64,000 nucleotides of DNA, from NCBI RefSeq assembly GCF_022919115.1, contig NZ_CP095072.1, positions 2,480,001 to 2,544,000 of the forward strand, written 5' to 3'. Both the position numbers and the translations under genes were made by a program. Below the pieces are notes generated by a model. The model searched no databases. It was not told the origin of the DNA and worked only from the letters and a program-made list of their open reading frames with translations. The DNA is from Gracilibacillus caseinilyticus (lineage in GTDB: Bacteria > Bacillota > Bacilli > Bacillales > Amphibacillaceae). Shown here piece after piece: positions 1-64,000 of the stretch (position 1 is the first letter of the stretch; each line of letters starts with the position of its first letter).

Positions 1-2
1 TT

Positions 3-719
3 CATCATCTGAACAACAATCGCTTATATATTGTAAGTGCTTCGGCGATGGGATCAGTATCTGCTTCTATTATTGGGGCTTATTTACAGATGCTACCTGC
101 GCAATATGTATTAGTGGCTGTACCTTTAAATATGTTCAGTACTTTAATTATTGCTTCCATGATTGCTCCGGTTAAAATTGACAAAAAAGACGATAATGTG
201 GATATTCAAGACGTTTCGGAAGCAAAAAGTCTGTTTGAAGCGATGGGGAATGGTGCATTGGATGGTGGACGTATTGCCTTAATCGTAGCAGCAATGCTTA
301 TCGCTTTTATTGCAGCACTGGAATTAGTGAACTGGGTATTCGCTGCTGTGTTTGCAGGTATTACCTTGCAAGAAGTATTAGGTTATGTGCTGTACCCATT
401 AGGATTTCTGATGGGAATTGCACCAGGTGAGTTATTAGAAGCAGGAAGTATTATGGGTACGAAAATTATTACCAATGAATTTGTGGCAATGCTTGAATTG
501 CAACCCCTTGTCGGAGAGCTTTCTGAGAAAACAGTTGGTATTGTTACTGTATTTTTAACAAGCTTTGCTAACTTCAGTTCTATTGGGATTATTGCCGGTA
601 CCGTGCAGGGAATTGACAGTGGAAAAGGAGCCGTCGTATCTAAATTTGGTATGAAGCTGTTAATAGGTGCCACACTAGGTTCCGCCCTTTCTGCTACTAT
701 GGCTGGGCTATTCTTATAA
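3..719 (+). CDS. nupC: NupC-family concentrative nucleoside transporter, C-terminal part
   Basis: This is the C-terminal part of a concentrative nucleoside transporter (CNT/NupC family), an inner-membrane symporter that imports nucleosides with protons or sodium. The reading frame is open to the window edge and is already in family sequence (NNRLYIVSASAMGSVSASIIGAY), so the gene starts before position 1 and the ATG at 48 is internal. Several hydrophobic segments follow, including one near IALIVAAMLIAFIAALELV. The NEFVAMLEL stretch and the Ser/Asn-rich LTSFANFSSIGIIAGTV helix are typical of the CNT substrate-binding core. It stops at 719 and a terminator follows directly. Substrate range (purine or pyrimidine) cannot be read from this fragment. 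Confidence 0.85.
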   Translation, partial: HHLNNNRLYIVSASAMGSVSASIIGAYLQMLPAQYVLVAVPLNMFSTLIIASMIAPVKIDKKDDNVDIQDVSEAKSLFEAMGNGALDGGRIALIVAAMLIAFIAALELVNWVFAAVFAGITLQEVLGYVLYPLGFLMGIAPGELLEAGSIMGTKIITNEFVAMLELQPLVGELSEKTVGIVTVFLTSFANFSSIGIIAGTVQGIDSGKGAVVSKFGMKLLIGATLGSALSATMAGLFL

Positions 720-725
720 TGTAGT

Positions 726-760
726 AAAAAATCAGGTGTTCACTTGAGCATCTGATTTTT
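726..760 (+). terminator. Rho-independent terminator after nupC
   Basis: An A-rich left arm (AAAATCAGGTG) pairs with CATCTGATTTTT across a short loop, ending in a T-run seven bases after the nupC stop. Confidence 0.8.
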
Positions 761-785
761 ATAATATGCTAGAAAAAATATGGGT

Positions 786-983
786 TCTTATAATACAGAT
801 TATGTAAAGTTCAACTGTATGACAATATGTTAATTTTGAAATGTTGTATATGCGTAGCAAAGCTCTCGAAATATGCTCTGCGTCCTGTGGGCACGGTGTG
901 GTTGGGGGGGAACACATAAAACATTTCATAATGACCATATCGATAAAATTTCTAGTATTTCTTGACATAATCTGTATTAAACG
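786..983. repeat. Palindromic repeat element, short copy (copy 1)
   Basis: The ends are inverted repeats: ATAATACAGATTATGT at the left and ACATAATCTGTATTA at the right. Inside is one degenerate left arm of hairpin module A (TAGCAAAGCTCTCGAAATATGCTCTGCGTCCTGTGGGCACGG). The matching right arm and all of module B are missing, so this is an internally deleted copy of the family best preserved at 47978-48498. No open frame here has coding character. Confidence 0.75.
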
Positions 984-1367
984 TTACTGCTGGATGATTT
1001 GAATAAGGTTGCCACATGTATCGTCAAATACTGCTAATGTAATATCCCCCATATCTGTCGGTTTCATTGTAAACGTCACACCATTTTGCATTAATCGTTC
1101 ATACTCTTCATGAATATTTTCAACGCCAAACATCGTTACAGGAATGCCATCCGCGAAAAGCTTCTCTTGATATTCTTTTGCAGCGGGATGCCCATTCGGT
1201 TCGAGCAATAGCTCTGGACCATCTTGTTCATTTGGAGAAACGACTGTTATCCATCTCGCTTCTCCAGCAGGAACGTCATGTTTTTTTACAAAGCCAAGGG
1301 CTTCAGTGTAAAACTTCAGTGCCTTGTCTTGATCTTCTACGAATATACTGGTAACTATGATATCCAT
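984..1367 (-). CDS. VOC (glyoxalase/bleomycin-resistance) family protein
   Basis: A 127-residue protein of the vicinal oxygen chelate fold, made of two beta-alpha-beta-beta-beta units. The first covers residues 1-55 (MDIIVTSIFVEDQDKALKFYTEALGF) and the second ends in the typical TLAVFDDTCGNLIQIIQ. Family members bind a metal and act on small molecules or sequester them; the substrate is not evident here. AAAGGAGG lies just upstream of the ATG. It sits 86 bp downstream of an ArsR-type regulator on the same strand and is probably co-transcribed from the promoter at 1739-1768. The family call is firm, the function is open. Confidence 0.85.
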   Translation of the reverse strand: MDIIVTSIFVEDQDKALKFYTEALGFVKKHDVPAGEARWITVVSPNEQDGPELLLEPNGHPAAKEYQEKLFADGIPVTMFGVENIHEEYERLMQNGVTFTMKPTDMGDITLAVFDDTCGNLIQIIQQ

Positions 1368-1453
1368 ATATTATTTGCCTCCTTTGGTAGTGGTGCTTCA
1401 TCCATTTATAAGCAAAACATTTATGCGTAACTTCCTACCGATTTTAAAGGAAT

Positions 1454-1732
1454 TTATTCTATCCACCTTTTTAGTAAATTCTTTAGTGGTTCATTGTTGA
1501 AAATAATTACTCGATATTTTCCCTTTCGTCTTGATATGACGAGTTCGGCATCTTCCAATACAGACAGATGTTTAGCTATTGCTTGTCTTGAAATGGATAG
1601 ATCGTGTTTCATAATAAGACGTGCCGTAAGTTCGTACAATGTCAACTCGTTACGTTCGGATAGTTCGTCTAATATAAGTCTTCTTGTTGAGTCACCCAGT
1701 GCTTTAAATATAGCGTCTTTGTTCTCATCCAT
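1454..1732 (-). CDS. ArsR-family winged-helix transcriptional regulator
   Basis: A 92-residue winged-helix repressor. It opens with the ArsR signature AIFKALGDSTRRLILDEL, carries a recognition helix SRQAIAKHLSVLEDAELV, then a wing RRKGKYRVI and an ending NEPLKNLLKRWIE. That ending is typical of non-metal ArsR proteins paired with small enzymes, and no Cys or His metal site is visible. The frame stays open to a TTG at 1768, but that codon lies in the -35 box and the next codons contain the -10 box. The ATG at 1732 is therefore the likely start, coinciding with the predicted transcript start (leaderless). It probably represses itself and the downstream VOC gene. Confidence 0.8.
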   Translation of the reverse strand: MDENKDAIFKALGDSTRRLILDELSERNELTLYELTARLIMKHDLSISRQAIAKHLSVLEDAELVISRRKGKYRVIIFNNEPLKNLLKRWIE

Positions 1733-1738
1733 ATCTTC

Positions 1739-1768
1739 ATTATAAGCAACTATTTGGTTGCTTGTCAA
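1739..1768 (-). promoter_or_regulatory. SigA promoter of the arsR-VOC operon
   Basis: On the minus strand TTGACA (1768-1763) is followed after 18 bp by TATAAT (1744-1739). The expected +1 falls on or next to the A of the ATG at 1732. Confidence 0.75.
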
Positions 1769-1788
1769 TATAAGTAACCAAATAGTTG
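1747..1788. promoter_or_regulatory. Operator: exact 13-bp inverted repeat over the arsR promoter
   Basis: CAACTATTTGGTT (1747-1759) and AACCAAATAGTTG (1776-1788) are perfect reverse complements, 16 bp apart. One half lies inside the -35/-10 spacer and the other just upstream of -35. This fits autorepression by the adjacent ArsR-type protein, by inference from position. Confidence 0.75.
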
Positions 1789-1905
1789 TATGTAATCACT
1801 TCCTTTATTAAAAATTTTTAATGCGTACTTGTTTATTAATTCAAAAAAACTTAGTTCAGTGGTTATACTTTGTGGTGATTTCGTGATATACTGTAATCAG
1901 AATTA

Positions 1906-1920
1906 ATAAAACGCTTTCAA
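1906..1920. promoter_or_regulatory. cre-like catabolite repression site
   Basis: ATAAAACGCTTTCAA reads TTGAAAGCGTTTTAT on the other strand, one mismatch from the CcpA consensus (TGNAANCGNWWNCA). It lies 17 bp before the xylosidase start, where CcpA would block transcription. A nearly identical site precedes msmX at 57829-57843. Confidence 0.6.
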
Positions 1921-1937
1921 AGGTGGGTGGAATGTTC

Positions 1938-3539
1938 ATGAAAATACAAAATCCAATTTTAACCGGTTTTAATCCAGATCCAAGTATTTGCCGCGTTGAG
2001 GATGATTATTATATTGCGGTGTCAACGTTTGAATGGTTCCCTGGTGTAGGTATTTATCATTCTAAAGATTTAAAGAACTGGAGACTAATTGCACGACCAT
2101 TAAATAGAGTCAGACAATTAGATATGAAAGGCAATCCGGATTCAGGGGGAGTCTGGGCTCCACAATTATCGCATCATAATGGTCAATTTTACTTGATTTA
2201 TTCTGATCTGAAAGTTGTGAGCGGCGCCTGGAAGGATGGCCATAATTACTTGGTTACGGCGTCAGCAATCGATGGGGAATGGTCAGATCCGATTTACTTA
2301 AATAGCTCTGGCTTTGATCCATCCCTTTTTCATGATGATGATGGGAAGAAATACCTTGTCAACATGAAGTGGGATCATCGTGATGGTAATCATAGCTTTA
2401 ACGGAATTGTGTTACAGGAATATAATCATGAAGAAAAACGGTTAACAGGTAAGCCGCAAATCATTTTTAAAGGGACGAATAGAAGATTAACTGAGGCGCC
2501 GCATTTGTATAAATGGGATGGTTATTATTATTTATTAACAGCAGAAGGTGGTACCAGATTTGAGCATTGCGCAACCATAGCACGTGCTGCCGAACTGACA
2601 GGGCCATATGAAGTACATCCTGATAATCCGTTAATCACATCATGGCCGTATCCGGAAAATGATTTACAGAAAGCAGGTCACGCTTCGATTGTCCATACCC
2701 AGACAGATGAGTGGTTTCTCGTCCATTTAACCGGAAGAGTATTGCCGAAAGATGATCAGCCTTTACTCGATCCGAGGGGGTTCTGTCCTTTAGGGAGAGA
2801 AACAGCGATCCAAAGACTGGAGTGGCAGGATAATTGGCCGTATGTTGTGGGAGGAAATCAGCCTTCTGTGGAAATTGATGGTCCCCGGCTGGAGGAAGTA
2901 ATATGGGAAGGCGATGTTCCAGTGCAAGATGATTTTGATGAAACACAACTGAATCTACATTTTCAAAGTTTGCGAATTCCATTGGAAGGAACGATTGCCA
3001 ACTTGACAGAAAGACCTGGACATTTGCGGCTGTATGGCAGGGAATCGTTAACGTCATGTTTTACCCAGTCTTTCATAGCAAGAAGGTGGCAGCATTTTAC
3101 ATTTCAAGCGGAAACGAAGCTGTCATTCCAACCAGAGGATTTTCAGCATTCAGCGGGTCTGGCTAACTATTACAATACTGGCCATTGGACAACTTGCCAG
3201 TTAACCTGGCATGAAGAAAAAGGGCGAATTCTTGAGCTGATGACATGTGATCAAGGAAATATGACCCAACCGCTAAAAGGGAATGAAATTCTTGTTCCAG
3301 ACGAAGTAGAATACGTATACCTGCAAGTGAATGTCAATGTTCATACGTATCGGTATGCGTATTCGTTTAATGGTGAAACATGGAACGATATTCCTGTGGA
3401 TTTGTATGCCTATAAAATTTCTGATGATTATATAGAGGGTGGAGGTTTCTTTACGGGAGCTTTTGTCGGAATGCATTGTCAGGATTTAACGGGACAGAAT
3501 AAATATGCGGATTTCGACTATTTTATCTATCAATCATAA
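1938..3539 (+). CDS. xynB: Glycoside hydrolase family 43 beta-xylosidase
   Basis: A 533-residue cytoplasmic exo-acting beta-xylosidase (some relatives also have arabinofuranosidase activity) that releases xylose from imported xylo-oligosaccharides. Starting at the ATG at 1938 ([10 protein letters not shown]), the three GH43 catalytic acids fall at D14 (NPDPS), D127 (GFDPSL) and E186 (TEAPHL). These are the positions known for the Selenomonas enzyme, which supports this start over upstream GTG/ATG codons. The five-bladed propeller is followed by the C-terminal beta-sandwich of the GH43_11 group. No signal peptide is present. The gene stands alone behind a cre-like site, so glucose repression is likely. 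No xylan transporter lies next to it. Confidence 0.92.
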
Positions 3540-3583
3540 GGATAAGAAGCGAAGCACTCTATTAATGAAAATGAAGAATGATG

Positions 3584-3620
3584 AAAAGGTGTAGCTATTT
3601 ATTATATAGCTACACCTTTC
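3584..3620. terminator. Bidirectional terminator between xynB and the MATE gene
   Basis: AAAAGGTGTAGCTA pairs with TAGCTACACCTTT across a 9-base loop, with A- and T-rich flanks on both sides. It can serve both convergent genes. Confidence 0.85.
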
Positions 3621-4973
3621 TCAATTTGTTCTTTCTAATTTTTGCTGTAAATAATACATCCGTCCAAATAGAGTGATAGCTCCTGCTGATAATCCAACTA
3701 TTAATCCTACCCAGTATCCAAATGCATCGAGTCCGGTATAGTTGGCAAAGAGCCAACCGCTCGGCAACCCGATTAACCAGTAAGACACAAGTGACATCCA
3801 GAAGGTAATGTTGACGTCTTTATATCCACGTAAAATTCCTTGAACAGGAGCTCCGACCGCATCCGCGAATTGAAAGAAGATCGCATAGTAAAGAAACTGT
3901 TTCGTTAATGAGATCACTTCTTTTTGATCACTGTAGAGACTCGCCACTTGATTATCCAGTAGATAAATAATTCCTCCTGCAAGAAAAGCAATAACGATCC
4001 CGGACAGAATGCCCATATAGGAGTAGGTACGTGCATCACGGAAGCGTTTGGCACCTACTTCAAAGCCAACTGCTATTGTCAAAGACATTGCAATACTTAG
4101 TGGAATCATATATAGAAATGAAGCAAAATTAATGGCCGCCTGGTGCGCGGCAATTGTGTTAGTACTATATGCACTAAGCATAAATGTTACCGCTGAAAAA
4201 ATACTGACTTCGAAAAAGATCGAAAATCCGATCGGAATGCCTATCCGTAATTGCGAGATCCACTCTGTTACAGATGGTTGTACAAGCTTGTGAAAGATTC
4301 GGTGATCACGAAACGGACGGACATAATGGACAATCCATATCGATAAAAGAAGATTGACCAGAAAAGTTAAAGCAGATGCAATACCCGCTCCAATGCCACC
4401 AAACTCGGGAACACCAAATTTACCAAAGATAAAAATATAGTTCAGTAAAATATTGACAGGTAAAGAAATTAGTACAATCGCCATCGAAATTCTTGTATGA
4501 CCTAATCCGTCGATGTATGATCGAATAAGGTTATAGACGAATAAAGGAATCATACCCGTACCTATGGAAAGAATATAGTATTTAGCAACATGCTGAACGC
4601 GTGATTCTAAATCCATTAACGATAAAATAGGATCAATTAGAAACAATCCGGCAACAGTGACAATGATGCCAAGACCGATAGCAAGATATATACCTTGTTG
4701 CACTGTAAAAGGTATTTTTGCTTCTTCCTTAGCACCAGTCAGCTGTGCCACGATCGGGGACATAGCCATCAAAATACCAACAATCGCCATTTGCACCGGT
4801 ACCCACAGGCTTGAACCGATCGCTACTCCCGCAAGATCACTGGCGCCAGCTTGACCAGACATAATCGTGTCAAAAAAATTCATCGCATACATACTTACTT
4901 GCGTGATTAGAATTGGAATCAGTATAATCATAAAGAGTCTTATTTTTTCTTTGAAAGTAGTCGTTTGATGCAT
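3621..4973 (-). CDS. MATE-family multidrug/sodium efflux transporter
   Basis: A 450-residue membrane protein with about twelve hydrophobic segments, of the MATE (NorM-like) family that exports cationic drugs or metabolites in exchange for sodium or protons. The N-terminal signature ILIPILITQVSMYAMNFFDTIMSGQAG and the matching second-half segment GIPIGFSIFFEVSIFSAVTFML are the pseudo-repeated first helices of each six-helix bundle. Length is normal for the family. AAGGAAG lies ahead of the ATG. The gene is monocistronic and divergent from murG. Substrate cannot be inferred. Confidence 0.9.
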   Translation of the reverse strand: MHQTTTFKEKIRLFMIILIPILITQVSMYAMNFFDTIMSGQAGASDLAGVAIGSSLWVPVQMAIVGILMAMSPIVAQLTGAKEEAKIPFTVQQGIYLAIGLGIIVTVAGLFLIDPILSLMDLESRVQHVAKYYILSIGTGMIPLFVYNLIRSYIDGLGHTRISMAIVLISLPVNILLNYIFIFGKFGVPEFGGIGAGIASALTFLVNLLLSIWIVHYVRPFRDHRIFHKLVQPSVTEWISQLRIGIPIGFSIFFEVSIFSAVTFMLSAYSTNTIAAHQAAINFASFLYMIPLSIAMSLTIAVGFEVGAKRFRDARTYSYMGILSGIVIAFLAGGIIYLLDNQVASLYSDQKEVISLTKQFLYYAIFFQFADAVGAPVQGILRGYKDVNITFWMSLVSYWLIGLPSGWLFANYTGLDAFGYWVGLIVGLSAGAITLFGRMYYLQQKLERTN

Positions 4974-5047
4974 AATTTTATTCTTCCTTTGTTTTAAGCA
5001 ATACGAGGATTATAACATATAATGTGAAGAGAGAGGTCGGTTTATTT

Positions 5048-6118
5048 ATGACAACGAAACAAATTATTTTTACAGGTGGTGGAACAGCGGGGCACGTGAT
5101 GGTGAATCTTGCTATTATTCCAGCGTTTATCAAGGAAGGGTGGACGATTGATTACATAGGATCGAAAAATGGTATCGAAAAAGAATTAATCGAGCCGCTC
5201 GAAGGTGTGACCTATCATGCTATTTCTACGGGGAAATTACGACGCTATTTCTCCAAAGAGAATTTTAAGGATCCTTTTAAAGTCTTAAAAGGAACATGGC
5301 AGGCACATCGGATTATTGGCAAGAAGAAACCAGCGGTCATTTTTTCGAAAGGTGGTTTTGTCTCTGTACCTGTATTGGTAGCGGCACGGATGCGCGGGGT
5401 GCCGGCAGTTATCCATGAATCGGACTTTACACCAGGATTGGCGAATAAATTGGCGATCCCGTTTGCCAAAAAAGTATTAGCAACATTTCCAGAAACGGTG
5501 GATTATTTACCGAAAGAAAAAGCAGAATGGATCGGTGCAGTTGTTCGTGAAGAATTATTTACTGGAAGCCGTGAAAAAGGGTTAACATTCACCGGATTTA
5601 CGAACAACAAAACAGTTCTGTTAATAATGGGAGGGAGTGCAGGATCCCAGAAAATAAACAAAGCAGTACGTGAAGCTTTGGATACGTTGTTACCAGATTT
5701 CAATATCATTCACATTTGTGGGAAAGACAATATAGATGAGGATATCGACAGAGAAGGTTATGTTCAATTTGAATATGTGCAGGATGAATTGCGAGATTTG
5801 CTGGCACTTACCGATATAGTGTGTTCACGTGCAGGGGCAAACGCCATTTTTGAATTTTTGGCACTCAATAAACCAATGTTGTTGATTCCTTTGTCGAGAC
5901 AGGCAAGCAGAGGGGATCAAATTGTCAATGCTCATTCATTCGAAAAACAGGGATATGCTCACGTTCTAGAAGAAGAACAACTGACAACAGAATCATTAAT
6001 TACAGAAATTGAACAGCTTAAGAAAGAAAAAGTCACGATTAAGGATAAAATGACCAAATACCGTTCCAGTGAAGCGAAAGAAAAAGTGATCGAAATAATC
6101 AAAGAACAAGCACAATAA
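5048..6118 (+). CDS. murG: UDP-GlcNAc:lipid I N-acetylglucosaminyltransferase MurG
   Basis: MurG adds GlcNAc from UDP-GlcNAc to lipid I on the inner membrane face, making lipid II for peptidoglycan. The 356-residue protein has the N-terminal glycine loop GGGTAGHV (residues 10-17), [15 protein letters not shown], the [11 protein letters not shown] acceptor-site loop, the second-domain loop [12 protein letters not shown] and the donor-site region [23 protein letters not shown]. The ATG at 5048 is chosen because AGAGAGGTC precedes it and its product matches the family start; a GTG at 5024 is in frame. It stands alone here, outside a dcw cell-division cluster. It may be a second murG copy, as some bacilli have, or a relocated only copy. 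Confidence 0.9.
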
Positions 6119-6192
6119 GCAGTTTGCTTTTGCTTGCCTTATCTTTTCATTAGAATAGAAGTAGATCGAATAAATGAAGGAGGCGTTGGAAT

Positions 6193-7023
6193 ATGAGCTT
6201 ACGTACAACCAGGAAATTGAATAACGGAACAGAGATTCCTGCGATCGGTTTAGGTGTATATAAAGCCGAAGCTGGAGAAGAAGTCTATCAAGCTGTCAAA
6301 TCTGCCTTGGAATTAGGATACCGTCATATCGATACCGCTTCTTTATATGGCAATGAAGAAGGCGTCGGGCAGGCGATTAAAGACAGTGACGTACCACGTG
6401 AAGAAATTTTTGTCACGACTAAGGTGTGGAATGATGAGCAAGGCTACGAGGAAACAAAAGCAGCATTCACCCGCAGTTTAGAACGTCTGCAAATGGATTA
6501 TGTCGATCTTTATTTAGTCCACTGGCCCGTACCAGGTAAATTTAAAGAGACATATAAAGCATTAGAGGATATTTATCGTGACGGCAAGGCGAAAGCAATT
6601 GGTGTCAGTAATTTCGAACCACACCATTTAGAAGAACTGCTGGAAACCGCAGAGATAACGCCGGTCGTTAACCAGGTAGAACTGCATCCACAGCTGCAGC
6701 AACAGGCTGTACGGGATTTTTGTGATAAGCACAATATTCTGGTAGAAGCGTGGGCGCCTTTAGGTAAAGCACGTTACTTCGATCATGCTGTGTTACAGAA
6801 ACTAGCTAATAAATACAATAAACAGCCCTCTCAAATCATTGTTCGCTGGCAATATCAAAGTGGTATTATTACAATACCGAAGTCCGTGCATAAAGAACGC
6901 CAGCGTGAGAATATAGATATCTTTGATTTTGAATTAACAGATGAAGATATGAACAAAATGAAAACCATCGATGCTAACAACCGTCTTGGCGCACACCCAG
7001 ACGAATTTGATTACGGCGTATAA
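6193..7023 (+). CDS. Aldo/keto reductase (YvgN/YtbE-like)
   Basis: A 276-residue NADPH-dependent aldo-keto reductase with a TIM-barrel fold, reducing aldehydes such as methylglyoxal in related Bacillus proteins. The catalytic tetrad is complete: D47 (HIDTA), Y52 (LYGNE), K77 (TKVWN) and H110 (LVHWP). The C-terminal cofactor-binding segment IPKSVHKERQRENIDIFDFELT is intact. AAGGAGGCG precedes the ATG. It is a single-gene unit closed by a strong terminator. The physiological substrate is not apparent from the neighbours. Confidence 0.92.
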   Translation: MSLRTTRKLNNGTEIPAIGLGVYKAEAGEEVYQAVKSALELGYRHIDTASLYGNEEGVGQAIKDSDVPREEIFVTTKVWNDEQGYEETKAAFTRSLERLQMDYVDLYLVHWPVPGKFKETYKALEDIYRDGKAKAIGVSNFEPHHLEELLETAEITPVVNQVELHPQLQQQAVRDFCDKHNILVEAWAPLGKARYFDHAVLQKLANKYNKQPSQIIVRWQYQSGIITIPKSVHKERQRENIDIFDFELTDEDMNKMKTIDANNRLGAHPDEFDYGV

Positions 7024-7025
7024 AT

Positions 7026-7067
7026 AAAAAAGCCCGGTTCCTCTTCACGAGAAATCGGGCTTTCTTC
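7026..7067. terminator. Terminator between the aldo-keto reductase and carbonic anhydrase genes
   Basis: AAAAAGCCCG pairs with CGGGCTTTCTT across a loop. It lies between convergent genes and could serve both. Confidence 0.8.
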
Positions 7068-7075
7068 ATTATTTT

Positions 7076-7624
7076 TTAGTAGCCTTTTTTGACAAGGTCC
7101 AGTTTTCCTGTTGCTGGGTCGATAACAAGACCATGGACAGGTACATCTTCTGGTAATAGTGGGTGATTTTCAATAATGCGGACTGATTGTTCTACATTCG
7201 CAGTCACATCATTAAAGCCGGTTAACCAATCTTCTGGTGCTTTCTCTAAACTGTCGATCGCTTTTTGGTCAATTCCTTTTTCCTTCATTACATCAACAAA
7301 TTGATTGGTATCAAATCCATTCATACCACAGCCATGATGAGCGATAACAAACACTTCATCTGCTTGCAATGCATGAATAGCTACTAAGATACTTTTCATC
7401 GTACTGTCATACGAATCATTTAAAATCGCACCAGCATTCTTAACCATTTTGACATCGCCATTTTTTAGGTTTAGTGCATTGGGCAAGAGTTCTACAAGTC
7501 GAGTGTCCATGCAAGTAAAAATGACTGCACGCTTATTTGGAAATTTATCGGTTTCAAAACGTTCAAAACCTTTTTCATCTACAAACTTTTCATTATAGTC
7601 TAGTATTTCGTCTAATAACATCAT
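7076..7624 (-). CDS. Beta-class carbonic anhydrase
   Basis: A 182-residue zinc enzyme interconverting CO2 and bicarbonate. Zinc ligands C38 (TCMDTR), H96 and C99 (HHGCGM) and the Asp40-Arg42 dyad are all present. Length is usual for the short YvdA-type group. The frame continues upstream to 7711, but the ATG at 7624 follows AAAGGGAG at a good distance and matches the family start, so the upstream 29 codons are left out. It is divergent from the serine protease gene and forms its own unit. Confidence 0.9.
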   Translation of the reverse strand: MMLLDEILDYNEKFVDEKGFERFETDKFPNKRAVIFTCMDTRLVELLPNALNLKNGDVKMVKNAGAILNDSYDSTMKSILVAIHALQADEVFVIAHHGCGMNGFDTNQFVDVMKEKGIDQKAIDSLEKAPEDWLTGFNDVTANVEQSVRIIENHPLLPEDVPVHGLVIDPATGKLDLVKKGY

Positions 7625-7731
7625 GCCACTCCCTTTTTTTCTACTAGTATCTAATATAAAACAATATGGTGAATCCTTCAAACAAAATGTTATAATAACA
7701 CTATCAAACACGTGCGATAATGAGGTGTGAC

Positions 7732-8550
7732 ATGAAGCGTTCAGACCGAGAAGATTGGGATATCATAGACGAAGACTTATATGAAGATATAGAGCCTGAA
7801 GAAATGTATGAGCTGGTGCAGGAAGAGCGTCAAAAATTAAAAGAAAAAGAACGTCTAGCTTCAGAAGAAAAAAAGAAATCGATTTTTCCGAAATGGGCGT
7901 TTTGGCTGATTGCCGCAGCGATGTTTATTCAAGTTATCGCGATTATACCGCAGACCTTCTCGATACCGGCAATTGATTTCATTCAAACATCTGCCAAGTT
8001 AATGCAGGATGAACAGGTACAACAATATCGTGAAGCTGTCGTGGTGATTGAGGGTGCGGACAATAAAGGAACAGGGTTTGCCATTTCAGAAGATGGGTAT
8101 ATTGTGACGAATTATCATGTGATTGAGGACCAGCGAACGATTACTGTAGCGTTTGAAGAACAAGGTCTCTTCGATGGCGAAGTAGTGGAGACTTATCCAG
8201 AAATCGACTTAGCTCTAATTGATGTAGAAGCGGATAACTTGCCTCATTTTGAAATAGCGAGCGGACAACAGCCAGACAAGGTCGAAAATGTATTGTTCAT
8301 TGGTAATCCCCTTCGCTTCAACGGCATTGCCAATCAGGGAGATATTATCGGTCAGACAATATTATCTTCCTGGGATCAATCCGTTTATATGCTGGATGCT
8401 CCAGTCTATCGCGGGAATAGTGGTAGCCCGGTAATCAATGAGGCAGGAAAAGTCATTGCGGTTGTTTTTGCTACTCAAAAGAATGCTAAGCATGGCAGAG
8501 TAGGTTTAGCGGTTCCGATATCTTATCTCGAATCTGAAAATCTCCGGTAA
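7732..8550 (+). CDS. Membrane-anchored trypsin-like serine protease, no PDZ domain
   Basis: A 272-residue protein with a charged, acidic cytoplasmic N-terminus (residues 1-52) and one transmembrane helix (about 53-75, WAFWLIAAAMFIQVIAII). An extracellular S1C/HtrA-like protease domain follows. The catalytic triad is visible as H129 (NYHVIE), D159 (PEIDLAL) and S230 (RGNSGSP). No PDZ domain follows, so it is shorter than HtrA. GAGGTG precedes the ATG at 7732; an ATG at 7720 overlaps that ribosome site. The likely role is cleavage of misfolded or signalling proteins outside the membrane, by analogy. Confidence 0.85.
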   Translation: MKRSDREDWDIIDEDLYEDIEPEEMYELVQEERQKLKEKERLASEEKKKSIFPKWAFWLIAAAMFIQVIAIIPQTFSIPAIDFIQTSAKLMQDEQVQQYREAVVVIEGADNKGTGFAISEDGYIVTNYHVIEDQRTITVAFEEQGLFDGEVVETYPEIDLALIDVEADNLPHFEIASGQQPDKVENVLFIGNPLRFNGIANQGDIIGQTILSSWDQSVYMLDAPVYRGNSGSPVINEAGKVIAVVFATQKNAKHGRVGLAVPISYLESENLR

Positions 8551-8567
8551 TAGCTGGAGATTTTTTA
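8536..8567 (+). terminator. Terminator overlapping the protease stop codon
   Basis: AAAATCTCC pairs with GGAGATTTTTT; the TAA of the protease gene lies within the loop. Confidence 0.75.
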
Positions 8568-8946
8568 GTGCGTAGTGTTTTCATATTTAGAGACAGTATG
8601 TAATCGTCGAAACATAGTGACGTTGAAAATGGATAAAGAAATACGTTTAAACTTTTTCAAAGAGGGTAAATAGAATTCTTTAAGAAATTTGAAGAAAAAT
8701 AGCCTAATGACCTACTTAGGTTTATGGATTATCTGTGCAATTTGTATCAGTATAAGCAAATAGAACTATTAATTGAAAATAAATTTTAATGAAATGTAAT
8801 TGAAATATGGTAGATAGAAATATTTTTTTCTTATACTCTATAGAAAGTGACAAAATTAAACTGGTGAATTGTGAATAATTTTTGATAATACAGACAAAAA
8901 AGCTTTCATATAAAACGAAAATTGTAAAGGACTGGTGGTGCTGAAT
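8568..8946. other. Intergenic region upstream of sigI
   Basis: About 380 bp of AT-rich sequence without a credible frame. A SigI-type promoter (ACCCCC and CGAA boxes) was looked for and not found. A good SigA promoter could not be assigned either; TATACT at 8832 lacks a properly spaced -35. Nothing else is visible. Confidence 0.4.
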
Positions 8947-9678
8947 ATGTTAGAAAGCCAGTTAATCGATAGAGAATATAGATTAGAAGACGATATTGAA
9001 CGTATACAGCGGGGTGATGAACGCTTACGAAACGGAATAATTAAAGCATACCAACCGTTTATCGCAAAGTGTGTATCAGAGGTTTGCAAAAGGTATATTA
9101 AACGACAAAACGATGAGTTCAGTGTAGGGATGATCGCGTTTAATGATGCAATTGGAATGTATTCACGGGAGAAGGGGGCTTCGTTTTTAGCATTTGCACA
9201 AGTCATTATCAAACGAAAAGTAATCGACTACATAAGAAAAGAGCAAAGACAATATATGTATCCGTCTTTGGATGCAAATGATGACGAAGAACTTGAAGAA
9301 ACGCCGATTCAAATCTCCGAGGCGAAGAAAATATTTCAATTGGAACAGGAATCGTGGTATCGCAAACAAGAAATCATGGAATTGTCGAAGCAATTGCGAG
9401 ATTACAAAATATCATTTGGAGAATTGACGGTCATTTCTCCAAAACACCGTGATGCACGAGAGTCGGCAGTAAGTGCAGCAAAAGTGTTAGTAGATGATGA
9501 TTCGTTAAAAGAGTATGTATTACGTAAGAAAAGAGTGCCAATTAAAAAATTGTTAAAAGTAGTACCTGTAAGTAAAAAGACGTTAGAACGTAATCGAAAG
9601 TATATTTTAACCGTTTTTATCATTCTTACGGGTGATTATGTCTATTTAAGAGAATACCTTGAGGGGGTAGATCTGTGA
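8947..9678 (+). CDS. sigI: RNA polymerase sigma-I factor
   Basis: A 243-residue alternative sigma factor of the SigI group, used in heat or cell-wall stress in bacilli and for polysaccharide sensing in some clostridia. Region 2 is recognisable by ERIQRGDERLRNGIIKAYQ, FSVGMIAFNDAI and the KRKVIDYIRKE stretch. The C-terminal domain VPIKKLLKVVPVSKKTLERNRKYIL is the SigI-specific DNA-binding part. ATG 8947 follows GGTGGTG; GTG codons at 8935 and 8938 are alternatives behind AAAGGA. The stop overlaps the rsgI start by four bases, so the pair is translationally coupled. The start is moderately certain, the identity firm. Confidence 0.92.
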   Translation: MLESQLIDREYRLEDDIERIQRGDERLRNGIIKAYQPFIAKCVSEVCKRYIKRQNDEFSVGMIAFNDAIGMYSREKGASFLAFAQVIIKRKVIDYIRKEQRQYMYPSLDANDDEELEETPIQISEAKKIFQLEQESWYRKQEIMELSKQLRDYKISFGELTVISPKHRDARESAVSAAKVLVDDDSLKEYVLRKKRVPIKKLLKVVPVSKKTLERNRKYILTVFIILTGDYVYLREYLEGVDL

Positions 9679-10904
9679 AAAAAGGAATTGTTGTGGAACA
9701 TCGGTCACGATATACGATCGTAATGGACAAACATGGGGTGTTCCACAAAGCAGTACCAATTAAGCAAATAGAAATTGGTATGGAGACCTTTTTCCATGAA
9801 AAAAAGTCTTTTTGGCATCAATTTTGTATGTTTTTTAAAGGATCCAATTGGAAAATAGTACCGATGGCATTAATCTGTTTGTTGCTATTAAGTCCTTTAT
9901 ACATATTGGTTACAGAAGATCAGGCCTATGCCGTAGTAAGTATTGATATTAATCCAAGTTTAAATGTAACAATCGACGAAAATTATCGGATTATTGATGT
10001 TGATCCGATTAATGATGATGCCAAACAACTAATGAAAAGTTTAGAAATGGAAAACCATACCATTACATCCCTAACAGATGAAATATTTGAAACGATCAAG
10101 CAAAACGGTGGAGAATTTGAGACGGGACACCCGATGCTGATGGCTGTCAGTTTTTATAATGGAGAAGCTGATGAACAATTTGAAGCTCAGTTAAATAATC
10201 ATTTTCAATCACTTGGTTATCAGGTTGCCATCTATGAAGTGCCAGAAGCGTTTCGAACAGAGGCAGAATCTGAGCATGTCTCGATGAATGAATTAGCAGC
10301 AAAAACCATTACTGCTGGAAGCGATTCTGATGAGAACGCAGACAAAGTTGGATCGGAAGGTGACATTTCTACATCCTCTATCGATGCAGATGAAAAACAA
10401 ATCATTGAGAATTATTATAATGATAATAAAGCGGATACGTCTGAACCAGTTAACAAAGACGAATCGAATGGGAATCAGGAGAAGAAATCAGAAGTCGAAG
10501 ATATGGATACAACAGCTAATCAGGAAGAAATAGTGGTAAGCGTACCTATAAGTAAGAGTGATGAAGAAGAGCAGGAGCATAAGAAACAGGAAGAAAAAAA
10601 CGAAGAAGAACAAAAAACGCAAAAAGAACTTGAAAAAGCCAAAGAAAAGGCACAAAAGCAGCAAGAAAAAGCAGAGAAGAAAAGGCAACAATCGATTAAA
10701 AAGCAGTCAAGAAAAGAAGAGAAATTTTCTGAAAGAGGGAAGTATTTCAATAATAATAAATCCGATCAATGGAAAAATAGAAATGATTGGAAAGGAAAAG
10801 AAGACGATAATAAGGAAGACTGGCAAAGTTGTTCAGAAAATAAAAAAGAAAAAGACCAAAGAGAAAAACGCAATCATTTTAATTATAAGGAACATCATAA
10901 ATAA
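9675..10904 (+). CDS. rsgI: Anti-sigma-I factor RsgI
   Basis: A 409-residue membrane anti-sigma factor that holds SigI inactive. Residues 1-55 form the cytoplasmic RsgI N-terminal domain (KKGIVVEHRSRYTIVMDKHGVFHKA in outline). A helix at about 60-79 crosses the membrane, followed by the conserved extracellular stretch AYAVVSIDINPSLNVTID. Its Asn93-Pro94 bond is the self-cleavage site described for RsgI proteins. The last 200 residues are a Glu/Lys/Asp-rich, low-complexity tail (about 210-409) with no sugar-binding or enzymatic domain. GTG start, GAGGGGG ribosome site and a four-base overlap with sigI. The tail may touch the cell wall, which is inference. Confidence 0.92.
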   Translation: MKKGIVVEHRSRYTIVMDKHGVFHKAVPIKQIEIGMETFFHEKKSFWHQFCMFFKGSNWKIVPMALICLLLLSPLYILVTEDQAYAVVSIDINPSLNVTIDENYRIIDVDPINDDAKQLMKSLEMENHTITSLTDEIFETIKQNGGEFETGHPMLMAVSFYNGEADEQFEAQLNNHFQSLGYQVAIYEVPEAFRTEAESEHVSMNELAAKTITAGSDSDENADKVGSEGDISTSSIDADEKQIIENYYNDNKADTSEPVNKDESNGNQEKKSEVEDMDTTANQEEIVVSVPISKSDEEEQEHKKQEEKNEEEQKTQKELEKAKEKAQKQQEKAEKKRQQSIKKQSRKEEKFSERGKYFNNNKSDQWKNRNDWKGKEDDNKEDWQSCSENKKEKDQREKRNHFNYKEHHK

Positions 10905-10918
10905 AAAGATAAACCGAC

Positions 10919-10957
10919 AACTGTCACCTCGTTTTAATTTGCAGGTGACAGTTTTTA
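10919..10957 (+). terminator. Terminator of the sigI-rsgI operon
   Basis: AACTGTCACCT pairs with AGGTGACAGTT, followed by TTT-rich sequence. Confidence 0.85.
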
Positions 10958-11066
10958 TTGTGTTTGAGCACACTATCAAAAGGTATGGAGACAAGCGTGA
11001 GGAAAGAGAATTCTTCTAAACTAAGTTATAATTTACCTAACAGCGACAAGAAAGGGTGGCACATAC

Positions 11067-12608
11067 ATGTCGAAAATTGATTTATCCAATTTTGAAAAAA
11101 AGATAGTTGTACGAAACCTGACACACGATGATTTTGATCAAATTTTTGAGTTACAAAAGAGATGCTTCCCAAAAATGGATCCGTGGAAAAGAGAACATTT
11201 GGAAAGTCATCTCAGTATTTTTCCAGAAGGTCAATTTTGTGTAGAATATGATGGACAGATTATTGGCAGCTGCTCCAGCCTTATTATTAATTTTGATGAA
11301 TATGATGATCAACATACATGGGATGATATTACGGACCAGGGATATATAACAAACCATAATCCAGAGGGCTATAACTTATACGGTATTGAAGTAATGGTGG
11401 ATCCCTCATTTCAAGGGATGAAGATAGGCAAAAGATTGTATGAAGCACGAAAGGATCTGGCCCACCGTATGAACTTAAAAAGTATTATTATCGGAGGCAG
11501 AATTCCGAATTATCACCAATATCAAGACAAATTGACGCCAAGAGAATATGTTGAGGAAGTAACGTACAAAAATATATATGATCCAGTGTTAACCTTCCAA
11601 ATTATGAACGGTTTTTCTGTCATGCGGATTAATCCGAAATACTTACCGGATGATAAAGCTTCTGCACAGTATGCAACATTGATGGAATGGAACAATATTG
11701 AGTACCATCCGAAAACAAAACGCCACTTTAAAACCGCTTTTCCAGTAAGGATAACAGTTATTCAATATATGATGAAACGGATTGAATCATTTGAAGAGTT
11801 TGCGAAGCAAGTGGAATATTATGTGGATGTTGCTTATGATTTCGGTTCTGATTTTGCTGTATTTCCGGAGATTTTCACTGCACAGTTAATGTCTTTTATC
11901 GATGAGAAAGTACCGTCACAGGCGATTCGAAAACTGTCTGAGTTTACCGAGGACTATATTGAATTATTTACTGATTTAGCGGTGAAGTATAATGTCAATA
12001 TTGTCGGTGGATCTCATTTCGTTGAAGAAAATGATCATATTTATAATATTGCGTATTTATTTCGCAGGGACGGAACGATTGAAAAACAATACAAAATTCA
12101 TGTCACACCAAACGAAAAGAAATGGTGGGGAATCCAGCCTGGTGACCAGGTAGGTATTTTTGATACCGATTGTGGTAAGATTGCTATTCAAATATGCTAT
12201 GATATTCAATTCCCAGAGTTAACCAGATATGCCGTAGATCAAGGTGCAAATATTATTTTTGTTCCATTCTGTACAGATGACAGACAAGGATATTTACGAG
12301 TAAGATATTGTGCGCAGGCACGTGCTGTCGAAAATCAGGTGTATACAGTTATAGCTGGTACTGTTGGTAATTTAACGCAAGTGGAAAATATGGATATCCA
12401 ATACGCGCAGTCTGGCATATTCACGCCATCAGACTTCGAGTTTGCACGGGATGGAATTGTAGGCGAATGTAATCCTAACATCGAGACGGTCGTCGTTGGA
12501 GATGTTGATTTAGAAATTTTAAGAAGACAACGTAAATCAGGTACAGTAAGGCAATTGCGTGATAGACGTCATGACTTATTTGAAATCAATTACCGGGGAA
12601 ATAATTAA
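11067..12608 (+). CDS. yhcX: GNAT acetyltransferase-nitrilase fusion protein (YhcX-like)
   Basis: A 513-residue two-domain protein. Residues about 12-200 are a GNAT N-acetyltransferase (acetyl-CoA loop near DPSFQGMKIGKRLYEA) and about 225-500 a carbon-nitrogen hydrolase of the nitrilase superfamily. The hydrolase triad is complete: E268 (FPEIF), K343 (YKIHVTP) and C377 (QICYDI). The same fusion is known as YhcX in Bacillus; an amidase acting on a small amide or acylated amine is likely, with substrate unknown. AAGAAAGGGTGG precedes the ATG. It is a single-gene unit. Confidence 0.9.
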   Translation: MSKIDLSNFEKKIVVRNLTHDDFDQIFELQKRCFPKMDPWKREHLESHLSIFPEGQFCVEYDGQIIGSCSSLIINFDEYDDQHTWDDITDQGYITNHNPEGYNLYGIEVMVDPSFQGMKIGKRLYEARKDLAHRMNLKSIIIGGRIPNYHQYQDKLTPREYVEEVTYKNIYDPVLTFQIMNGFSVMRINPKYLPDDKASAQYATLMEWNNIEYHPKTKRHFKTAFPVRITVIQYMMKRIESFEEFAKQVEYYVDVAYDFGSDFAVFPEIFTAQLMSFIDEKVPSQAIRKLSEFTEDYIELFTDLAVKYNVNIVGGSHFVEENDHIYNIAYLFRRDGTIEKQYKIHVTPNEKKWWGIQPGDQVGIFDTDCGKIAIQICYDIQFPELTRYAVDQGANIIFVPFCTDDRQGYLRVRYCAQARAVENQVYTVIAGTVGNLTQVENMDIQYAQSGIFTPSDFEFARDGIVGECNPNIETVVVGDVDLEILRRQRKSGTVRQLRDRRHDLFEINYRGNN

Positions 12609-12613
12609 AATGA

Positions 12614-12645
12614 TCAGCAACTGGAATGCTCCCCAGTTGCTGTGA
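12614..12645. terminator. Hairpin between convergent yhcX and yhdB-like genes
   Basis: CAGCAACTGG pairs exactly with CCAGTTGCTG across an 8-base loop. The T-run is weak, so termination strength is uncertain. Confidence 0.55.
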
Positions 12646-12651
12646 TCTGAT

Positions 12652-12888
12652 TTATTTAGTTTGTTCTAATAGCATTTGACTGACTAATGCATGGTCAATA
12701 TAATGCATTAATTCTTCATGTGTATTCATTAAATAATCTCGCGATCGGGGATAATGGTAGGCATGTAAAAACTGCTCAATTTTCTTTGACAGTAAATCAT
12801 CATTGGTTCGAACCATTAACACTAATAAATCGTCCCATTGTCCCCACAACATATAGTACAAGGCTTTATCATAATCGATACTTGTCAA
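12652..12888 (-). CDS. yhdB: YhdB-like small protein
   Basis: A 78-residue soluble protein of unknown function. The pattern YDKALYYMLWGQWDDLLVLMVRTNDDLLSKKIEQFLHAYH (given in outline) resembles the small YhdB family of bacilli from memory. No catalytic or metal motif is visible and it is predicted mostly helical. It begins with TTG; a GGGGG ribosome site lies nine bases ahead. It is convergent with yhcX and divergent from the yhcN-like lipoprotein gene. The coding call is good, the family name moderate. Confidence 0.65.
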   Translation of the reverse strand: MTSIDYDKALYYMLWGQWDDLLVLMVRTNDDLLSKKIEQFLHAYHYPRSRDYLMNTHEELMHYIDHALVSQMLLEQTK

Positions 12889-13080
12889 AATTCTGATCCC
12901 CCTTTTTTCAAATTAGAGATAGGAAACACAAAAACGAGTTGGGGAATTACAATTATTATTTGCTCAAGTAATTCAAATACTCGGATGAACTGTTGGTGTT
13001 ACTGGCAAATATTAAGAAGAATAACATAAGCTTTTTCCTCCAAAACTATGGTTGATCCTATAATAAAAGGAGGGAAAAGC

Positions 13081-13701
13081 ATGAAGCTGTCAAAACCGGC
13101 TATGGCATTAACATTTGCAGCTACTGTATCACTTGTTGCTTGTGGCGCTGACGAATATGGTCAGGAAAACGGTGAATATAATGGTAACACGGGTAGTCCA
13201 ATAGGCTATAACCAAACGTCTAACCAACCATCAACAGATCGTGATAATAATAATGAGCACACAAGACAAATTAATAATAATGATGAATATATGTTCGATG
13301 ACCGTACCAATCGTGGCGATGGAAAGAACGCAGATGTGAAGAATAATTATGAGGTTGCAGATAAAGCAGCGGATCAGATAGCGAGCAAGATTGAAGGGAT
13401 CGATCGTGCTTATGTCATTACAACCGATAATAATGCATATGTTGCAGCAACTTGGGATAAAGAAAACAATGGTGAACTAACCGACAAAGTAAAAGATAAA
13501 ATTGCAAAAACTGTTAAGTCTGTAAACAAAGATATCGACAACGTGTATGTATCCACCAACCCTGACTTCTTTGAGTTAGCAGGTCAATATTCGAATGATA
13601 TTGAAAGTGGACAGCCTGTAGAAGGATTCTTTAATCAAATGGGCAACATGATTGAAAGAATTTTCCCTGCAAACGAAGAATACACCGATAAGAATAGCTA
13701 A
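13081..13701 (+). CDS. YhcN/YlaJ-family sporulation lipoprotein
   Basis: A 206-residue lipoprotein with a signal peptide and a lipobox ending LVAC, so the mature protein starts at about Cys17 and is tethered outside the membrane. An Asn-rich linker (about 35-90) leads to a YhcN/YlaJ domain (ADKAADQIASKIEGIDRAYVI to the end). Proteins of this family are made in sporulation and found in spore inner membrane or cortex fractions; the function is not defined. AAAGGAGGG precedes the ATG at 13081, which excludes the in-frame upstream codons from 13048. Confidence 0.85.
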   Translation: MKLSKPAMALTFAATVSLVACGADEYGQENGEYNGNTGSPIGYNQTSNQPSTDRDNNNEHTRQINNNDEYMFDDRTNRGDGKNADVKNNYEVADKAADQIASKIEGIDRAYVITTDNNAYVAATWDKENNGELTDKVKDKIAKTVKSVNKDIDNVYVSTNPDFFELAGQYSNDIESGQPVEGFFNQMGNMIERIFPANEEYTDKNS

Positions 13702-13712
13702 TACAGTATATG

Positions 13713-13753
13713 CCGCATGCAATCGAGTTGACAATCGATCGCATGCGGTTTTT
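13713..13753 (+). terminator. Terminator after the YhcN/YlaJ lipoprotein gene
   Basis: CCGCATGC pairs with GCATGCGG, the stem continues imperfectly inward (AATCGA/TCGAT), and GGTTTTT follows. Confidence 0.85.
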
Positions 13754-13814
13754 CTTATCTGCAGAGAAATGTCATTAAGGCAAATTGCATTAGATTAAAA
13801 AAAGTAAGGTTCTG

Positions 13815-14375
13815 ATAATACGGATTATGTAAAGTAAGTTTTTGCAAAAAGGCCATTTTGACATATGGTAGGTGCATAGCAAAGCTCCGGAAATATACTC
13901 CGCGTCCTGTTGCGTCGGCCTCAACTTCCTCGTGATGAGCAAAGATCGCTTTCCTGCGTGATTTTCGGACACGACTGAGTCTCCGCATATTTCCTACGCT
14001 TAAGGAAGTGCTACAACGTTTGTACCAGTTAAAAGCAATGGTGCTAATCATTATGCTGATCAAAATCAAATATACCATTGATGGGTAGCGCTCAAAACTA
14101 ATTATTACATCAGTTGTAGAATTCATACCTTAGCGTAGGCCAACCACGTAGACTCCCGCGGGACGTGCAGGTGCTGCAGAACCACAAAGTCTGCACCGGT
14201 GTCTACTAGTATCGCTTCGAAGTAAGCTTCCTCGGTGCAGGGCAGCAAAGAAGTAATTCGTGTAGTAGCCTAGCTTCAGCCGTGCCCCGCAGGACGCGAA
14301 GTGGTTGGCCGGAGCATCCCAGCACTTGAGTCATTTCAAAATTACTACTTAGCTAGTTGACATAATCCGTATTAT
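13815..14375. repeat. Palindromic repeat element, full length (copy 2)
   Basis: The ends are ATAATACGGATTATGT and ACATAATCCGTATTAT (561 bp between outer ends). It contains module A (left stem GGAAATATAC at about 13886, right stem GCATATTTCC at about 13985), the conserved linker GTGCTACAACG, and module B (GGCCAACCAC at about 14137, GTGGTTGGCC at about 14301). Both module tips carry long cassettes (about 75-110 nt) in place of the short tip hairpins of copy 5. Frames within it are accidental: they read across the stems and have no ribosome site. Confidence 0.8.
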
Positions 14376-14470
14376 GGGAAAGGATCTATATAATATAAAT
14401 AGCACTGAAAGATTTGCTTGGTTCTGATAATTTTACCTGAATTTGGAGTCGGAAATGGCAGTTCATTTTT

Positions 14471-14499
14471 TTGAAAGAATGCGGTTTTTATGCTATATT
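14471..14499 (+). promoter_or_regulatory. SigA promoter of the yrrT-luxS-mccAB operon
   Basis: TTGAAA (14471-14476) and TATATT (14494-14499) are separated by exactly 17 bp, about 65 bp before yrrT. No SAM riboswitch or T-box is visible in the short leader. In B. subtilis the equivalent operon is repressed by CymR; no confident site was read here. Confidence 0.7.
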
Positions 14500-14563
14500 A
14501 GTGTCAATTTCCGATAAAACAGATTAAAATAGTATGAATTAACATATATGGAGGAATGAGTGT

Positions 14564-15202
14564 ATGGGGAGAGAATTTCTGGACGTGTTTGAAGAATGGG
14601 CTTCGTCCTACGATGAAGCCGTTACTGGGCACGATCCTCAATATAGAGATGTGTTCGAACGATATGATACAATATTAGGTGAGGTAGCCCAGTTGGCAGA
14701 AGGGTCAGTGTTGGAATTTGGTGTCGGTACAGGGAATTTAACAGAAAAGATTATCGAAAAAGGTCAGCACGTGATCGGAATAGAACCATCCGAACCAATG
14801 CGCAAGCTGGCAAAGGAAAAATTACCAGACCTGCCCTTGCAGGAAGGAGATTTTCTATCCTTCCCAACTGTAGACGAACCAATTCATTCCATCGTTAGTA
14901 CGTATGCCTTTCATCATTTAACAAAAGAGGAGAAGCAGGAAGCAATAGCTAATTTCTTTTCGTTGTTAGAGGAAGGTGGTAAGGTAGTTTTTGCTGATAC
15001 GGTTTATGAGAGTGAACCAGCAGAACAACAGATCAAACAGGAAGCAGAGGAAAAAGGCTACCATGACTTGCTGGAAGATTTAAATCGAGAATATTATCCA
15101 CATCTGGAAGAATTACGACAGTTATTCACGGAAAGTGGTTTTCATTTTGAAGCAATGCAGCGAAATAAATTCGTTTGGATTTTCGTAGCAGAAAAACAAT
15201 AA
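14564..15202 (+). CDS. yrrT: SAM-dependent methyltransferase YrrT
   Basis: A 212-residue class I methyltransferase with the SAM motif [15 protein letters not shown] (about 48-62), the acidic IGIEPS turn and the STYAFHHL motif. It matches the YrrT protein that opens the methionine-to-cysteine operon of B. subtilis. Its methyl acceptor is unknown, but its product SAH would feed the recycling enzymes encoded next. GGAGG lies before the ATG and the stop is 14 bp from luxS. Identity as YrrT rests on sequence plus operon order. Confidence 0.88.
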
Positions 15203-15216
15203 GAGGAGTGGTTCTC

Positions 15217-15684
15217 ATGACTAAAAAAATGAATGTAGAAAGCTTTAACTTAGATCATACAAAGGTAAAAGCACCTTATGTCCGCTTAGTAGGTGTAACA
15301 ACAGGGCAAAATGGTGACAAAGTGTACAAATATGATATCCGCTTCTGTCAGCCGAATAAAGATCATATGGACATGGCTGGATTACACTCTATTGAACATC
15401 TAATGGCAGAAAACATCCGTAATCACCTGGACTATGTTTTAGATATCGGACCAATGGGATGCCAGACTGGCTTTTATTTAGCGGTTATCAACAATGACAG
15501 CTTTGACGATATAACAGAAGCATTAGAAAAGACTTTGGAAGATGTAACAAACGCAACAGAAGTTCCCGCATGTAATGAAGTGCAATGTGGTTGGGCGGCT
15601 AACCACAGCTTAGAAGGTGCGAAAGACATCGCAAGAAATATGTTAGCAGGTAAAGACGAATGGCATATCGTTTTTGCTGAATAA
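15217..15684 (+). CDS. luxS: S-ribosylhomocysteine lyase LuxS
   Basis: LuxS cleaves S-ribosylhomocysteine into homocysteine and the AI-2 precursor DPD. The 155-residue protein has the zinc ligands H57 and H61 (LHSIEH) and C124 (VQCGW), and the catalytic cysteine C82 (MGCQTG). AAGAGGAGTGG precedes the ATG at 15217; the frame's upstream extension overlaps yrrT and is ignored. It lies between yrrT and mccA, where B. subtilis has the nucleosidase gene mtnN, so it supplies homocysteine directly to MccA. AI-2 signalling cannot be inferred. Confidence 0.95.
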
Positions 15685-15700
15685 GAAGAGGGAGATACCA

Positions 15701-16624
15701 TTGGCACTTTATAAAAATGTACAAGAGCTAGTTGGTGGTACACCGTTGATGGAATTGAGTCATTTCTCGCTCCCGGACGGTGTACGACTTTTTGCGAAAT
15801 TAGAATATTTCAATCCGGGTGGCAGTATTAAAGATCGCCTCGGAATCAATTTAATTCAAACTGCGATTGCTTCAGGTGAATTAAAACCAGGTGGTACTAT
15901 TATTGAACCAACGGCAGGTAATACTGGGATTGGCATTGCGATTGCAGCTGTAAATCAAGGATTTCGTGTCATTTTTGTTGTGCCGGAGCACTTCAGTCAT
16001 GAGAAACTATTACTAATGCGTGCGTTAGGAGCGGAAATCGTTCATACTCCGAAATCTGCTGGGATGCGTGGTGCAATAGAGCGGACGAAAGAACTGCTGG
16101 CAGAGATTCCAGGCAGCTATGCAGCACAACAATTTGAAAATCAGGCGAATCCGGATACGTATTATAAAACAATTGCTCCGGAGATTGAAAAAGATTTAGA
16201 TGGTAACATGTCTGTGTTTGTCGCTGGTGCTGGAACTGGTGGTACCTTTATGGGTGCTGCTCGTTATTTCAAAGATCAGAATCCAGATACGAAAACGGTC
16301 ATCGTGGAACCAGAAGGCTCTGTCATTGCTGGTGGTCAGGCAGGCTCACATCGTACAGAAGGTATAGGTATGGAGTTCTTGCCGGATTATATGGATCGGC
16401 AATTATTTGACGAAATCTATACAGTCAAGGATGATGCTGTATTTGATATGGTGAAGCAACTAGCAAGGAAAGAAGGGCTACTTGTTGGCAGTTCTTCAGG
16501 TGCCGCAATGGTGGCTGCATTAAAAGAAGCAGAAAAGGCAAAGCCGGGCAGTAATATCGTGACAATTTTTCCGGACAGCAGTGAACGCTATTTAAGTAAA
16601 GATATTTATACGTTTGATGATTAG
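15701..16624 (+). CDS. mccA: O-acetylserine-dependent cystathionine beta-synthase MccA
   Basis: A 307-residue PLP enzyme of the CysK/CBS fold that joins homocysteine to O-acetylserine, giving cystathionine, the first step of reverse trans-sulfuration. The PLP lysine is K44 in GGSIKDR, and the phosphate loop GAGTGGTF and TAGNTGIG substrate loop are visible. Near-identity of layout with B. subtilis MccA (FSLPDGVRLFAKLEYFNPGG) favours this over CysK. The start is TTG at 15701 after GAGGGAG; upstream codons of the frame overlap luxS. The next gene encodes the second enzyme. Confidence 0.9.
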   Translation: MALYKNVQELVGGTPLMELSHFSLPDGVRLFAKLEYFNPGGSIKDRLGINLIQTAIASGELKPGGTIIEPTAGNTGIGIAIAAVNQGFRVIFVVPEHFSHEKLLLMRALGAEIVHTPKSAGMRGAIERTKELLAEIPGSYAAQQFENQANPDTYYKTIAPEIEKDLDGNMSVFVAGAGTGGTFMGAARYFKDQNPDTKTVIVEPEGSVIAGGQAGSHRTEGIGMEFLPDYMDRQLFDEIYTVKDDAVFDMVKQLARKEGLLVGSSSGAAMVAALKEAEKAKPGSNIVTIFPDSSERYLSKDIYTFDD

Positions 16625-17770
<1,146 letters not shown>

Positions 17771-17806
17771 ACGCAAAGAGGCTGGGACAAAAAGTACTAG
17801 CTTATG

Positions 17807-17866
17807 AAAAAACGAACGAGAAATCCGATGTATTTACATAACATCATCTCCGTTCGTTTTTTTATT
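17807..17866 (+). terminator. Terminator of the mccAB operon
   Basis: AAAAAACGAACG pairs with CGTTCGTTTTTTT, with an inner GATGT/ACATC stem. It is preceded by the sequence GAGGCTGGGACAAAAA, a motif common at terminators in Bacillales. Confidence 0.85.
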
Positions 17867-17869
17867 TAC

Positions 17870-18600
17870 TATATTTCAATATGGCAAGGCTTTGATACGA
17901 ACACCTTTCGCTACAAAAAAGGTTTTGATCATGGCAGATTGGCAAGTCCTTTTGTTTCTGTTTCATAAAAGCTTTTGGACGACGAACGATTCAATCAGAC
18001 AATTCACCCTTAATTCAAGCGCATATTGGTTGAAAGAGTGGTTCAATCGGACAAATCGGCATCATTTCGAGCACATATTGTCCGAAAGAGTAATCCCCCT
18101 GGAACAATCCACCCTCTATTTGCCCTGGCCAACATCAGAATTCCATGAAGTCTCAGTGAATTGTGAGCACTTCGCGGCATGTTAAAAAATATATTAAATC
18201 TTAATATTGCTCGGTATTACAAGCTAATTTATCTTTATGTCCCATTCTGTTTTTGTATGATAGGAACATATAAAATTTTATCACAGCAGTAATTCGACGT
18301 GCTGATAAGCCAAGTTTGCTTTATGAAAAAGAAAAAATATAGAAGTTAACGAAAAGATGTTTAGTGCATCCCTCTATCTTTAATCAGAACACTTTCAATA
18401 GCTGAAGCCGTGCCCACGGAAAGCGCAGTATCTTGCCGTAGCGAGTCAACAAACAGCAGGATGGGAGGAAGCCTCGCTTGGAAGGTTTCATCAACTTTGA
18501 ATAGTTTGGTTATGGGTTATAAAGAGTTAAAACTAATTTGTTTTTTTATTTAGCTTACAAGCTTTAGTTATGTTCCACCTTCATCTATGATAAAAACTTT
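17870..18600. repeat. Intergenic repeat region with a 52-bp period
   Basis: About 730 bp without a credible gene. TTCAATCAGAC (about 17990) and TTCAATCGGAC (about 18042) begin two imperfect units 52 bp apart, each ending in a GAAAGAGT motif. The block lies between GGCTGGGACA (17781) and its rough inverse TGTCCCATTC (18238). Further right, at about 18400-18450, is GCTGAAGCCGTGCCCACGG, a fragment of hairpin module A of the palindromic family. An open frame at 17892-18185 crosses the units and has no ribosome site. Confidence 0.5.
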
Positions 18601-18668
18601 TATAATGAATGAATTACACTTTTTATGTTAAACTATCAATGGGAAACCATGGAAAGGAATGGGATGAT

Positions 18669-20042
18669 ATGAAAGAAGTATTAGCATATTTGGAAAAACA
18701 TAAAGAAACACATCTAGAAGAATTGAAGAAATTTTTACATATTCCTAGTGTTAGCACAGATTCCTCACATAAAAACGATGTAAAAAATGCGGCAGAATTT
18801 GTCGCAGATTATATGAAAGAAGCAGGCTTTGATAAAGTAGAAGTGCAGCAAACTGAAGGACATCCACTTGTTTATGCAGAGTGGATGGAGGCGGGGCCAG
18901 ATGCACCGACAGTTCTCTTCTACGGACATTACGATGTACAACCACCGGACCCACTGGATCTGTGGGAAAGTGATCCCTTCCAGGCAGAGATAAGGAACGG
19001 ACGTATGTATGCAAGAGGAGCAAGCGATGACAAGGGGCAAGTGTTTATGCATCTTGTCGTATTAAAAGCATTCATGAAAACAAACGGCTCCTTGCCGCTC
19101 AACGTTAAAGTTTGTATTGAAGGGGAAGAAGAAATCGGCAGTGCCAATCTGTACGAAATCCTTCACCAGCAAAAAGAAAAATTTGCAGCAGATTTTGCTG
19201 TGATCTCTGACTCTGGGATGGTAGCAAACGATCAGCCTACCATCTTGTACGGATTAAAAGGATTTACTGGATTAGAATTCACCTTAAAAGGACCAGATAA
19301 TGATTTACATTCAGGCCTCTATGGTGGGGCAGTGAAAAACCCGGCAATGGCAATGGCTCAGTTGTTGGCAACGATGAAAGATGAGCAAGAAGTTGTGCAA
19401 GTGGCTCATTTTTATGATAAAGTAGAACCGTTATCAGAGGAAGAGCGTACGTTAATTAAGGATGCGCCAGGTGAAGATTATCCTGCTTCAACCGGAATTA
19501 CACAAACTGTATCAGAAGCAGGCTACACGGCAAAAGAACATACGATGGCAAGACCAACATTAGAAATCAATGGATTGTATAGTGGATATCAGGGGGAAGG
19601 GACGAAAACGATTATCCCATCTACTTCTACCGCTAAATTGACATGTCGTTTAGTGCCAGGTCAGGATCCGACGGAAATTCAAGATTTATTGGTGAAACAT
19701 CTCGAGGAGCATGTCCCGGAAGGTGTGACACTATCGATTAAACGGGAACCATTATCTGCCAAGGCATATAAAGTTGATCCGGATCATGTATTAATTGAAA
19801 AGGCCGCAGAAAGCTTTGCTGAAACATTTGATAAAGAAGCGGTGTATGTCAGAATGGGTGGTTCGATTCCAGTTGTAGAATGGATTGATGCTATCTACCA
19901 AATACCAGTTGTCTTGCTCGGTTTTGGAACACCTGACGATCGGCTGCATTCACCAAATGAAAGCTTTCCGGTTGCCCATTTTGAAAAAGGAATGAACACC
20001 TTAGTTCATTATTGGCAAAAAGTAAAAGATTATCAACAATAA
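18669..20042 (+). CDS. M20-family metallopeptidase (dipeptidase)
   Basis: A 457-residue cytoplasmic dizinc peptidase of the M20/CNDP dipeptidase group. Metal-site motifs are FYGHYDVQPPDP (His, then Asp of the second site), GEEEIGS (catalytic Glu and ligand Glu), and the C-terminal GFGTPDDRLHSPNES (ligand His). The dimerisation lid lies between, from about residue 185 to 300. GGAAAGGAATGGG precedes the ATG at 18669, so the in-frame codons from 18609 are excluded. It is a single gene. Substrates are likely dipeptides; the exact one is unknown. Confidence 0.9.
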   Translation: MKEVLAYLEKHKETHLEELKKFLHIPSVSTDSSHKNDVKNAAEFVADYMKEAGFDKVEVQQTEGHPLVYAEWMEAGPDAPTVLFYGHYDVQPPDPLDLWESDPFQAEIRNGRMYARGASDDKGQVFMHLVVLKAFMKTNGSLPLNVKVCIEGEEEIGSANLYEILHQQKEKFAADFAVISDSGMVANDQPTILYGLKGFTGLEFTLKGPDNDLHSGLYGGAVKNPAMAMAQLLATMKDEQEVVQVAHFYDKVEPLSEEERTLIKDAPGEDYPASTGITQTVSEAGYTAKEHTMARPTLEINGLYSGYQGEGTKTIIPSTSTAKLTCRLVPGQDPTEIQDLLVKHLEEHVPEGVTLSIKREPLSAKAYKVDPDHVLIEKAAESFAETFDKEAVYVRMGGSIPVVEWIDAIYQIPVVLLGFGTPDDRLHSPNESFPVAHFEKGMNTLVHYWQKVKDYQQ

Positions 20043-20168
20043 TGATGATTTAAAAAGTTGACATTATACCGGTTCGGGTATAAGTTGTTGTTAATAGGCG
20101 TTTATAGAAGCAACATAAGACAGATGTCAATTCTGAGCTTCATCATGGAAAATGGAGGATGCTATAAC

Positions 20169-20540
20169 ATGTCGATCTTTTGGATGGCACTCATCACAGC
20201 TATGCTAATGATTGCACGAATGATTTATACACGATACGTCCCGATTTCAGGAGTGCCGTGTGTGGAACCGAAAAAGCAGCAAAACGATCAAACCATCACC
20301 ATAGATATCAGAGACTATCAGGAAGCAGATAATGATAAGTTTGCTGATGCGCTTGTTATTCCCATCGCTTATTTAAAGAGGTATTATCACGAAATTCCAT
20401 CACGATCTATTTACATCGTGGCATCCAGCCATTTAGAAAAAAATTTAGCTATTCGCTTTCTTAAAAATAAAGGATTCCATATTGTCGGATATACGCTTAC
20501 CACCTGCAAGTGTAAAGATAAGGTAACAGGTTTGGTATAA
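20169..20540 (+). CDS. Membrane-anchored rhodanese-like protein without the active cysteine
   Basis: A 123-residue protein with an N-terminal membrane helix (MSIFWMALITAMLMIARMI) and a small rhodanese-like domain (TITIDIRDYQEADNDKFADALVIPIAYL, then SIYIVASSHLEKNLAIRFLKNKGF). The active-site loop normally begins with a cysteine after the IYIV strand; here it reads ASSHLEKN, so sulfur transfer by the usual route is unlikely. Two cysteines in the C-terminal TTCKCKDKV are outside that loop. The ATG at 20169 follows GGAGG. A binding or scaffolding role is possible. Confidence 0.7.
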   Translation: MSIFWMALITAMLMIARMIYTRYVPISGVPCVEPKKQQNDQTITIDIRDYQEADNDKFADALVIPIAYLKRYYHEIPSRSIYIVASSHLEKNLAIRFLKNKGFHIVGYTLTTCKCKDKVTGLV

Positions 20541-20547
20541 ATATCCA

Positions 20548-20590
20548 AATAACCTATACAAAAGTACTGACTTTTGTGTAGGTTATTTTA
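20548..20590 (+). terminator. Terminator after the rhodanese-like gene
   Basis: AAATAACCTATACAAAAG pairs with CTTTTGTGTAGGTTATTTT with one mismatch. Confidence 0.85.
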
Positions 20591-20647
20591 TTTATGCTAA
20601 AAGTACTATAAAATGTAATAAAATAGCAATAAAAGGAGTACTTTATC

Positions 20648-21943
20648 ATGGCGATTTTATTTAAGAGGCGAGAAAAGGTTTCAACACATTCTGCATTAGA
20701 TCAATCCAATGTTCTATTCAATATAGAGGCTGGAACTGAAATGGATAAACAAATGCAAATCATAGGTTTACATGAATTTGATTTAGCAGTATTACAGCTT
20801 ATGAAACCATGGATAGATGATCATATAGAAGAGATTGTCCATGAATTTTATCATAATTTATTCTGCGAAGACTCTTTGATAGATATTATTGAAACAAACA
20901 GTTCTGTGAAAAAGTTGCAACAATCCTTAAAACCGCATATTATGGAAATGTTTAATGGAAGAATCGATTCGTCTTTTTGTGAGAAACGTGTACGTATCGC
21001 TGAAGTGCATTATCATATTGGTTTAGAGCCGAAATGGTATTTGGCCTCATTTCAAGGATTACAGAACAAGATTTTAGAGATTTTACAAGGAAAGATCACC
21101 GAAAAGACATTATTCTATCAGGCAGTATTAGCAACAGGAAAAATAATCAGCTTAGAGCAGCAATTGGTATTGCACGCTTATCAAGCTAAAATACAAAGTG
21201 TACGTGATCAGCAGGAATTAGAAAAACAACGTATCCGTGATAAGATTAATGAGACATCCGAGCGCATTGCTGCAATTTTTCAATCCTCCAAATCATCTGC
21301 GGCATCCTTGTCACAGCAAGTGGAGATGATTTTGAAATACGCACAGGAAGGGACTATTACATCAGAACATGTCGAGCGTTCATCGATTGACCGACGTAAT
21401 GACCTGCAATCTCAAGAGGGGCAAATCGGTCGAATTGAAGAGAAAATGCAAGGAATTAAAAACGAAAGTACAAGTCTATCTGATATCTCTAATCAAATTG
21501 AAACCATTGTAAACATGGTGACAGATATTGCGGAACAGACTAATCTCCTTGCACTGAATGCAGCAATAGAGGCAGCTCGGGCAGGAGAGGAAGGGAAAGG
21601 ATTTGCAGTTGTTGCTGATGAAGTCCGGAAACTTGCGGAGCAGACGAAACAATCTGTCAGTAATGTGACAGGACTAATTGAGAAAACCAATACTCAGGTT
21701 GCCAAAGTAACTAATTATGTAGATGAGGTGCAATTGTCAGTAACTAATAGTAGTCATAACATGAAACAAATCTCAAGTTTTTTTGAAGAATTAATGGAAA
21801 ATATGCACGAGGCAAAAGGGCATAACAATACAATCGAAACGGAAATTGAGCAGTTCGCAGAGCAATTGGACAGCGTCAATCAAAGCTTTGACCAGATATC
21901 TGTGACTATTGAGGAACTGATGGAAATGACAACAGAAAAGTAA
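20648..21943 (+). CDS. hemAT: Haem-based aerotaxis transducer HemAT
   Basis: A 431-residue soluble chemoreceptor. Residues about 1-180 are a globin-coupled sensor with proximal haem ligand H121 in [15 protein letters not shown], and Y68 (HEFYHN) at the distal position. A linker leads to the methyl-accepting signalling domain with the highly conserved hairpin tip [19 protein letters not shown] (about 300). No membrane segment is present. It would bind oxygen and pass the signal to CheA/CheW. AAAAGGAG precedes the ATG. No SigD-type promoter was recognised. It is a single-gene unit. Confidence 0.93.
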
Positions 21944-21946
21944 AAG

Positions 21947-21984
21947 AGAGGACATCCAATTTCGTAATGGGTGTCCTATTTTTA
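21947..21984 (+). terminator. Terminator after hemAT
   Basis: AGGACATCC pairs with GGGTGTCCT, followed by ATTTTTAT. Confidence 0.75.
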
Positions 21985-21994
21985 TTTGCAAACT

Positions 21995-22005
21995 CATATA
22001 GTGTA
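21995..22005 (+). promoter_or_regulatory. Sporulation-type -10 box ahead of spoVR
   Basis: CATATAGTGTA lies 16 bp before the spoVR start and fits a SigE/SigK -10 (CATANNNT). The identical CATATAGTGTAGTG precedes the Gly/Pro-rich gene at 23565. In B. subtilis spoVR is transcribed by SigE. No confident -35 was assigned. Confidence 0.5.
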
Positions 22006-22020
22006 GTGGAGGTGTTTCGT

Positions 22021-23436
22021 TTGAAAGTAGATGAAAGAAAAAAACTAGAAAAAGCAATTCAGGAAATTACCGAAATTGCCGAAGGATTTGGCCTCGACTT
22101 TTATCCAATGCGCTATGAAATATGTCCACCTGAAATTTTATATACATTTGGCGCTTATGGGATGCCGACCAGGTTTTCGCATTGGAGCTTCGGTAAGCAA
22201 TTTCATCGAATGAAACTGCAATATGATCTTGGCTTAAGCAAAATTTATGAATTGGTTATTAACTCGAATCCATGCTATGCGTTTTTGCTACACTCCAATA
22301 GTCTGGTTCAAAATAAATTGATTGTCGCGCATGTGTTAGCGCATTGTGATTTTTTTAAGAATAATGTACGTTTCCAGAATACGAAGCGAGATATGGTAGA
22401 AAGTATGGCCGCAACTGCTGATCGTGTCGCAATATATGAGAAACAATATGGTATTAAAGAAGTAGAAAAGTTTCTGGATGCAGTATTAGCGATACAGGAA
22501 CATATTGATCCTACACTATTAAAGGCTCGCCTGGATTGGCAGAAAGATGATGATGATGAAACACCTAAACAGGCAAGGCGATCCGAATTTGATGACTTGT
22601 GGGAATTAGATGGGCCTATATCAAAATCAGATCATTCGGTGAGAAAGAAAAAACCTTTTCCACCGAAACCGGAAAAAGATATCCTTCTTTTCATCGAACA
22701 ACACAGTCGTGAGCTGGATGATTGGCAACGAGATATTTTAACGATGATGCGAGAAGAAATGCTTTACTTCTGGCCGCAACTAGAAACAAAGATTATGAAT
22801 GAAGGATGGGCGACATTCTGGCATCAGCGAATTATGCGGGAGTTAGATTTGTCGAGTGACGAAACGGTTGAATTCGCCTCATTAAATGCTAGTGTTGTGC
22901 AGCCATCCACCACACAAATAAACCCATATTATCTAGGGGTGAAGATGTTTGAGGACATCGAAGAGCGTTATGATCATCCCACTGAAGAAATGAAACGCTT
23001 TGGTGTAGAAGCAGGCACAGGCCGTGAAAAAATCTTTGAAGTAAGAGAAATAGAGTCAGATATTTCATTTATGCGAAATTATTTAACGAAAGACTTAGTG
23101 GAACGCGAGGATATGTATCTTTTTCAAAAGCAGGGTCATCAATACAAAATCGTTGATAAACAGTGGGAAGATGTCAGAGATCAACTAATTTCAAGCAGAT
23201 TGAATGGCGGTTTTCCATATTTGACAGTAGTTAATGGTGATTACTTACGAAATGGTGAGCTATATATCCGCCATCATTTTGAAGGAGTGGAACTGGACGT
23301 TCGTTATTTGGAAAAAACACTTCCGTATATTTATCAATTGTGGGGAAGGGATGTTCATATAGAAACGATAATGGAAGAGAAGGAATGCTTATTTTCTTGT
23401 AATGGTGTGAAGGTATTAAAAAAATATTTATCGTAA
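22021..23436 (+). CDS. spoVR: SpoVR stage V sporulation protein
   Basis: A 471-residue SpoVR-family protein, needed for normal spore cortex formation in B. subtilis. Characteristic stretches are [37 protein letters not shown] (in outline), [22 protein letters not shown] and [13 protein letters not shown]. It is cytoplasmic, with an acidic/basic linker at about 180-215. The start is TTG at 22021 after GTGGAGGTG, giving the usual length; codons further upstream of the frame lie in the hemAT terminator. It is a single gene with its own terminator. Confidence 0.93.
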
Positions 23437-23445
23437 AAGGAATGA

Positions 23446-23478
23446 AACCAGGCAGTGATGATATTGCCTGGTTTTTAT
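23446..23478 (+). terminator. Terminator after spoVR
   Basis: AAACCAGGCA pairs with TGCCTGGTTTTT across a 9-base loop. Confidence 0.85.
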
Positions 23479-23534
23479 AATATAGACAAGTGCCCAATTT
23501 AACATGGACAAATTACCCAATTCCACCTTTTGTA

Positions 23535-23545
23535 CATATAGTGTA
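23535..23545 (+). promoter_or_regulatory. Sporulation-type -10 box ahead of the Gly/Pro-rich gene
   Basis: CATATAGTGTA repeats the box found ahead of spoVR, including the following GTG, and lies 19 bp before the GTG start. Confidence 0.5.
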
Positions 23546-23564
23546 GTGACAGGAGGTTATCTTT

Positions 23565-24053
23565 GTGGAACAATATTATCCGAATAATTATGATTACATG
23601 TATGATCAATATGGCAATATGTATCCTCAGGACCGGCAAGTATTTTTCTTCCCGTTCTTTCCAGGATCAGGTTCAGGCGGAGGACAATGGAATCCATGGG
23701 GGCCAGGTCCAGGTGGTCCTGGCGGTCCCGGTGGCGGTCCTGGAGGTCCACCACCATTCGGACCACCAGGATCAGGGGGCGGAGCTGGAATGCCACCAGG
23801 TCCACCACCACAACAAGTACCAGCTCCACCTAATCAATTAGGTGATGGGCCGCAACTTTATGCGGTTGACCCTGGTTCGATTCGCGGCTGTCTATATCGT
23901 TATACGTATATTTGGTTGAATCGCTTTAACTCCTTCTGGTTCTATCCAACCTATATTGGGAGACAGTCTGTATCAGGTTATCGCTGGACTGGATTTAATT
24001 GGGTCTATTTTGGTATTGATTTAGACAGAATTAACTCGTTCACCTGTGTATAA
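23565..24053 (+). CDS. Gly/Pro-rich protein with conserved aromatic C-terminal domain, probably spore-associated
   Basis: A 162-residue protein that I cannot name. The N-terminus is Tyr/Asn-rich (EQYYPNNYDYMYDQYGNMY), followed by a Gly/Pro tract (about 34-90) of GPGGPGGPGG-like repeats without true collagen triplets. A compact C-terminal domain (about 93-162) is rich in Trp, Tyr and Phe and holds two Cys (RGCLYRYTYIW and the final SFTCV). It has no signal peptide. GTG start after AGGAGG. The promoter box shared with spoVR suggests mother-cell expression and a coat or surface role, which is inference. Confidence 0.7.
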   Translation: MEQYYPNNYDYMYDQYGNMYPQDRQVFFFPFFPGSGSGGGQWNPWGPGPGGPGGPGGGPGGPPPFGPPGSGGGAGMPPGPPPQQVPAPPNQLGDGPQLYAVDPGSIRGCLYRYTYIWLNRFNSFWFYPTYIGRQSVSGYRWTGFNWVYFGIDLDRINSFTCV

Positions 24054-24080
24054 GGAATCTGCAGAACGCCAAACGTAGAA

Positions 24081-24120
24081 AAAAAACGAAGCCATGCATC
24101 GAGTAGGCTTCGTTTTTTTT
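24081..24120 (+). terminator. Terminator after the Gly/Pro-rich gene
   Basis: AAAACGAAGCC pairs with GGCTTCGTTTTTTTT. Confidence 0.9.
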
Positions 24121-24186
24121 ATGAATGAAGAGGGAGTATATAAGTACAGTCATAGAAGTAATCATGCCAAATATAAGTTGGCTTCT

Positions 24187-24755
24187 TATAATATGGATTA
24201 TGTCAAGTGAAACTGTCTGACGGAGTGGTAATTTTGATAGATTTCATCTACTTAGCAAAGCTCCGGAAATATGCTCCGCGTCCTGTGGGTCACGGCTTCA
24301 GCTAGGCTACTACTTGCACTGCTTCTTTGCTGCCTTGTGCCGAGGAAGCCCGCTTCGAAGCAATACTTGTAGACACAGGCACAGACTAAGTGGATCTTCA
24401 GCTCGCGCTGACGCATGAGGAGTCTCCGCATATTTCCTACACTTAAGTGAAGTGCTACAACGTATGGAACAGCTAAAAGCAGTCGTGCTAGGTATTGTAT
24501 ATCATCAAATGAAGCAGACAGTGCTCCAAATTCTACCTGTCACATTAATTGTGGAGATATACATAAGCGTAGGCCAACCACGTAGACTCCCGCGGGACGT
24601 GCAGGTGCTGAAGATCCACTTTGTAAAGCGGTCTTCTTTACAAAGTTAGCTTCAGCCGTGCCCCGCAGGACGCGAAGTGGTTGGCCGGAGCGGTATGCCA
24701 GCACATTAAACATTTCAAAATGAATTCAACGCTAGTTGACATAATCCATATTATA
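24187..24755. repeat. Palindromic repeat element, full length (copy 3), disrupted at its right end by an IS
   Basis: Its inverted ends are exact over 20 bp: TATAATATGGATTATGTCAA at 24187-24206 and its complement at 24736-24755. Joining the sequence after the IS extends the match outward (TTCT and AGAA). Module A carries a long tip cassette (about 24310-24410) matching, in reverse orientation, the cassette in module B of copy 2. Module B carries the short CTTTGTAAAG hairpin. The 569 bp contain no credible gene. Confidence 0.85.
24748..24755. repeat. 8-bp target duplication, left copy
   Basis: ATATTATA directly before the IS; the second copy is at 26066-26073. Eight bases is the usual duplication of ISL3-family elements. 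Confidence 0.85.
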
Positions 24756-26065
24756 GGTTCTGCGTCAAATGTTGGGGTAGGAATCTTTGCTCCTATCCCT
24801 TAACCAACTTGAAAATCTAGGTTTTTAAATTGATGATGCAGTAATACACGTAACCTTAATCGATCGTATCGTTTAAAGCCAAATGCATTACGTTTAATAA
24901 CCTTTGTTTGGTTATTTAGGCCCTCCACAAATCCAGTGTTGTAGTCAAAGGCAAAACTATTTAAAACTTCTGCTTGCCAGTTCTTGAGTGTACCAGCGGC
25001 TTTGATGAACTCATCTAGTCCTGCTTTTTCTACCTGTTTGTAATAGTTATACAGTCCTTGTTTTACTTCACCTAATTCTTTTGTTCCAACCTTTTTCGCT
25101 CCTTCAAACCAGGAGCGGAATGCTTCCTTTAAACCATAGGCCTGTCGTAAATCCTCCGACAAGCCTAAATATCTGTCTAAATACCAGTGTTGCTTACTAC
25201 TCAGTTCTTCATATCGTTTATAAAAAATGTGTTTCATACGCTTGCACTTTTTGCGGTCGTAATCATGGAATTCTTTTTGAACACGTCTTCTCACTCGTTC
25301 TTTTGAACTGCTGACTTAAAGCTATAGCTCATATCCATGACAACCATCTTTACTTGAGATCCTTTTTTGGCTAAGTACTTTTTAATCGTACGTACAGAGC
25401 GATTCGGTAATATATCAAGCGGGACACCTGTTTCTCCATTTGCGATGATTACTTGGTATTTACCTTCTGTTGTATCCCCTTTATATTCATCGATAGCTAT
25501 TACTGGTGGTAACGTGTCCACTTCTTTTAAACTAGTAGCTGCTAGTTGATCAAATCGACGAATAGCTGTTGTTTGAGAAGTTCTGAACTGACCAGCAGTA
25601 TCTTTAAAGTTTTTCCCCTGGATAACACGAAGCCCTAGGGCTTGATTCCATTCCTTTGAATGTCTTTGATATCGCCCTACAACTTGGTTTTTCTCAGGAA
25701 ACCTCTTTCCACAAGTACAAACGTATCTTCGCTTCCTATAAAACAGATAAGATGTTCGTTCAAAGAGCTTTAAGTGTTGTACCTTTTGTATTCTATAGTC
25801 ATGGACGTGGCTTGTTCTTTCCCCACAAGCAGGACAACGGTGTTTCTTAACAGGCAACTTTATATGTAAGTAAAAGTCCCCCTCCAACTCCTCCATCTTA
25901 GTAACAATAACACTTTCTAATCCTGGTAAATTCATGTTAAACTGCATGTACACGCATCTCCTATCCCTTTGGTTTGTTTCTAGTCCATTCAAGTGTAAAG
26001 GATATAGGAGCTTGCGTGTTTTATTATGCTTAATTTTTTCAAACCCCAACATATATAATAGAGCC
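24756..26065 (-). mobile_element. ISL3-family insertion sequence, inactive
   Basis: The 1310-bp element has imperfect terminal inverted repeats, GGTTCTGCGTCAAATGTTGG at the left and GGCTCTATTATATATGTTGG read inward from the right. It is bracketed by ATATTATA duplications. It encodes one ISL3 transposase on the minus strand, broken by an internal deletion and frameshift. It landed inside the right inverted repeat of palindromic element copy 3, so that element was already present. Confidence 0.9.
24800..25947 (-). pseudogene. ISL3-family transposase, deleted and frameshifted
   Basis: The first part (25947 to about 25291) has the N-terminal zinc-binding region (CPACGERTSHVHDY), a helix-turn-helix and the first catalytic Asp in VIAIDEYKGD, then breaks after MSYSFKSAVQK. 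The frame resumes at RVRRRVQKEFHDYDRKK (25294 to 24800) with the final catalytic Glu in EGLNNQTK. From family knowledge about 20-25 residues carrying the second catalytic Asp (ADRFH motif) are missing at the junction. A programmed frameshift would not explain lost residues, so the enzyme is dead. Confidence 0.88.
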
Positions 26066-26073
26066 ATATTATA
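26066..26073. repeat. 8-bp target duplication, right copy
   Basis: ATATTATA directly after the IS right end, matching 24748-24755. Confidence 0.85.
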
Positions 26074-26135
26074 AGAACCCACTTTCCAATTTAGCATGAT
26101 TACTTCTACGACTGTAATTATATACTTTCTTGACT

Positions 26136-26174
26136 AAAAAAAGGATTGCTTCGCTAGTGGAAGCAATCCTTTTG
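26136..26174. terminator. Terminator of the qoxABCD operon
   Basis: AAAAGGATTGCTT pairs with AAGCAATCCTTTT across CGCTAGTGG. Read on the minus strand it ends in a T-run just after qoxD. Confidence 0.9.
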
Positions 26175-26179
26175 ATTAA

Positions 26180-26488
26180 TTAATGCATATGAGATGCGTG
26201 ACCTGAAGTTAGTACCCAAATCGATCCAAACACAATAATTAAAGCTAAAATAATACTGTTGATAATGTTGAAAACGTTAATCGGACCTTCTTTTCCTTCT
26301 GTGATGTGCATAAACATAAACAATTGGACTATCATTTGGAAAAGCGCCATAATGGCAATCGACCAAAGTTTAACGCCGTTTGAGAAATCGGTGTATAAGC
26401 TAAAAAACACAGCAGCTAGCGTTAATGCGATCGAAAGGATAAAGCCGATTAAGTGATTCCAAGGAAAACGACTAGAATGTGCGCTCAT
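26180..26488 (-). CDS. qoxD: Cytochrome aa3 quinol oxidase subunit IV
   Basis: A 102-residue membrane protein with three helices (LIGFILSIALTLAAVFFSLY, LWSIAIMALFQMIVQLFMFMHI, IINSIILALIIVFGSIWVL). It is the small subunit IV/QoxD of haem-copper quinol oxidase and assists assembly or stability. AAAGGAATG lies ahead of the ATG, one base after the qoxC stop. It is the last gene of the operon, and its C-terminus ends in a His/Met-rich GHASHMH. Confidence 0.9.
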   Translation of the reverse strand: MSAHSSRFPWNHLIGFILSIALTLAAVFFSLYTDFSNGVKLWSIAIMALFQMIVQLFMFMHITEGKEGPINVFNIINSIILALIIVFGSIWVLTSGHASHMH

Positions 26489-26489
26489 T

Positions 26490-27083
26490 TTACATCATTC
26501 CTTTCAAATAGACGAATGTAAAGATAAAGATCCAAACGACATCTAAAAAGTGCCAGTATAAACTGGAAATAAAGAATTTACTAGCTGTTTTTTCAGTAAT
26601 CCCACGTCGAACAATTTGAACTAACAATAAACTGATCCACACAATACCAAATGTAACGTGGGCACCGTGCGTACCAAGTAACGTAAAGAAGGCTGCTGTG
26701 AACCCGCTTGTTTGAATACTTGCTCCTTCATGTACATAATGGATAAATTCGTTAATCTCCATATATAAAAAGCCTGCACCTAGTAATAGGGTCACAATCG
26801 TCCAAATTATCAGGTTTCGCTTTTGCATATTTCTCATCGAGTGAATAGCAAGACCAGCAGTGAAACTACTTGTCAATAATAAGAAGGTTTCAATCAAGAC
26901 ATCTTTTAAGATAAAGATGTCTTGACCTGATGGACCTCCAGCTGTATTGTGTTCTAACACAAAGTAAGAAGCAAACAATGTGGAGAATAGCACAATTTCA
27001 GCACCTAAAAATACCCAGAATCCGAAAATATTCATTTGATGTTGCTGTGAGCGATATTCTAATGGCGTATTTGCTTGTGTCAT
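26490..27083 (-). CDS. qoxC: Cytochrome aa3 quinol oxidase subunit III
   Basis: A 197-residue subunit III with five predicted helices. Family landmarks are [43 protein letters not shown] and [21 protein letters not shown] (given in outline). It supports the catalytic core rather than carrying redox centres. Its ATG overlaps the qoxB stop (ATGA), so the two are translationally coupled. Identity as quinol rather than cytochrome c oxidase rests on subunits I and II. Confidence 0.92.
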
Positions 27084-29026
27084 TCTAACTCACCTCTCCA
27101 CTCTCGTTCTTCTTCTTCTACTTCTTCTGCAGGTATATGATATCCGTCATCATAATCAAACGTGTTCGCAATTAAACCAATGATGATTAAGACGGATGAA
27201 ATAATCGCTAGTGTAAACCATTCAAATACGAGGAAGAATCCTACAATTCCGAATGCCACACTGATGAAAATCGGCGTCCAGCTATTGCTCGGCATATGAA
27301 TCGGTTTAATATCTGATTTTTTCAAGCCAAGTTTTCCAGCTTTTTTCTTATACCAGAAATCATCTAAACTATCTACTTCTGGTACTTTCGCAAAGTTATA
27401 GTGTTGTACAGGCGAAGCTGTTGCCCACTCTAACGTACGTGCGTTCCAAGGGTCACTTCCTACGTTACGATCTGCGTAACGGAAGCTCCAGTATATGTTG
27501 TAACAAAATGCTGCAAAACCTGCTGCCATTACGAGTGAACCTAGTGCAGAAAAACCTAGCCATGCACCCCATCCTGTACTTTCAGAATACGTGTACATAC
27601 GGCGAGACATTCCATCTAACCCTACAAAGAACATCGGCATAAATGTGAAATTAAATCCGATCACGAATAACCAGAAATGCCATTTACCGATTTTTTCATT
27701 CAATTTGAAACCAAACATTTTTGGCCACCAGTAGTATACTGCAGCGAATACCGCAAATACAACACCTGGAATTAATACATAGTGGAAGTGTGCCACAAGG
27801 AACATCGTATTATGGTACTGGTAGTCGGCTGCTGCCATTGCAAGCATAACCCCTGTTACCCCACCAATTGTAAAACACGGAATAAACGCTAAGGCCCATA
27901 ACATCGATGTAGAAAACTCGATTCGACCTTTTCGTAACGTAAACAGCCAGTTAAATATTTTCACCCCGGTCGGAATGGCGATCATCATCGTTGTTAACGA
28001 GAAGATCGAGTTAACGGCTGCACTGTTCCCCATCGTATAGAAGTGGTGTACCCATACAAGCATACTTAAGAAGGCAATACCAACAACGGCGAATACCATG
28101 GATTTATAACCAAACAGATTTTTTCGTGCAAACGTCGCAATAACTTCAGAGAACATACCGAACGCTGGCAGGACAACAATATAAACTTCAGGGTGTCCCC
28201 ATAACCAGAATAAGTTCAGCCATAACATCGGATCCCCGCCAGCAGCAACGGTAAAGAAGTGGGTACCGAATAGACGATCCAATGACATATATGCTAATGC
28301 AACTGTTAAAATTGGAAATGCTGCCACAATGATAATAGAAGTGATGAATGTCGTCCATGTAAAGATCGGCAACCTCATCCATTTCAATCCTGGCGCACGC
28401 ATTTTAGTAATGGTTACTACAAAGTTAATCCCTGTAGCTAACGTACCTATACCTGCAATCTGCAAGGCAATCGCATAATAGTTGTTCCCGACACCTGGAG
28501 TGAACTCTTTACCCGCTAACGGGAAGTAAGAAGTCCAACCTGCATCTGGTGAGCCACCAACAACGAAAGATAAGTTAAATAACATTGCACCTGCAAAGAA
28601 TAACCAGAAACTTAATGCATTTAACTTCGGAAATGCTACGTCACGTGCCCCGATTTGTAACGGCACGACAACGTTCATAATCCCGATAAGCATAGGCATG
28701 GCCATAAATAGAATCATGATGACACCGTGTGTTGTAAAGATTTCATCGTAATGCTGTGCATCCAAAAATTCCATATCAGGTCTAGATGTTTGAGCTTTCA
28801 TAAGGAGACCATCAACGCCACCTCTAAAGAACATCAAGACACCTGAGATAATATACATAATCCCTATTTTTTTATGATCAACAGTAGTGAACCATTCGTT
28901 CCATAACCATTTCCATCTCTTTAAGTACGTAATTAACGCAACAAGACCTACCATTGTCAAACCAATGGCGATTTGAGAGAACAGGATCAGTGGATCACCT
29001 GTTACCAAAAGTTTATCTAAAGACAT
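27080..29026 (-). CDS. qoxB: Cytochrome aa3 quinol oxidase subunit I
   Basis: The 648-residue catalytic subunit holds haem a and the haem a3-CuB centre, reduces oxygen to water and pumps protons. [15 protein letters not shown] carries the CuB His and the cross-linked His-Tyr, HHFYTMG two more CuB histidines, and [11 protein letters not shown] the haem ligands. The extended N- and C-termini and the opening [18 protein letters not shown] are typical of QoxB rather than CtaD. ATG 29026 follows AAGGCGGTG; an in-frame GTG at 29035 is part of that ribosome site. Confidence 0.95.
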
Positions 29027-29046
29027 GCTTTTCACCGCCTTATAAT

Positions 29047-30051
29047 TTAATGATGTGAATGACCCTCGTGTGTGGAAGAATCAGTGGATTGTTCTGACTC
29101 TTGCTCTGCATTATCATTCGTTTCTTGTTCTGCATCTTCTGCTTCTTCCTCTTCACTGGAGCTGCCTTCTTCTCCGTGATGGATCTCATACAAGTCAGAA
29201 TCGATGTATTGCTCTGAACCGCCGTGCGCATGGTCGATCCATTCCAAGTGTGTACCGTTATATGTTTTACGTCCAATGACAGTAGGCTTTAATAATTCAC
29301 TATATTCGTCTTCTGTTAAATCATTGGCTGTATTCTTCACATCCTGCACCCATTCATTGAAGTCATCATTAGACATTGCTTGGACTTCAAAGTCCATGTG
29401 TGCATAACCTCTACCATTAAAACTAGTGTTTCTACCGTAGAATGACCCTTCCTGATCTGCTACAAGGAACAGATTTGTCTGCATGTTTGCCATCGTATAC
29501 TTCTGGCCACCTAATTCTGGGACCCAGAACGACTGCATCGTACCTGCAGAAGTCATTTTAAATTGTACCGGGTGATTAGCTGGAATATTGAGATAGTTTA
29601 CTGTTTCAATTCCTTGCTCCGGATAACTGAAAATCCACTTCCAGTCAGCAGATGTGACATGGATCACGAGTGGCTCCTCTTCCTCATAACCTTGCGGGAT
29701 ATCTTCTACTTCATAAATTGTCTTGGCTGTAGGAATCATCAAGGCAATTACGATGGCAATAGGAATTAGAAACCAGATAACTTCCAGTACATGATTTCCT
29801 TCCTCTTCTTCCGGTTCAAAATCACCGTCATCTTTTCTTGCTCTGTATTTCCAGATAATAAATCCGAATAACACAAAAACAATTAATACAATAATGACCA
29901 TGAATATGATCGAGTACACGATCAAATCAGATAAATTACGCGCTACAGGCCCTTTCGGATCAAAGACAATAAGCTTTGAATCACAACCTGCCAGTAATAC
30001 AGGAATTAACAATAAAGTAAAGATATACGCGAGCTTCTTCATTGCCTTCAT
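29047..30051 (-). CDS. qoxA: Cytochrome aa3 quinol oxidase subunit II (lipoprotein)
   Basis: A 334-residue subunit II with a lipoprotein signal (LLAGC, Cys23), two membrane helices (about 43-70 and 93-112) and an extracellular cupredoxin domain. The usual CuA motif (CxxxC with following His/Met) is absent, as expected for quinol oxidases; [15 protein letters not shown] occupies that area. A long acidic Glu/Ser/Gln tail (about 285-330) ends in His residues. GAGAGGAG lies before the ATG. It is first gene of qoxABCD and divergent from a two-component system. Confidence 0.93.
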
Positions 30052-30277
30052 GGTGTTTCTCCTCTCTCAAATGTTACTATTGTTTCTATTAGTTCTATCC
30101 CCTTTTGTCTGAAGTTCAGACCACAACTATATACTAGTTTGACAGCTAAATATGATGAAATTATGATGATATTGATTTTGTCATAAATTGTTCAAAATAA
30201 CACAATCTATTTTACTAATGTTGTTTTTTTCTATACTATTTTAGATAAGGAATATAACATGTTTGAGAGGGATAAGT

Positions 30278-30976
30278 ATGAAGAAAATTTTAATTGTTGA
30301 TGACGAACAACAAATGAGAATGATGTTGACACTCTATTTGCGGAATGATTTCGAGCTTTTCGAAGCGATTGACGGTGAAGAAGCGTTACATATTTTTAAG
30401 GAAAACGAAATCGATCTTGTCTTATTAGATGTCATGATGCCGAAGCTAGACGGAATCGAAGCATGTAAACAAATGAAGAACATCAAGCCAGATGTGCCGA
30501 TCATTATGCTTACTGCTCTAAACGAAACCTCTCAAAAAGTAGAAGGGCTGATGATTGGGGCTGATGATTATATGGTCAAGCCATTTGAGCCAGAAGAATT
30601 ATTGGCGCGTATTCATGTGCAATTTCGTCATTTTGAAAAAAACCAATCATCCAGCAATAGATTGGTTTATGCGGAACTGACTATTGATCTATCTTCACAC
30701 GAAGTGACAGTGAATGGCAAAGAGATCAAGTACAGCCCGAAGGAATTTGATTTACTCTATTTATTAGCGGCTCATCCGAACCGCGTTTACACGAGAGAGC
30801 AGTTATTAGATATTATTTGGGGATTAGACGAAGTAGTAGACATTCGTACAGTGGATTCCCATGTTCGTTATGTGAGAGACAAATTAAAAAAGGCCGGCAT
30901 AACGAAGCAACCTGTTGAAACTGTATGGGGAGTTGGCTACAAATTTGACTGGGAGGATAAACATGAAGCTGAATAG
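30278..30976 (+). CDS. OmpR/PhoB-family response regulator
   Basis: A 232-residue two-component regulator. The receiver domain has D8/D9, the phosphorylation site D51 (LLDVMMP), T79 and K101 (VKPFEP). A winged-helix DNA-binding domain covers about 128-228 (ELTIDLSSHEVTVNGKEIKYSPKEFDLLYLL in outline). GAGAGGG precedes the ATG at 30278. Its 3' end overlaps the histidine kinase gene by 14 bp. It lies divergently from qoxABCD, so control of the oxidase is a reasonable guess but not shown. Confidence 0.92.
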   Translation: MKKILIVDDEQQMRMMLTLYLRNDFELFEAIDGEEALHIFKENEIDLVLLDVMMPKLDGIEACKQMKNIKPDVPIIMLTALNETSQKVEGLMIGADDYMVKPFEPEELLARIHVQFRHFEKNQSSSNRLVYAELTIDLSSHEVTVNGKEIKYSPKEFDLLYLLAAHPNRVYTREQLLDIIWGLDEVVDIRTVDSHVRYVRDKLKKAGITKQPVETVWGVGYKFDWEDKHEAE

Positions 30977-32375
30977 TGTGGTTTTTAAGCTTGGGGCAAC
31001 GATTTTATTTCTGCAGCTTATTATTCTGATTCCATTAGGATACATTATTTTACAACTGATTCTGAACTATTCAATCAACCAGACCGAAACACAACTTGTT
31101 CAACTTTCAGAGAAATATGCCGAGCAGGTAAATAGTGTGGAAGACCCGGACAATGTCCAATTATTAGAGCATTTAACTGAAATGACGGATACAAGTGCCG
31201 TCATTCTAGATGAAAATGGTGAAATTCTTTTAAAAACCAATTGGGAAGAAGCTATCTCTGATAATGTACTGGAAAATCCCGAACTTAAACAACTGGAGGA
31301 AGGCGAATCGATCGTCAAGGAATATACCTTCGAAGGTAATACCTTTCTCAAGGTTGCACAGCCCATTATTAGTGAGGCTGAAGCCATAGGCAGTGTTGTC
31401 TTATTTTCTTCTTTCGGACTCATTAGCAATTCCATTCATAATATTATTGTGTTAGTTATTCTTGCAAGCCTTGGAGCTGTTGGGTTAGCGATCGGCTTTA
31501 CTTTTTTCATTTCAAAAAAAATAGGCGGTCCTCTCATCGCGATGGAGAAGGTCGCAAAACAAATTGCCGAGAAGAAAAACTTTTCGTTACGTGTTGACTA
31601 TAAAGCAAATGATGAGATTGGTTCGCTGGCGGGTGCGATCAATCATTTATCAGAAACACTGGAACGTTATCAAACAAATCGTAATGAGTTTTTCTCAAAT
31701 ATTACACATGAACTAAAAACACCGCTCACTTATGTAAAGGGTTATGCCAATGCTGTCCGACATGAAATGTATCAAAGTAAAGAAGAACGCGACGAGTTTC
31801 TTGAAATTATCGAAAACGAAACAGATCATATCAGCAATCTGATGGATGATTTAACAGACCTCTCTAAAATCGAAGAAGGAAAAATTGATTTGAATAAAGA
31901 AGAAATCAATGTTACCCGGATGGCAGAAGAAATGATAAAACGGTCTCAATTCAGAGCGGCAGAAAAAGGTTTGAACATGAAGCTTGATGCTCCAAAACAT
32001 ATCGTGTATCTGTTTGGTGATAAGAGCAGACTTGATCAAGTGCTGACCAATTTAGTCGAAAATGCGGTTCGTTATACGGAAAAAGGGGAAATACATTTAC
32101 AGCTGAAAGAGGAACCTAATCAAGTCATGATTCGTGTGAAAGACACCGGTATCGGTATTAAAAAGGAAGATATCCCCTATTTATTTGAACGTTTTTATCG
32201 CGTAGATAAATCGCGGTCTCGTGCAAATGGCGGTACAGGTTTAGGCTTAGCCATTGTCAAGAACCTAGTTGAAATGCATGATGGTGAGATTCATGTTGAC
32301 AGTGAAGTAAATGAAGGAACCACTGTTACCTTACAGTTTCCAAAAGGAGCAAAGACCCATGCGTTATCAAAATAA
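30963..32375 (+). CDS. Membrane sensor histidine kinase
   Basis: A 470-residue kinase with helices at about 10-33 and 160-183 flanking a roughly 125-residue extracellular sensor. A HAMP domain (185-237) and HisKA with phospho-acceptor H249 (FSNITHELKTPLTY) follow. The ATPase domain has the N box (LTNLVENAVRYTE), G1 (DTGIGI), F (YLFERFYRVD) and G2 (GGTGLGLAI) motifs. GGGAGG precedes the ATG, which overlaps the response regulator gene. The signal is unknown. The SDR pseudogene starts within its last 17 bp. Confidence 0.92.
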   Translation: MKLNSVVFKLGATILFLQLIILIPLGYIILQLILNYSINQTETQLVQLSEKYAEQVNSVEDPDNVQLLEHLTEMTDTSAVILDENGEILLKTNWEEAISDNVLENPELKQLEEGESIVKEYTFEGNTFLKVAQPIISEAEAIGSVVLFSSFGLISNSIHNIIVLVILASLGAVGLAIGFTFFISKKIGGPLIAMEKVAKQIAEKKNFSLRVDYKANDEIGSLAGAINHLSETLERYQTNRNEFFSNITHELKTPLTYVKGYANAVRHEMYQSKEERDEFLEIIENETDHISNLMDDLTDLSKIEEGKIDLNKEEINVTRMAEEMIKRSQFRAAEKGLNMKLDAPKHIVYLFGDKSRLDQVLTNLVENAVRYTEKGEIHLQLKEEPNQVMIRVKDTGIGIKKEDIPYLFERFYRVDKSRSRANGGTGLGLAIVKNLVEMHDGEIHVDSEVNEGTTVTLQFPKGAKTHALSK

Positions 32376-33072
32376 AGTAGTGCTTGTTACCGGCGGAGCA
32401 AATGGTATTGGCGCTGCGATTGTACAAGCATATCTTGCAGAAGGGGCTAGTGTGATCGTAGCAGATATTCAAGCTCCTTCAGCTGAACAGGCAGCATTTA
32501 TTCAAACAGACGTTAGTAAAATGGATGAAATCAGTCAATTATTTGAGCATATCAGACAACATTATCATCGCCTCGACATCTTGATCAATAATGCTGGAAT
32601 ATCGGCATTTGCGGACTTTTTTGCAGTCGATATGGAAGATTGGGAGAACGTCATTAACACAAATTTGCGTGGAACTTTTTTCTGTGCCCAACAGGCAGCA
32701 CAAATTATGAAAGAACAATCAATCGCTGGCAGTCTGATTCAAATCGCTTTCACTCGAGCATTCATGTCTGAAGCTAATACGGAGTGTTATTCTGTCAGTA
32801 AAGGCGGGCTATTTTCTCTGACACATGCACTTGCGATGACGTTACAGGACTACCACATTACCAGTAATGCCATTAGTCCTGGCTGGATTCAGACGGATTA
32901 TCATGCGTTACGGGATATTGATCATCAGTAACATCCTTCCAAACGAGTAGGAAAACCAGAAGATATTGCAAGAGCATGTTTATTTTTGACGGATCCGTCT
33001 AATACTTTCATTAATGGAGAAAATCTGATCATTGATGGTGGCATGACCAGAAAAATGATTTACGAACATTAA
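32359..33072 (+). pseudogene. Short-chain dehydrogenase/reductase gene with in-frame stop
   Basis: The frame has the NAD(P) motif TGGANGIG (11-18), LINNAGI and YSVSK (Y144, K148). It is stopped by TAA at codon 191 (32929-32931). The same frame then continues with perfect family sequence (HPSKRVGKPEDIARACLFLTD ... LIIDGGM) to a second TAA at 33072, so the stop is a point nonsense change. The usual catalytic Ser of the IASTRA-type motif also reads Phe (IAFTRA, F131). Both lesions point to loss of function. AAAGGAG precedes the ATG. Confidence 0.85.
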
Positions 33073-33088
33073 TGAAAGGACGAACAAC

Positions 33089-34093
33089 ATGGAATTGCAG
33101 CTGATAGAAGTATATATTCCCAACAATCGGTTCGATCAATTTTTAATCGAAATACAAGATTTTGATTTTATTGAGAAGTGGCATACACCTGTATCGGAGA
33201 CACAACAGCTCGTTAAAATCTTAATTGAAAAGAAAAACACGGAGAAAATTCTTGATTTCCTCGAGATGAATGATCGGGGAGAGCAAGAAATCCGCGCGTT
33301 ACTTTATAATATTTCAACATATATTCCTCGAATGGAGCAGGACGAAGAAGAGGAAAAAGATCAAGACCCGGAAGAGAAGGAAAATGAAATCACCAGGGCA
33401 AGCAGGCATGAATTATATAATGTCGTGCAATCCTCTAGTAAAGCCAGTGTCAATTTTATTTGGATGCTTCTCTTATCAGCTGTCGTGGCTACTGCAGGTA
33501 TTGTGAAGGACAGCGCAGCTATCGTTATCGGAGCTATGGTAATTGCCCCATTAATCGGTCCTTTTACCGCACTTTCCTTTGCTGCTATTCTAGGTGATTA
33601 TCACTTAATGAAGCGCTCTGCTCTCACTTCACTGTTCGGTCTTGCTATTCCTATTACCATTGCCATCATATTTGGCTTTCTCTTTCCGCTACCGTTACAT
33701 AGTGATGAATTTCTTGCTCGGACAAATATCGAATTCATGGACATTGTTGTGGCACTCGCCGCAGGTACTGCTGGGGCTTTGTCCTTTGCGAAACGTGTAT
33801 CCGAGGCATTGGTTGGGGTGATGGTATCCGTTGCTTTACTTCCACCTGCAGTCGTGCTAGGCATGATGATCGGTGACTTCTCCTGGGAAGCAGCCCTTAC
33901 CCCGTTTCTTTTACTAATGGTCAATATTAGTGCCATTCTTTTTTCTGCAATTGTGGTCTTTTGGACAATAGGAATCGAACCAAACAAATGGCAAAAAATC
34001 CAAGTCGCCAACACATCCAAAACATATGCACTTATCGCCGTCAGTTTGGTCATTATTATTTTAGCCGTGATGATATATGTCATTAAGTTTTAG
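33089..34093 (+). CDS. DUF389 / TIGR00341 family membrane protein
   Basis: A 334-residue protein. A cytoplasmic domain (about 1-90) and an acidic linker (EQDEEEEKDQDPEEKEN) precede a C-terminal membrane domain of about six helices. That domain includes the family hallmark SAVVATAGIVKDSAAIVIGAMVIAPLIGPF (in outline) and ALLPPAVVLGMM. The function is not established; the Gly/Ala-rich helices suggest a channel or transporter. ATGAAAGGACGAACAAC leads into the ATG. It lies 17 bp after the SDR pseudogene and may share its transcript. Confidence 0.85.
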   Translation: MELQLIEVYIPNNRFDQFLIEIQDFDFIEKWHTPVSETQQLVKILIEKKNTEKILDFLEMNDRGEQEIRALLYNISTYIPRMEQDEEEEKDQDPEEKENEITRASRHELYNVVQSSSKASVNFIWMLLLSAVVATAGIVKDSAAIVIGAMVIAPLIGPFTALSFAAILGDYHLMKRSALTSLFGLAIPITIAIIFGFLFPLPLHSDEFLARTNIEFMDIVVALAAGTAGALSFAKRVSEALVGVMVSVALLPPAVVLGMMIGDFSWEAALTPFLLLMVNISAILFSAIVVFWTIGIEPNKWQKIQVANTSKTYALIAVSLVIIILAVMIYVIKF

Positions 34094-34099
34094 AATGAA

Positions 34100-34450
34100 T
34101 GGAGTATAGACCGAATGATGATTTTGGGATTTATTAAATACAAATATCAAAGCGGTCTGTGGAGGCGTATAAGAGACGAATTACATCCATTCGTTCACTT
34201 CGGTCTTCTAGGAAGCGTGTTATGATCGAATAAAGACTCCTTTCGATCATTATGGCCTTTATAGAAAAGCATTATGATCGAATAGAGTCCCTATTCAAGA
34301 CAACCATAAATAGTGTTCCGAGCGATAAAGAATTGCGGTCTGTCGTGAACAAGAGATCAGCTTCATTCACATTTCCAAAGCTAATGCTCCGTGATTATGA
34401 TGATCACGCAGCAATAAAATCGAATGAAATCGAATCTTAAATAAAAATTC
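34100..34450. repeat. Intergenic region with 52-bp-spaced repeats
   Basis: GTTATGATCGAATAAAGACTCC (about 34218) recurs as ATTATGATCGAATAGAGTCCC (about 34270), with a weaker related unit earlier (about 34165, GACGAATTACATCCATTCG). The spacing is about 52 bp. An open frame at 34252-34440 lacks a ribosome site and runs across the units, so it is not called as a gene. Confidence 0.45.
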
Positions 34451-34551
34451 TTTTTTTCGCATGTTATAAAGAGACTCGAAGTATAAAAGGGCATCACGTG
34501 CTTTTTCTTCCCAACCCTCACTAATAAAAAACAGTAAATTTCTAATAATAT

Positions 34552-34580
34552 TTGCACAAATCCTGCATACATTTTATAAT
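34552..34580 (+). promoter_or_regulatory. SigA promoter of the czcD-czrA operon
   Basis: TTGCAC (34552-34557) and TATAAT (34575-34580) are separated by 17 bp. Confidence 0.75.
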
Positions 34581-34598
34581 ATGAATATGTGTTCATAT
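34579..34598. promoter_or_regulatory. CzrA/SmtB-type operator
   Basis: ATATGAA-TATGTG-TTCATAT is a perfect inverted repeat of the ArsR/SmtB class. It overlaps the end of the -10 box and the transcript start of the czcD promoter, where the repressor encoded downstream would block RNA polymerase. Confidence 0.75.
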
Positions 34599-34620
34599 AT
34601 AACTTTTAAGGAGGTAGCTT

Positions 34621-35550
34621 ATGGCACATGATCATGACCATGGACACAGCCATGGCCACGGACATCATCATCACCATACCAATAACAAAAAGGCACTATT
34701 CATCAGCTTTATACTTATTACTGCTTTTATGATTCTGGAAGTAGTCGGTGGACTCTTGACGAACAGTTTAGCGCTTTTATCTGATGCTGGTCACATGCTT
34801 AGCGATGCATTTGCAATGGGATTAAGCTTATTCGCGTTTAAATTGAGTGAAAAAGCAGCTAATAATCAGAAAACATTTGGTTACAAACGATTCGAGATTT
34901 TAGCTGCATTTATTAATGGGGTTACACTGCTGGTTATATCGATTTATATTTTTTATGAGGCCTATCATCGTTTTCTAGAGCCACCGAATGTAAGTCCGAT
35001 GATGCTCTGGATTGCTGTTACCGGGCTTGTTGTAAATATAATTGTTGCTTTTATTTTAATGTATAGTGGTGATACCGAGGGGAACTTGAATATGCGCAGT
35101 GCATTCCTGCATGTGTTAGGCGATCTATTAGGTTCTGTCGGTGCGATTGTAGCAGGGATCTTAATCATGTTCTTTGATTGGAATCTGGCGGACCCGATTG
35201 CAAGTATTGTTGTTGCCTTGTTAATTTTAGTGAGTGGCTATCGTGTTACACGTGATTCATTTCATATTTTAATGGAAGGAACGCCTGATAACTTGTCCTA
35301 TCAGGAGATCGAAAACGAACTCGTCCAACTGAACGGAGTCATTAATATTCATGATTTACACGTCTGGACGATCACATCTGATTTCCCATCGTTAACCTGC
35401 CATATTGTAGTAGAAGAGGATACAGACCGGGATTTGTTATTGAAAAAGGCATCCACCGTGTTACATGATCAATTTGGCATACATCATACGACGATTCAGG
35501 TCGAAGGTGCCGGTTCAGAATTAGAAAAAGAGGAAGATTGCTGTAATTAG
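34621..35550 (+). CDS. czcD: Cation diffusion facilitator, Zn/Cd/Co exporter
   Basis: A 309-residue CDF exporter with a His/Asp-rich N-terminus (20 residues of [17 protein letters not shown] character) likely to gather metal. Six helices follow, with the HxxxD-type metal motif in [16 protein letters not shown] and the matching HVLGDLLGS helix, then a cytoplasmic C-terminal domain. It exports zinc and similar ions in exchange for protons. AAGGAGG precedes the ATG. It is followed 17 bp later by its presumed metal-sensing repressor and preceded by a matching operator. Confidence 0.93.
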
Positions 35551-35566
35551 TCTGGAGGGGAAAAAC

Positions 35567-35875
35567 ATGACGGATGAAACATATCAGTCATTAGATGAAG
35601 AAACGCTCTTTTTAGTGTCACAAACTTTTAAAGCATTAGCTGACCCAACAAGAATCAAAATTCTTCACTTACTATTTGAAGGCGAATTATCGGTTTCCAA
35701 TATTGCAGAGAAACTCGATTTAAACCAGTCCAATGTGTCACATCAATTACGGTTCCTAAAAAACTTACGACTCGTAAAATACCGAAGAGACGGGAAGACG
35801 ATTTATTATTCACAAGATGATGAACACGTCATGCGGATTCTGCAACAATCAATCGATCACGCGACACATCATTAA
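35567..35875 (+). CDS. czrA: ArsR-family metal-sensing repressor (CzrA-like)
   Basis: A 102-residue winged-helix repressor. The alpha5 metal site seen in CzrA/SmtB is visible near the C-terminus: D85, H87, H98 and H101 (DDEHVM ... IDHATHH). The alpha3 Cys site of CadC/ArsR is absent, so it should sense zinc or cobalt. Recognition helix [25 protein letters not shown] precedes the ATG. It would control the czcD-czrA operon through the inverted repeat at 34579-34598. Confidence 0.93.
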
Positions 35876-35911
35876 TAAGAACAACCGCCAACTATCTTAA
35901 TGCAGGAAATT

Positions 35912-36115
35912 TAGAATAGCGCAAGCGCCCGTTTAGAAACGTAGCGACTGGACTGCATCAACTGGGATAAAGGAATCACGGTGAGCTTGCGAACCGATGA
36001 TGACTTATCGTAGAGCGATGCAGGAAGTCGCCTAGTTTCTGGGTGCTTGCGCTGGACATGGCTGTTCATGTTAGAAAGCGGTACGAAACCTTAAAATTTT
36101 ATACTTTCTTACCTG
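35912..36115. repeat. Dispersed intergenic repeat, GCGCAAGCGCC family
   Basis: It begins AGCGCAAGCGCCCGTTTAG and ends with GCTTGCGCT at about 36048 and a tail AAACCTTAAAATTTTATACTTTC. The right part recurs inverted at about 47858-47960 (GAAAGTAAAAAATTTTAAGG, then GGCGACTTCCTGCATCGCCC), and a remnant lies near 56640. Repeats starting with GCGCAAGCGCC-like sequence are common in Bacillaceae genomes, from memory. No gene is visible. Confidence 0.55.
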
Positions 36116-36175
36116 CTGAAGAAAAACCGGGAAAGTCCACCCGGTCCTAACTAACATAAATAGTATACAACTACC

Positions 36176-36702
36176 TATAATATGGATTATGTTAACTAGC
36201 ATTGCGATCATTTTGATATAATATATGTGCTGGGATATCGCTTCGGCCAACCACTTCGCGTCCTGCGGGGCACGGCTGAAGCTAACTTTGTGAAGAAAAA
36301 TCGTTTCACAAAGTGGATCTTCAGCGCCTGCCTGTCCCGCGGGAGTCTACGTGGTTGGCCTACGCTGATGTATAGCTCCACAATTCATGCAACAGCTAGG
36401 ATATGGAGCGCTATCTGCGAGATTTACATCTTAGTTTGATGAAATACAATGCCTAGCACGACTGCTTTTAGCTGTTACATACGTTGTAGCACTTTCCTCA
36501 AGCGTAGGAAATAGGCGGAGACTCCCGTGGGATCAGCGCGAGCTGAAGATCCAATTAGGAAAGAAAAGAATTTTCTTTCCTAATTTAGCTGAAGCCGTGC
36601 CCACAGGACGCGGAGCCTATTTCCGGAGCTTTGCTGAGCAGATAAATTATATCAAAATGACCATTCTGCAATACAGCCTTTGTTTACATAATCCATAATA
36701 TG
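36176..36702. repeat. Palindromic repeat element, full length, inverted orientation (copy 4)
   Basis: Ends are TATAATATGGATTATGTTAA and TTTACATAATCCATAATATG. Relative to copy 5 it is flipped: module B comes first (GGCCAACCAC at about 36245, GTGGTTGGCC at about 36350) and module A second. Module A's stem here is GGAAATAGGC (36507-36516) with GCCTATTTCC (36615-36624), a paired change from GGAAATATGC/GCATATTTCC elsewhere. Tip hairpins also differ yet pair (CTTTGTGAA/TTCACAAAG and AATTAGGAAAG/CTTTCCTAATT). Confidence 0.85.
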
Positions 36703-36861
36703 GGAAGTTGTTTATTAATTAAGTCAATTAGGGCCATGCGGGTTATGCTTGATATTTCTTATTTCTAAAGAAATCTAAAATGTTAGCAGAAACAGTGAGA
36801 CTTGAGCACATGGATAGTTGACAAATCGCAGTATAGGTAGTTTACCTATCCGTATCTGCTC

Positions 36862-37449
36862 TTATTGATACGTATGTAAAAAATCAGTCACTTGGTTGAT
36901 CCAGTGTTGATCTGGTTTAGCGTGTATGGTGTGCCAGCCTATTGCTTTTGCTGGCTCAAGATTTTCTTGCTTGTTATCAACAAATAATACGGTCTTATCT
37001 GAAGGTAACTGAGCCATACAATGATGATAGATTGTTTTATCGGGTTTTGCTGCTCCGACCAATGATGAAATGGTAATAGTATGTAAGATTGGTCTGATAG
37101 GATCTAATAAAGATAGAAGCCATTCGGAACGATGGTTGCTTAATATATGAAGATCAGCTAGCCTGCTCCATTCATTAAGGTGATTCATACCTTCTAAAGT
37201 ATATAAACTATTAGCTAATGCTTCCTTTAAAGAATCGACCTCAATCGTTGGAAACGTTTTATAGAGCCAGTTCCAAAATTCATGCTCTTCGATATGTCCC
37301 TGCCAAAGCTTTTCTCTAATGTCTTGACGATATTTTTGTCTTACTGCTTCATAAGGTACTTGTGCCTGTTTTACTAATTCCGACCAGAAATGATCCAAAT
37401 CAGTTGCGAGTACCCCACCGACATCTAATACAAGTTGTATATTTTTCAT
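36862..37449 (-). CDS. HAD-superfamily hydrolase
   Basis: A 195-residue HAD-like phosphatase/dehalogenase. Motif I is LDVGGVLATD, the DxGGV variant in which the second Asp is Gly, common in a subgroup of class IA members. A helical cap (about 15-85), motif II (HILSNHRS), the motif III Lys region (GAAKPDKTIY) and motif IV (LFVDNKQENL) follow. AAGGAG precedes the ATG. The substrate is unknown. It stands alone next to palindromic element copy 4. Confidence 0.85.
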   Translation of the reverse strand: MKNIQLVLDVGGVLATDLDHFWSELVKQAQVPYEAVRQKYRQDIREKLWQGHIEEHEFWNWLYKTFPTIEVDSLKEALANSLYTLEGMNHLNEWSRLADLHILSNHRSEWLLSLLDPIRPILHTITISSLVGAAKPDKTIYHHCMAQLPSDKTVLFVDNKQENLEPAKAIGWHTIHAKPDQHWINQVTDFLHTYQ

Positions 37450-37521
37450 GATAGCTTGTCTCCTTCATTTAGCGAATATGTTCTATCATAGCATGGATAC
37501 AATCGTAATTTAAAAATGGTG

Positions 37522-37569
37522 TCCGTGTAAAGAAACAGCAGTTAAGAAGTGCCTTAAACTTTACACGGA
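37522..37569. repeat. 11-bp perfect inverted repeat with nested inner arm
   Basis: TCCGTGTAAAG (37522-37532) and CTTTACACGGA (37559-37569) are exact complements. Inside them TTAAG and CTTAA pair again. It lies between two minus-strand genes without a strong T-run, so it may be a weak terminator or a protein-binding site. Confidence 0.5.
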
Positions 37570-37625
37570 ATAGCAAGTTCTATTAAGGCAGTCTTTCCGT
37601 TTGTTGCATGCTAAGATAACTGCGA

Positions 37626-38087
37626 TTATAAGAACAAACATAATTGACTGGGAGGTGCTAGATAAACTTTCGGATCATCTTCTATTACGTAATTAGTTTT
37701 CAATGCTGTGATAATTTCTTTCAAGTGAGTTCTTGTATGCTTATGACAAAAAGAGATGTGCTCTAATTTTTTATCGATTTTTTTAATCCATTCTTTAATA
37801 TGACAGATGGCATATTTTTGTATTAATTGTGGATCATTTTGTTTTTTATTTAATAATTTACAATAAATATTCATTCGATAGTTATAGGAGAGATCAACGT
37901 TATAGCATTGTTTCATTAATAATAATATATTTTCTTCCATATTCTCTTTTTTTCGGACTGCTAAATCATACGTTATCAGTGTGTCGTGAAAAAATTGCAG
38001 AAAGGAATATAAGAACTCAGAGTGATTTTTATTTATATCGTCTATGAGTTTTTCGATGTCCTGGTAATTATCATTCAATTTATTCAT
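37626..38087 (-). CDS. Hypothetical protein, spore-surface locus
   Basis: A 153-residue, helical, Lys/Asn/Ile-rich soluble protein that I do not recognise. It contains clustered aromatic and His residues (SFLQFFHDTL, ISFCHKHTRTHLKEII) and ends LAPPSQLCLFL. It has no signal peptide or membrane helix. GGAAAGGA precedes the ATG. It lies directly downstream (same strand) of the Cys/His-rich protein gene at 38177-38575, probably in one transcript, and next to the collagen/glycosyltransferase genes. A spore-related role is inferred from context only. Confidence 0.65.
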   Translation of the reverse strand: MNKLNDNYQDIEKLIDDINKNHSEFLYSFLQFFHDTLITYDLAVRKKENMEENILLLMKQCYNVDLSYNYRMNIYCKLLNKKQNDPQLIQKYAICHIKEWIKKIDKKLEHISFCHKHTRTHLKEIITALKTNYVIEDDPKVYLAPPSQLCLFL

Positions 38088-38176
38088 TCCTTTCCTTTAC
38101 ATTATATATACGAGCAGGCACGTGTGGCGATAAAAAACGATGAGTAGATCAGTTATTAAAAGAAAATCATTCTATA

Positions 38177-38575
38177 TTAATAATCATCGCATGGATCATT
38201 ATCTCTGCAATCATCACAACCACATTGGTGAACCTCTTTACAGTCATGTTTCTTGTGGTGGTCATCACAACAGTCGTCACATTTACAATGACTTGACTCA
38301 TTGAGTATGAGTACGTCGTCTAATTTCATTTCTAATAATATTTGGGACCGAGTAATGGATTTCATGGTTTGATGGATGCTTTTATTAATTTGTAAATATT
38401 CATGCATGTGACAAGGTTTGGTCTTTAAGAAAAATTGAAGTTTTTCACCCTCTGCATTCAAAATATGTGATAATGACATTTCCTCCATTGCGATAGAAGC
38501 TAAAATTAAATCGATCGCTTCGCATCTGTCAAAGGTTACGTCAGGAGTGATATTGGGGATGTTCGGCATTGACAT
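38177..38575 (-). CDS. IPNITP-domain protein with Cys/His-rich metal-binding tail
   Basis: A 132-residue protein. Residues about 3-60 form the same domain found in the collagen-like protein at 42906 and the short protein at 44115 ([33 protein letters not shown]). The C-terminus (about 98-132) is packed with Cys, His and Asp (CKCDDCCDDHH, HQCGCDDCRD), which suggests zinc or copper binding or disulfide cross-linking. GGAGG lies before the ATG at 38575 and the upstream 34 codons are rejected. Probably a spore-surface protein, by domain sharing. Confidence 0.75.
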   Translation of the reverse strand: MSMPNIPNITPDVTFDRCEAIDLILASIAMEEMSLSHILNAEGEKLQFFLKTKPCHMHEYLQINKSIHQTMKSITRSQILLEMKLDDVLILNESSHCKCDDCCDDHHKKHDCKEVHQCGCDDCRDNDPCDDY

Positions 38576-38813
38576 TTGTATTTGTCCTCCTTCTGTTTTT
38601 GCATTTTCCAAAAATATTACTTTCAATATGCAATATATGCACCCAGATATAATGGGTGTCAAAACGCCCAATAACAATTAATAAATGAACAGTTAAGAGT
38701 AAAAATGAATATCAGATTTGTCCCATTAATACAATGATATAGTTAGTCGTTAACATCGAATAAAGCTTAAAAGGTGTTAGTCATTAAATGTTTCACAGGA
38801 GGAGCGAAACGAA

Positions 38814-40451
38814 ATGCCTACAAGTTTTTATCAGGCGATTCCGGAAATTATGGATCATATAATCATTGACGCACCTAAGTCTATACTTGATATTGGTGTT
38901 GGCTTTGGTAAGTATGGTGTTTTGCTAAGGGAGCAATTAGATATTCCGAAGCATCGTTACAGTAAAGAGAGTTGGAAACTAAAGCTAGAAGGAATAGAAG
39001 GCTATAAAGAATACCGTAATCCAATTCATGATTATGTATACGATAAAGTACATTACGGCGAAATCAGTGAAGTGATAGATACTTTAGAAAGTTATGACAC
39101 CGTTATATTAATAGATGTGTTGGAACATTTCGAAAAAAAAGAAGGATTAAAGATTATTCAGCAAATACTGGAGCATACCAATAAATCACTCATCATTTCT
39201 ACTCCTCTGTATCCAGAACCTCAAGGCAGTTACCTTAACAATTCTCTTGAGACACACAAAAGTAAATGGAATTTGATCGATTTAACAGCTTTTGATTTTA
39301 ATCATAAGCTAGTGAAAATAGGTGAAAATGGTGCGCAAATTTTTAAGATATATCCAACCCCTTCAAAGGAGCAAGCAATCAGTCTGCCCAAAGAAACAAA
39401 TTCATCAAAACAACTGATGAAAATCGGGTTTATTTTGCCCCATTTTAAATTAACAGGTGGGGTAAAGTCGTTATTGCAGCAAATGGAACAACTGAAGAAA
39501 AAGGGCCATCAAGTTTATCTTTTCTACAAAGGCGAAGCAGGAGATGGTTTAACGCCTGACTGGTACGACATCGAAGTAGATGGCAAGGTTTATATCCCTC
39601 CTGATAAATTAATTTCAGATCACTTGGATATCTGTGACATTGTGGTACTGGGATGGATATCTCAGGTTCCTGAATTATTGGATTATGAAGGGAATCTGTT
39701 GTACTTGGAGCAAGGTCACGAATGGTTGTTTGGTGATATACCGAGTTTGTTCCAGGCGTTTTATATTAGACTAAAGATGAAAAGCATCTATACATCAGGT
39801 ATACCAATTATTAGTATATCGAAATTTATTGCGTCGGTACTGGAGGTTAAATTTCAAATCAAAAGCGATGTCATACCAATCGGCGTTGATACCAAATTTT
39901 ATTATCCAACCAGAGATAAAAACAATGCATCACCTGTTATATTGCTGGTTGGAAATCCGGAACTGCCATTTAAAGGCTTTGATACAGCGATTAGAACATT
40001 GAACGAAATATATCGACAAGGTTATTCTTTTCACGTGAAATGGGTATGTCAATCAGAGCCAAATATCGATAAAGTGAATTTTCCTTTAGAGACGATTGTA
40101 TTACCTGATCAGAAAAGCCTAAGTGATTATTATCGCCAATCCGATTTGTTTTTATTTACTTCATTATACGAAGGGTTTGGCCTGCCACCATTAGAAGCAA
40201 TGGCTTCAGGTATACCTGTTGTGATGACGAAATGTGGCGGTGTAGAAGAGTATGCGACCGAAGATAACTGTATCCAAGTAGAAGTAGGGGATATTGATGG
40301 AATGGTGGATGCAGTAGCATTATTGCTTGATGATCCATCCAGAAGAGACCAACTAGGGAAACGGGCAAGAGAAACGGCTTTGAAAATGGACTATCAACAT
40401 ACCATTCAGCTATTGGAATCTTACATGCGCAAAATGGTCAATCAAAAGTGA
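38814..40451 (+). CDS. Methyltransferase-glycosyltransferase (GT4) fusion protein
   Basis: A 545-residue two-domain cytoplasmic enzyme. Residues about 1-180 are a class I SAM methyltransferase (motif I ILDIGVGFGKYG, then ILIDVLEHFEKKEG). From about 200 to the end is a GT-B glycosyltransferase of family GT4: N-domain start MKIGFILPHFKLTGGVKSLL, hinge IPIGVDTKFYYP, donor-site EGFGLPPLEAMASGIPVVMT with its paired glutamates. It would transfer and possibly O-methylate a sugar. GGAGGAG precedes the ATG. It lies 31 bp before another glycosyltransferase gene, both upstream of a collagen-like target candidate. Confidence 0.85.
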   Translation: MPTSFYQAIPEIMDHIIIDAPKSILDIGVGFGKYGVLLREQLDIPKHRYSKESWKLKLEGIEGYKEYRNPIHDYVYDKVHYGEISEVIDTLESYDTVILIDVLEHFEKKEGLKIIQQILEHTNKSLIISTPLYPEPQGSYLNNSLETHKSKWNLIDLTAFDFNHKLVKIGENGAQIFKIYPTPSKEQAISLPKETNSSKQLMKIGFILPHFKLTGGVKSLLQQMEQLKKKGHQVYLFYKGEAGDGLTPDWYDIEVDGKVYIPPDKLISDHLDICDIVVLGWISQVPELLDYEGNLLYLEQGHEWLFGDIPSLFQAFYIRLKMKSIYTSGIPIISISKFIASVLEVKFQIKSDVIPIGVDTKFYYPTRDKNNASPVILLVGNPELPFKGFDTAIRTLNEIYRQGYSFHVKWVCQSEPNIDKVNFPLETIVLPDQKSLSDYYRQSDLFLFTSLYEGFGLPPLEAMASGIPVVMTKCGGVEEYATEDNCIQVEVGDIDGMVDAVALLLDDPSRRDQLGKRARETALKMDYQHTIQLLESYMRKMVNQK

Positions 40452-40485
40452 AAAGCGTAAGTGAGACAGAAAGGAGCTTGGTTTG

Positions 40486-42720
40486 ATGAAGGAAAAACGA
40501 ACGTTGTCTCTTTGCATGATTGTGAAGGACGAAGAGGTCCATTTAGGAAGATGTTTGGATAGTGTAAAGAAACATGTAGATGAAATGATTATCGTTGATA
40601 CTGGATCAAATGACAATACTATGGAGATTGCTAAGTCTTATGGAGCGAAAGTATATCGCCATCAATGGACAGATGACTTTAGCGAAGCTCGAAATTATGG
40701 AATAGAAAAAGCGACAGGAGATTGGATTCTCTGGATGGATGCTGATGAGGTGGTGGATGAAGAAGAAGGACATCAATTGAGGGAAGTACTCTCATTGGAT
40801 CAAGAGCAGCTTGCAAGCATTACATTAATTAATTATATTGGTGAAGAACCTCCAAGTGAACAAAGAGCTTATATACTGCAGCAGCACCGTTTGTTTCGTA
40901 CGGATATTGGCTTGCGTTTTGTCGGAAGTATCCATGAGCAACTAAATGTGAAAGATGTACTGAGTGACAGCATTGAATTAAAACAGTTGCCTGTCACGAT
41001 CTATCATTATGGTTATCTTGACAGCTATACTTCAGAGAAAAATAAAAATGAACGTAATCTTAACATGTTGGAAAAAGAAAAAGAAAAATCGGAATACAGC
41101 CCATGGATAGACTACCATATTGCGAGTGAATATTATCGCATGGGAGAATACGAAGAAGCATTTGATGCTGTAAATGAGTCGTTATATCAGTTTATAGAGG
41201 CCGGTCAACTTCCACCATCTCTGTTGTATAAATTAAAGTATGAAACAATGCTGATGACCGGAAGTTATGATGGTGCTTATCCTTCAATTGATAAAGCCAT
41301 CATGCTGTACGAAGATTATGTTGATCTTCATTTTTATAAAGGGGTTATTCTTTTCCAAATGGATATGTTCAATGAAGCATTAACAACATTTAAGCATTGC
41401 CTGGAATTAGGTGAAGAGAATACTCATCATTTAATTTTAAAAGGTGTGGGAAGTTTCCACGCTTGGTACTGGATTGGTCAATGCTATGAAAATCTGGATA
41501 TGCCATTTGATGCAGCTTCTAGCTATCAACAATGTCTTAGTCAAGACCCTGAACATAAAGAAGCAACAGAAGCACTTCAATTACTCGAACAACAACAACC
41601 AGAGTTAACCGCCAGTCGGTCAAATGGCGATATTACGATAAGTTTATGTATGATTGTAAAAGACGAAGAAGAAAGTATTGAACGAGTCTTACAATCTGTT
41701 CATGATATTGTGGATGAGATAAATATCGTGGATACAGGCTCTGCAGATAACACCAAACGAATCGTCAAAAAATTCAATGCTAATATATATGACTACGAAT
41801 GGCATGATCATTTTGCAGATGCTCGTAATTTTGCTTTTAGTAAAGCAACGAAAGAATACATTTTATGGCTTGATGCAGATGATGTTCTGTTAGAAAAAGA
41901 CCGCGGACTCTTTAAACAATTAAAAAAAACACTGCCACGAGATATTGATACCGTGACAATGCCATATCACCTAGCTTTTGACGATGCAGGTAATGTAACT
42001 TCTTCTTTGCGAAGGAACAGGCTGGTTAAAAGTTCTCGTCAGTTTCAATGGATGGGGGCAGTGCATGAATACTTGGCGGTAAGTGGTAAGAGTTACCATA
42101 GTGATGTAGCGATTACACATCGGAAAAATAAAGCCTATACAGATAGAAATTTAAAGATTTACCGTAAAATGCAAGAAAATGGGGAGGAGTTTTCTCCTCG
42201 AGAACGTTACTATTTTGCTAATGAACTCCGAGACCATGGGTTGAATGAGGAAGCAATTGAAAATTATAAGGAATTTTTAGAAGGAAAAAAAGGCTGGATT
42301 GAGGATAATATTCAGGCATGCTTAAAATTAGCGGACTGTTATGGGAAATTAGAGATAAATGATGAACAATATCTTTCCTTGTTCAAAACCTTTCAATTTG
42401 ACCAACCTAGAGCGGATATATGTTGTGAAATCGGCCGACTTAAAATCAATGAAAAGTTATATCACCAAGCTATCTATTGGTTTAAACAGGCACTCGCTTT
42501 ACCGGATCCACCGAACAGGATGTCGATGAGTAATCCGGCCAATTGGACGTGGGTACCTCATCTTCAGTTGTGTGTTTGTTATGATCATATCGGAATGCCG
42601 GAAAAGGCTTACGAGCATAACGAATTGGCTAAATCGTATAATCCTACTCATTCCAGTATATTATTTAATGAGAAATATTTTAATAATGCATATGCAGACT
42701 GGTTTAAGCCAAAAGAATAA
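40486..42720 (+). CDS. Tandem GT2 glycosyltransferase with TPR repeats
   Basis: A 744-residue protein with two GT-A family 2 glycosyltransferase domains. The first (about 5-200) has LSLCMIVKDEE and the DxD-type WMDADEV. The second (about 385-570) repeats both (ISLCMIVKDEE, WLDADDV). TPR-like helices lie between (about 205-375) and after (about 590-740). Such SunS-like enzymes glycosylate peptides or proteins. AAGGAG precedes the ATG at 40486. It pairs with the upstream fusion enzyme and precedes the Thr-rich collagen-like gene, its most likely acceptor by context. Confidence 0.88.
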   Translation: MKEKRTLSLCMIVKDEEVHLGRCLDSVKKHVDEMIIVDTGSNDNTMEIAKSYGAKVYRHQWTDDFSEARNYGIEKATGDWILWMDADEVVDEEEGHQLREVLSLDQEQLASITLINYIGEEPPSEQRAYILQQHRLFRTDIGLRFVGSIHEQLNVKDVLSDSIELKQLPVTIYHYGYLDSYTSEKNKNERNLNMLEKEKEKSEYSPWIDYHIASEYYRMGEYEEAFDAVNESLYQFIEAGQLPPSLLYKLKYETMLMTGSYDGAYPSIDKAIMLYEDYVDLHFYKGVILFQMDMFNEALTTFKHCLELGEENTHHLILKGVGSFHAWYWIGQCYENLDMPFDAASSYQQCLSQDPEHKEATEALQLLEQQQPELTASRSNGDITISLCMIVKDEEESIERVLQSVHDIVDEINIVDTGSADNTKRIVKKFNANIYDYEWHDHFADARNFAFSKATKEYILWLDADDVLLEKDRGLFKQLKKTLPRDIDTVTMPYHLAFDDAGNVTSSLRRNRLVKSSRQFQWMGAVHEYLAVSGKSYHSDVAITHRKNKAYTDRNLKIYRKMQENGEEFSPRERYYFANELRDHGLNEEAIENYKEFLEGKKGWIEDNIQACLKLADCYGKLEINDEQYLSLFKTFQFDQPRADICCEIGRLKINEKLYHQAIYWFKQALALPDPPNRMSMSNPANWTWVPHLQLCVCYDHIGMPEKAYEHNELAKSYNPTHSSILFNEKYFNNAYADWFKPKE

Positions 42721-42727
42721 TAATCCT

Positions 42728-42768
42728 CTAAGCTTTCATCCATATATGTGATGGAGGCTTTTTATTTT
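42728..42768 (+). terminator. Hairpin terminator after the tandem GT2 gene
   Basis: AAGCTTTCATC pairs with GATGGAGGCTTT (with mismatches in the middle), followed by TTTATTTTT. Confidence 0.65.
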
Positions 42769-42864
42769 TGGAATTTATTGGGTATACATAGAATTAAACG
42801 ATTTCATTAGTTTAGACGATGTTTTTATAAATCCGCATATGAACAAGCAACAATTGATAACATG

Positions 42865-42873
42865 CATAAAGTA
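42865..42873 (+). promoter_or_regulatory. SigK-type -10 box ahead of the collagen-like gene
   Basis: CATAAAGTA fits the mother-cell SigK -10 consensus CATANNNTA, 32 bp before the ATG. The nearest AC for a -35 is 20 bp away rather than 16-17, so the match is partial. Confidence 0.4.
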
Positions 42874-42905
42874 TTATGTATTCTAATATAGAAAGGGGTT
42901 TATAA

Positions 42906-43940
42906 ATGTCTCAATCTAATATTCCAAATATTACACCAGAAATAACACTGACGCGAGATGATGCGATTAATTTATTACTTTCTTCTATCGCTTTTGAAGA
43001 ACTAGGTTTAAGTCATATTATTAATGCTGAAGGAGAAAAGTTGCAATATGCACTTGGAACTTTACCAGGTGTTACTTCAACAGCAACCATTAGCGATTTG
43101 CTAGCAATGAATGAGAGTGTTCGTGATACTCTTGGTGCCATAACGAAGAAAGAATTCTTATTAGATAGTAAATTAGACAATATTCTATCAACGCCTATTT
43201 CGGTTGGTCCAACCGGTCCAACTGGCCCAACCGGACCAGCAGGAGGACCGACTGGCCCAACCGGCCCAACCGGTCCAGCGGGTCCAGCAGGTCCAGCAGG
43301 CCCAACCGGTCCAGCAGGCCCAACCGGTCCAGCAGGTCCAGCAGGTCCAGCAGGCCCAACCGGTCCAGCGGGTCCAACCGGTCCAGCAGGGGCAACAGGT
43401 CCAACAGGTCCAGCAGGAGCGACCGGCCCGACTGGCCCAACCGGTCCAACAGGAGAAATTGTTACGGACCAAGGATTCTCTGCATTTGCTAGTCCTTTAT
43501 CCGTTGCAGCATCAACCCAAATTGATGATTGGACAGTGACTTCACCTTATTATACAGATCCGAACTTTGATCCTGTTACAGGTATTTACACGGTTCCGGC
43601 AACTGGTAGATACTCACTTTCTGCTACAATTAATTATGAAACTGCTGCAGCACTATCTGTAAGCCTTGGTGCAGGTGTAGATCCATCATTCAGCATTCAA
43701 CGAATCAATACGGCAACAGATTTAATTACCGGATTGTTCCCAGTTTTAAATGTTAACGTAGCGTTAGTCTTAACATTAAGGGCAATTTTAGGTAATGGTA
43801 CTGTTACTTTAACGGGAGACGTTGAACTAAACGCAGGCGATACGCTTGGATTGTTCTATAACGCAGACGGATTAACTGTGTCATTAGATTTAGGTGGCAC
43901 AGGTGAAGGAATTGTCTGGTCAGTTCATCGATTAGCTTAA
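42906..43940 (+). CDS. BclA-like collagen-repeat spore-surface protein
   Basis: A 344-residue three-part protein. Residues 1-95 are the IPNITP-type N-domain shared with the genes at 38177 and 44115. Residues 101-185 hold 27 collagen triplets, almost all GPT or GPA with two GAT, broken once by an extra Gly (GPAGGPT). From about 188 to 344 is a beta-sandwich of BclA/C1q type (TPYYT-like start, [25 protein letters not shown]). Such proteins trimerise to form hair-like spore filaments, and the Thr residues are O-glycosylation sites in relatives. There is no signal peptide, as expected for exosporium proteins. Confidence 0.88.
43206..43458 (+). repeat. Tandem 9-bp-unit DNA repeat encoding the collagen triplets
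   Basis: Units such as GGCCCAACC, GGTCCAGCA and GGTCCAACC repeat in register with the Gly-Pro-Thr/Ala triplets. The tract is GC-richer than its surroundings and would be prone to length change by slippage. Confidence 0.85.
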
Positions 43941-43948
43941 TATTTCTA

Positions 43949-43980
43949 AAGCCGGCTATACAGAGTAGTCGGCTCTATTA
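43949..43980 (+). terminator. Hairpin after the collagen-like gene
   Basis: AGCCGGCTA pairs with TAGTCGGCT, followed by CTATTATT. Confidence 0.6.
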
Positions 43981-44006
43981 TTATAAAACTGGTATAATTG
44001 AATAAA

Positions 44007-44046
44007 TAAAAAGCTTCCCACCCTAGGATAAGATAGGAAGCTTTTT
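44007..44046. terminator. Bidirectional terminator
   Basis: AAAAAGCTTCC pairs with GGAAGCTTTTT. It lies between the convergent collagen-like and IPNITP-domain genes. Confidence 0.85.
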
Positions 44047-44114
44047 AGACGATCAAATATAATGTTTCTAGTTTTTTTTACAATATATTTGATGATTAGT
44101 AAATAGAGAACAAG

Positions 44115-44426
44115 TTAATCGTTTTCTGAATCTAATAAATCTAGTATATTCTCTAATTTATTCTCTAGAATCCATTCTTTTTTGGTTAATGTCTTAATAG
44201 TATCATTAACGCTATTGTTCATATTAAGCACATCACTTATTGTTGCTAATGGTGGGGTTACACCAGGTAATGTTCCAAGTACATATTGGAGTTTTTCGCC
44301 TTCCGCATTAAGAATATGAGCAAGACCTAATTCTTCTAAAGCAATCGAAGCTAGTAATAGATTAATGACATCTGCACGATCAATCGTAATATCTGGAGTA
44401 ATATTTGGTATGTTGGATTGTGACAT
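44115..44426 (-). CDS. Short IPNITP-domain protein
   Basis: A 103-residue protein consisting of just the N-domain of the collagen-like protein: [45 protein letters not shown], then a helical end that stops at DLLDSEND. The near-identity with residues 1-95 of the 42906 product shows duplication. Lacking collagen and C-terminal parts, it may act as a basal anchor or co-assembly subunit. AAGGAAGATGG precedes the ATG. A CATACTATA box on the minus strand (44474-44466) resembles a SigE/SigK -10. Confidence 0.8.
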
Positions 44427-44465
44427 ATACCATCTTCCTTTCTGTTCAGTATTTTCAACACAATT

Positions 44466-44474
44466 TATAGTATG
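44466..44474 (-). promoter_or_regulatory. SigE/SigK-type -10 box ahead of the short IPNITP gene
   Basis: CATACTATA on the minus strand fits CATANNNTA, about 40 bp before the start codon. No matching -35 was recognised. Confidence 0.4.
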
Positions 44475-44737
44475 AATTTATTTAGAATTTGACTTTGAAT
44501 TTTATAAAGAAAAAAATTTTGATGAAGTAACCCAAACTAGAACAAAATGATTTGTAATGGATTGGACTTTTTTAATCAGCTTAAGCATTGTGTTTCTGGA
44601 AAGGAATAGAGCGAATTGGTATTTAAAAACAGACTAGAAAATATGTTGTCGAAAACATTTTACTTCCTTCTGTAATTCCGTTAAAATGAGCACTATAGAC
44701 GAAAGAGGCACTTGTTGCTAGAAATGGGGCGTTACAC

Positions 44738-45580
44738 GTGAAGAAGATTGCTTGGATTACAGACAGCTCATGTGGACTATCAAAGGAATTCGCGGAAAAG
44801 AATCACATATATATTGTTCCTTTGAATGTAATTATTGATGGAAAAACATACAAAGAAGATGTCGATATAACGAAAGATGAATTTTATGCGTTAATGAAAC
44901 AACATGGCGACAATGCAAAAACAAGTCAGCCGGCATATGGTGATTTTGTTACATTGTATGAAAAATTAAAAACAGAATATGATTTTGGAATTGCACTTCA
45001 TGCATCGAGTCAGTTGACAGGTACGTATCAAAGTTCCGCATCAGCTTCAGAAATGGTTGGGTTTCCAGTTGAAGTTATTGACTCCAAGATCGGCGATTAT
45101 GCATTAGGAAGAATGATTGAACGCGGCCTTCAAATGGTGCAAGATGGAATGGGAATAAATGAAGTGATAAAGCAGCTTCGTACTTTTCCTGAACGTGCCC
45201 AAATGTATCTCATGCCGCAAAACTTTGAACAATTACGCAGAAGCGGCAGGGTAAGTAGAGCACAATCGCTTTTTGCTTCATTGTTAAATATTCACGTCAT
45301 CCTAGGATTTGACGACGGAAAAGTGGTCGTGAAAGACAAAGTAAGAATCAAAAAGCGTGCTAAACAAAAAATGTTTCATTTCCTGGATGAGGCAATGGAT
45401 AAATATCAGCTGAAAGAACTGTGTATCCAGCATGCAGGTGTTTTAGATACTGCTTTGGAGTGGAAAGAAGAAATTCAAAAGAAACATCAGGCGGTCAAGG
45501 TAAAGATTCAAACACTTGTACCAGTAGCTGGTGTACACTCGGGACACGGTACGTTATGTTTCTCTTATCTTAGAGACTAA
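44738..45580 (+). CDS. DegV-family fatty-acid-binding protein
   Basis: A 280-residue DegV (FakB-type) protein. Members bind a fatty acid and present it to the FakA kinase. Landmarks are WITDSSCGL at the N-terminus, VPLNVIIDGKTYKED, KTSQPAYGDF, the HASSQLTGTYQSS fatty-acid carboxyl loop and the second-domain RSGRVSRAQS. GTG start after GGGGCG. It is a single gene closed by a strong terminator. The lipid specificity cannot be read. Confidence 0.9.
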   Translation: MKKIAWITDSSCGLSKEFAEKNHIYIVPLNVIIDGKTYKEDVDITKDEFYALMKQHGDNAKTSQPAYGDFVTLYEKLKTEYDFGIALHASSQLTGTYQSSASASEMVGFPVEVIDSKIGDYALGRMIERGLQMVQDGMGINEVIKQLRTFPERAQMYLMPQNFEQLRRSGRVSRAQSLFASLLNIHVILGFDDGKVVVKDKVRIKKRAKQKMFHFLDEAMDKYQLKELCIQHAGVLDTALEWKEEIQKKHQAVKVKIQTLVPVAGVHSGHGTLCFSYLRD

Positions 45581-45584
45581 TCCG

Positions 45585-45626
45585 AAGTCAGAAAATTGTT
45601 CTTAGGCAATTTTCTGACTTTTTTCT
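45585..45626 (+). terminator. Terminator after the degV-family gene
   Basis: AAGTCAGAAAATTG pairs exactly with CAATTTTCTGACTT, followed by TTTT. Confidence 0.9.
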
Positions 45627-45689
45627 TTAAAATGATGATGCCTTACGTTAAAGTATATATAGATAGACAGAAAGGAAGAGAAGATTAGA

Positions 45690-46826
45690 ATGGGACATCA
45701 ATTTAATACAAAATCTGTACACGTAACAATGAAGCGGGATGGAGGAATACCAGCAAAGGTCACTCCAATTCATCAAACATCCGCTTTTACATTTGAAAAT
45801 TTAGCAGATATTGAACATTTTTTTGAAGGGGAACGTAATTATTTATATACACGAGTTGGTAACCCGAACACCAATGAGTTAGGACAGGCTGTGGCTGACT
45901 TAGAAGAAGCACCGAGCGGATTAGCAACATCATCAGGACTCTCCGCAATTATGGTAGGTGTGCTGGCAGCAGTAAAACCAGGAGAGCATGTGGTGGCTTC
46001 CAATGATTTATATGGCGGCACATATGAATTATTGGCAAATGAGCTAACATCCTTTGGAATCGAAGTAAGTTTTGTTTCTTTTGAAGAAGACATTGAGCCG
46101 TTTATTCAAGATAATACGGTTTTATTATATACAGAGTCGTTAACGAATCCGTTATTACGGGTAGAGGATTTAAATAAAGTTGTTGACATCGCAAAGAAAC
46201 ATAACCTGAAAACGATGGTAGACAATACCTTCGCTACTCCGTACATTGTTCGTCCTTATACGGAAGGTGTAAATCTTGTGGTACACAGTGCAACCAAGTA
46301 TATTGGCGGACATAGCGATATTACGGCAGGTGTACTCGTTGGTGATACGGATTTAATTGCAGCAGCCAATACTAAGTGTGTCAATCTTGGCAGTAATTTA
46401 AGTCCTTTTGAAGCATGGCTAACTGTAAGAGGACTAAAGACACTGGCAGTCCGTATGGAGCGCCACGTACATAATGCGAAACTGGTTGCGGAAGCATTGA
46501 CTGATCATCCAGCTGTAGATAAAGTGTATTATCCTGAATTCATCTCTGAAAAAGGAAACGGTGCAATTGTATCGATCGATATCACCGAAAGCGCCAATGT
46601 AGAGCAATTTCTCGAATCATTGGGCTGGATCAAAATTGTGGCAACACTAGCAGGTGTGGAAACGTCTGTATCTTATCCATTAGCTACGTCACATAGAAGT
46701 TTACCACCTGAATCACAAAAAGAATTGGGAATAACGAAAGGTTTAATTCGAATTTCTGTGGGAATTGAAGAAGCAGAGGATATTATCCAAGCATTGAAAC
46801 AAGCTTTAGATATTGCAAGAAAATGA
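45690..46826 (+). CDS. Cys/Met metabolism PLP-dependent enzyme (trans-sulfuration family)
   Basis: A 378-residue PLP enzyme of the cystathionine gamma-synthase family. The PLP lysine is in [36 protein letters not shown] and [15 protein letters not shown] are family landmarks. It differs from MccB at 16637, notably by ALTFENLADIEHFFEG-like aromatic start and a shorter active-site loop. It could be a gamma-lyase, gamma-synthase or methionine gamma-lyase; reading does not decide. No S-box leader is present in the short upstream region. It lies 12 bp before an SDR gene, likely one operon. Confidence 0.85.
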   Translation: MGHQFNTKSVHVTMKRDGGIPAKVTPIHQTSAFTFENLADIEHFFEGERNYLYTRVGNPNTNELGQAVADLEEAPSGLATSSGLSAIMVGVLAAVKPGEHVVASNDLYGGTYELLANELTSFGIEVSFVSFEEDIEPFIQDNTVLLYTESLTNPLLRVEDLNKVVDIAKKHNLKTMVDNTFATPYIVRPYTEGVNLVVHSATKYIGGHSDITAGVLVGDTDLIAAANTKCVNLGSNLSPFEAWLTVRGLKTLAVRMERHVHNAKLVAEALTDHPAVDKVYYPEFISEKGNGAIVSIDITESANVEQFLESLGWIKIVATLAGVETSVSYPLATSHRSLPPESQKELGITKGLIRISVGIEEAEDIIQALKQALDIARK

Positions 46827-46838
46827 GGTGAGTATACG

Positions 46839-47594
46839 ATGAAATATGCCGTTATAACAGGAACATCGAAAGGTTTAGGTGCATCGGTTGCGAAACAATT
46901 AATGGAAGCAACTTATCATGTGATCGGACTGGCACGACATGAAAATCAAGAACTGGCAACAGCAGAGCTTCCAGGCAGTTATACACATTATCAAGTGAAT
47001 CTGGCTGATTTGCCTGCAACAGAATCAACGTTTCAAAACATTATTGCTTTTTTAAAACAAAAACAGCTAGATGAATTACTGCTAGTCCAAAATGCGGCGC
47101 TCGTTCAGCCTATTGAACAAGCGGGAAAACAGGAAATGCAACATTTAGCCGATCATGTTCATGTAAATTTACTAGCGCCTATGATTATAACTAATCTCTG
47201 GCTCGATGCTTGGCGTGAATCTGGCATATCTCTGGTTATGGCAAACGTGACATCAGGTGCAGCACAGCGCTCCGTATATGGATGGAATGCATACTGCAGT
47301 ACGAAGGCAGGGCTGGATCGATTTACTGAAACAGTAGCGCTTGAGCAAGCGGAATTAGGAACAGACCATAAAGTCTTCTTGTTTGATCCAAGCATCATGG
47401 ATACGGATATGCAAGGTGAAATTCGCAGCTCAGATCGAACACAGTTTAAGGATGTTGAACAATTTAAAGATTACAAAAAAAATCATAATTTACGAGATAC
47501 AGATACAGTGGCAAGTGTATTAGTTGAAAAATTAGTAGCGCCAGAGCGTATTAAGAATGGCGAGTACTATAGTGTGAAAGATATTTTTCGTTAG
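46839..47594 (+). CDS. YueD-like short-chain dehydrogenase
   Basis: A 251-residue SDR. The cofactor motif TGTSKGLGASV (8-18), LLVQNAA (in place of NNAG) and the catalytic YCSTK with preceding Ser (VTSGAAQRSVYGW) are visible. The layout resembles YueD of Bacillus, a benzil or sepiapterin-type reductase. The partner substrate is unknown. GAGGTGAGTAT precedes the ATG. It likely forms an operon with the upstream PLP enzyme gene. Confidence 0.85.
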   Translation: MKYAVITGTSKGLGASVAKQLMEATYHVIGLARHENQELATAELPGSYTHYQVNLADLPATESTFQNIIAFLKQKQLDELLLVQNAALVQPIEQAGKQEMQHLADHVHVNLLAPMIITNLWLDAWRESGISLVMANVTSGAAQRSVYGWNAYCSTKAGLDRFTETVALEQAELGTDHKVFLFDPSIMDTDMQGEIRSSDRTQFKDVEQFKDYKKNHNLRDTDTVASVLVEKLVAPERIKNGEYYSVKDIFR

Positions 47595-47622
47595 GTTAAC
47601 ACCCAATTTTGATAAATGATTG

Positions 47623-47650
47623 ACCAAATGCCCTCCTCTTACATACGTTA
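47623..47650 (+). promoter_or_regulatory. SigK-type promoter of the YjcZ-like gene
   Basis: AC (47623-47624), 17 bp, then CATACGTTA (47642-47650): both boxes and spacing fit the SigK consensus, about 30 bp before the ATG. Confidence 0.6.
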
Positions 47651-47679
47651 TAAGTGTAAGAATTAAGGGAGGGATAAAG

Positions 47680-47793
47680 ATGGGTGCACAACAATGTGGA
47701 GGTTACGGTTCAGGTTTTGCGCTAATCGTCGTACTGTTTATTTTATTGATCATCATCGGTGCTTCATGGGGATACGGCGGTTACGGTTACTAA
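47680..47793 (+). CDS. YjcZ-family small sporulation protein
   Basis: A 37-residue peptide. A short Gly/Gln/Cys/Tyr start (MGAQQCGGYGSGF) is followed by one hydrophobic helix (ALIVVLFILLIIIGASW) and a GYGGYGY tail. This is the YjcZ pattern of very small hydrophobic peptides found in spores; the role is not known. AAGGGAGGG precedes the ATG, a SigK-type promoter lies upstream and a perfect terminator follows, so it is a complete tiny transcription unit. Confidence 0.88.
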   Translation: MGAQQCGGYGSGFALIVVLFILLIIIGASWGYGGYGY

Positions 47794-47802
47794 ATCAAAC
47801 TT

Positions 47803-47840
47803 AAAAAACTGACAAAGGATACGTCCTTTGTCAGTTTTTC
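47803..47840 (+). terminator. Terminator after the YjcZ-like gene
   Basis: AAAAACTGACAAAGGA pairs exactly with TCCTTTGTCAGTTTTT across a short loop. Confidence 0.95.
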
Positions 47841-47857
47841 GTTTTTATGGGTACAGA

Positions 47858-47960
47858 AAGTAAAAAATTTTAAGGTATCGCCCACTTTCTGACAGGAACA
47901 ACCAAGTCCACGCTGGCGCCCATAAACCAGGCGACTTCCTGCATCGCCCTGCGTTAAAGA
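47858..47960. repeat. Dispersed intergenic repeat, inverted partial copy
   Basis: GAAAGTAAAAAATTTTAAGG and GGCGACTTCCTGCATCGCCC match, in opposite orientation, the right part of the repeat at 35912-36115. It directly abuts palindromic element copy 5, as the other copy abuts copy 4. Confidence 0.5.
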
Positions 47961-47977
47961 AGATGAAGTTGAGTTCC

Positions 47978-48498
47978 TATAATATGGATTATGTAAACAA
48001 AGGCTGTATTACAGAATGATCATTTTGATAGATTTTCTCTGCTTAGCAAAGCTCCGGAAATATGCTCCGCGTCCTGTGGGCACGGCTTCAGCTAACTTAG
48101 TAAAAAAATTCTTTTCTTTACCAAGTGGATCTTCAGCTCGCGCTGATTCCACGGGAGTCTCCGCATATTTCCTACGCTTAAGGGAAGTGCTACAACGCAT
48201 GGAACAGCAAAAAGTAGTGGTTCTAAGCATTATGTTATTCAAAAACTGATATTTATGGTGCACTCAATATGCTAGCAATTCCCAAAGTTGTAGAGCCCTC
48301 TCCTTAGCGTAGGCCAACCACGTAGACTCCCGCGGGACAGGCAGGTGCTGAAGATCCACTTTGTAAAGCGGTCTTCTTTACAAAGTTAGCTTCAGCCGTG
48401 CCCCGCAGGACGCGAAGTGATTGGCCGGAGCGGTATCCCAGCACATGAATATTTTCAAAATAAACACTACGCAGCTAGTTGACATAATCCATATTATA
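47978..48498. repeat. Palindromic repeat element, full length (copy 5, clearest)
   Basis: Ends are TATAATATGGATTATGTAAA and TTGACATAATCCATATTATA. Module A has base stem GGAAATATGC (48056-48065) with GCATATTTCC (48163-48172). Module B has GGCCAACCAC (48312-48321) with GTGATTGGCC (48417-48426). Module B reversed aligns with module A through shared segments (CGCGTCCTG, CACGGCT, AGCTAACTT, GTGGATCTTCAGC, CGGGAGTCT, TACGCT). The base stems, however, are different sequences. Tips are short hairpins. Frames at 48009-48263 are accidental. Confidence 0.85.
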
Positions 48499-48688
48499 GG
48501 TAGTTGTTTATTACTTATCCTAGTTAGAACCGTGATTTTCCCCGATGCAAGATTAGAGCTTTTCGTTACATATTAGCCTTGATTATTTAAACCTTTATAT
48601 CAGTTAATTGTTGCACATCTTTTTTGTAAAATATGATAAACTTTAAAGTGAAGAAATTTTGTAATTGGTTTGAGAAAGGAAGTTTTAC

Positions 48689-49450
48689 ATGATTACACGA
48701 AAAAGCAAACGCGAAATAGAAATGATGCACGAAGCAGGTAAGTTACTTGCTCGTTGCCATAAGGAGATTGCCAAACGAATTGTTCCAGGTTTGACAACGA
48801 AAGAGATTGATGCATTTGTCGAGAACTATTTGGCAGAGAACGGTGCAACACCAGAACAAAAAGGATATAATGGTTATCAATTTGCAACATGCGCTTCAGT
48901 TAATGATGAAATCTGTCACGGTTTTCCACGAGATGAAAAACTGGTAAAAGGTGACCTGGTTACGATTGATATGGTCGTTAATTTAAATGGTGGACTGGCA
49001 GACAGTGCCTGGACATATGTAGTAGGAGAGCCAGACGAAAAGACTGCAAAATTATTAGAAGTTACTAAAACTTCATTATATAAAGGGATTGAACAAGCGA
49101 TGCCCGGAAATCGTATCGGTGATATTGGCCACGCCATTCAGCAATATGCAGAAGCGGAAGGTTTTTCGGTTGTACGAGAATTTACAGGGCATGGAATTGG
49201 ACCAACCATTCATGAGGATCCACAAATTCCCCATTTCGGGTTAGCTGGTAAAGGCCCTCGCTTGAAAGAGGGCATGGTGATTACGATAGAACCGATGATC
49301 AATGAAGGTGCCTGGCAAAGTAAAATGGATGATAACAATTGGACGGCTCGGACGATTGATGGGGGACGTTCTGCCCAATTTGAACATACGTTAGTGATTT
49401 CCCAAGAAGGTCCGATTATCTTAACAGATCAGGATCATTTGGAAGACTAA
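48689..49450 (+). CDS. map: Type I methionine aminopeptidase
   Basis: A 253-residue dimetal enzyme that removes the initiator methionine from new proteins. The five metal ligands are D94 (TIDMVV), D105 (ADSAWT), H168 (GHGIG), E201 (IEPMI) and E232 (FEHT), and H77 (ICHGFP) is the usual active-site His. GAAAGGAAG lies before the ATG. It is not in the ribosomal-protein/adk cluster where the main copy usually sits, so it is probably the second (YflG-like) enzyme. Confidence 0.92.
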   Translation: MITRKSKREIEMMHEAGKLLARCHKEIAKRIVPGLTTKEIDAFVENYLAENGATPEQKGYNGYQFATCASVNDEICHGFPRDEKLVKGDLVTIDMVVNLNGGLADSAWTYVVGEPDEKTAKLLEVTKTSLYKGIEQAMPGNRIGDIGHAIQQYAEAEGFSVVREFTGHGIGPTIHEDPQIPHFGLAGKGPRLKEGMVITIEPMINEGAWQSKMDDNNWTARTIDGGRSAQFEHTLVISQEGPIILTDQDHLED

Positions 49451-49454
49451 CAAA

Positions 49455-50183
49455 TTGGTTACAAACAGATGCAGTTTAGAAAAGAAAAATCAGATTACCA
49501 TGCAAATTCGAGATGGCTTGATTGCTGGTTTCCCAATTGTGATAGGCTATCTGCCAATTGCGATTGCGTTTGGGGTTTTAGCAAGGCAAGCAGGGATTTC
49601 GCTAGTAGAATTAACGGGCATGAGCCTTCTCGTATTTGCTGGAGCTGCTCAATTTATGGCAGCTGGTATGATTGGGATAGGAGTTAGTGCGGCAGAGATT
49701 ATAATTGCTACCTTTGTCCTGAACTTGCGTCATTTTGTCATGGCGCTATCGTTTGTCCACCAGCTGCAACATATTCCTTTAAAGTGGAAAGGGGCACTGT
49801 CAATAGGGTTGACAGACGAAACATTCTCCGTCTCCTCTATTTATAAACATAAAGCAGAGCAATCCTATTGTCATCTATTTTACGGTACGATTATAATTAC
49901 TTCTTATGGATCATGGGTGTTTGGTTCTTTTTTAGGTGGTGTTTTGGGAGATGTTGTTCCAGAACAGTTAACACAAAGTATGGGTATAGCACTTTACGCT
50001 ATGTTTATTGGCCTATTGGTACCATCTGTGCGAAAATATAAACGGATTGCCATCATTTGTATAACGGCAATGTTGGTCAATTACCTGCTTAATCCGTTGA
50101 TCGGACAAGGATGGGGAATTGTGGCAGGTACGATATTGGGTGCTTTTGTTGGCATCTTCGTACTGGAGGAAGAGGAAATATGA
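49455..50183 (+). CDS. azlC: AzlC-family branched-chain amino acid exporter, large subunit
   Basis: A 242-residue membrane protein with about seven helices, of the AzlC family. Together with AzlD it exports branched-chain amino acids. Landmarks: GFPIVIGYLPIAIAFGVLARQAG, FAGAAQFMAAGM, NLRHFVMALS and TDETF. The start is uncertain: TTG at 49455 has a GGAAG nine or more bases upstream, and ATG at 49500 has no clear ribosome site. The ATGA overlap with azlD shows coupling. It lies four bases after map and may be read with it. Confidence 0.85.
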   Translation: MVTNRCSLEKKNQITMQIRDGLIAGFPIVIGYLPIAIAFGVLARQAGISLVELTGMSLLVFAGAAQFMAAGMIGIGVSAAEIIIATFVLNLRHFVMALSFVHQLQHIPLKWKGALSIGLTDETFSVSSIYKHKAEQSYCHLFYGTIIITSYGSWVFGSFLGGVLGDVVPEQLTQSMGIALYAMFIGLLVPSVRKYKRIAIICITAMLVNYLLNPLIGQGWGIVAGTILGAFVGIFVLEEEEI

Positions 50184-50473
50184 TTTGGTTCATTATTATT
50201 GGAATGGCTGTCGTTACCGTTTTACCAAGGGTTATTCCAGTGTATATTGTTGATTTCATCCAGTTTCCTTTATGGATGAATAAATGGCTGAAAGCGATAC
50301 CATATGCTGCGTTAGGGGCCTTGATTTTTCCTGGTATTATGACAGTTATTCCAGAGAGGCCGTATGTAGGCGTCATTGCCGGAGTTGTTGCAATGATATT
50401 AGCCTGGTTCCGAATTCATGTGATCGGAGTAGTAGCCATTGCGATTATTACTGTATATCTTTTTACCATATAA
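50180..50473 (+). CDS. azlD: AzlD-family branched-chain amino acid exporter, small subunit
   Basis: A 97-residue membrane protein with about four helices (MIWFIIIGMAVVTVLPRVIP, AIPYAALGALIFPGIM, YVGVIAGVVAMILAWF, VIGVVAIAIITVYLF). Short AzlD subunits always accompany AzlC. ATG 50180 follows GGAGGAAGAGG and overlaps the azlC stop by ATGA. The upstream codons of the frame overlap azlC and are excluded. The operon may continue into the GNAT gene 20 bp downstream. Confidence 0.9.
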   Translation: MIWFIIIGMAVVTVLPRVIPVYIVDFIQFPLWMNKWLKAIPYAALGALIFPGIMTVIPERPYVGVIAGVVAMILAWFRIHVIGVVAIAIITVYLFTI

Positions 50474-50493
50474 TAAATGTTAGGGTGTTGTCC

Positions 50494-51039
50494 ATGTATC
50501 AGATTAGAAAAGCACGACCAGAAGATGCGAAAGCAATAGCAGAAGTTCATGTACAAAGTTGGAAGGCTACCTATCACGAATTATTAGATGAACAGGATAT
50601 ATCCAATACAACGATAGAGCATCGTCAAATCTTATGGGAGACGGTGTTAAAATTACCTCGAAAACAGCAACCAGTTACGGTGATAGAAGAAAATGGATCC
50701 ATCGTCGGATTTATATCAGGTGGTAAGGAACGAACAGATCGATTTGGTTATGATGGTGAAATCTATGCGATATATTTATTACCAACACACCAAAGAAAAG
50801 GACTGGGAAAACAATTATTGACAGCGTTTACAGAGGAAATGAAGGAATTAGGTTATCGTTCTTTATTAGTTTGGGTGCTAACGAAAAATCCAACCCACCA
50901 ATTTTATCTGCAGCTTGGCGCACAACGGATTGAACAAGAACAAACAACTATCGGACAAGGGACGTACCAAGAAACCGCCTATGGTTTTAACAGTCTGGAC
51001 AGCTTAATAGCTGCATTAATGATGAAACAAAGACAGTAG
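50494..51039 (+). CDS. GNAT-family N-acetyltransferase
   Basis: A 181-residue acetyltransferase with one GNAT domain. It opens with YQIRKARPEDAKAIAEVHVQSWKATY, and the acetyl-CoA loop is THQRKGLGKQLL (about 100-111). The C-terminal beta-bulge NPTHQFYLQLGAQ is also clear. AGGGTG precedes the ATG. The substrate is unknown. It follows azlD by 20 bp on the same strand and is probably the last gene of that unit. Confidence 0.88.
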   Translation: MYQIRKARPEDAKAIAEVHVQSWKATYHELLDEQDISNTTIEHRQILWETVLKLPRKQQPVTVIEENGSIVGFISGGKERTDRFGYDGEIYAIYLLPTHQRKGLGKQLLTAFTEEMKELGYRSLLVWVLTKNPTHQFYLQLGAQRIEQEQTTIGQGTYQETAYGFNSLDSLIAALMMKQRQ

Positions 51040-51060
51040 TGAACTCACTACTGTCTTTTG
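51029..51060. terminator. Terminator overlapping the GNAT stop codon
   Basis: AAGACAGTAGTGA pairs with TCACTACTGTCTT; the TAG stop is in the left arm. It lies between convergent genes. Confidence 0.85.
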
Positions 51061-51070
51061 TCTTCAGGCT

Positions 51071-51961
51071 TTATGTTCCGTTTTTCTTATCATCGTTTTC
51101 ATATGGTTCAATATGAATGTGTGCATGAGGCACGTCGTGTTTTTCTTTTAATTCTTCTTCGATATGGTCGGTTATTTCATGACTTTGCTCCACGGTCATC
51201 GTTGGATCAACGTAAATAGTTGCTTCGATCAATGCCTGATTTCCGTGCAGACGACCTTTTACATCTTTAATATCCATCACGTCTGGATGGGTATCGATGC
51301 TTTCTTTAATTTCGTGTAATTCATTTGGATGGAATCCGTCTGTTAAGGTGTGTGTTGCTTCTCTAAAAATATCCCAAGCGGTTTTACAAATAATTAATCC
51401 TACAATGGCACCGGCTAGGGGATCGAGCCAATAGAGATGGAACTGTGCACCGATGATACCGACAAAGGCACCGATACTGACAAGTGCATCCGATTTATTA
51501 TCTTGGGCTGCGGCTTGTAAGGCGGAACTGTTAATTTTTTTCCCTAATCGTAAATTATATCGATAAACGAACAGCATCACGATGGCGGCACCTAGTGCTG
51601 TCCAGGCCGTTAACATATCTGGTTGTGAAAAATCTTGTGCAATAATACTTCGTACAGTATCGATTAATACTTGCAAGCCGATGGTAATCATGATAAAAGA
51701 AGCGATTAGCGATGCGATCATCTCCGCTCGGAAATGCCCGTAATGGTGATCATCATCAGGTGGCTTTCGAGAAATTTTTAATCCGACCAGAACAGCAACA
51801 GATGCGATAACATCCGTTGCATTATTTAAACCGTCAGCTCGTAATGCGGAAGAATCACCAATGGAAGCAACCACTAATTTACTGATTGCGAGAAGGAAAT
51901 AGGTAATGATGCTAAGCCATGCCCCTTTTTCTCCTTCTTTATATTTTAAATATGGGTCCAT
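51071..51961 (-). CDS. Cation diffusion facilitator, MneP/MneS-type (probably manganese)
   Basis: A 296-residue CDF transporter without a His-rich N-terminus. Helix 2 has RADGLNNATDV and helix 5 has DNKSDALVS, the Asp/Asn arrangement of the manganese-exporting MneP/MneS group rather than the HxxxD of zinc exporters. The cytoplasmic C-terminal domain (about 205-285) is full length. No yybP-ykoY riboswitch was seen upstream. Metal choice is inferred from motif only. It is a single gene, convergent with the GNAT gene. Confidence 0.85.
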   Translation of the reverse strand: MDPYLKYKEGEKGAWLSIITYFLLAISKLVVASIGDSSALRADGLNNATDVIASVAVLVGLKISRKPPDDDHHYGHFRAEMIASLIASFIMITIGLQVLIDTVRSIIAQDFSQPDMLTAWTALGAAIVMLFVYRYNLRLGKKINSSALQAAAQDNKSDALVSIGAFVGIIGAQFHLYWLDPLAGAIVGLIICKTAWDIFREATHTLTDGFHPNELHEIKESIDTHPDVMDIKDVKGRLHGNQALIEATIYVDPTMTVEQSHEITDHIEEELKEKHDVPHAHIHIEPYENDDKKNGT

Positions 51962-52127
51962 AATTTTCCTCCGTTGCTACTGCTTGTATGAATACTTTAT
52001 CAAATGGAAGTGGATATCGTCTACCTATAAGTGTCCCCCTAAATGAAAAAAAGTTACTTAAAATGAGAATGGACAGGTTTATTTTACCCATTTATAGGGA
52101 AAATGTTAAATAACCTATTAACATTCT

Positions 52128-52150
52128 TAACATTTCATCATAAAATGTTA
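52128..52150. promoter_or_regulatory. Perfect inverted repeat upstream of the IDEAL-domain gene
   Basis: TAACATTT and AAATGTTA pair exactly across 7 bp. They are nested inside a wider TTAAATAAC (52106-52114) / GTTATTTAA (52147-52155) pair. Position 34-56 bp before the ATG fits an operator; the protein is unknown. Confidence 0.45.
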
Positions 52151-52183
52151 TTTAAATAGAGTATAGAAAGGGAGGCGTGCTCC

Positions 52184-52429
52184 ATGAAGAAACATAAGGT
52201 AAGTTATCAATTGAAAGTGTTTAGCATGAATCAGAAACAGGTACTTAAAGCAAAGCGAGAAATACCTTTCGAAATTCAGTTGGCATCTCAGTTAGTATTA
52301 GACGATCTTTGTTTTAGTTGGAATAAGGCACGCTTAGAAGAAAAGATAAATCAATCCATTGACGATCACAATAAAGAAGCTTTTGAAGAATTGAGTAAGA
52401 CTTACAGCAGCTATATATGGGAATCTTAG
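52184..52429 (+). CDS. IDEAL-domain protein
   Basis: An 81-residue protein. Residues about 37-75 form an IDEAL domain (LVLDDLCFSWNKARLEEKINQSIDDHNKEAFEELSKTY in outline), a short helical module found in several small Bacillus regulatory proteins. The N-terminal 35 residues are basic (KVSYQLKVFSMNQKQVLKAKRE). No other motif is present. GGGAGG precedes the ATG. It is a monocistronic unit with its own terminator and a palindromic site upstream. Its partner is unknown. Confidence 0.82.
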   Translation: MKKHKVSYQLKVFSMNQKQVLKAKREIPFEIQLASQLVLDDLCFSWNKARLEEKINQSIDDHNKEAFEELSKTYSSYIWES

Positions 52430-52434
52430 TGATA

Positions 52435-52468
52435 AGTCCCCGTTGTTTATGCGACGGGGAGTTTTAAT
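52435..52468 (+). terminator. Terminator after the IDEAL gene
   Basis: TCCCCGT pairs with ACGGGGA, followed by GTTTTAAT. Confidence 0.7.
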
Positions 52469-52555
52469 GTCAAAGTTCTCTGTATCTATATAGAAATAAA
52501 ATGAAGATATGTTATAGTAGAGTAAGTGTTTTTTAAACAGAAAGGGTAATTATGA

Positions 52556-53359
52556 ATGAGAAAATACATTATTTTACTATTGCTGATTACGCTTGTCACA
52601 GTTGTCAGTGGATGCCAGCAAAAGCAGTACTCAGCAGAGAATACGGACAAGTCGAATATTAACACAGAGCACAAAAGTGAACCTGTCTCATTAATGGGGG
52701 AAGAGGAAGAACCTGATCAAGAAAATGAAACCTCTTCAGAAGAAGACACTGAAGCAGATAAGAAAGAAGCATTAGAAGTGGTCGAAAATCCGGCAAGTGT
52801 TTCCATCGTAGTTAATAAACAACGGAAATTACCGGATGGGTATGAACCTCCAGATTTAGTGGAGGCAGATGTGTCGTATTATGCACCAGAAGGAGATCCG
52901 AAGCGCTTAATACGTCAGGAAGCTGCCGGTGCATTAGAATCATTATTCGCAGCTGCCAAACAGGAAGGACTGGAATTGGTCGCAGTTTCAGGCTATCGTT
53001 CTTACCAGCGTCAAAAAGTAATTTACGAAAATAATGTTGCAGCCAATGGCCAGGAACATGCCGATAAATTTTCTGCAAAACCAGGTACAAGTGAGCATCA
53101 AACAGGCTTAGCTATGGATGTTGCCTCAGCAGCATTAGTATCCGTTTTAGAACAAAGCTTTATCGAGACAGATGAGGGACAATGGCTGGAGGATCATGCA
53201 CATGAACACGGCTTTATCATCCGTTATCCAGAAGGTAAAGAAGACATAACAGGCTACAGTTATGAACCGTGGCATTTGCGTTATGTGGGAAAAGACATAG
53301 CTTCAGAAATTTACGAGGCCCAATCCACACTAGAAGAATATTTCGGCTTACTACCTTAA
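52556..53359 (+). CDS. D-Ala-D-Ala carboxypeptidase lipoprotein (VanY/M15B family)
   Basis: A 267-residue extracellular lipoprotein: signal peptide with lipobox VSGC (Cys20), an acidic linker (about 40-75), then an M15B zinc carboxypeptidase domain. The zinc and catalytic motifs are SEHQTGLAMDV (SxHxxGxAxD) and EPWHLRYV (ExxH); GYRSYQRQ is a third landmark. It trims the terminal D-Ala of peptidoglycan stem peptides. AAAGGG precedes the ATG at 52556. VanY-like members occur without vancomycin resistance, and no van cluster is present here. Confidence 0.9.
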   Translation: MRKYIILLLLITLVTVVSGCQQKQYSAENTDKSNINTEHKSEPVSLMGEEEEPDQENETSSEEDTEADKKEALEVVENPASVSIVVNKQRKLPDGYEPPDLVEADVSYYAPEGDPKRLIRQEAAGALESLFAAAKQEGLELVAVSGYRSYQRQKVIYENNVAANGQEHADKFSAKPGTSEHQTGLAMDVASAALVSVLEQSFIETDEGQWLEDHAHEHGFIIRYPEGKEDITGYSYEPWHLRYVGKDIASEIYEAQSTLEEYFGLLP

Positions 53360-53389
53360 CCAAGAAGTTAACGCTTCTTGGTTTTTTAT
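53357..53389 (+). terminator. Terminator after the carboxypeptidase gene
   Basis: AACCAAGAAG pairs with CTTCTTGGTT, followed by TTTTTAT. Confidence 0.85.
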
Positions 53390-53446
53390 ATTTGGTAAAT
53401 GATAGTGCACATCATAGTCATTATGCAGGAAGCTACTTTGTCAATC

Positions 53447-53474
53447 ACCAAAACGGCTGTTGTCACATAGCCTA
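53447..53474 (+). promoter_or_regulatory. SigK-type promoter of yabG
   Basis: AC (53447-53448), 17 bp, CATAGCCTA (53466-53474): a full match to the SigK consensus. yabG is SigK-dependent in B. subtilis. The expected +1 near 53481 helps fix the yabG start downstream at 53505. Confidence 0.7.
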
Positions 53475-53504
53475 TTAGTAGTAATGGCTAAATGGGGTGA
53501 TTTG

Positions 53505-54365
53505 GTGAAACTGATGACAGGAATGCTTGTAACTAGATATTCTCATGATCACGATATTGTATTTCGAATTAAAAATATAAATGGCGAAAAAGTTTTATTA
53601 CATGGTGAGGATTTACGGCTGGAAGCGGACGCGCCGGTTGACGATGTCCGTGTATTACCCGAAGAAGATATTCGAAAAAGACAGGAAGAGATTAAAGAAC
53701 AGGAAGAATATTCCTATCGCCTTTTTCGTCAAGACTATCAACTGATGAAGGAAAAAAAAGACGTAGAACATAAGAAAGAAGAGCCGCGCAATGTTCAACG
53801 GTTTCAATTGCCTGTTAAAGTGTTGCATATAGACGGGGACCGATTATATTTAAAGAAGTGTATTGAATTGTACCAGAGACTTGGATTACAGGTTCATGGC
53901 ATGTATATTCCCGAAAATGAACTGCCAATTGAAATGGAAAAATTAATTAAGAAAGTCCAGCCCGAAATTCTTGTCATCACTGGTCATGATGCCTATTCAG
54001 AATCAAAAGGCAGCAAGAAAGATATCGGTGCTTACCGTAATACGCGTTATTTTGTGGAAGCAGTACGCCAGGCGAGAGCATGGGCACCGAACTTAGATCA
54101 ACTGATTATCTTTGCCGGTGCCTGCCAATCACATTTTGAATCATTAATACGCGCGGGTGCCAACTTTGCAAGTTCGCCTGATCGTGTCAACATACATGCA
54201 TTAGATCCAGTATATATTGTGGCGAAGGTAGCGTATACCCCTTTTATGGAGAAAGTGAATGTTTATGAAGTGCTCAAAAATACATTTACTGGTGAAAAAG
54301 GATTGGGCGGAATGGAAACAAAAGGTTTGTATCGAACCGGCTTGCCTTATGTAGAGACAAATTAA
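53505..54365 (+). CDS. yabG: Sporulation-specific protease YabG
   Basis: A 286-residue cysteine protease that processes spore coat proteins late in sporulation. The family core is clear: LHIDGDRLYLKKCIELYQRLG, ITGHDAYS (catalytic His region), FAGACQSHFESLIRAGANFASSP (in outline; catalytic Cys) and NIHALDPVYIVAK. I choose GTG 53505 because GGGGTGA precedes it and the SigK promoter would start the transcript near 53481. The distance to the conserved FRI is then the same 22 residues as in B. subtilis YabG. An ATG at 53484 is in frame. Confidence 0.92.
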   Translation: MKLMTGMLVTRYSHDHDIVFRIKNINGEKVLLHGEDLRLEADAPVDDVRVLPEEDIRKRQEEIKEQEEYSYRLFRQDYQLMKEKKDVEHKKEEPRNVQRFQLPVKVLHIDGDRLYLKKCIELYQRLGLQVHGMYIPENELPIEMEKLIKKVQPEILVITGHDAYSESKGSKKDIGAYRNTRYFVEAVRQARAWAPNLDQLIIFAGACQSHFESLIRAGANFASSPDRVNIHALDPVYIVAKVAYTPFMEKVNVYEVLKNTFTGEKGLGGMETKGLYRTGLPYVETN

Positions 54366-54385
54366 AATTTTGTCTCTATTTTTTA
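54353..54385 (+). terminator. Terminator overlapping the end of yabG
   Basis: AGAGACAAA pairs with TTTGTCTCT, followed by ATTTTTTAT; the yabG stop is in the loop. Confidence 0.8.
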
Positions 54386-54488
54386 TGGCGAAATCGATGG
54401 TTATCGATGCGAATCAGTCACGTTTTTTGATACAATAGAAAGGAATTACCAATCAATTTGACATAATGGAACTTAAGGGGGAATAAGA

Positions 54489-55874
54489 ATGGATTTCCGT
54501 ATTGAACGAGATACAATCGGAGAAATAAAAGTAGCAAGTGATAAATATTGGGGGGCACAGACGCAACGAAGCAAAGAAAATTTTCCAATCGGTAATGAGA
54601 CAATGCCGAAAGAAATTATTGAAGGCTTTGCTATTTTAAAGAGAAGTGCTGCCATCGTTAACAGTGAGCTGGGATTAATGGAAAAAGTGAAAGCGGATGC
54701 GATTAAGCACGCTGCTGATCGTATTTTAGCTGGTGAGTTATATGATCATTTTCCATTAGTTGTATGGCAAACCGGAAGTGGTACACAATCTAACATGAAC
54801 GTTAATGAAGTGATCGCTTTTGTTGGAAATGAATGGTTGGAAGCACAGAATAGTGATGTTACTCTTCACCCGAATGATGATGTCAATAAATCACAAAGCT
54901 CGAATGACACATATCCAACCGCTTTACATATTGCAGCTGTCAGAAAAGTCGAAGAAGTCGTATTACCATCTTTAGCGACACTTAAAGAAACATTAAAAGA
55001 GAAGATGGAAGCGTTTGACGATATCGTAAAGATCGGCCGTACACACTTGCAAGATGCGACACCATTAACACTAGGTCAAGAAATTAGTGGATGGCACCGT
55101 ATGTTAGAAAAAACAGAAGCCATGCTAAAGGATAGTATTCCTTATGTGAAAGAATTAGCTATTGGTGGAACCGCAGTTGGAACAGGACTTAATGCACATC
55201 CGGAATTTTCTGAGCGTGTAACGGTTCAAATCAGTGAATATACTGGTAAATCATTTGTATCAGCACCGAATAAATTTCATGCACTGACAAGCCATGATGA
55301 ATTGGTTTATGCACATGGTGCGTTAAAAGGACTTGCAGCTGATTTAATGAAAATTGCTAATGATGTTCGTTGGTTAGCTAGTGGTCCACGTTGTGGTATT
55401 GGTGAAATTAATATCCCTGCTAATGAGCCAGGAAGCTCGATTATGCCAGGAAAGGTGAATCCAACGCAGAGTGAAGCAATTACGATGGTAGCAACACAGG
55501 TGATGGGAAATGACGCAGCGATAGGTTTTGCTGCTAGTCAAGGTAACTTTGAATTAAATGTTTTTAAACCTGTGATCGCCTATAATTTCTTGCAATCTGC
55601 CCAACTTTTAGCGGATAGTATGCTATCTTTTAATGATCGTTGTGTCATAGGATTAGAGCCAAACCATGAACAAATTGAAAAGAATTTAAATGATTCCTTA
55701 ATGTTAGTAACAGCCCTAAATCCACATATCGGATATGAAAATGCTGCGAAAATTGCGAAGAAAGCTTTTGCTGATAATACGACGTTAAAAGAAGCAGCAG
55801 TAGAATTAGAGCTGTTAACAGAGCAGCAATTTGATGAATGGATTAATCCAGAAGAAATGACTTATCCGAAGTAA
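54489..55874 (+). CDS. fumC: Class II fumarate hydratase
   Basis: A 461-residue iron-free fumarase of the TCA cycle, interconverting fumarate and malate. Landmarks are [13 protein letters not shown], the [13 protein letters not shown] loop, [16 protein letters not shown] with the catalytic His, and the signature [15 protein letters not shown] with the catalytic Ser. The enzyme is a cytoplasmic tetramer. AAGGGGGAATAAG precedes the ATG. It stands alone, as in other bacilli. Confidence 0.95.
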
Positions 55875-55969
55875 GCAGCCATTGGATTGATTACTAAAAA
55901 TTACTAAGAAATTATAAGCATATAGATCACTTTTTTGTCCACAATATTGTGTACAGGAGGTGATCAACG

Positions 55970-56170
55970 ATGGCAACTAACCAATCAAATCAACTAGTTG
56001 TTCCTGGCGTAGAGCAAGCACTAGACCAAATGAAATATGAGATTGCTCAAGAATTTGGCGTAAGTTTAGGTGCAGATACAACTGCTCGTGCTAACGGTTC
56101 TGTTGGTGGTGAAATCACTAAACGTTTAGTAACAATGGCAGAACAACAATTCGGTGGAACACCAAAATAA
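55970..56170 (+). CDS. Alpha/beta-type small acid-soluble spore protein
   Basis: A 66-residue SASP that coats and protects spore DNA. Both family motifs are present: the N-terminal [15 protein letters not shown], containing the GPR protease cleavage region after Glu, and the C-terminal [21 protein letters not shown]. It lacks Cys and Trp as expected. AGGAGGTGATC, a nearly complete Shine-Dalgarno, precedes the ATG. A SigG promoter could not be assigned with confidence. Confidence 0.95.
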
Positions 56171-56187
56171 TAGTAAAGAAACAAGTT

Positions 56188-56221
56188 GGGGAGGCGCTTT
56201 GCTGAAAGTGTCTCCCTTTTG
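56188..56221 (+). terminator. Terminator after the SASP gene
   Basis: GGGAGGCGCTTT pairs with AAAGTGTCTCCC (two G-U pairs), followed by TTTT. Confidence 0.85.
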
Positions 56222-56268
56222 TATCTGTAATAGTAATGATCTCAAAAATATCTCTTCGGAGGATGAAA

Positions 56269-56523
56269 ATGTACATTTGCTATCTCTGTAATGGGTTAGA
56301 GAGAATGTCATATGATTGTGCAGTTTGTGGTGCAAATATGTTAGATGGTGGGAAAATAGTTGATTATTATGGTGACTATTCACCGTATATGGAAATAGAG
56401 GACGCACAGATGGTGGACGGTGTACCGAATTCATATGGAGAACATCAATGTGTCCATATAGGAGTATGCTCCGCTTGTAATCATATGGAAGAGATTATGG
56501 TAAAGGAACAAACTTTTCATTAA
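56269..56523 (+). CDS. Small zinc-ribbon-like protein
   Basis: An 84-residue protein I do not recognise. It carries three Cys pairs: C4xxC7 (ICYLC), C17xxC20 (CAVC) and a later CSAC (about 71-74), plus His residues near the end. One or two zinc-binding knuckles are likely. The middle is acidic and Tyr-rich (VDYYGDYSPYMEIED). GGAGG lies six bases before the ATG at 56269. It lies between the SASP and msmX units and ends in a clear terminator. Function unknown. Confidence 0.7.
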   Translation: MYICYLCNGLERMSYDCAVCGANMLDGGKIVDYYGDYSPYMEIEDAQMVDGVPNSYGEHQCVHIGVCSACNHMEEIMVKEQTFH

Positions 56524-56541
56524 TCAATAAATCCCACATTA

Positions 56542-56590
56542 GAAAAACTCGGCATTCGCCTCGTCTATTAGCGAGTGCCGAAGTTTTTCT
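56542..56590 (+). terminator. Terminator after the zinc-ribbon gene
   Basis: AAAAACTCGGCA pairs with TGCCGAAGTTTTT (one bulge), with an inner CGC/GCG stem. Confidence 0.85.
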
Positions 56591-56663
56591 TATACTTGGT
56601 ACATTCTAAATTTTCACTGCGTCGTGCATCTTCATTGCTAAAATTTTATACTTCCTACCGTAT

Positions 56664-56699
56664 AAAAAAGCGCATAGTTCCATGAACTATACGCTTTAT
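56664..56699 (-). terminator. Terminator of msmX
   Basis: AAGCGCATAGTTC pairs with GAACTATACGCTT. Read on the minus strand a T-run follows. Confidence 0.9.
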
Positions 56700-56707
56700 C
56701 AATATAA

Positions 56708-57808
56708 TTACTTAATACGTGCTTCAGAATCTTTATCAAAGAAGTGTGATTTGTGCATATCGAAAGCAAGATCGATTTTTTCCCCACCGTTAATATCAGT
56801 ACGAGAATCAACACGAGCCACGAACTCTTGACCGTTTAATGAAGAATACAGATAAGACTCAGAACCCATTAATTCAGAAACATCGATTGTAGCAGTAATT
56901 TTCTTACCAGGATTCGCATCTAAGAATACCGGTTCATCATGAATATCCTCCGGACGAACACCTAATACGAGTTCTTTACCTACATAACCTTGGTCACGAA
57001 GTATTTTCATTTTACCTTCTGGTACTTCAACTTTTGTTTCACCAAGATCAATTTGACCGTCTTCTAATGTACCGTTGAAGAAGTTCATTGCAGGTGAACC
57101 GATGAAACCACCAACGAAAATATTGTTTGGCTTATCGTATACTTCTTTAGGAGCACCAACTTGTTGGATAATACCGTCTTTTAGTACAACAAGACGAGTT
57201 GCCATTGTCATTGCTTCTGTTTGATCGTGTGTAACGTAAATAGTTGTTGTTTGCAGACGGTGGTGTAATTTTTGGATTTCCGCACGCATCTGCACACGAA
57301 GTTTTGCATCAAGGTTGGATAAAGGCTCATCCATCAAGAATACTTTCGCATCACGAACGATTGCACGTCCTAAGGCAACACGCTGACGCTGACCACCGGA
57401 AAGTGCTTTTGGTTTACGATCTAAATATGCTTCAAGACCTAGAATACGAGCTGCTTCTTTTACACGACGTTCGATTTCATCTTTCTTGAACTTACGAAGT
57501 TTAAGACCGAAAGCCATGTTATCATATACGTTCATGTGTGGATATAGCGCGTAGTTTTGGAATACCATCGCGATATCGCGGTCTTTAGGAGCTACTTCAT
57601 TCATTAATTTATCATCAATGTAGAATTCTCCACCAGAGATTTCTTCAAGACCAGCGATCATACGAAGTGTAGTTGATTTACCACAACCTGATGGACCAAC
57701 GAATACGATAAATTCTTTGTCCTTAATTTCCAGGTTGAAATTGTCTACTGCTTTACCTTCATCTTTGTTATAAACTTTGTCAATATTACGTAATGATAAT
57801 TCTGCCAT
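56708..57808 (-). CDS. msmX: Multi-sugar ABC transporter ATPase MsmX
   Basis: A 366-residue ATPase of the MalK/UgpC class that energises several sugar importers in trans. Walker A is GPSGCGKS (38-45), followed by the Q-loop FQNYALYPH, signature ALSGGQRQR, Walker B VFLMDEPLSNLD and switch His VTHD. A C-terminal MalK-like OB domain (about 235-366) follows. AGGAGGG precedes the ATG at 57808; the upstream 22 codons of the frame are excluded. No sugar permease is adjacent, typical for MsmX. A cre-like site lies just upstream. Confidence 0.92.
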   Translation of the reverse strand: MAELSLRNIDKVYNKDEGKAVDNFNLEIKDKEFIVFVGPSGCGKSTTLRMIAGLEEISGGEFYIDDKLMNEVAPKDRDIAMVFQNYALYPHMNVYDNMAFGLKLRKFKKDEIERRVKEAARILGLEAYLDRKPKALSGGQRQRVALGRAIVRDAKVFLMDEPLSNLDAKLRVQMRAEIQKLHHRLQTTTIYVTHDQTEAMTMATRLVVLKDGIIQQVGAPKEVYDKPNNIFVGGFIGSPAMNFFNGTLEDGQIDLGETKVEVPEGKMKILRDQGYVGKELVLGVRPEDIHDEPVFLDANPGKKITATIDVSELMGSESYLYSSLNGQEFVARVDSRTDINGGEKIDLAFDMHKSHFFDKDSEARIK

Positions 57809-57828
57809 TATATATTCCCTCCTAAATT

Positions 57829-57843
57829 TTGAAAACGTTTTAT
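57829..57843. promoter_or_regulatory. cre-like site upstream of msmX
   Basis: TTGAAAACGTTTTAT is nearly the same as the reversed site before the xylosidase gene (1906-1920). It lies 21 bp upstream of msmX, suggesting CcpA control. Confidence 0.6.
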
Positions 57844-57887
57844 CTATGGGTATAAGTTTACAGATAAAAGACAAATCCGTAAATAGA

Positions 57888-57926
57888 AACCGTGCACAAA
57901 AAAAGCGGTTTCATTTGTGCACGGTT
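57888..57926. repeat. 13-bp perfect inverted repeat upstream of msmX
   Basis: AACCGTGCACAAA (57888-57900) and TTTGTGCACGGTT (57914-57926) are exact complements 13 bp apart. No gene ends here on either strand, so an operator or mRNA-leader hairpin is more likely than a terminator. Confidence 0.6.
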
Positions 57927-58047
57927 ACAAAAGCTTGTTTACTTTATCAGAAAAGAAAGCATAAAACACCGTTAAAAACAGCATTGAAGGTGTTCATGAA
58001 AGTGTGTTTAACTATAATTGAGCTTGTGCATGCTTTCAGTCTACTGC

Positions 58048-58175
58048 TTAGCTTTAGCCAACGAAGCATTTATAGATGACGGAGACGTAACCCTGTGAGT
58101 CCAGATGACATGGTGCTGGTAACAGGAGTCTACGGATATTTTCCTTCCGGTGAAGCATTACAACGCGCTGTTTGC
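58048..58175. repeat. Decayed fragment of the palindromic element family
   Basis: CTGCTTAGCTTTAGCCAACGAAGC resembles the left arm of a module, and GGAGTCTACGGATATTTTCC with a following ATTACAACGCGCTG resembles the right arm of module A plus linker. Terminal repeats are not recognisable. It ends just at the stop of the regulator gene at 58190. Confidence 0.45.
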
Positions 58176-58189
58176 GACACTGCTAAGAC

Positions 58190-59083
58190 TTACTTATTTC
58201 GCATCAACAGGCATAAGTACACTGCGATGGCACCATCAAATTGCTTTACATCGATCGTTGTTTTTTCGATGAATTTGTCCACGCGATATTGCAGACTGTT
58301 GCGATGCATGTACATTTTTTTGGCTGCAAGGGTTGTATTGGAATTGGATTCTAAAAAAACTTGTACAGTTTTTAACAATTCTTCATCGTCTCGTACTTTA
58401 TGTAAAATGGAATATGTCATCAGTTTTTGTTCGTTTTCTGAAATGTTTATAGAATAAAGATAAGGAATCGCTTTTATATAATGAAGTGCACCATGATTAT
58501 ATCTGCTCGTATGATGGTAGCATTTTTTGATCCACTGATATAAATCAAAAGCATATTGAATATCATGAATTGTCGGACCGATAAATAATTTAATATTAAT
58601 ATAAAAGTCTGTCGTTAGTACTTCAATGATTTCAGAGTAAGATACGGTATCATCACTGGATGGAATGTCCTCCTGAATGATGACACCTTCATGATTATTC
58701 TCCCAAAGAATCGAAGTGTGCCGTGGAAATAAACCATTTATCGCTTCTCGGAATGATTCGGGATCGACTGATTCATCTGATAAGGAAAAATAAATAAAAT
58801 GGAATGCTGTCATCTTTTCTTCAATCATTTGTTTAGGAATCTCCTGATGAAACAAGATGTCCATCCATTGTTGTTCACGATCTGTTGTAGGAGGTTGATT
58901 TGCTTTATAAGGACTTAGTAAGATATCCAATAGTTCATGCTCGCGCTTCGTTAATTCTGCTTTTGGCAACCCGATAATGTCGTTATCAGGCGTCACATAC
59001 CAGTTATACGTTAGTGTATTCAATGTAGGTTCGTCATGATGGGTAATAAGATTAGGAAACATTTGCTGTAATTGTTCTAACAT
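58190..59083 (-). CDS. PucR/CdaR-type helix-turn-helix regulator
   Basis: A 297-residue protein with a C-terminal PucR-type helix-turn-helix (about 240-295, TVQVFLESNSNTTLAAKKMYMHRNSLQYRVDK in outline). In PucR and CdaR families this domain responds to a metabolite sensed by the N-terminal part. The N-terminal 230 residues (GGDEF-like remnant not clear) are not recognised. The gene reads toward msmX on the same strand, 381 bp before it; control of msmX or a distant sugar operon is possible. The start ATG at 59083 follows AGAGAGGC. Confidence 0.75.
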   Translation of the reverse strand: MLEQLQQMFPNLITHHDEPTLNTLTYNWYVTPDNDIIGLPKAELTKREHELLDILLSPYKANQPPTTDREQQWMDILFHQEIPKQMIEEKMTAFHFIYFSLSDESVDPESFREAINGLFPRHTSILWENNHEGVIIQEDIPSSDDTVSYSEIIEVLTTDFYINIKLFIGPTIHDIQYAFDLYQWIKKCYHHTSRYNHGALHYIKAIPYLYSINISENEQKLMTYSILHKVRDDEELLKTVQVFLESNSNTTLAAKKMYMHRNSLQYRVDKFIEKTTIDVKQFDGAIAVYLCLLMRNK

Positions 59084-59149
59084 GTTAAAGCCTCTCTCAT
59101 ACGATTTTCTTCTATTATAACAAACAAAGAGAGAACTACATATGAAAAC

Positions 59150-59470
59150 GAGTTTGGAAAAATTAATGAGAGTTATCGTTCGATGCTACAGCAACTGCTG
59201 ATATATTGGGGGGATTTGTGTGGTTGTTTTTTTACAGAATGATGGCACTTTCAGGCATAGAGTTCTGTTAAATAGGAGGAATTGATTGAATGGAGGTCAC
59301 ATTCAACCATAAAAGTCATTTAGCGACATGAATTGTTGAATAGAGGCTTCATTCAATCATGAAAGCCTCTATTTAAGCCTGATTTATTTGAATGAAGGCC
59401 TCATTCAGTTATAAGAGCTTCTTGTTTAGTGCATTTTGATTGAAAAGGCGTTTATGAAATGCAAATCTTT
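59150..59470. repeat. Intergenic tandem repeat, 50-52 bp period
   Basis: TTGAA-starting units begin at 59286, 59336, 59388 and 59440. Units read TTGAATGGAGGTCACATTCA, TTGAATAGAGGCTTCATTCA and TTGAATGAAGGCCTCATTCA; each contains a short inverted pair (TTGAAT/ATTCA). About 3.2 units are present. No gene is visible in the 416-bp gap. Confidence 0.7.
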
Positions 59471-59499
59471 ATAGTTTACAGCAAGCAAAGTCATCGACA

Positions 59500-59682
59500 T
59501 TAATCTGATTCACTAGGAAAGGGCTCATCTTCTTTCGGTAATTTCCGCGACTGTTCAATCTGTATTCTTCCATTGATCGAGTAGGTTGTTCCGCCAGCCA
59601 TTCCCTCATTAATCATCCTGTCAACGTCAAGTTCGTATTCTTGTCTAGGGTCTTTTTCTTTATCGGATTTAGGCTTTGTCAT
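59500..59682 (-). CDS. Small hydrophilic conserved protein in the yheC neighbourhood
   Basis: A 60-residue, highly charged protein (MTKPKSDKEKDPRQEYELDVDR, then MINEGMAGGTTYSINGRIQIEQ, in outline). The MINEGxAGG stretch followed by an acidic/proline end (PKEDEPFPSESD) suggests a conserved small Bacillus protein, which I cannot name. AAGGAGG precedes the ATG. It follows the YheC-like gene by 44 bp on the same strand and is probably co-transcribed; sporulation linkage is inferred from that. Confidence 0.7.
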   Translation of the reverse strand: MTKPKSDKEKDPRQEYELDVDRMINEGMAGGTTYSINGRIQIEQSRKLPKEDEPFPSESD

Positions 59683-59726
59683 AGTTGATTCCTCCTTTAT
59701 TCATAGCATAGTCCAAAAGAGGGAAT

Positions 59727-60968
59727 TCATTCAGAGCGTGGTGTGGCAGATAAAGCATACCCGAATAATGCCGTAAAATAAGATTGTGCTTTTGTCGCAA
59801 ATGCTGGATGGTCAAACACATACCAGGTAGGCTTCGCATGAACTTCGAGCAACCAAAGCCTTTGTTCATTGTCTAATCCGATATCAAATCCTAATTCGCC
59901 AATTTCTCCATTAAATTTGTGTTCTAACACTTTAGCTATTGTAATTGCCATTTTCTTAATTTTTTGTGTCATGTTTTTGTTAATAAGATGATGAACAGGT
60001 ATAAGCGTGTTGGTAAGCGTGTCTTTGCCATACAAAAGGGTTAATTGCCAAGTTCGATCTCGTTGAACATATGCACGTAGATAAGCAGGATTTTGCTGGT
60101 GATGTTGCAAATCAACCGCATCTTGCACAACATAACGTGGGAGTCCATCACGAAAATATTGCTTGCATAGCTTGGTCAAATCAGAAAAAGTCGTTTGTTC
60201 ATTCTTACGCGAGACAAAGAATTCTGTCTCTGTTATTTTTTCCAGATAAACTGGTTGGGAGGCATTCTCCTGATACGCCTGTACGTAAACAGGATGTTGT
60301 TCAAGCTTTTGTTCTAATGTCTCAATAGATGGATGAAAAGTGGTATCAGGTAACAGATAGTTGACCCGATCATCACTGATTAACGTTTCGTATACTTGCC
60401 ATTTGTGAAAAAAATCAGGATTAAATATAATAGAAGTTGTGGTTAAGTACTGCTTGACGTGCTTGACCATCACATGTGCTTCTAATTTACGGTTAGGAAT
60501 GCGATTGTAGATAACGGGTGGAATTTCTGTGTGCATTGCTTTCCATTGATTTTTCCACACGAAACCGGTCAAACTATTAGAAGTGGATGCGACTTGCTGG
60601 TAGCTGAACAGAATCGTCTCAAACCCTAATGTATGACCGATTCGTGCCATTTCCTGAAATAATCGTTCATTGTTAAGCTGTTGCGGAGCCCGGTGGACCA
60701 AAACACCAAGTTGATAATACAGAAATAATTCCGCTTCATCTGTATCGATCATCATTTTACTATTTCTTTTGATATGAAAGTGTTCCATGATGGCAGAGGA
60801 TAAATATATCGTATTATCATTTCGTTGATGACTTAAGATGTCACACGGAATTTTTTGCATACCATGTTGAAGAGTGGTGCAGTCTTTAATGGAAGCATAG
60901 TACTGTTTCGGCACAATCAGGCGGTTTTTATTATTCGGATAAGACTTCATTTCAAATAAAGAACGCAC
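59727..60968 (-). CDS. YheC/YheD-family ATP-grasp protein, spore coat-associated
   Basis: A 413-residue protein of the YheC/YheD family, associated with the endospore coat in Bacillus. An N-terminal domain (about 1-130) precedes an ATP-grasp fold recognised by VYVQAYQENASQPVYLEK, the RAYVQRD strand and GELGFDIGLDNEQRLWLLEVHAKPTW near the end. The likely activity is ligation of an unknown acid and amine. GTG 60968 is chosen because AAGGTG precedes it; TTG 60989 and ATG 60950 are also in frame. Genes yheB and yheA lie nearby, as in B. subtilis. Confidence 0.82.
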   Translation of the reverse strand: MRSLFEMKSYPNNKNRLIVPKQYYASIKDCTTLQHGMQKIPCDILSHQRNDNTIYLSSAIMEHFHIKRNSKMMIDTDEAELFLYYQLGVLVHRAPQQLNNERLFQEMARIGHTLGFETILFSYQQVASTSNSLTGFVWKNQWKAMHTEIPPVIYNRIPNRKLEAHVMVKHVKQYLTTTSIIFNPDFFHKWQVYETLISDDRVNYLLPDTTFHPSIETLEQKLEQHPVYVQAYQENASQPVYLEKITETEFFVSRKNEQTTFSDLTKLCKQYFRDGLPRYVVQDAVDLQHHQQNPAYLRAYVQRDRTWQLTLLYGKDTLTNTLIPVHHLINKNMTQKIKKMAITIAKVLEHKFNGEIGELGFDIGLDNEQRLWLLEVHAKPTWYVFDHPAFATKAQSYFTALFGYALSATPRSE

Positions 60969-61092
60969 GTTGACACCTTCTTTCGTCAATCTGCAAAAGT
61001 TAATCCATTATATGCGGTAAATAACGGTACTATACATAAGCGAAAAAGGGTATTATTCGGAAGGAATACTATTTTTGGAGGGTTTACAACAT

Positions 61093-61761
61093 ATGAACAC
61101 AACGATTAAGGCACTTGTCTTCGATGTTTACGGGACATTATTTGATGTATATTCTGTTGAAACAAAATGCGATGAGATCTTTGGGCAAAAAGGAAAAGAA
61201 GTAAGTATTCTTTGGCGTAGAAAGCAATTGGAATATTCGTTTTTGCGACAGTTAATGGGGCAATACCAGCCATTTAAACAGGTTACTGAAGACGCATTGA
61301 TCTATGCTTTACAGTATTACAATCTGGATTACGATGACAGTCAGCTGCAAGAACTGATGGATGCTTATACAACATTAAAGTATTATCCAGAAGTCACGAA
61401 TGTATTAGAGAAAATGAAGGATAAGCAATTAGCTGTTTTCTCAAATGGTTCAAGAGATATGCTCGAGCCTTTAATTGAGAAATCCGGTTTATTAAACTAT
61501 TTTGATGCAATTATAAGTGTGGATGATATCAAACAATATAAACCAACCCCGGCTTCTTATACGCATGTACTAAATGTACTAGGTGTGGAGCGAAAAGAAG
61601 TGTTGTTTATGTCATCGAATGGCTGGGATATTTCCGGAGCGAAAAATTTTGGTTTTCAAACCGCATGGATTAACCGTGGGCAGGCTCCGACTGAAGTATT
61701 AAACCTGGTTCCGCATGGCGAGTATGATGATTTGCGTGGTATTCTTGAATGGGAAGAATGA
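61093..61761 (+). CDS. HAD hydrolase, haloacid dehalogenase type II-like
   Basis: A 222-residue HAD enzyme. Motif I VFDVYGTLFDV with nucleophile Asp, motif II FSNGS, the Lys in QYKPTP and the ending MSSNGWDISGAKNFGFQTAWINR match the (S)-2-haloacid dehalogenase type II group. Many such proteins in bacilli are generic phosphatases, so activity on haloacids is not certain. GGAGGG lies before the ATG at 61093. It is 18 bp upstream of yheB and probably in one operon with yheB-yheA. Confidence 0.85.
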   Translation: MNTTIKALVFDVYGTLFDVYSVETKCDEIFGQKGKEVSILWRRKQLEYSFLRQLMGQYQPFKQVTEDALIYALQYYNLDYDDSQLQELMDAYTTLKYYPEVTNVLEKMKDKQLAVFSNGSRDMLEPLIEKSGLLNYFDAIISVDDIKQYKPTPASYTHVLNVLGVERKEVLFMSSNGWDISGAKNFGFQTAWINRGQAPTEVLNLVPHGEYDDLRGILEWEE

Positions 61762-61779
61762 GAAAGGTGGTAAAGCAGA

Positions 61780-62904
61780 TTGGATGAAATCATAACAATT
61801 GTTGTAATGGTTGTTATCGGTGCATTTATCGGTGGATTGACAAATTCTATCGCTATTAAAATGCTGTTTCGACCATACGAGGCAAAATACATTGGTAAGT
61901 GGAAGGTTCCTTTCACCCCGGGGGTTATCCCAAAAAGACGTGATCAATTAGCGAAACAGCTTGGTGAATTAGTTGTAAAGCATTTGCTGACGAGAGAGAG
62001 CATCGAATTAAAATTAACCGATCCTGCACTAAAGCAACAAGTGCAACGTAAATTAGAAAAAGAATGGGAGCTTTTCTTGGAGAAGGAACATTCTGTACAC
62101 CAGTTGGCAGAAAGATTTAAACTCCCTGTGGAATCTCATCAGGTACAAACAGCTATCGCGGACAAGGTAGTTCAACAGTTAGACCAGTTTTTACAGGAAA
62201 ATAAACAGTTGCAGCTAAAAAATTGGCTTGAATCAGCCATTTCTGAGCAAGACGTAGATGCTGCAGCACAATTACTGCGAATCAAAGCGATTGAGTTATT
62301 AAATAAAGAAGAGACACAAGAGAAGATGGAGTCGATTATCAAGCAATATGCAGCATCCAAAGGGTTTCTTGGGAATATGGTATTGTCGATGTTTTCGAGT
62401 GATGAACTCGCCATCAAAATTCTGAGGCTAGTGACCGAATACTTACAATCACAGGATGGAGTGCAATGGTTAAATCATGCTGTATCAAAAGAGTGGGAAG
62501 CATGGTTAGATAAAGAACTGCAAATCATTGAACCATTTTTTAAAAAAGCCGATACACAGCATTTAATCAAAGCTATGATCATAGACAATATACCTGCCGA
62601 TGATTGGCTGGATCATCCTGTTCAGGTTTACCTCACCCCTTTTTCGGATCAGATAAAAGAAAAGGTGTTACCGGTACTTGTGGAACAGCTCTTTGTGAAA
62701 TTGGCAGAAAGCGTTCCGTCAATGCTAGCACAACTGGGCATTGAGAAAATGGTCGAACAGCAAGTAACATCGTTCCCAACGTCAAGGTTAGAGGAAATTA
62801 TTCTATCTATTTCACGTAAGGAGTTTAAATTAATCACGTATCTTGGTGCCTTACTAGGTGGTTTTATTGGGTTATTTCAGGCCATTCTCTTTATCGTGGT
62901 TTAA
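61780..62904 (+). CDS. yheB: DUF445-family membrane protein YheB
   Basis: A 374-residue protein with a helix at each end (about 5-25 and 350-372) and a long soluble helical middle. The family signature GAFIGGLTNSIAIKMLFRPYEAKY followed by PFTPGVIPKRRDQLAKQLGELV is at the N-terminus. The function is unknown. TTG start behind GAAAGGTGG. It is followed by yheA, an order conserved in Bacillus, and the pair is tied to sporulation-associated yheC/D genes by location only. Confidence 0.9.
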   Translation: MDEIITIVVMVVIGAFIGGLTNSIAIKMLFRPYEAKYIGKWKVPFTPGVIPKRRDQLAKQLGELVVKHLLTRESIELKLTDPALKQQVQRKLEKEWELFLEKEHSVHQLAERFKLPVESHQVQTAIADKVVQQLDQFLQENKQLQLKNWLESAISEQDVDAAAQLLRIKAIELLNKEETQEKMESIIKQYAASKGFLGNMVLSMFSSDELAIKILRLVTEYLQSQDGVQWLNHAVSKEWEAWLDKELQIIEPFFKKADTQHLIKAMIIDNIPADDWLDHPVQVYLTPFSDQIKEKVLPVLVEQLFVKLAESVPSMLAQLGIEKMVEQQVTSFPTSRLEEIILSISRKEFKLITYLGALLGGFIGLFQAILFIVV

Positions 62905-62978
62905 AACTCTGTTATAGTGGTAAAGAAACATGTAAGAGTTTTTGCATGAAGGCAACTTAATTAGGAGGATTTCAATTT

Positions 62979-63332
62979 ATGTCAAATGTTTATGACACAG
63001 CACACGAGCTGGAAAAAGCTATTGCAGAAAGCGAAGAGTATAAGGATTTAAAAGCAGCTTACGATAAAGTAATGAGTGATCCAAACTCTAAGCAAATGTT
63101 CGATAATTTCCGTAATACCCAGTTAGAATTACAGCAAAAGCAAATGCAAGGTATGGAAATTACCGAAGAAGAAGTAGAAAAAGCAAAGCAAGTTGTAGAG
63201 CTTGTTCAACAACATGAGGATATTTCTAAACTAATGGAACAAGAGCAACGTGTGAATGTGTTAGTTAACGAACTTAGCAGAATCATTACGAAACCACTAG
63301 AAGAACTTTATGGTGCCAACGAGCAGCAATAA
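62979..63332 (+). CDS. yheA: YlbF/YmcA-superfamily protein YheA
   Basis: A 117-residue all-helical protein of the YlbF/YmcA (Com_YlbF) family. SNVYDTAHELEKAIAESEEYKDLKAAYDKV at the start and KQMFDNFRNTQLELQQKQMQGM in the middle are family features. It lacks the Cys residues that hold Fe-S clusters in the YlbF-YmcA-YaaT complex, so it probably does not bind one. TAGGAGG precedes the ATG. Third gene of the HAD-yheB-yheA unit. Confidence 0.9.
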   Translation: MSNVYDTAHELEKAIAESEEYKDLKAAYDKVMSDPNSKQMFDNFRNTQLELQQKQMQGMEITEEEVEKAKQVVELVQQHEDISKLMEQEQRVNVLVNELSRIITKPLEELYGANEQQ

Positions 63333-63340
63333 ATATTCCA

Positions 63341-63371
63341 GAAGCTGCAGCAAATCGCTGCAGCTTTTTTT
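63341..63371 (+). terminator. Terminator of the HAD-yheB-yheA operon
   Basis: AAGCTGCAGC pairs with GCTGCAGCTT, followed by TTTTTT. Confidence 0.9.
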
Positions 63372-63442
63372 ATGCTTTAGGGCGACTGAAAATGTTACGG
63401 AACAAAGTATAAGAAGATTTAACAAATAGAAGTATATGTTCC

Positions 63443-63720
63443 TTTAATATGGATTATGTCTAGCTTAGGTATTTATGGACAATGAGGGATGCACTCAATA
63501 TGCTAGCTCTTACAAAATAGAGTACCTATCCTAGCGCAGGCCAACCACGTAGACTCCCGCGGGATTGAGCAGGTGGTGAAGATCCACTTTGTAAAGCGGT
63601 CTTCTTTACAAAGTTAGCTTCAGTCGTGCCACGCAGGACGCAAGGTGGTTGGCCGGAGCGGTCTCCCAGCACATTAATATTTTAAAAATTATCACCAAGC
63701 TAGACATAATCCATATTATA
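63443..63720. repeat. Palindromic repeat element, half-size (copy 6)
   Basis: Ends are TTAATATGGATTATGTC and GACATAATCCATATTATA. Only module B is present (GGCCAACCAC at about 63540, GTGGTTGGCC at about 63647) with the short CTTTGTAAAG...CTTTACAAAG tip. Module A is deleted. The right flank (GGTAG..., then AGTTAGAACCG) matches the flank of copy 5, so the true repeat may extend about 40 bp past the inverted end. Confidence 0.8.
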
Positions 63721-63872
63721 GGTAGCTTTATATATACTTAAATTAGTTAGAACCGCCCGGATGTAAGCCCAAGTTTTTCTTTAGGCAGAATCTAACATAT
63801 AATAAATTAAAGAACCTAATGAAACTTTTTATAGCGCTTAGTCGTATTAGTAGTAGAAGGGAGAGAAGAGGG

Positions 63873-64000
63873 ATGACATTAAAATTAGAGAATGTGACGA
63901 AGAAGTTCGGGCAGTTTACGGCTGTTGATAATCTGTCTCTCGAAATACCGGAGAAGAATATCTTTGGTTTTCTTGGTGCAAACGGTGCCGGCAAAACGAC
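63873..64000 (+). CDS. ABC transporter ATP-binding protein, 5' part
   Basis: The first 42 codons of an ABC ATPase, cut by the window edge. MTLKLENVTKKFGQFTAVDNLSLEIP leads to Walker A GANGAGKT. The sequence around the P-loop (IFGFLGANGAGKTT) is typical of DrrA/NatA-type exporters. In B. subtilis an ABC pair (yhaQP) lies near yheA, so this could be YhaQ, but too little is present to decide. GAAGGGAGAGAAGAGGG precedes the ATG. Confidence 0.85.
   Translation, partial: MTLKLENVTKKFGQFTAVDNLSLEIPEKNIFGFLGANGAGKT

Follow-up and report, generated by a model that had tools for sequence, protein, structure and literature searches.

Paired hairpin elements of Gracilibacillus caseinilyticus point to a large family of mobile hairpin DNA

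The window analysed here is a 64,000-nt stretch of the 4.51-Mb, single-contig genome of Gracilibacillus caseinilyticus (G000, contig C1, positions 2480001-2544000), referred to below as the host genome. Near 48 kb of this window, an element lies between a small open frame, which we take to be YjcZ-like, on one side and a metallopeptidase M24 gene at 48689 on the other. This element (copy 5, 47976-48500 as delimited by its terminal repeats) begins with a left terminal inverted repeat (47976..47994, + strand), followed by hairpin module A on the + strand (48050..48181; 127.0 bits to our module model R1), which has the foot stem GGAAATATGC/GCATATTTCC and a short tip. A 121-nt spacer (48182..48302), which holds only short open frames, separates module A from module B on the - strand (48303..48432; 142.5 bits to R1; foot GGCCAATCAC/GTGGTTGGCC, short tip). 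A right terminal inverted repeat (48482..48500, +), found like the left one by terminal-repeat matching, closes the element. Beyond it lies a degenerate right arm (48501..48550, +) that, by eye, reads in other copies as CCGGG..CCCGG followed by a run of T. The left arm was also inspected by eye for a promoter. A separate 47-nt repeat lies beside copies 4 and 5 (36005-36051 and 47911-47957), its two occurrences being 83% complementary to each other.

Six copies of the element occur in the window, starting at approximately 787, 13812, 24185, 36174, 47976 and 63441. They are bounded by the 18-nt core of the terminal inverted repeat, with 11 ends matching at three or fewer mismatches versus 0.10 expected by chance and the right end of copy 1 carrying four mismatches. 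A preliminary description of this DNA had assigned two head-to-head hairpin modules to all six copies; while the terminal repeat is present in six, R1 detected both modules in only four (at 13.8, 24.2, 36.2 and 48.0 kb). Copy 1 (787..983) is a stub that retains only the 5' part of module A, without a module match to R1, and copy 6 (63441..63722) carries module B alone (63530-63660, -). Copy 2 (13812..14378) combines a module A with a third type of tip (13883-14003, +, 49.9 bits) and a long-tipped module B (14129-14316, -), copy 3 (24185..24757) combines a long-tipped module A (24259-24446, +) with module B (24563-24692, -), and copy 4 (36174..36704) is inverted, with module B at 36239-36369 (+) and module A at 36498-36630 (-). 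The distinct base stems described for module A (GGAAATATGC/GCATATTTCC) and module B (the GTGGTTGGCC side) are present in the sequence, as is the double compensatory change GGAAATAGGC/GCCTATTTCC reported for module A of copy 4; the module B partner of GTGGTTGGCC is GGCCAATCAC in copy 5 and GGCCAACCAC in copies 3 and 4. Both variants quoted as evidence that tip stems change in pairs also exist, but copies 2 and 3 each have a module with a wholly different tip (~85 nt long, or of the third type) rather than a paired substitution. A half hairpin with another foot (GGCAAGATACT on the - strand) was recognised, partly by eye, at 18399..18442 (-), with no terminal repeat nearby. The window copies self-fold strongly relative to shuffled sequences (z = -15.28 for one strand and -14.85 for the other), as is expected of any inverted repeat. 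Elsewhere in the window (43205-43471), an array of 9-nt units reads, by eye, like a collagen-type Gly-Pro-X repeat.

Homology extends past the coordinates given for the elements: among the 92 ends belonging to 46 elements, 51 are similar to one or other of two arms at a threshold passed by 1% of random stretches. The terminator-like arm is found at 29 of the 92 ends and the second arm at 22. Since both occur about equally on the A and B sides (12 and 13 for the terminator-like arm, 9 and 10 for the second), the core is present in both directions relative to the arms.

The number of copies in the genome far exceeds the six originally described. At two or fewer mismatches, the terminal repeat matched 156 + 157 times in the 4.51-Mb genome, while a reversed control gave 0 matches, and at least 150 modules are present, with all 150 scored of 1861 candidates matching the covariance model (E ≤1e-4). 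BLAST with copy 5 returned 117 matches in the host genome, a count that includes both strands as well as pieces. The module is present in at least 14 of 16 congeners (G001, G005, G006 and eleven others; the two outside this count are G003 and G013), and across the family R1 matched the hairpin in 113 of the 120 genomes sampled, which represent 44 of 46 genera (E ≤1e-3), with 54 of the 113 positive genomes having at least 28 modules each. At the level of the order, R1 matched 89 of 120 genomes, spread over 55 of 73 genera; the weak matches are uncertain, and those with E near 1e-5 may be other GC-rich palindromes. The exact core pattern identified 97 stretches, and the genera among the 80 of these 97 matches listed were Gracilibacillus, Sediminibacillus, Aquibacillus, Paraliobacillus, Alkalibacillus and Virgibacillus. 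The terminal repeat, allowing one mismatch, was found in only 4 of 61 genomes, namely the host genome (136 + 134), the sister species G015 (220 + 210), G010 (3) and G007 (1). A terminal repeat confined to few genomes while the hairpin is family-wide is the pattern of expanding subfamilies. Consistent with the earlier statement that no named family matches, no Rfam family reached its gathering score within the window, the best weak match on copy 5 being tsr24 (20.6 bits, cut-off 50), and a search of the titles and abstract openings of open-licence papers returned no description of this hairpin repeat family.

In its full layout, the element consists of a terminal repeat, a hairpin, a spacer, an inverted hairpin and a terminal repeat, measuring mostly ~520-595 nt in the host genome, where shorter derivatives also occur. 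A + module followed by a - module was found at 37 of 52 host loci, 30 of which had been chosen by similarity to copy 5, which favours pairs. When 30 loci were chosen by a perfect terminal repeat instead (eight being the same places as loci in the similarity-chosen set), 15 had a pair, 9 had one module and 6 had none (E ≤1e-9), and every pair was ordered + then -. Outside the host genome, this arrangement was present at 15 of 29 loci in one set and 2 of 17 in another, and spacers between paired modules ranged from 68 to 385 nt where measured. No tail-to-tail pair was seen among the loci inspected, and same-direction neighbouring modules occurred at L197, at L208 and, partially, in L017. The left and right feet were unlike in 18 of 18 pairs inspected, differing by two bases only in L188, and in 13 of these pairs both feet formed a perfect stem of at least 6 bp.

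The hairpin module is 129 nt long. RNAalifold analysis of 42 modules from 13 genomes of the genus, aligned by sequence alone (alignment A1; four of 46 representative modules were omitted because they looked damaged), gave a consensus fold comprising a 2-bp outer stem, a 9-bp foot stem, an asymmetric loop, an 8-bp middle stem, a large loop, 2 bp, a small loop and an 11-bp tip stem. At least three types of tip were distinguished by eye. Mean column entropy was 0.98 bits for the foot stem, 0.82 for the tip stem, 0.42 for the middle stem and 0.59, 0.86 and 0.33 for loops 1, 2 and 3, respectively. Foot-stem diversity is low within the host genome (0.065 among 17 A modules, 0.115 among 36 B modules) and high between modules of 12 species (0.404) and between 41 loci (0.437), with complementarity kept throughout, although the between-species comparison partly sets unlike module types against each other and A and B feet differ within one genome as well. 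The corresponding values for the middle stem were 0.079 (A), 0.056 (B), 0.134 (12 species) and 0.121 (41 loci). With DNA parameters, the best fold of the whole element pairs one module with the other rather than each locally (-116.3 vs -77.7 kcal/mol).

The stems covary. In A1, 95.9% of cells were paired compared to 80.3% after shuffling, 24 of 32 pairs had changes on both sides, and double-change cells numbered 193, versus 50.8 in shuffled alignments and 29-53 after sliding. A second alignment (A2; 53 modules from 41 loci, mostly in other genera) had 94.4% of cells paired, both-side changes in 29 of 32 pairs and 322 double-change cells versus 78.4 in shuffled alignments, although A2 leans to structure because it was aligned to the model. 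The R-scape-type check called for by the preliminary description was carried out with a phylogeny-aware test purpose-built after R-scape, not R-scape itself, that combined FastTree, parsimony-matched simulated columns, an APC-corrected G statistic and 60 null alignments. Of the 32 pairs, 9 in A1 and 16 in A2 covaried above the phylogenetic background (E < 0.05), compared to 1 of 7969 other column pairs in A1 and 0 of 7969 in A2; the test has a floor of E 0.017, and some of these significant pairs (three in A1, two in A2) lie at the 0.05 limit. Gene conversion between copies reduces the count of independent events. Moreover, covariation alone is no proof of selected function, since arms may equally be kept complementary by hairpin-templated repair or by the amplification of whole subfamilies; what is supported of the earlier reading is that pairing is maintained.

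The pairing had been proposed to act as RNA or as cruciform DNA, alternatives between which the use of wobble pairs gives some indication. At varying positions, which omit A1 columns 29/120 and 37/113 and two fixed T.G columns of A2, G.U accounted for 0.6% of cells versus 1.7% for A.C in A2, and for 1.3% versus 2.6% in A1. Counting distinct events outside the fixed T.G columns gave 9 GU versus 14 AC and 11 GU versus 16 AC, neither of which differs significantly from an even split (p 0.40 and 0.44), so these counts indicate a lack of G.U preference and not its opposite. The first wobble count used 101 short-tip modules of 136 parsed, excluding two false loci and the modules with long tips or poor feet. 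Two A.C columns of the congener set, with 7 cells each, trace by eye to a subfamily with a bulged foot pairing. In host tRNAs, by comparison, 43 G.U and 0 A.C were found in 758 pairs (35 distinct tRNAs from 30 tRNA loci; 64 matches genome-wide), a generous control since ARAGORN, which identified them, itself favours G.U. However, when the fixed T.G columns, present in 49 of 52 modules (middle stem) and 19 of 52, were counted, G.U exceeded A.C in both alignments (4.8% vs 1.6% in A2; 2.8% vs 2.2% in A1). These columns point towards RNA, being what an RNA would allow. Taken at the varying positions, the absence of a G.U preference leans towards pairing in DNA, on a small count that depends on setting the fixed T.G columns aside.

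The window is largely syntenic with the sister species G015, with blocks mostly 80-94% identical and one at 74%. Five of the six window copies are occupied in G015 as well, copy 3 (24185) lies at a synteny break, and G015 shows a clean empty site for none of the window copies, which argues for slow turnover. Three full-length G015 copies are absent from the window, at about 7064-7070, 23480-23490 and 56593-56663, the last of these places holding another repeat in the window. The place of copy 5 is occupied in G015 by an element with another tip, in G011 by two hairpins and in G001 by one, those of G011 and G001 belonging to other subfamilies; 13 of the 16 congeners lack a match to the element there at E below 1e-6. 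No clean target-site duplication and no exact boundary was found when three places with and without the element were compared by eye. The host genome has 0 matches to Y1_Tnp (PF01797), the sole transposase family searched, so RAYT/Y1 was rejected as the present mobiliser there, and no mobilising gene was found. With gene orientation taken from simple ORF calling, 46 gaps containing an element comprised 18 convergent, 24 tandem and 4 divergent gaps, compared to 3, 21 and 7 among 31 element-free window gaps; the convergent excess was significant (p 0.005), while the lack of divergent gaps was not (p 0.11).

Other observations were made in the same comparisons. The repeat at 56540-56660 of the window, which also lies in the flanks of L008 and L035, reads by eye as a terminator-like hairpin of symmetric form (AGAAAAACTCGGCA.. 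/ ..GTTTTTCT), after which comes a stretch common to other loci; G015 has an element at that place. Between two inverted element copies (24760-36170), ~11.4 kb of the window has no G015 counterpart at the syntenic place, where ~9.8 kb of different DNA lies in G015. The terminal repeats that correspond to those of copy 6 enclose ~2.5 kb in G015 (L150) versus 0.3 kb in the window.

One congener, G006, carries a gene within the element. Module motifs flank its Y1_Tnp loci on both sides in 10 of 12 cases, on one side at L162 and on neither at L164; seven of the ten doubly flanked loci have both cores of both modules and three have a partial second module. The order and direction of the gene remnant relative to the two foot types are, by eye, the same in all 11 loci, and 10 of 15 Y1_Tnp match rows hold stop codons. 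Double-sided flanking was absent from the other Y1 loci tested, both in the genus (0/16 by motif, 15 of them also by model, L149 excepted) and elsewhere (0/29 by model), with single module matches at L141 and, weakly, L232. Y1 was therefore rejected as a general mobiliser, and G006 is more simply explained by one IS200-like gene that was trapped in the element and multiplied with it. Multiplication with the gene inside indicates that the two hairpins are copied together, as a single unit.

The tip can hold another structured repeat. Rfam Bacillaceae-1 (RF01690) lies inside the module match of L174 (76.7 bits) and occurs in 6 of 11 G006 loci, within the module match in L156, L158, L159 and L161 and beside the 3' core motif in L160 and L163. 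Among 30 Bacillaceae-1 loci in the family, a full-length module overlaps the motif in six (L374, L375, L379, L384, L385, L402) and a weak partial one in two; by eye, a few further motifs are found in hairpins of a similar kind, another falls within 5S-like sequence and another has tRNA-like sequence on either side. Bacillaceae-1 is itself high-copy, occurring in 46 of 60 family genomes, with up to 69 of 69 scored in one and 5 matches in the host genome, and its settings in hairpin tips and tRNA-like and 5S-like sequence look as if it were mobile. In L374, L375, L377, L379, L381, L384, L385, L401 and L402, the motif lies near 1500-1570. The long tip of copy 3 was considered as a Bacillaceae-1 RNA and gave no match. 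The possibility raised earlier, that the copies are fragments of a known RNA or insertion sequence, applies to relatives only (Bacillaceae-1 tips; the IS200-like gene in one species), neither being found in the window copies.

Taken together, these data point to a large family of mobile hairpin DNA that has no name. We assign a probability of about 0.52 to the elements being non-autonomous, interspersed mobile DNA whose hairpins fold in the DNA. Each 129-nt hairpin would fold on itself, either when single-stranded during replication or as a cruciform; an enzyme would recognise the hairpin loops together with the species-specific foot stem, and would move or copy the hairpin pair to places near gene 3' ends. 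The covariation, the paired layout, the high copy number, the copies that differ in presence between sister species, the contrast in foot diversity within and between species, and the multiplication of a gene-bearing unit in one relative are observed; we infer from them that the hairpins fold as DNA, that mobility acts on this folded form, and that the foot stem is read by an enzyme. A wider proposal is tentative: throughout the family, such elements could travel as folded single-stranded DNA via an enzyme other than RAYT/Y1, with two species-specific address stems co-evolving with it and tips serving as slots for structured repeats such as Bacillaceae-1.

Much of the same evidence bears on the alternative that the hairpins are structured RNA, acting in transcripts as 3'-UTR stabilisers, terminators or a repeated non-coding RNA, with selection on RNA pairing. 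The location near gene 3' ends, the terminator-like arm at many copies (29/92 ends), the near-fixed T.G of the middle stem with its effect on the G.U count, and a tip that can hold Bacillaceae-1, an sRNA according to Rfam, would all be accommodated by this explanation. Nevertheless, it appears unlikely, because varying positions lack a G.U preference on either strand, unlike those of host tRNAs, because any transcript reads the two modules of one element in opposite senses, and because the core, flanked by arms about equally on its A and B sides, has no fixed direction relative to them.

Complementarity might also be maintained by mutation alone, if hairpin-templated repair or template switching copied arm onto arm without selection on structure. 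Whole foot stems have been replaced and are still complementary, as template switching would give; wobble pairs are not preferred at varying positions; and tips that are unlike at orthologous places imply exchange of sequence between copies. We nonetheless consider this explanation quite unlikely, since correction of this kind should erase the asymmetric loops, which persist, and leaves one shared foot among the copies of a genome unexplained. Loops 3 and 1 are, furthermore, more conserved than the foot stem (0.33 and 0.59 versus 0.98 bits), although loop 2 (0.86) fares little better than the stems. Finally, BIME-like sites of DNA architecture, at which gyrase, a nucleoid protein or a replication factor binds to hairpins that are kept for the benefit of the host, would fit the family-wide abundance and a preference for gene 3' ends like that of REPs (PMC3733652), but patchy presence at single loci and species-specific feet fit mobility better and make this the most improbable account of those weighed.

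If the elements are mobile hairpin DNA, a non-coding sequence that is very common in Gracilibacillus and its family would be a mobile element without a known engine. The complementary, species-specific feet would then offer a handle on that engine, namely a gene with a DNA-reading part that varies in step with the foot. The orphan Bacillaceae-1 RNA would likewise gain a new context, as a structured repeat that resides partly in the tip of another structured repeat.

The element shares features with several known systems. IS200/IS605-type elements use DNA hairpins, and in G006 an IS200-like tnpA is located between the two hairpins; the element differs from them in that 0 of 45 other Y1_Tnp loci tested are flanked on both sides and the host genome has no match. 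In some relatives, Bacillaceae-1 (RF01690) occupies the hairpin tip of this scaffold, but it is a separate 67-nt motif, with none in the window at gathering score. Stem-loop families are also listed for B. halodurans, among them the 74-nt Bhal-1 (PMC2267715). MITE-like repeats such as bcr1, ERIC, BOX, RUP and NEMIS are reported to be short, non-coding and mobile, several of them with terminal inverted repeats (PMC3733652, PMC2267715, PMC10969869), and the element, too, has terminal inverted repeats. In contrast with these repeats, its core is an internal pair of hairpins whose foot changes between species, and neither a target duplication (three places, by eye) nor a parent transposase (Y1_Tnp searched) was found.

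The closest likeness is to REPINs and BIMEs, which are described as paired inverted REP palindromes linked to RAYT transposases, with hairpins predicted in single-stranded DNA or mRNA (PMC3116915). Like them, the element has two inverted palindromes and a spacer and is extragenic, high-copy and non-autonomous (PMC3116915), and at 15 of 30 loci picked by terminal repeat it forms one unit of two inverted palindromes. REPs are also reported to favour gene 3' ends (PMC3733652). However, REPs are given as 20-40 bp (PMC3733652), compared to the 129 nt of the element module, and carry a GTAG or CGTC tag, while the foot of the element has TAC (GTA on the other strand) by the 3' stem arm in 21 of 42 modules only. 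The element further differs from REPINs in its exchangeable tips, its outside terminal repeats and a host genome with no Y1_Tnp match, and it lacks two defining features of a REPIN, the RAYT gene and the short tagged palindrome. Our best reading is that the elements are mobile hairpin DNA with a REPIN-like mode of working, larger than a REPIN and operating without a Y1/RAYT transposase.
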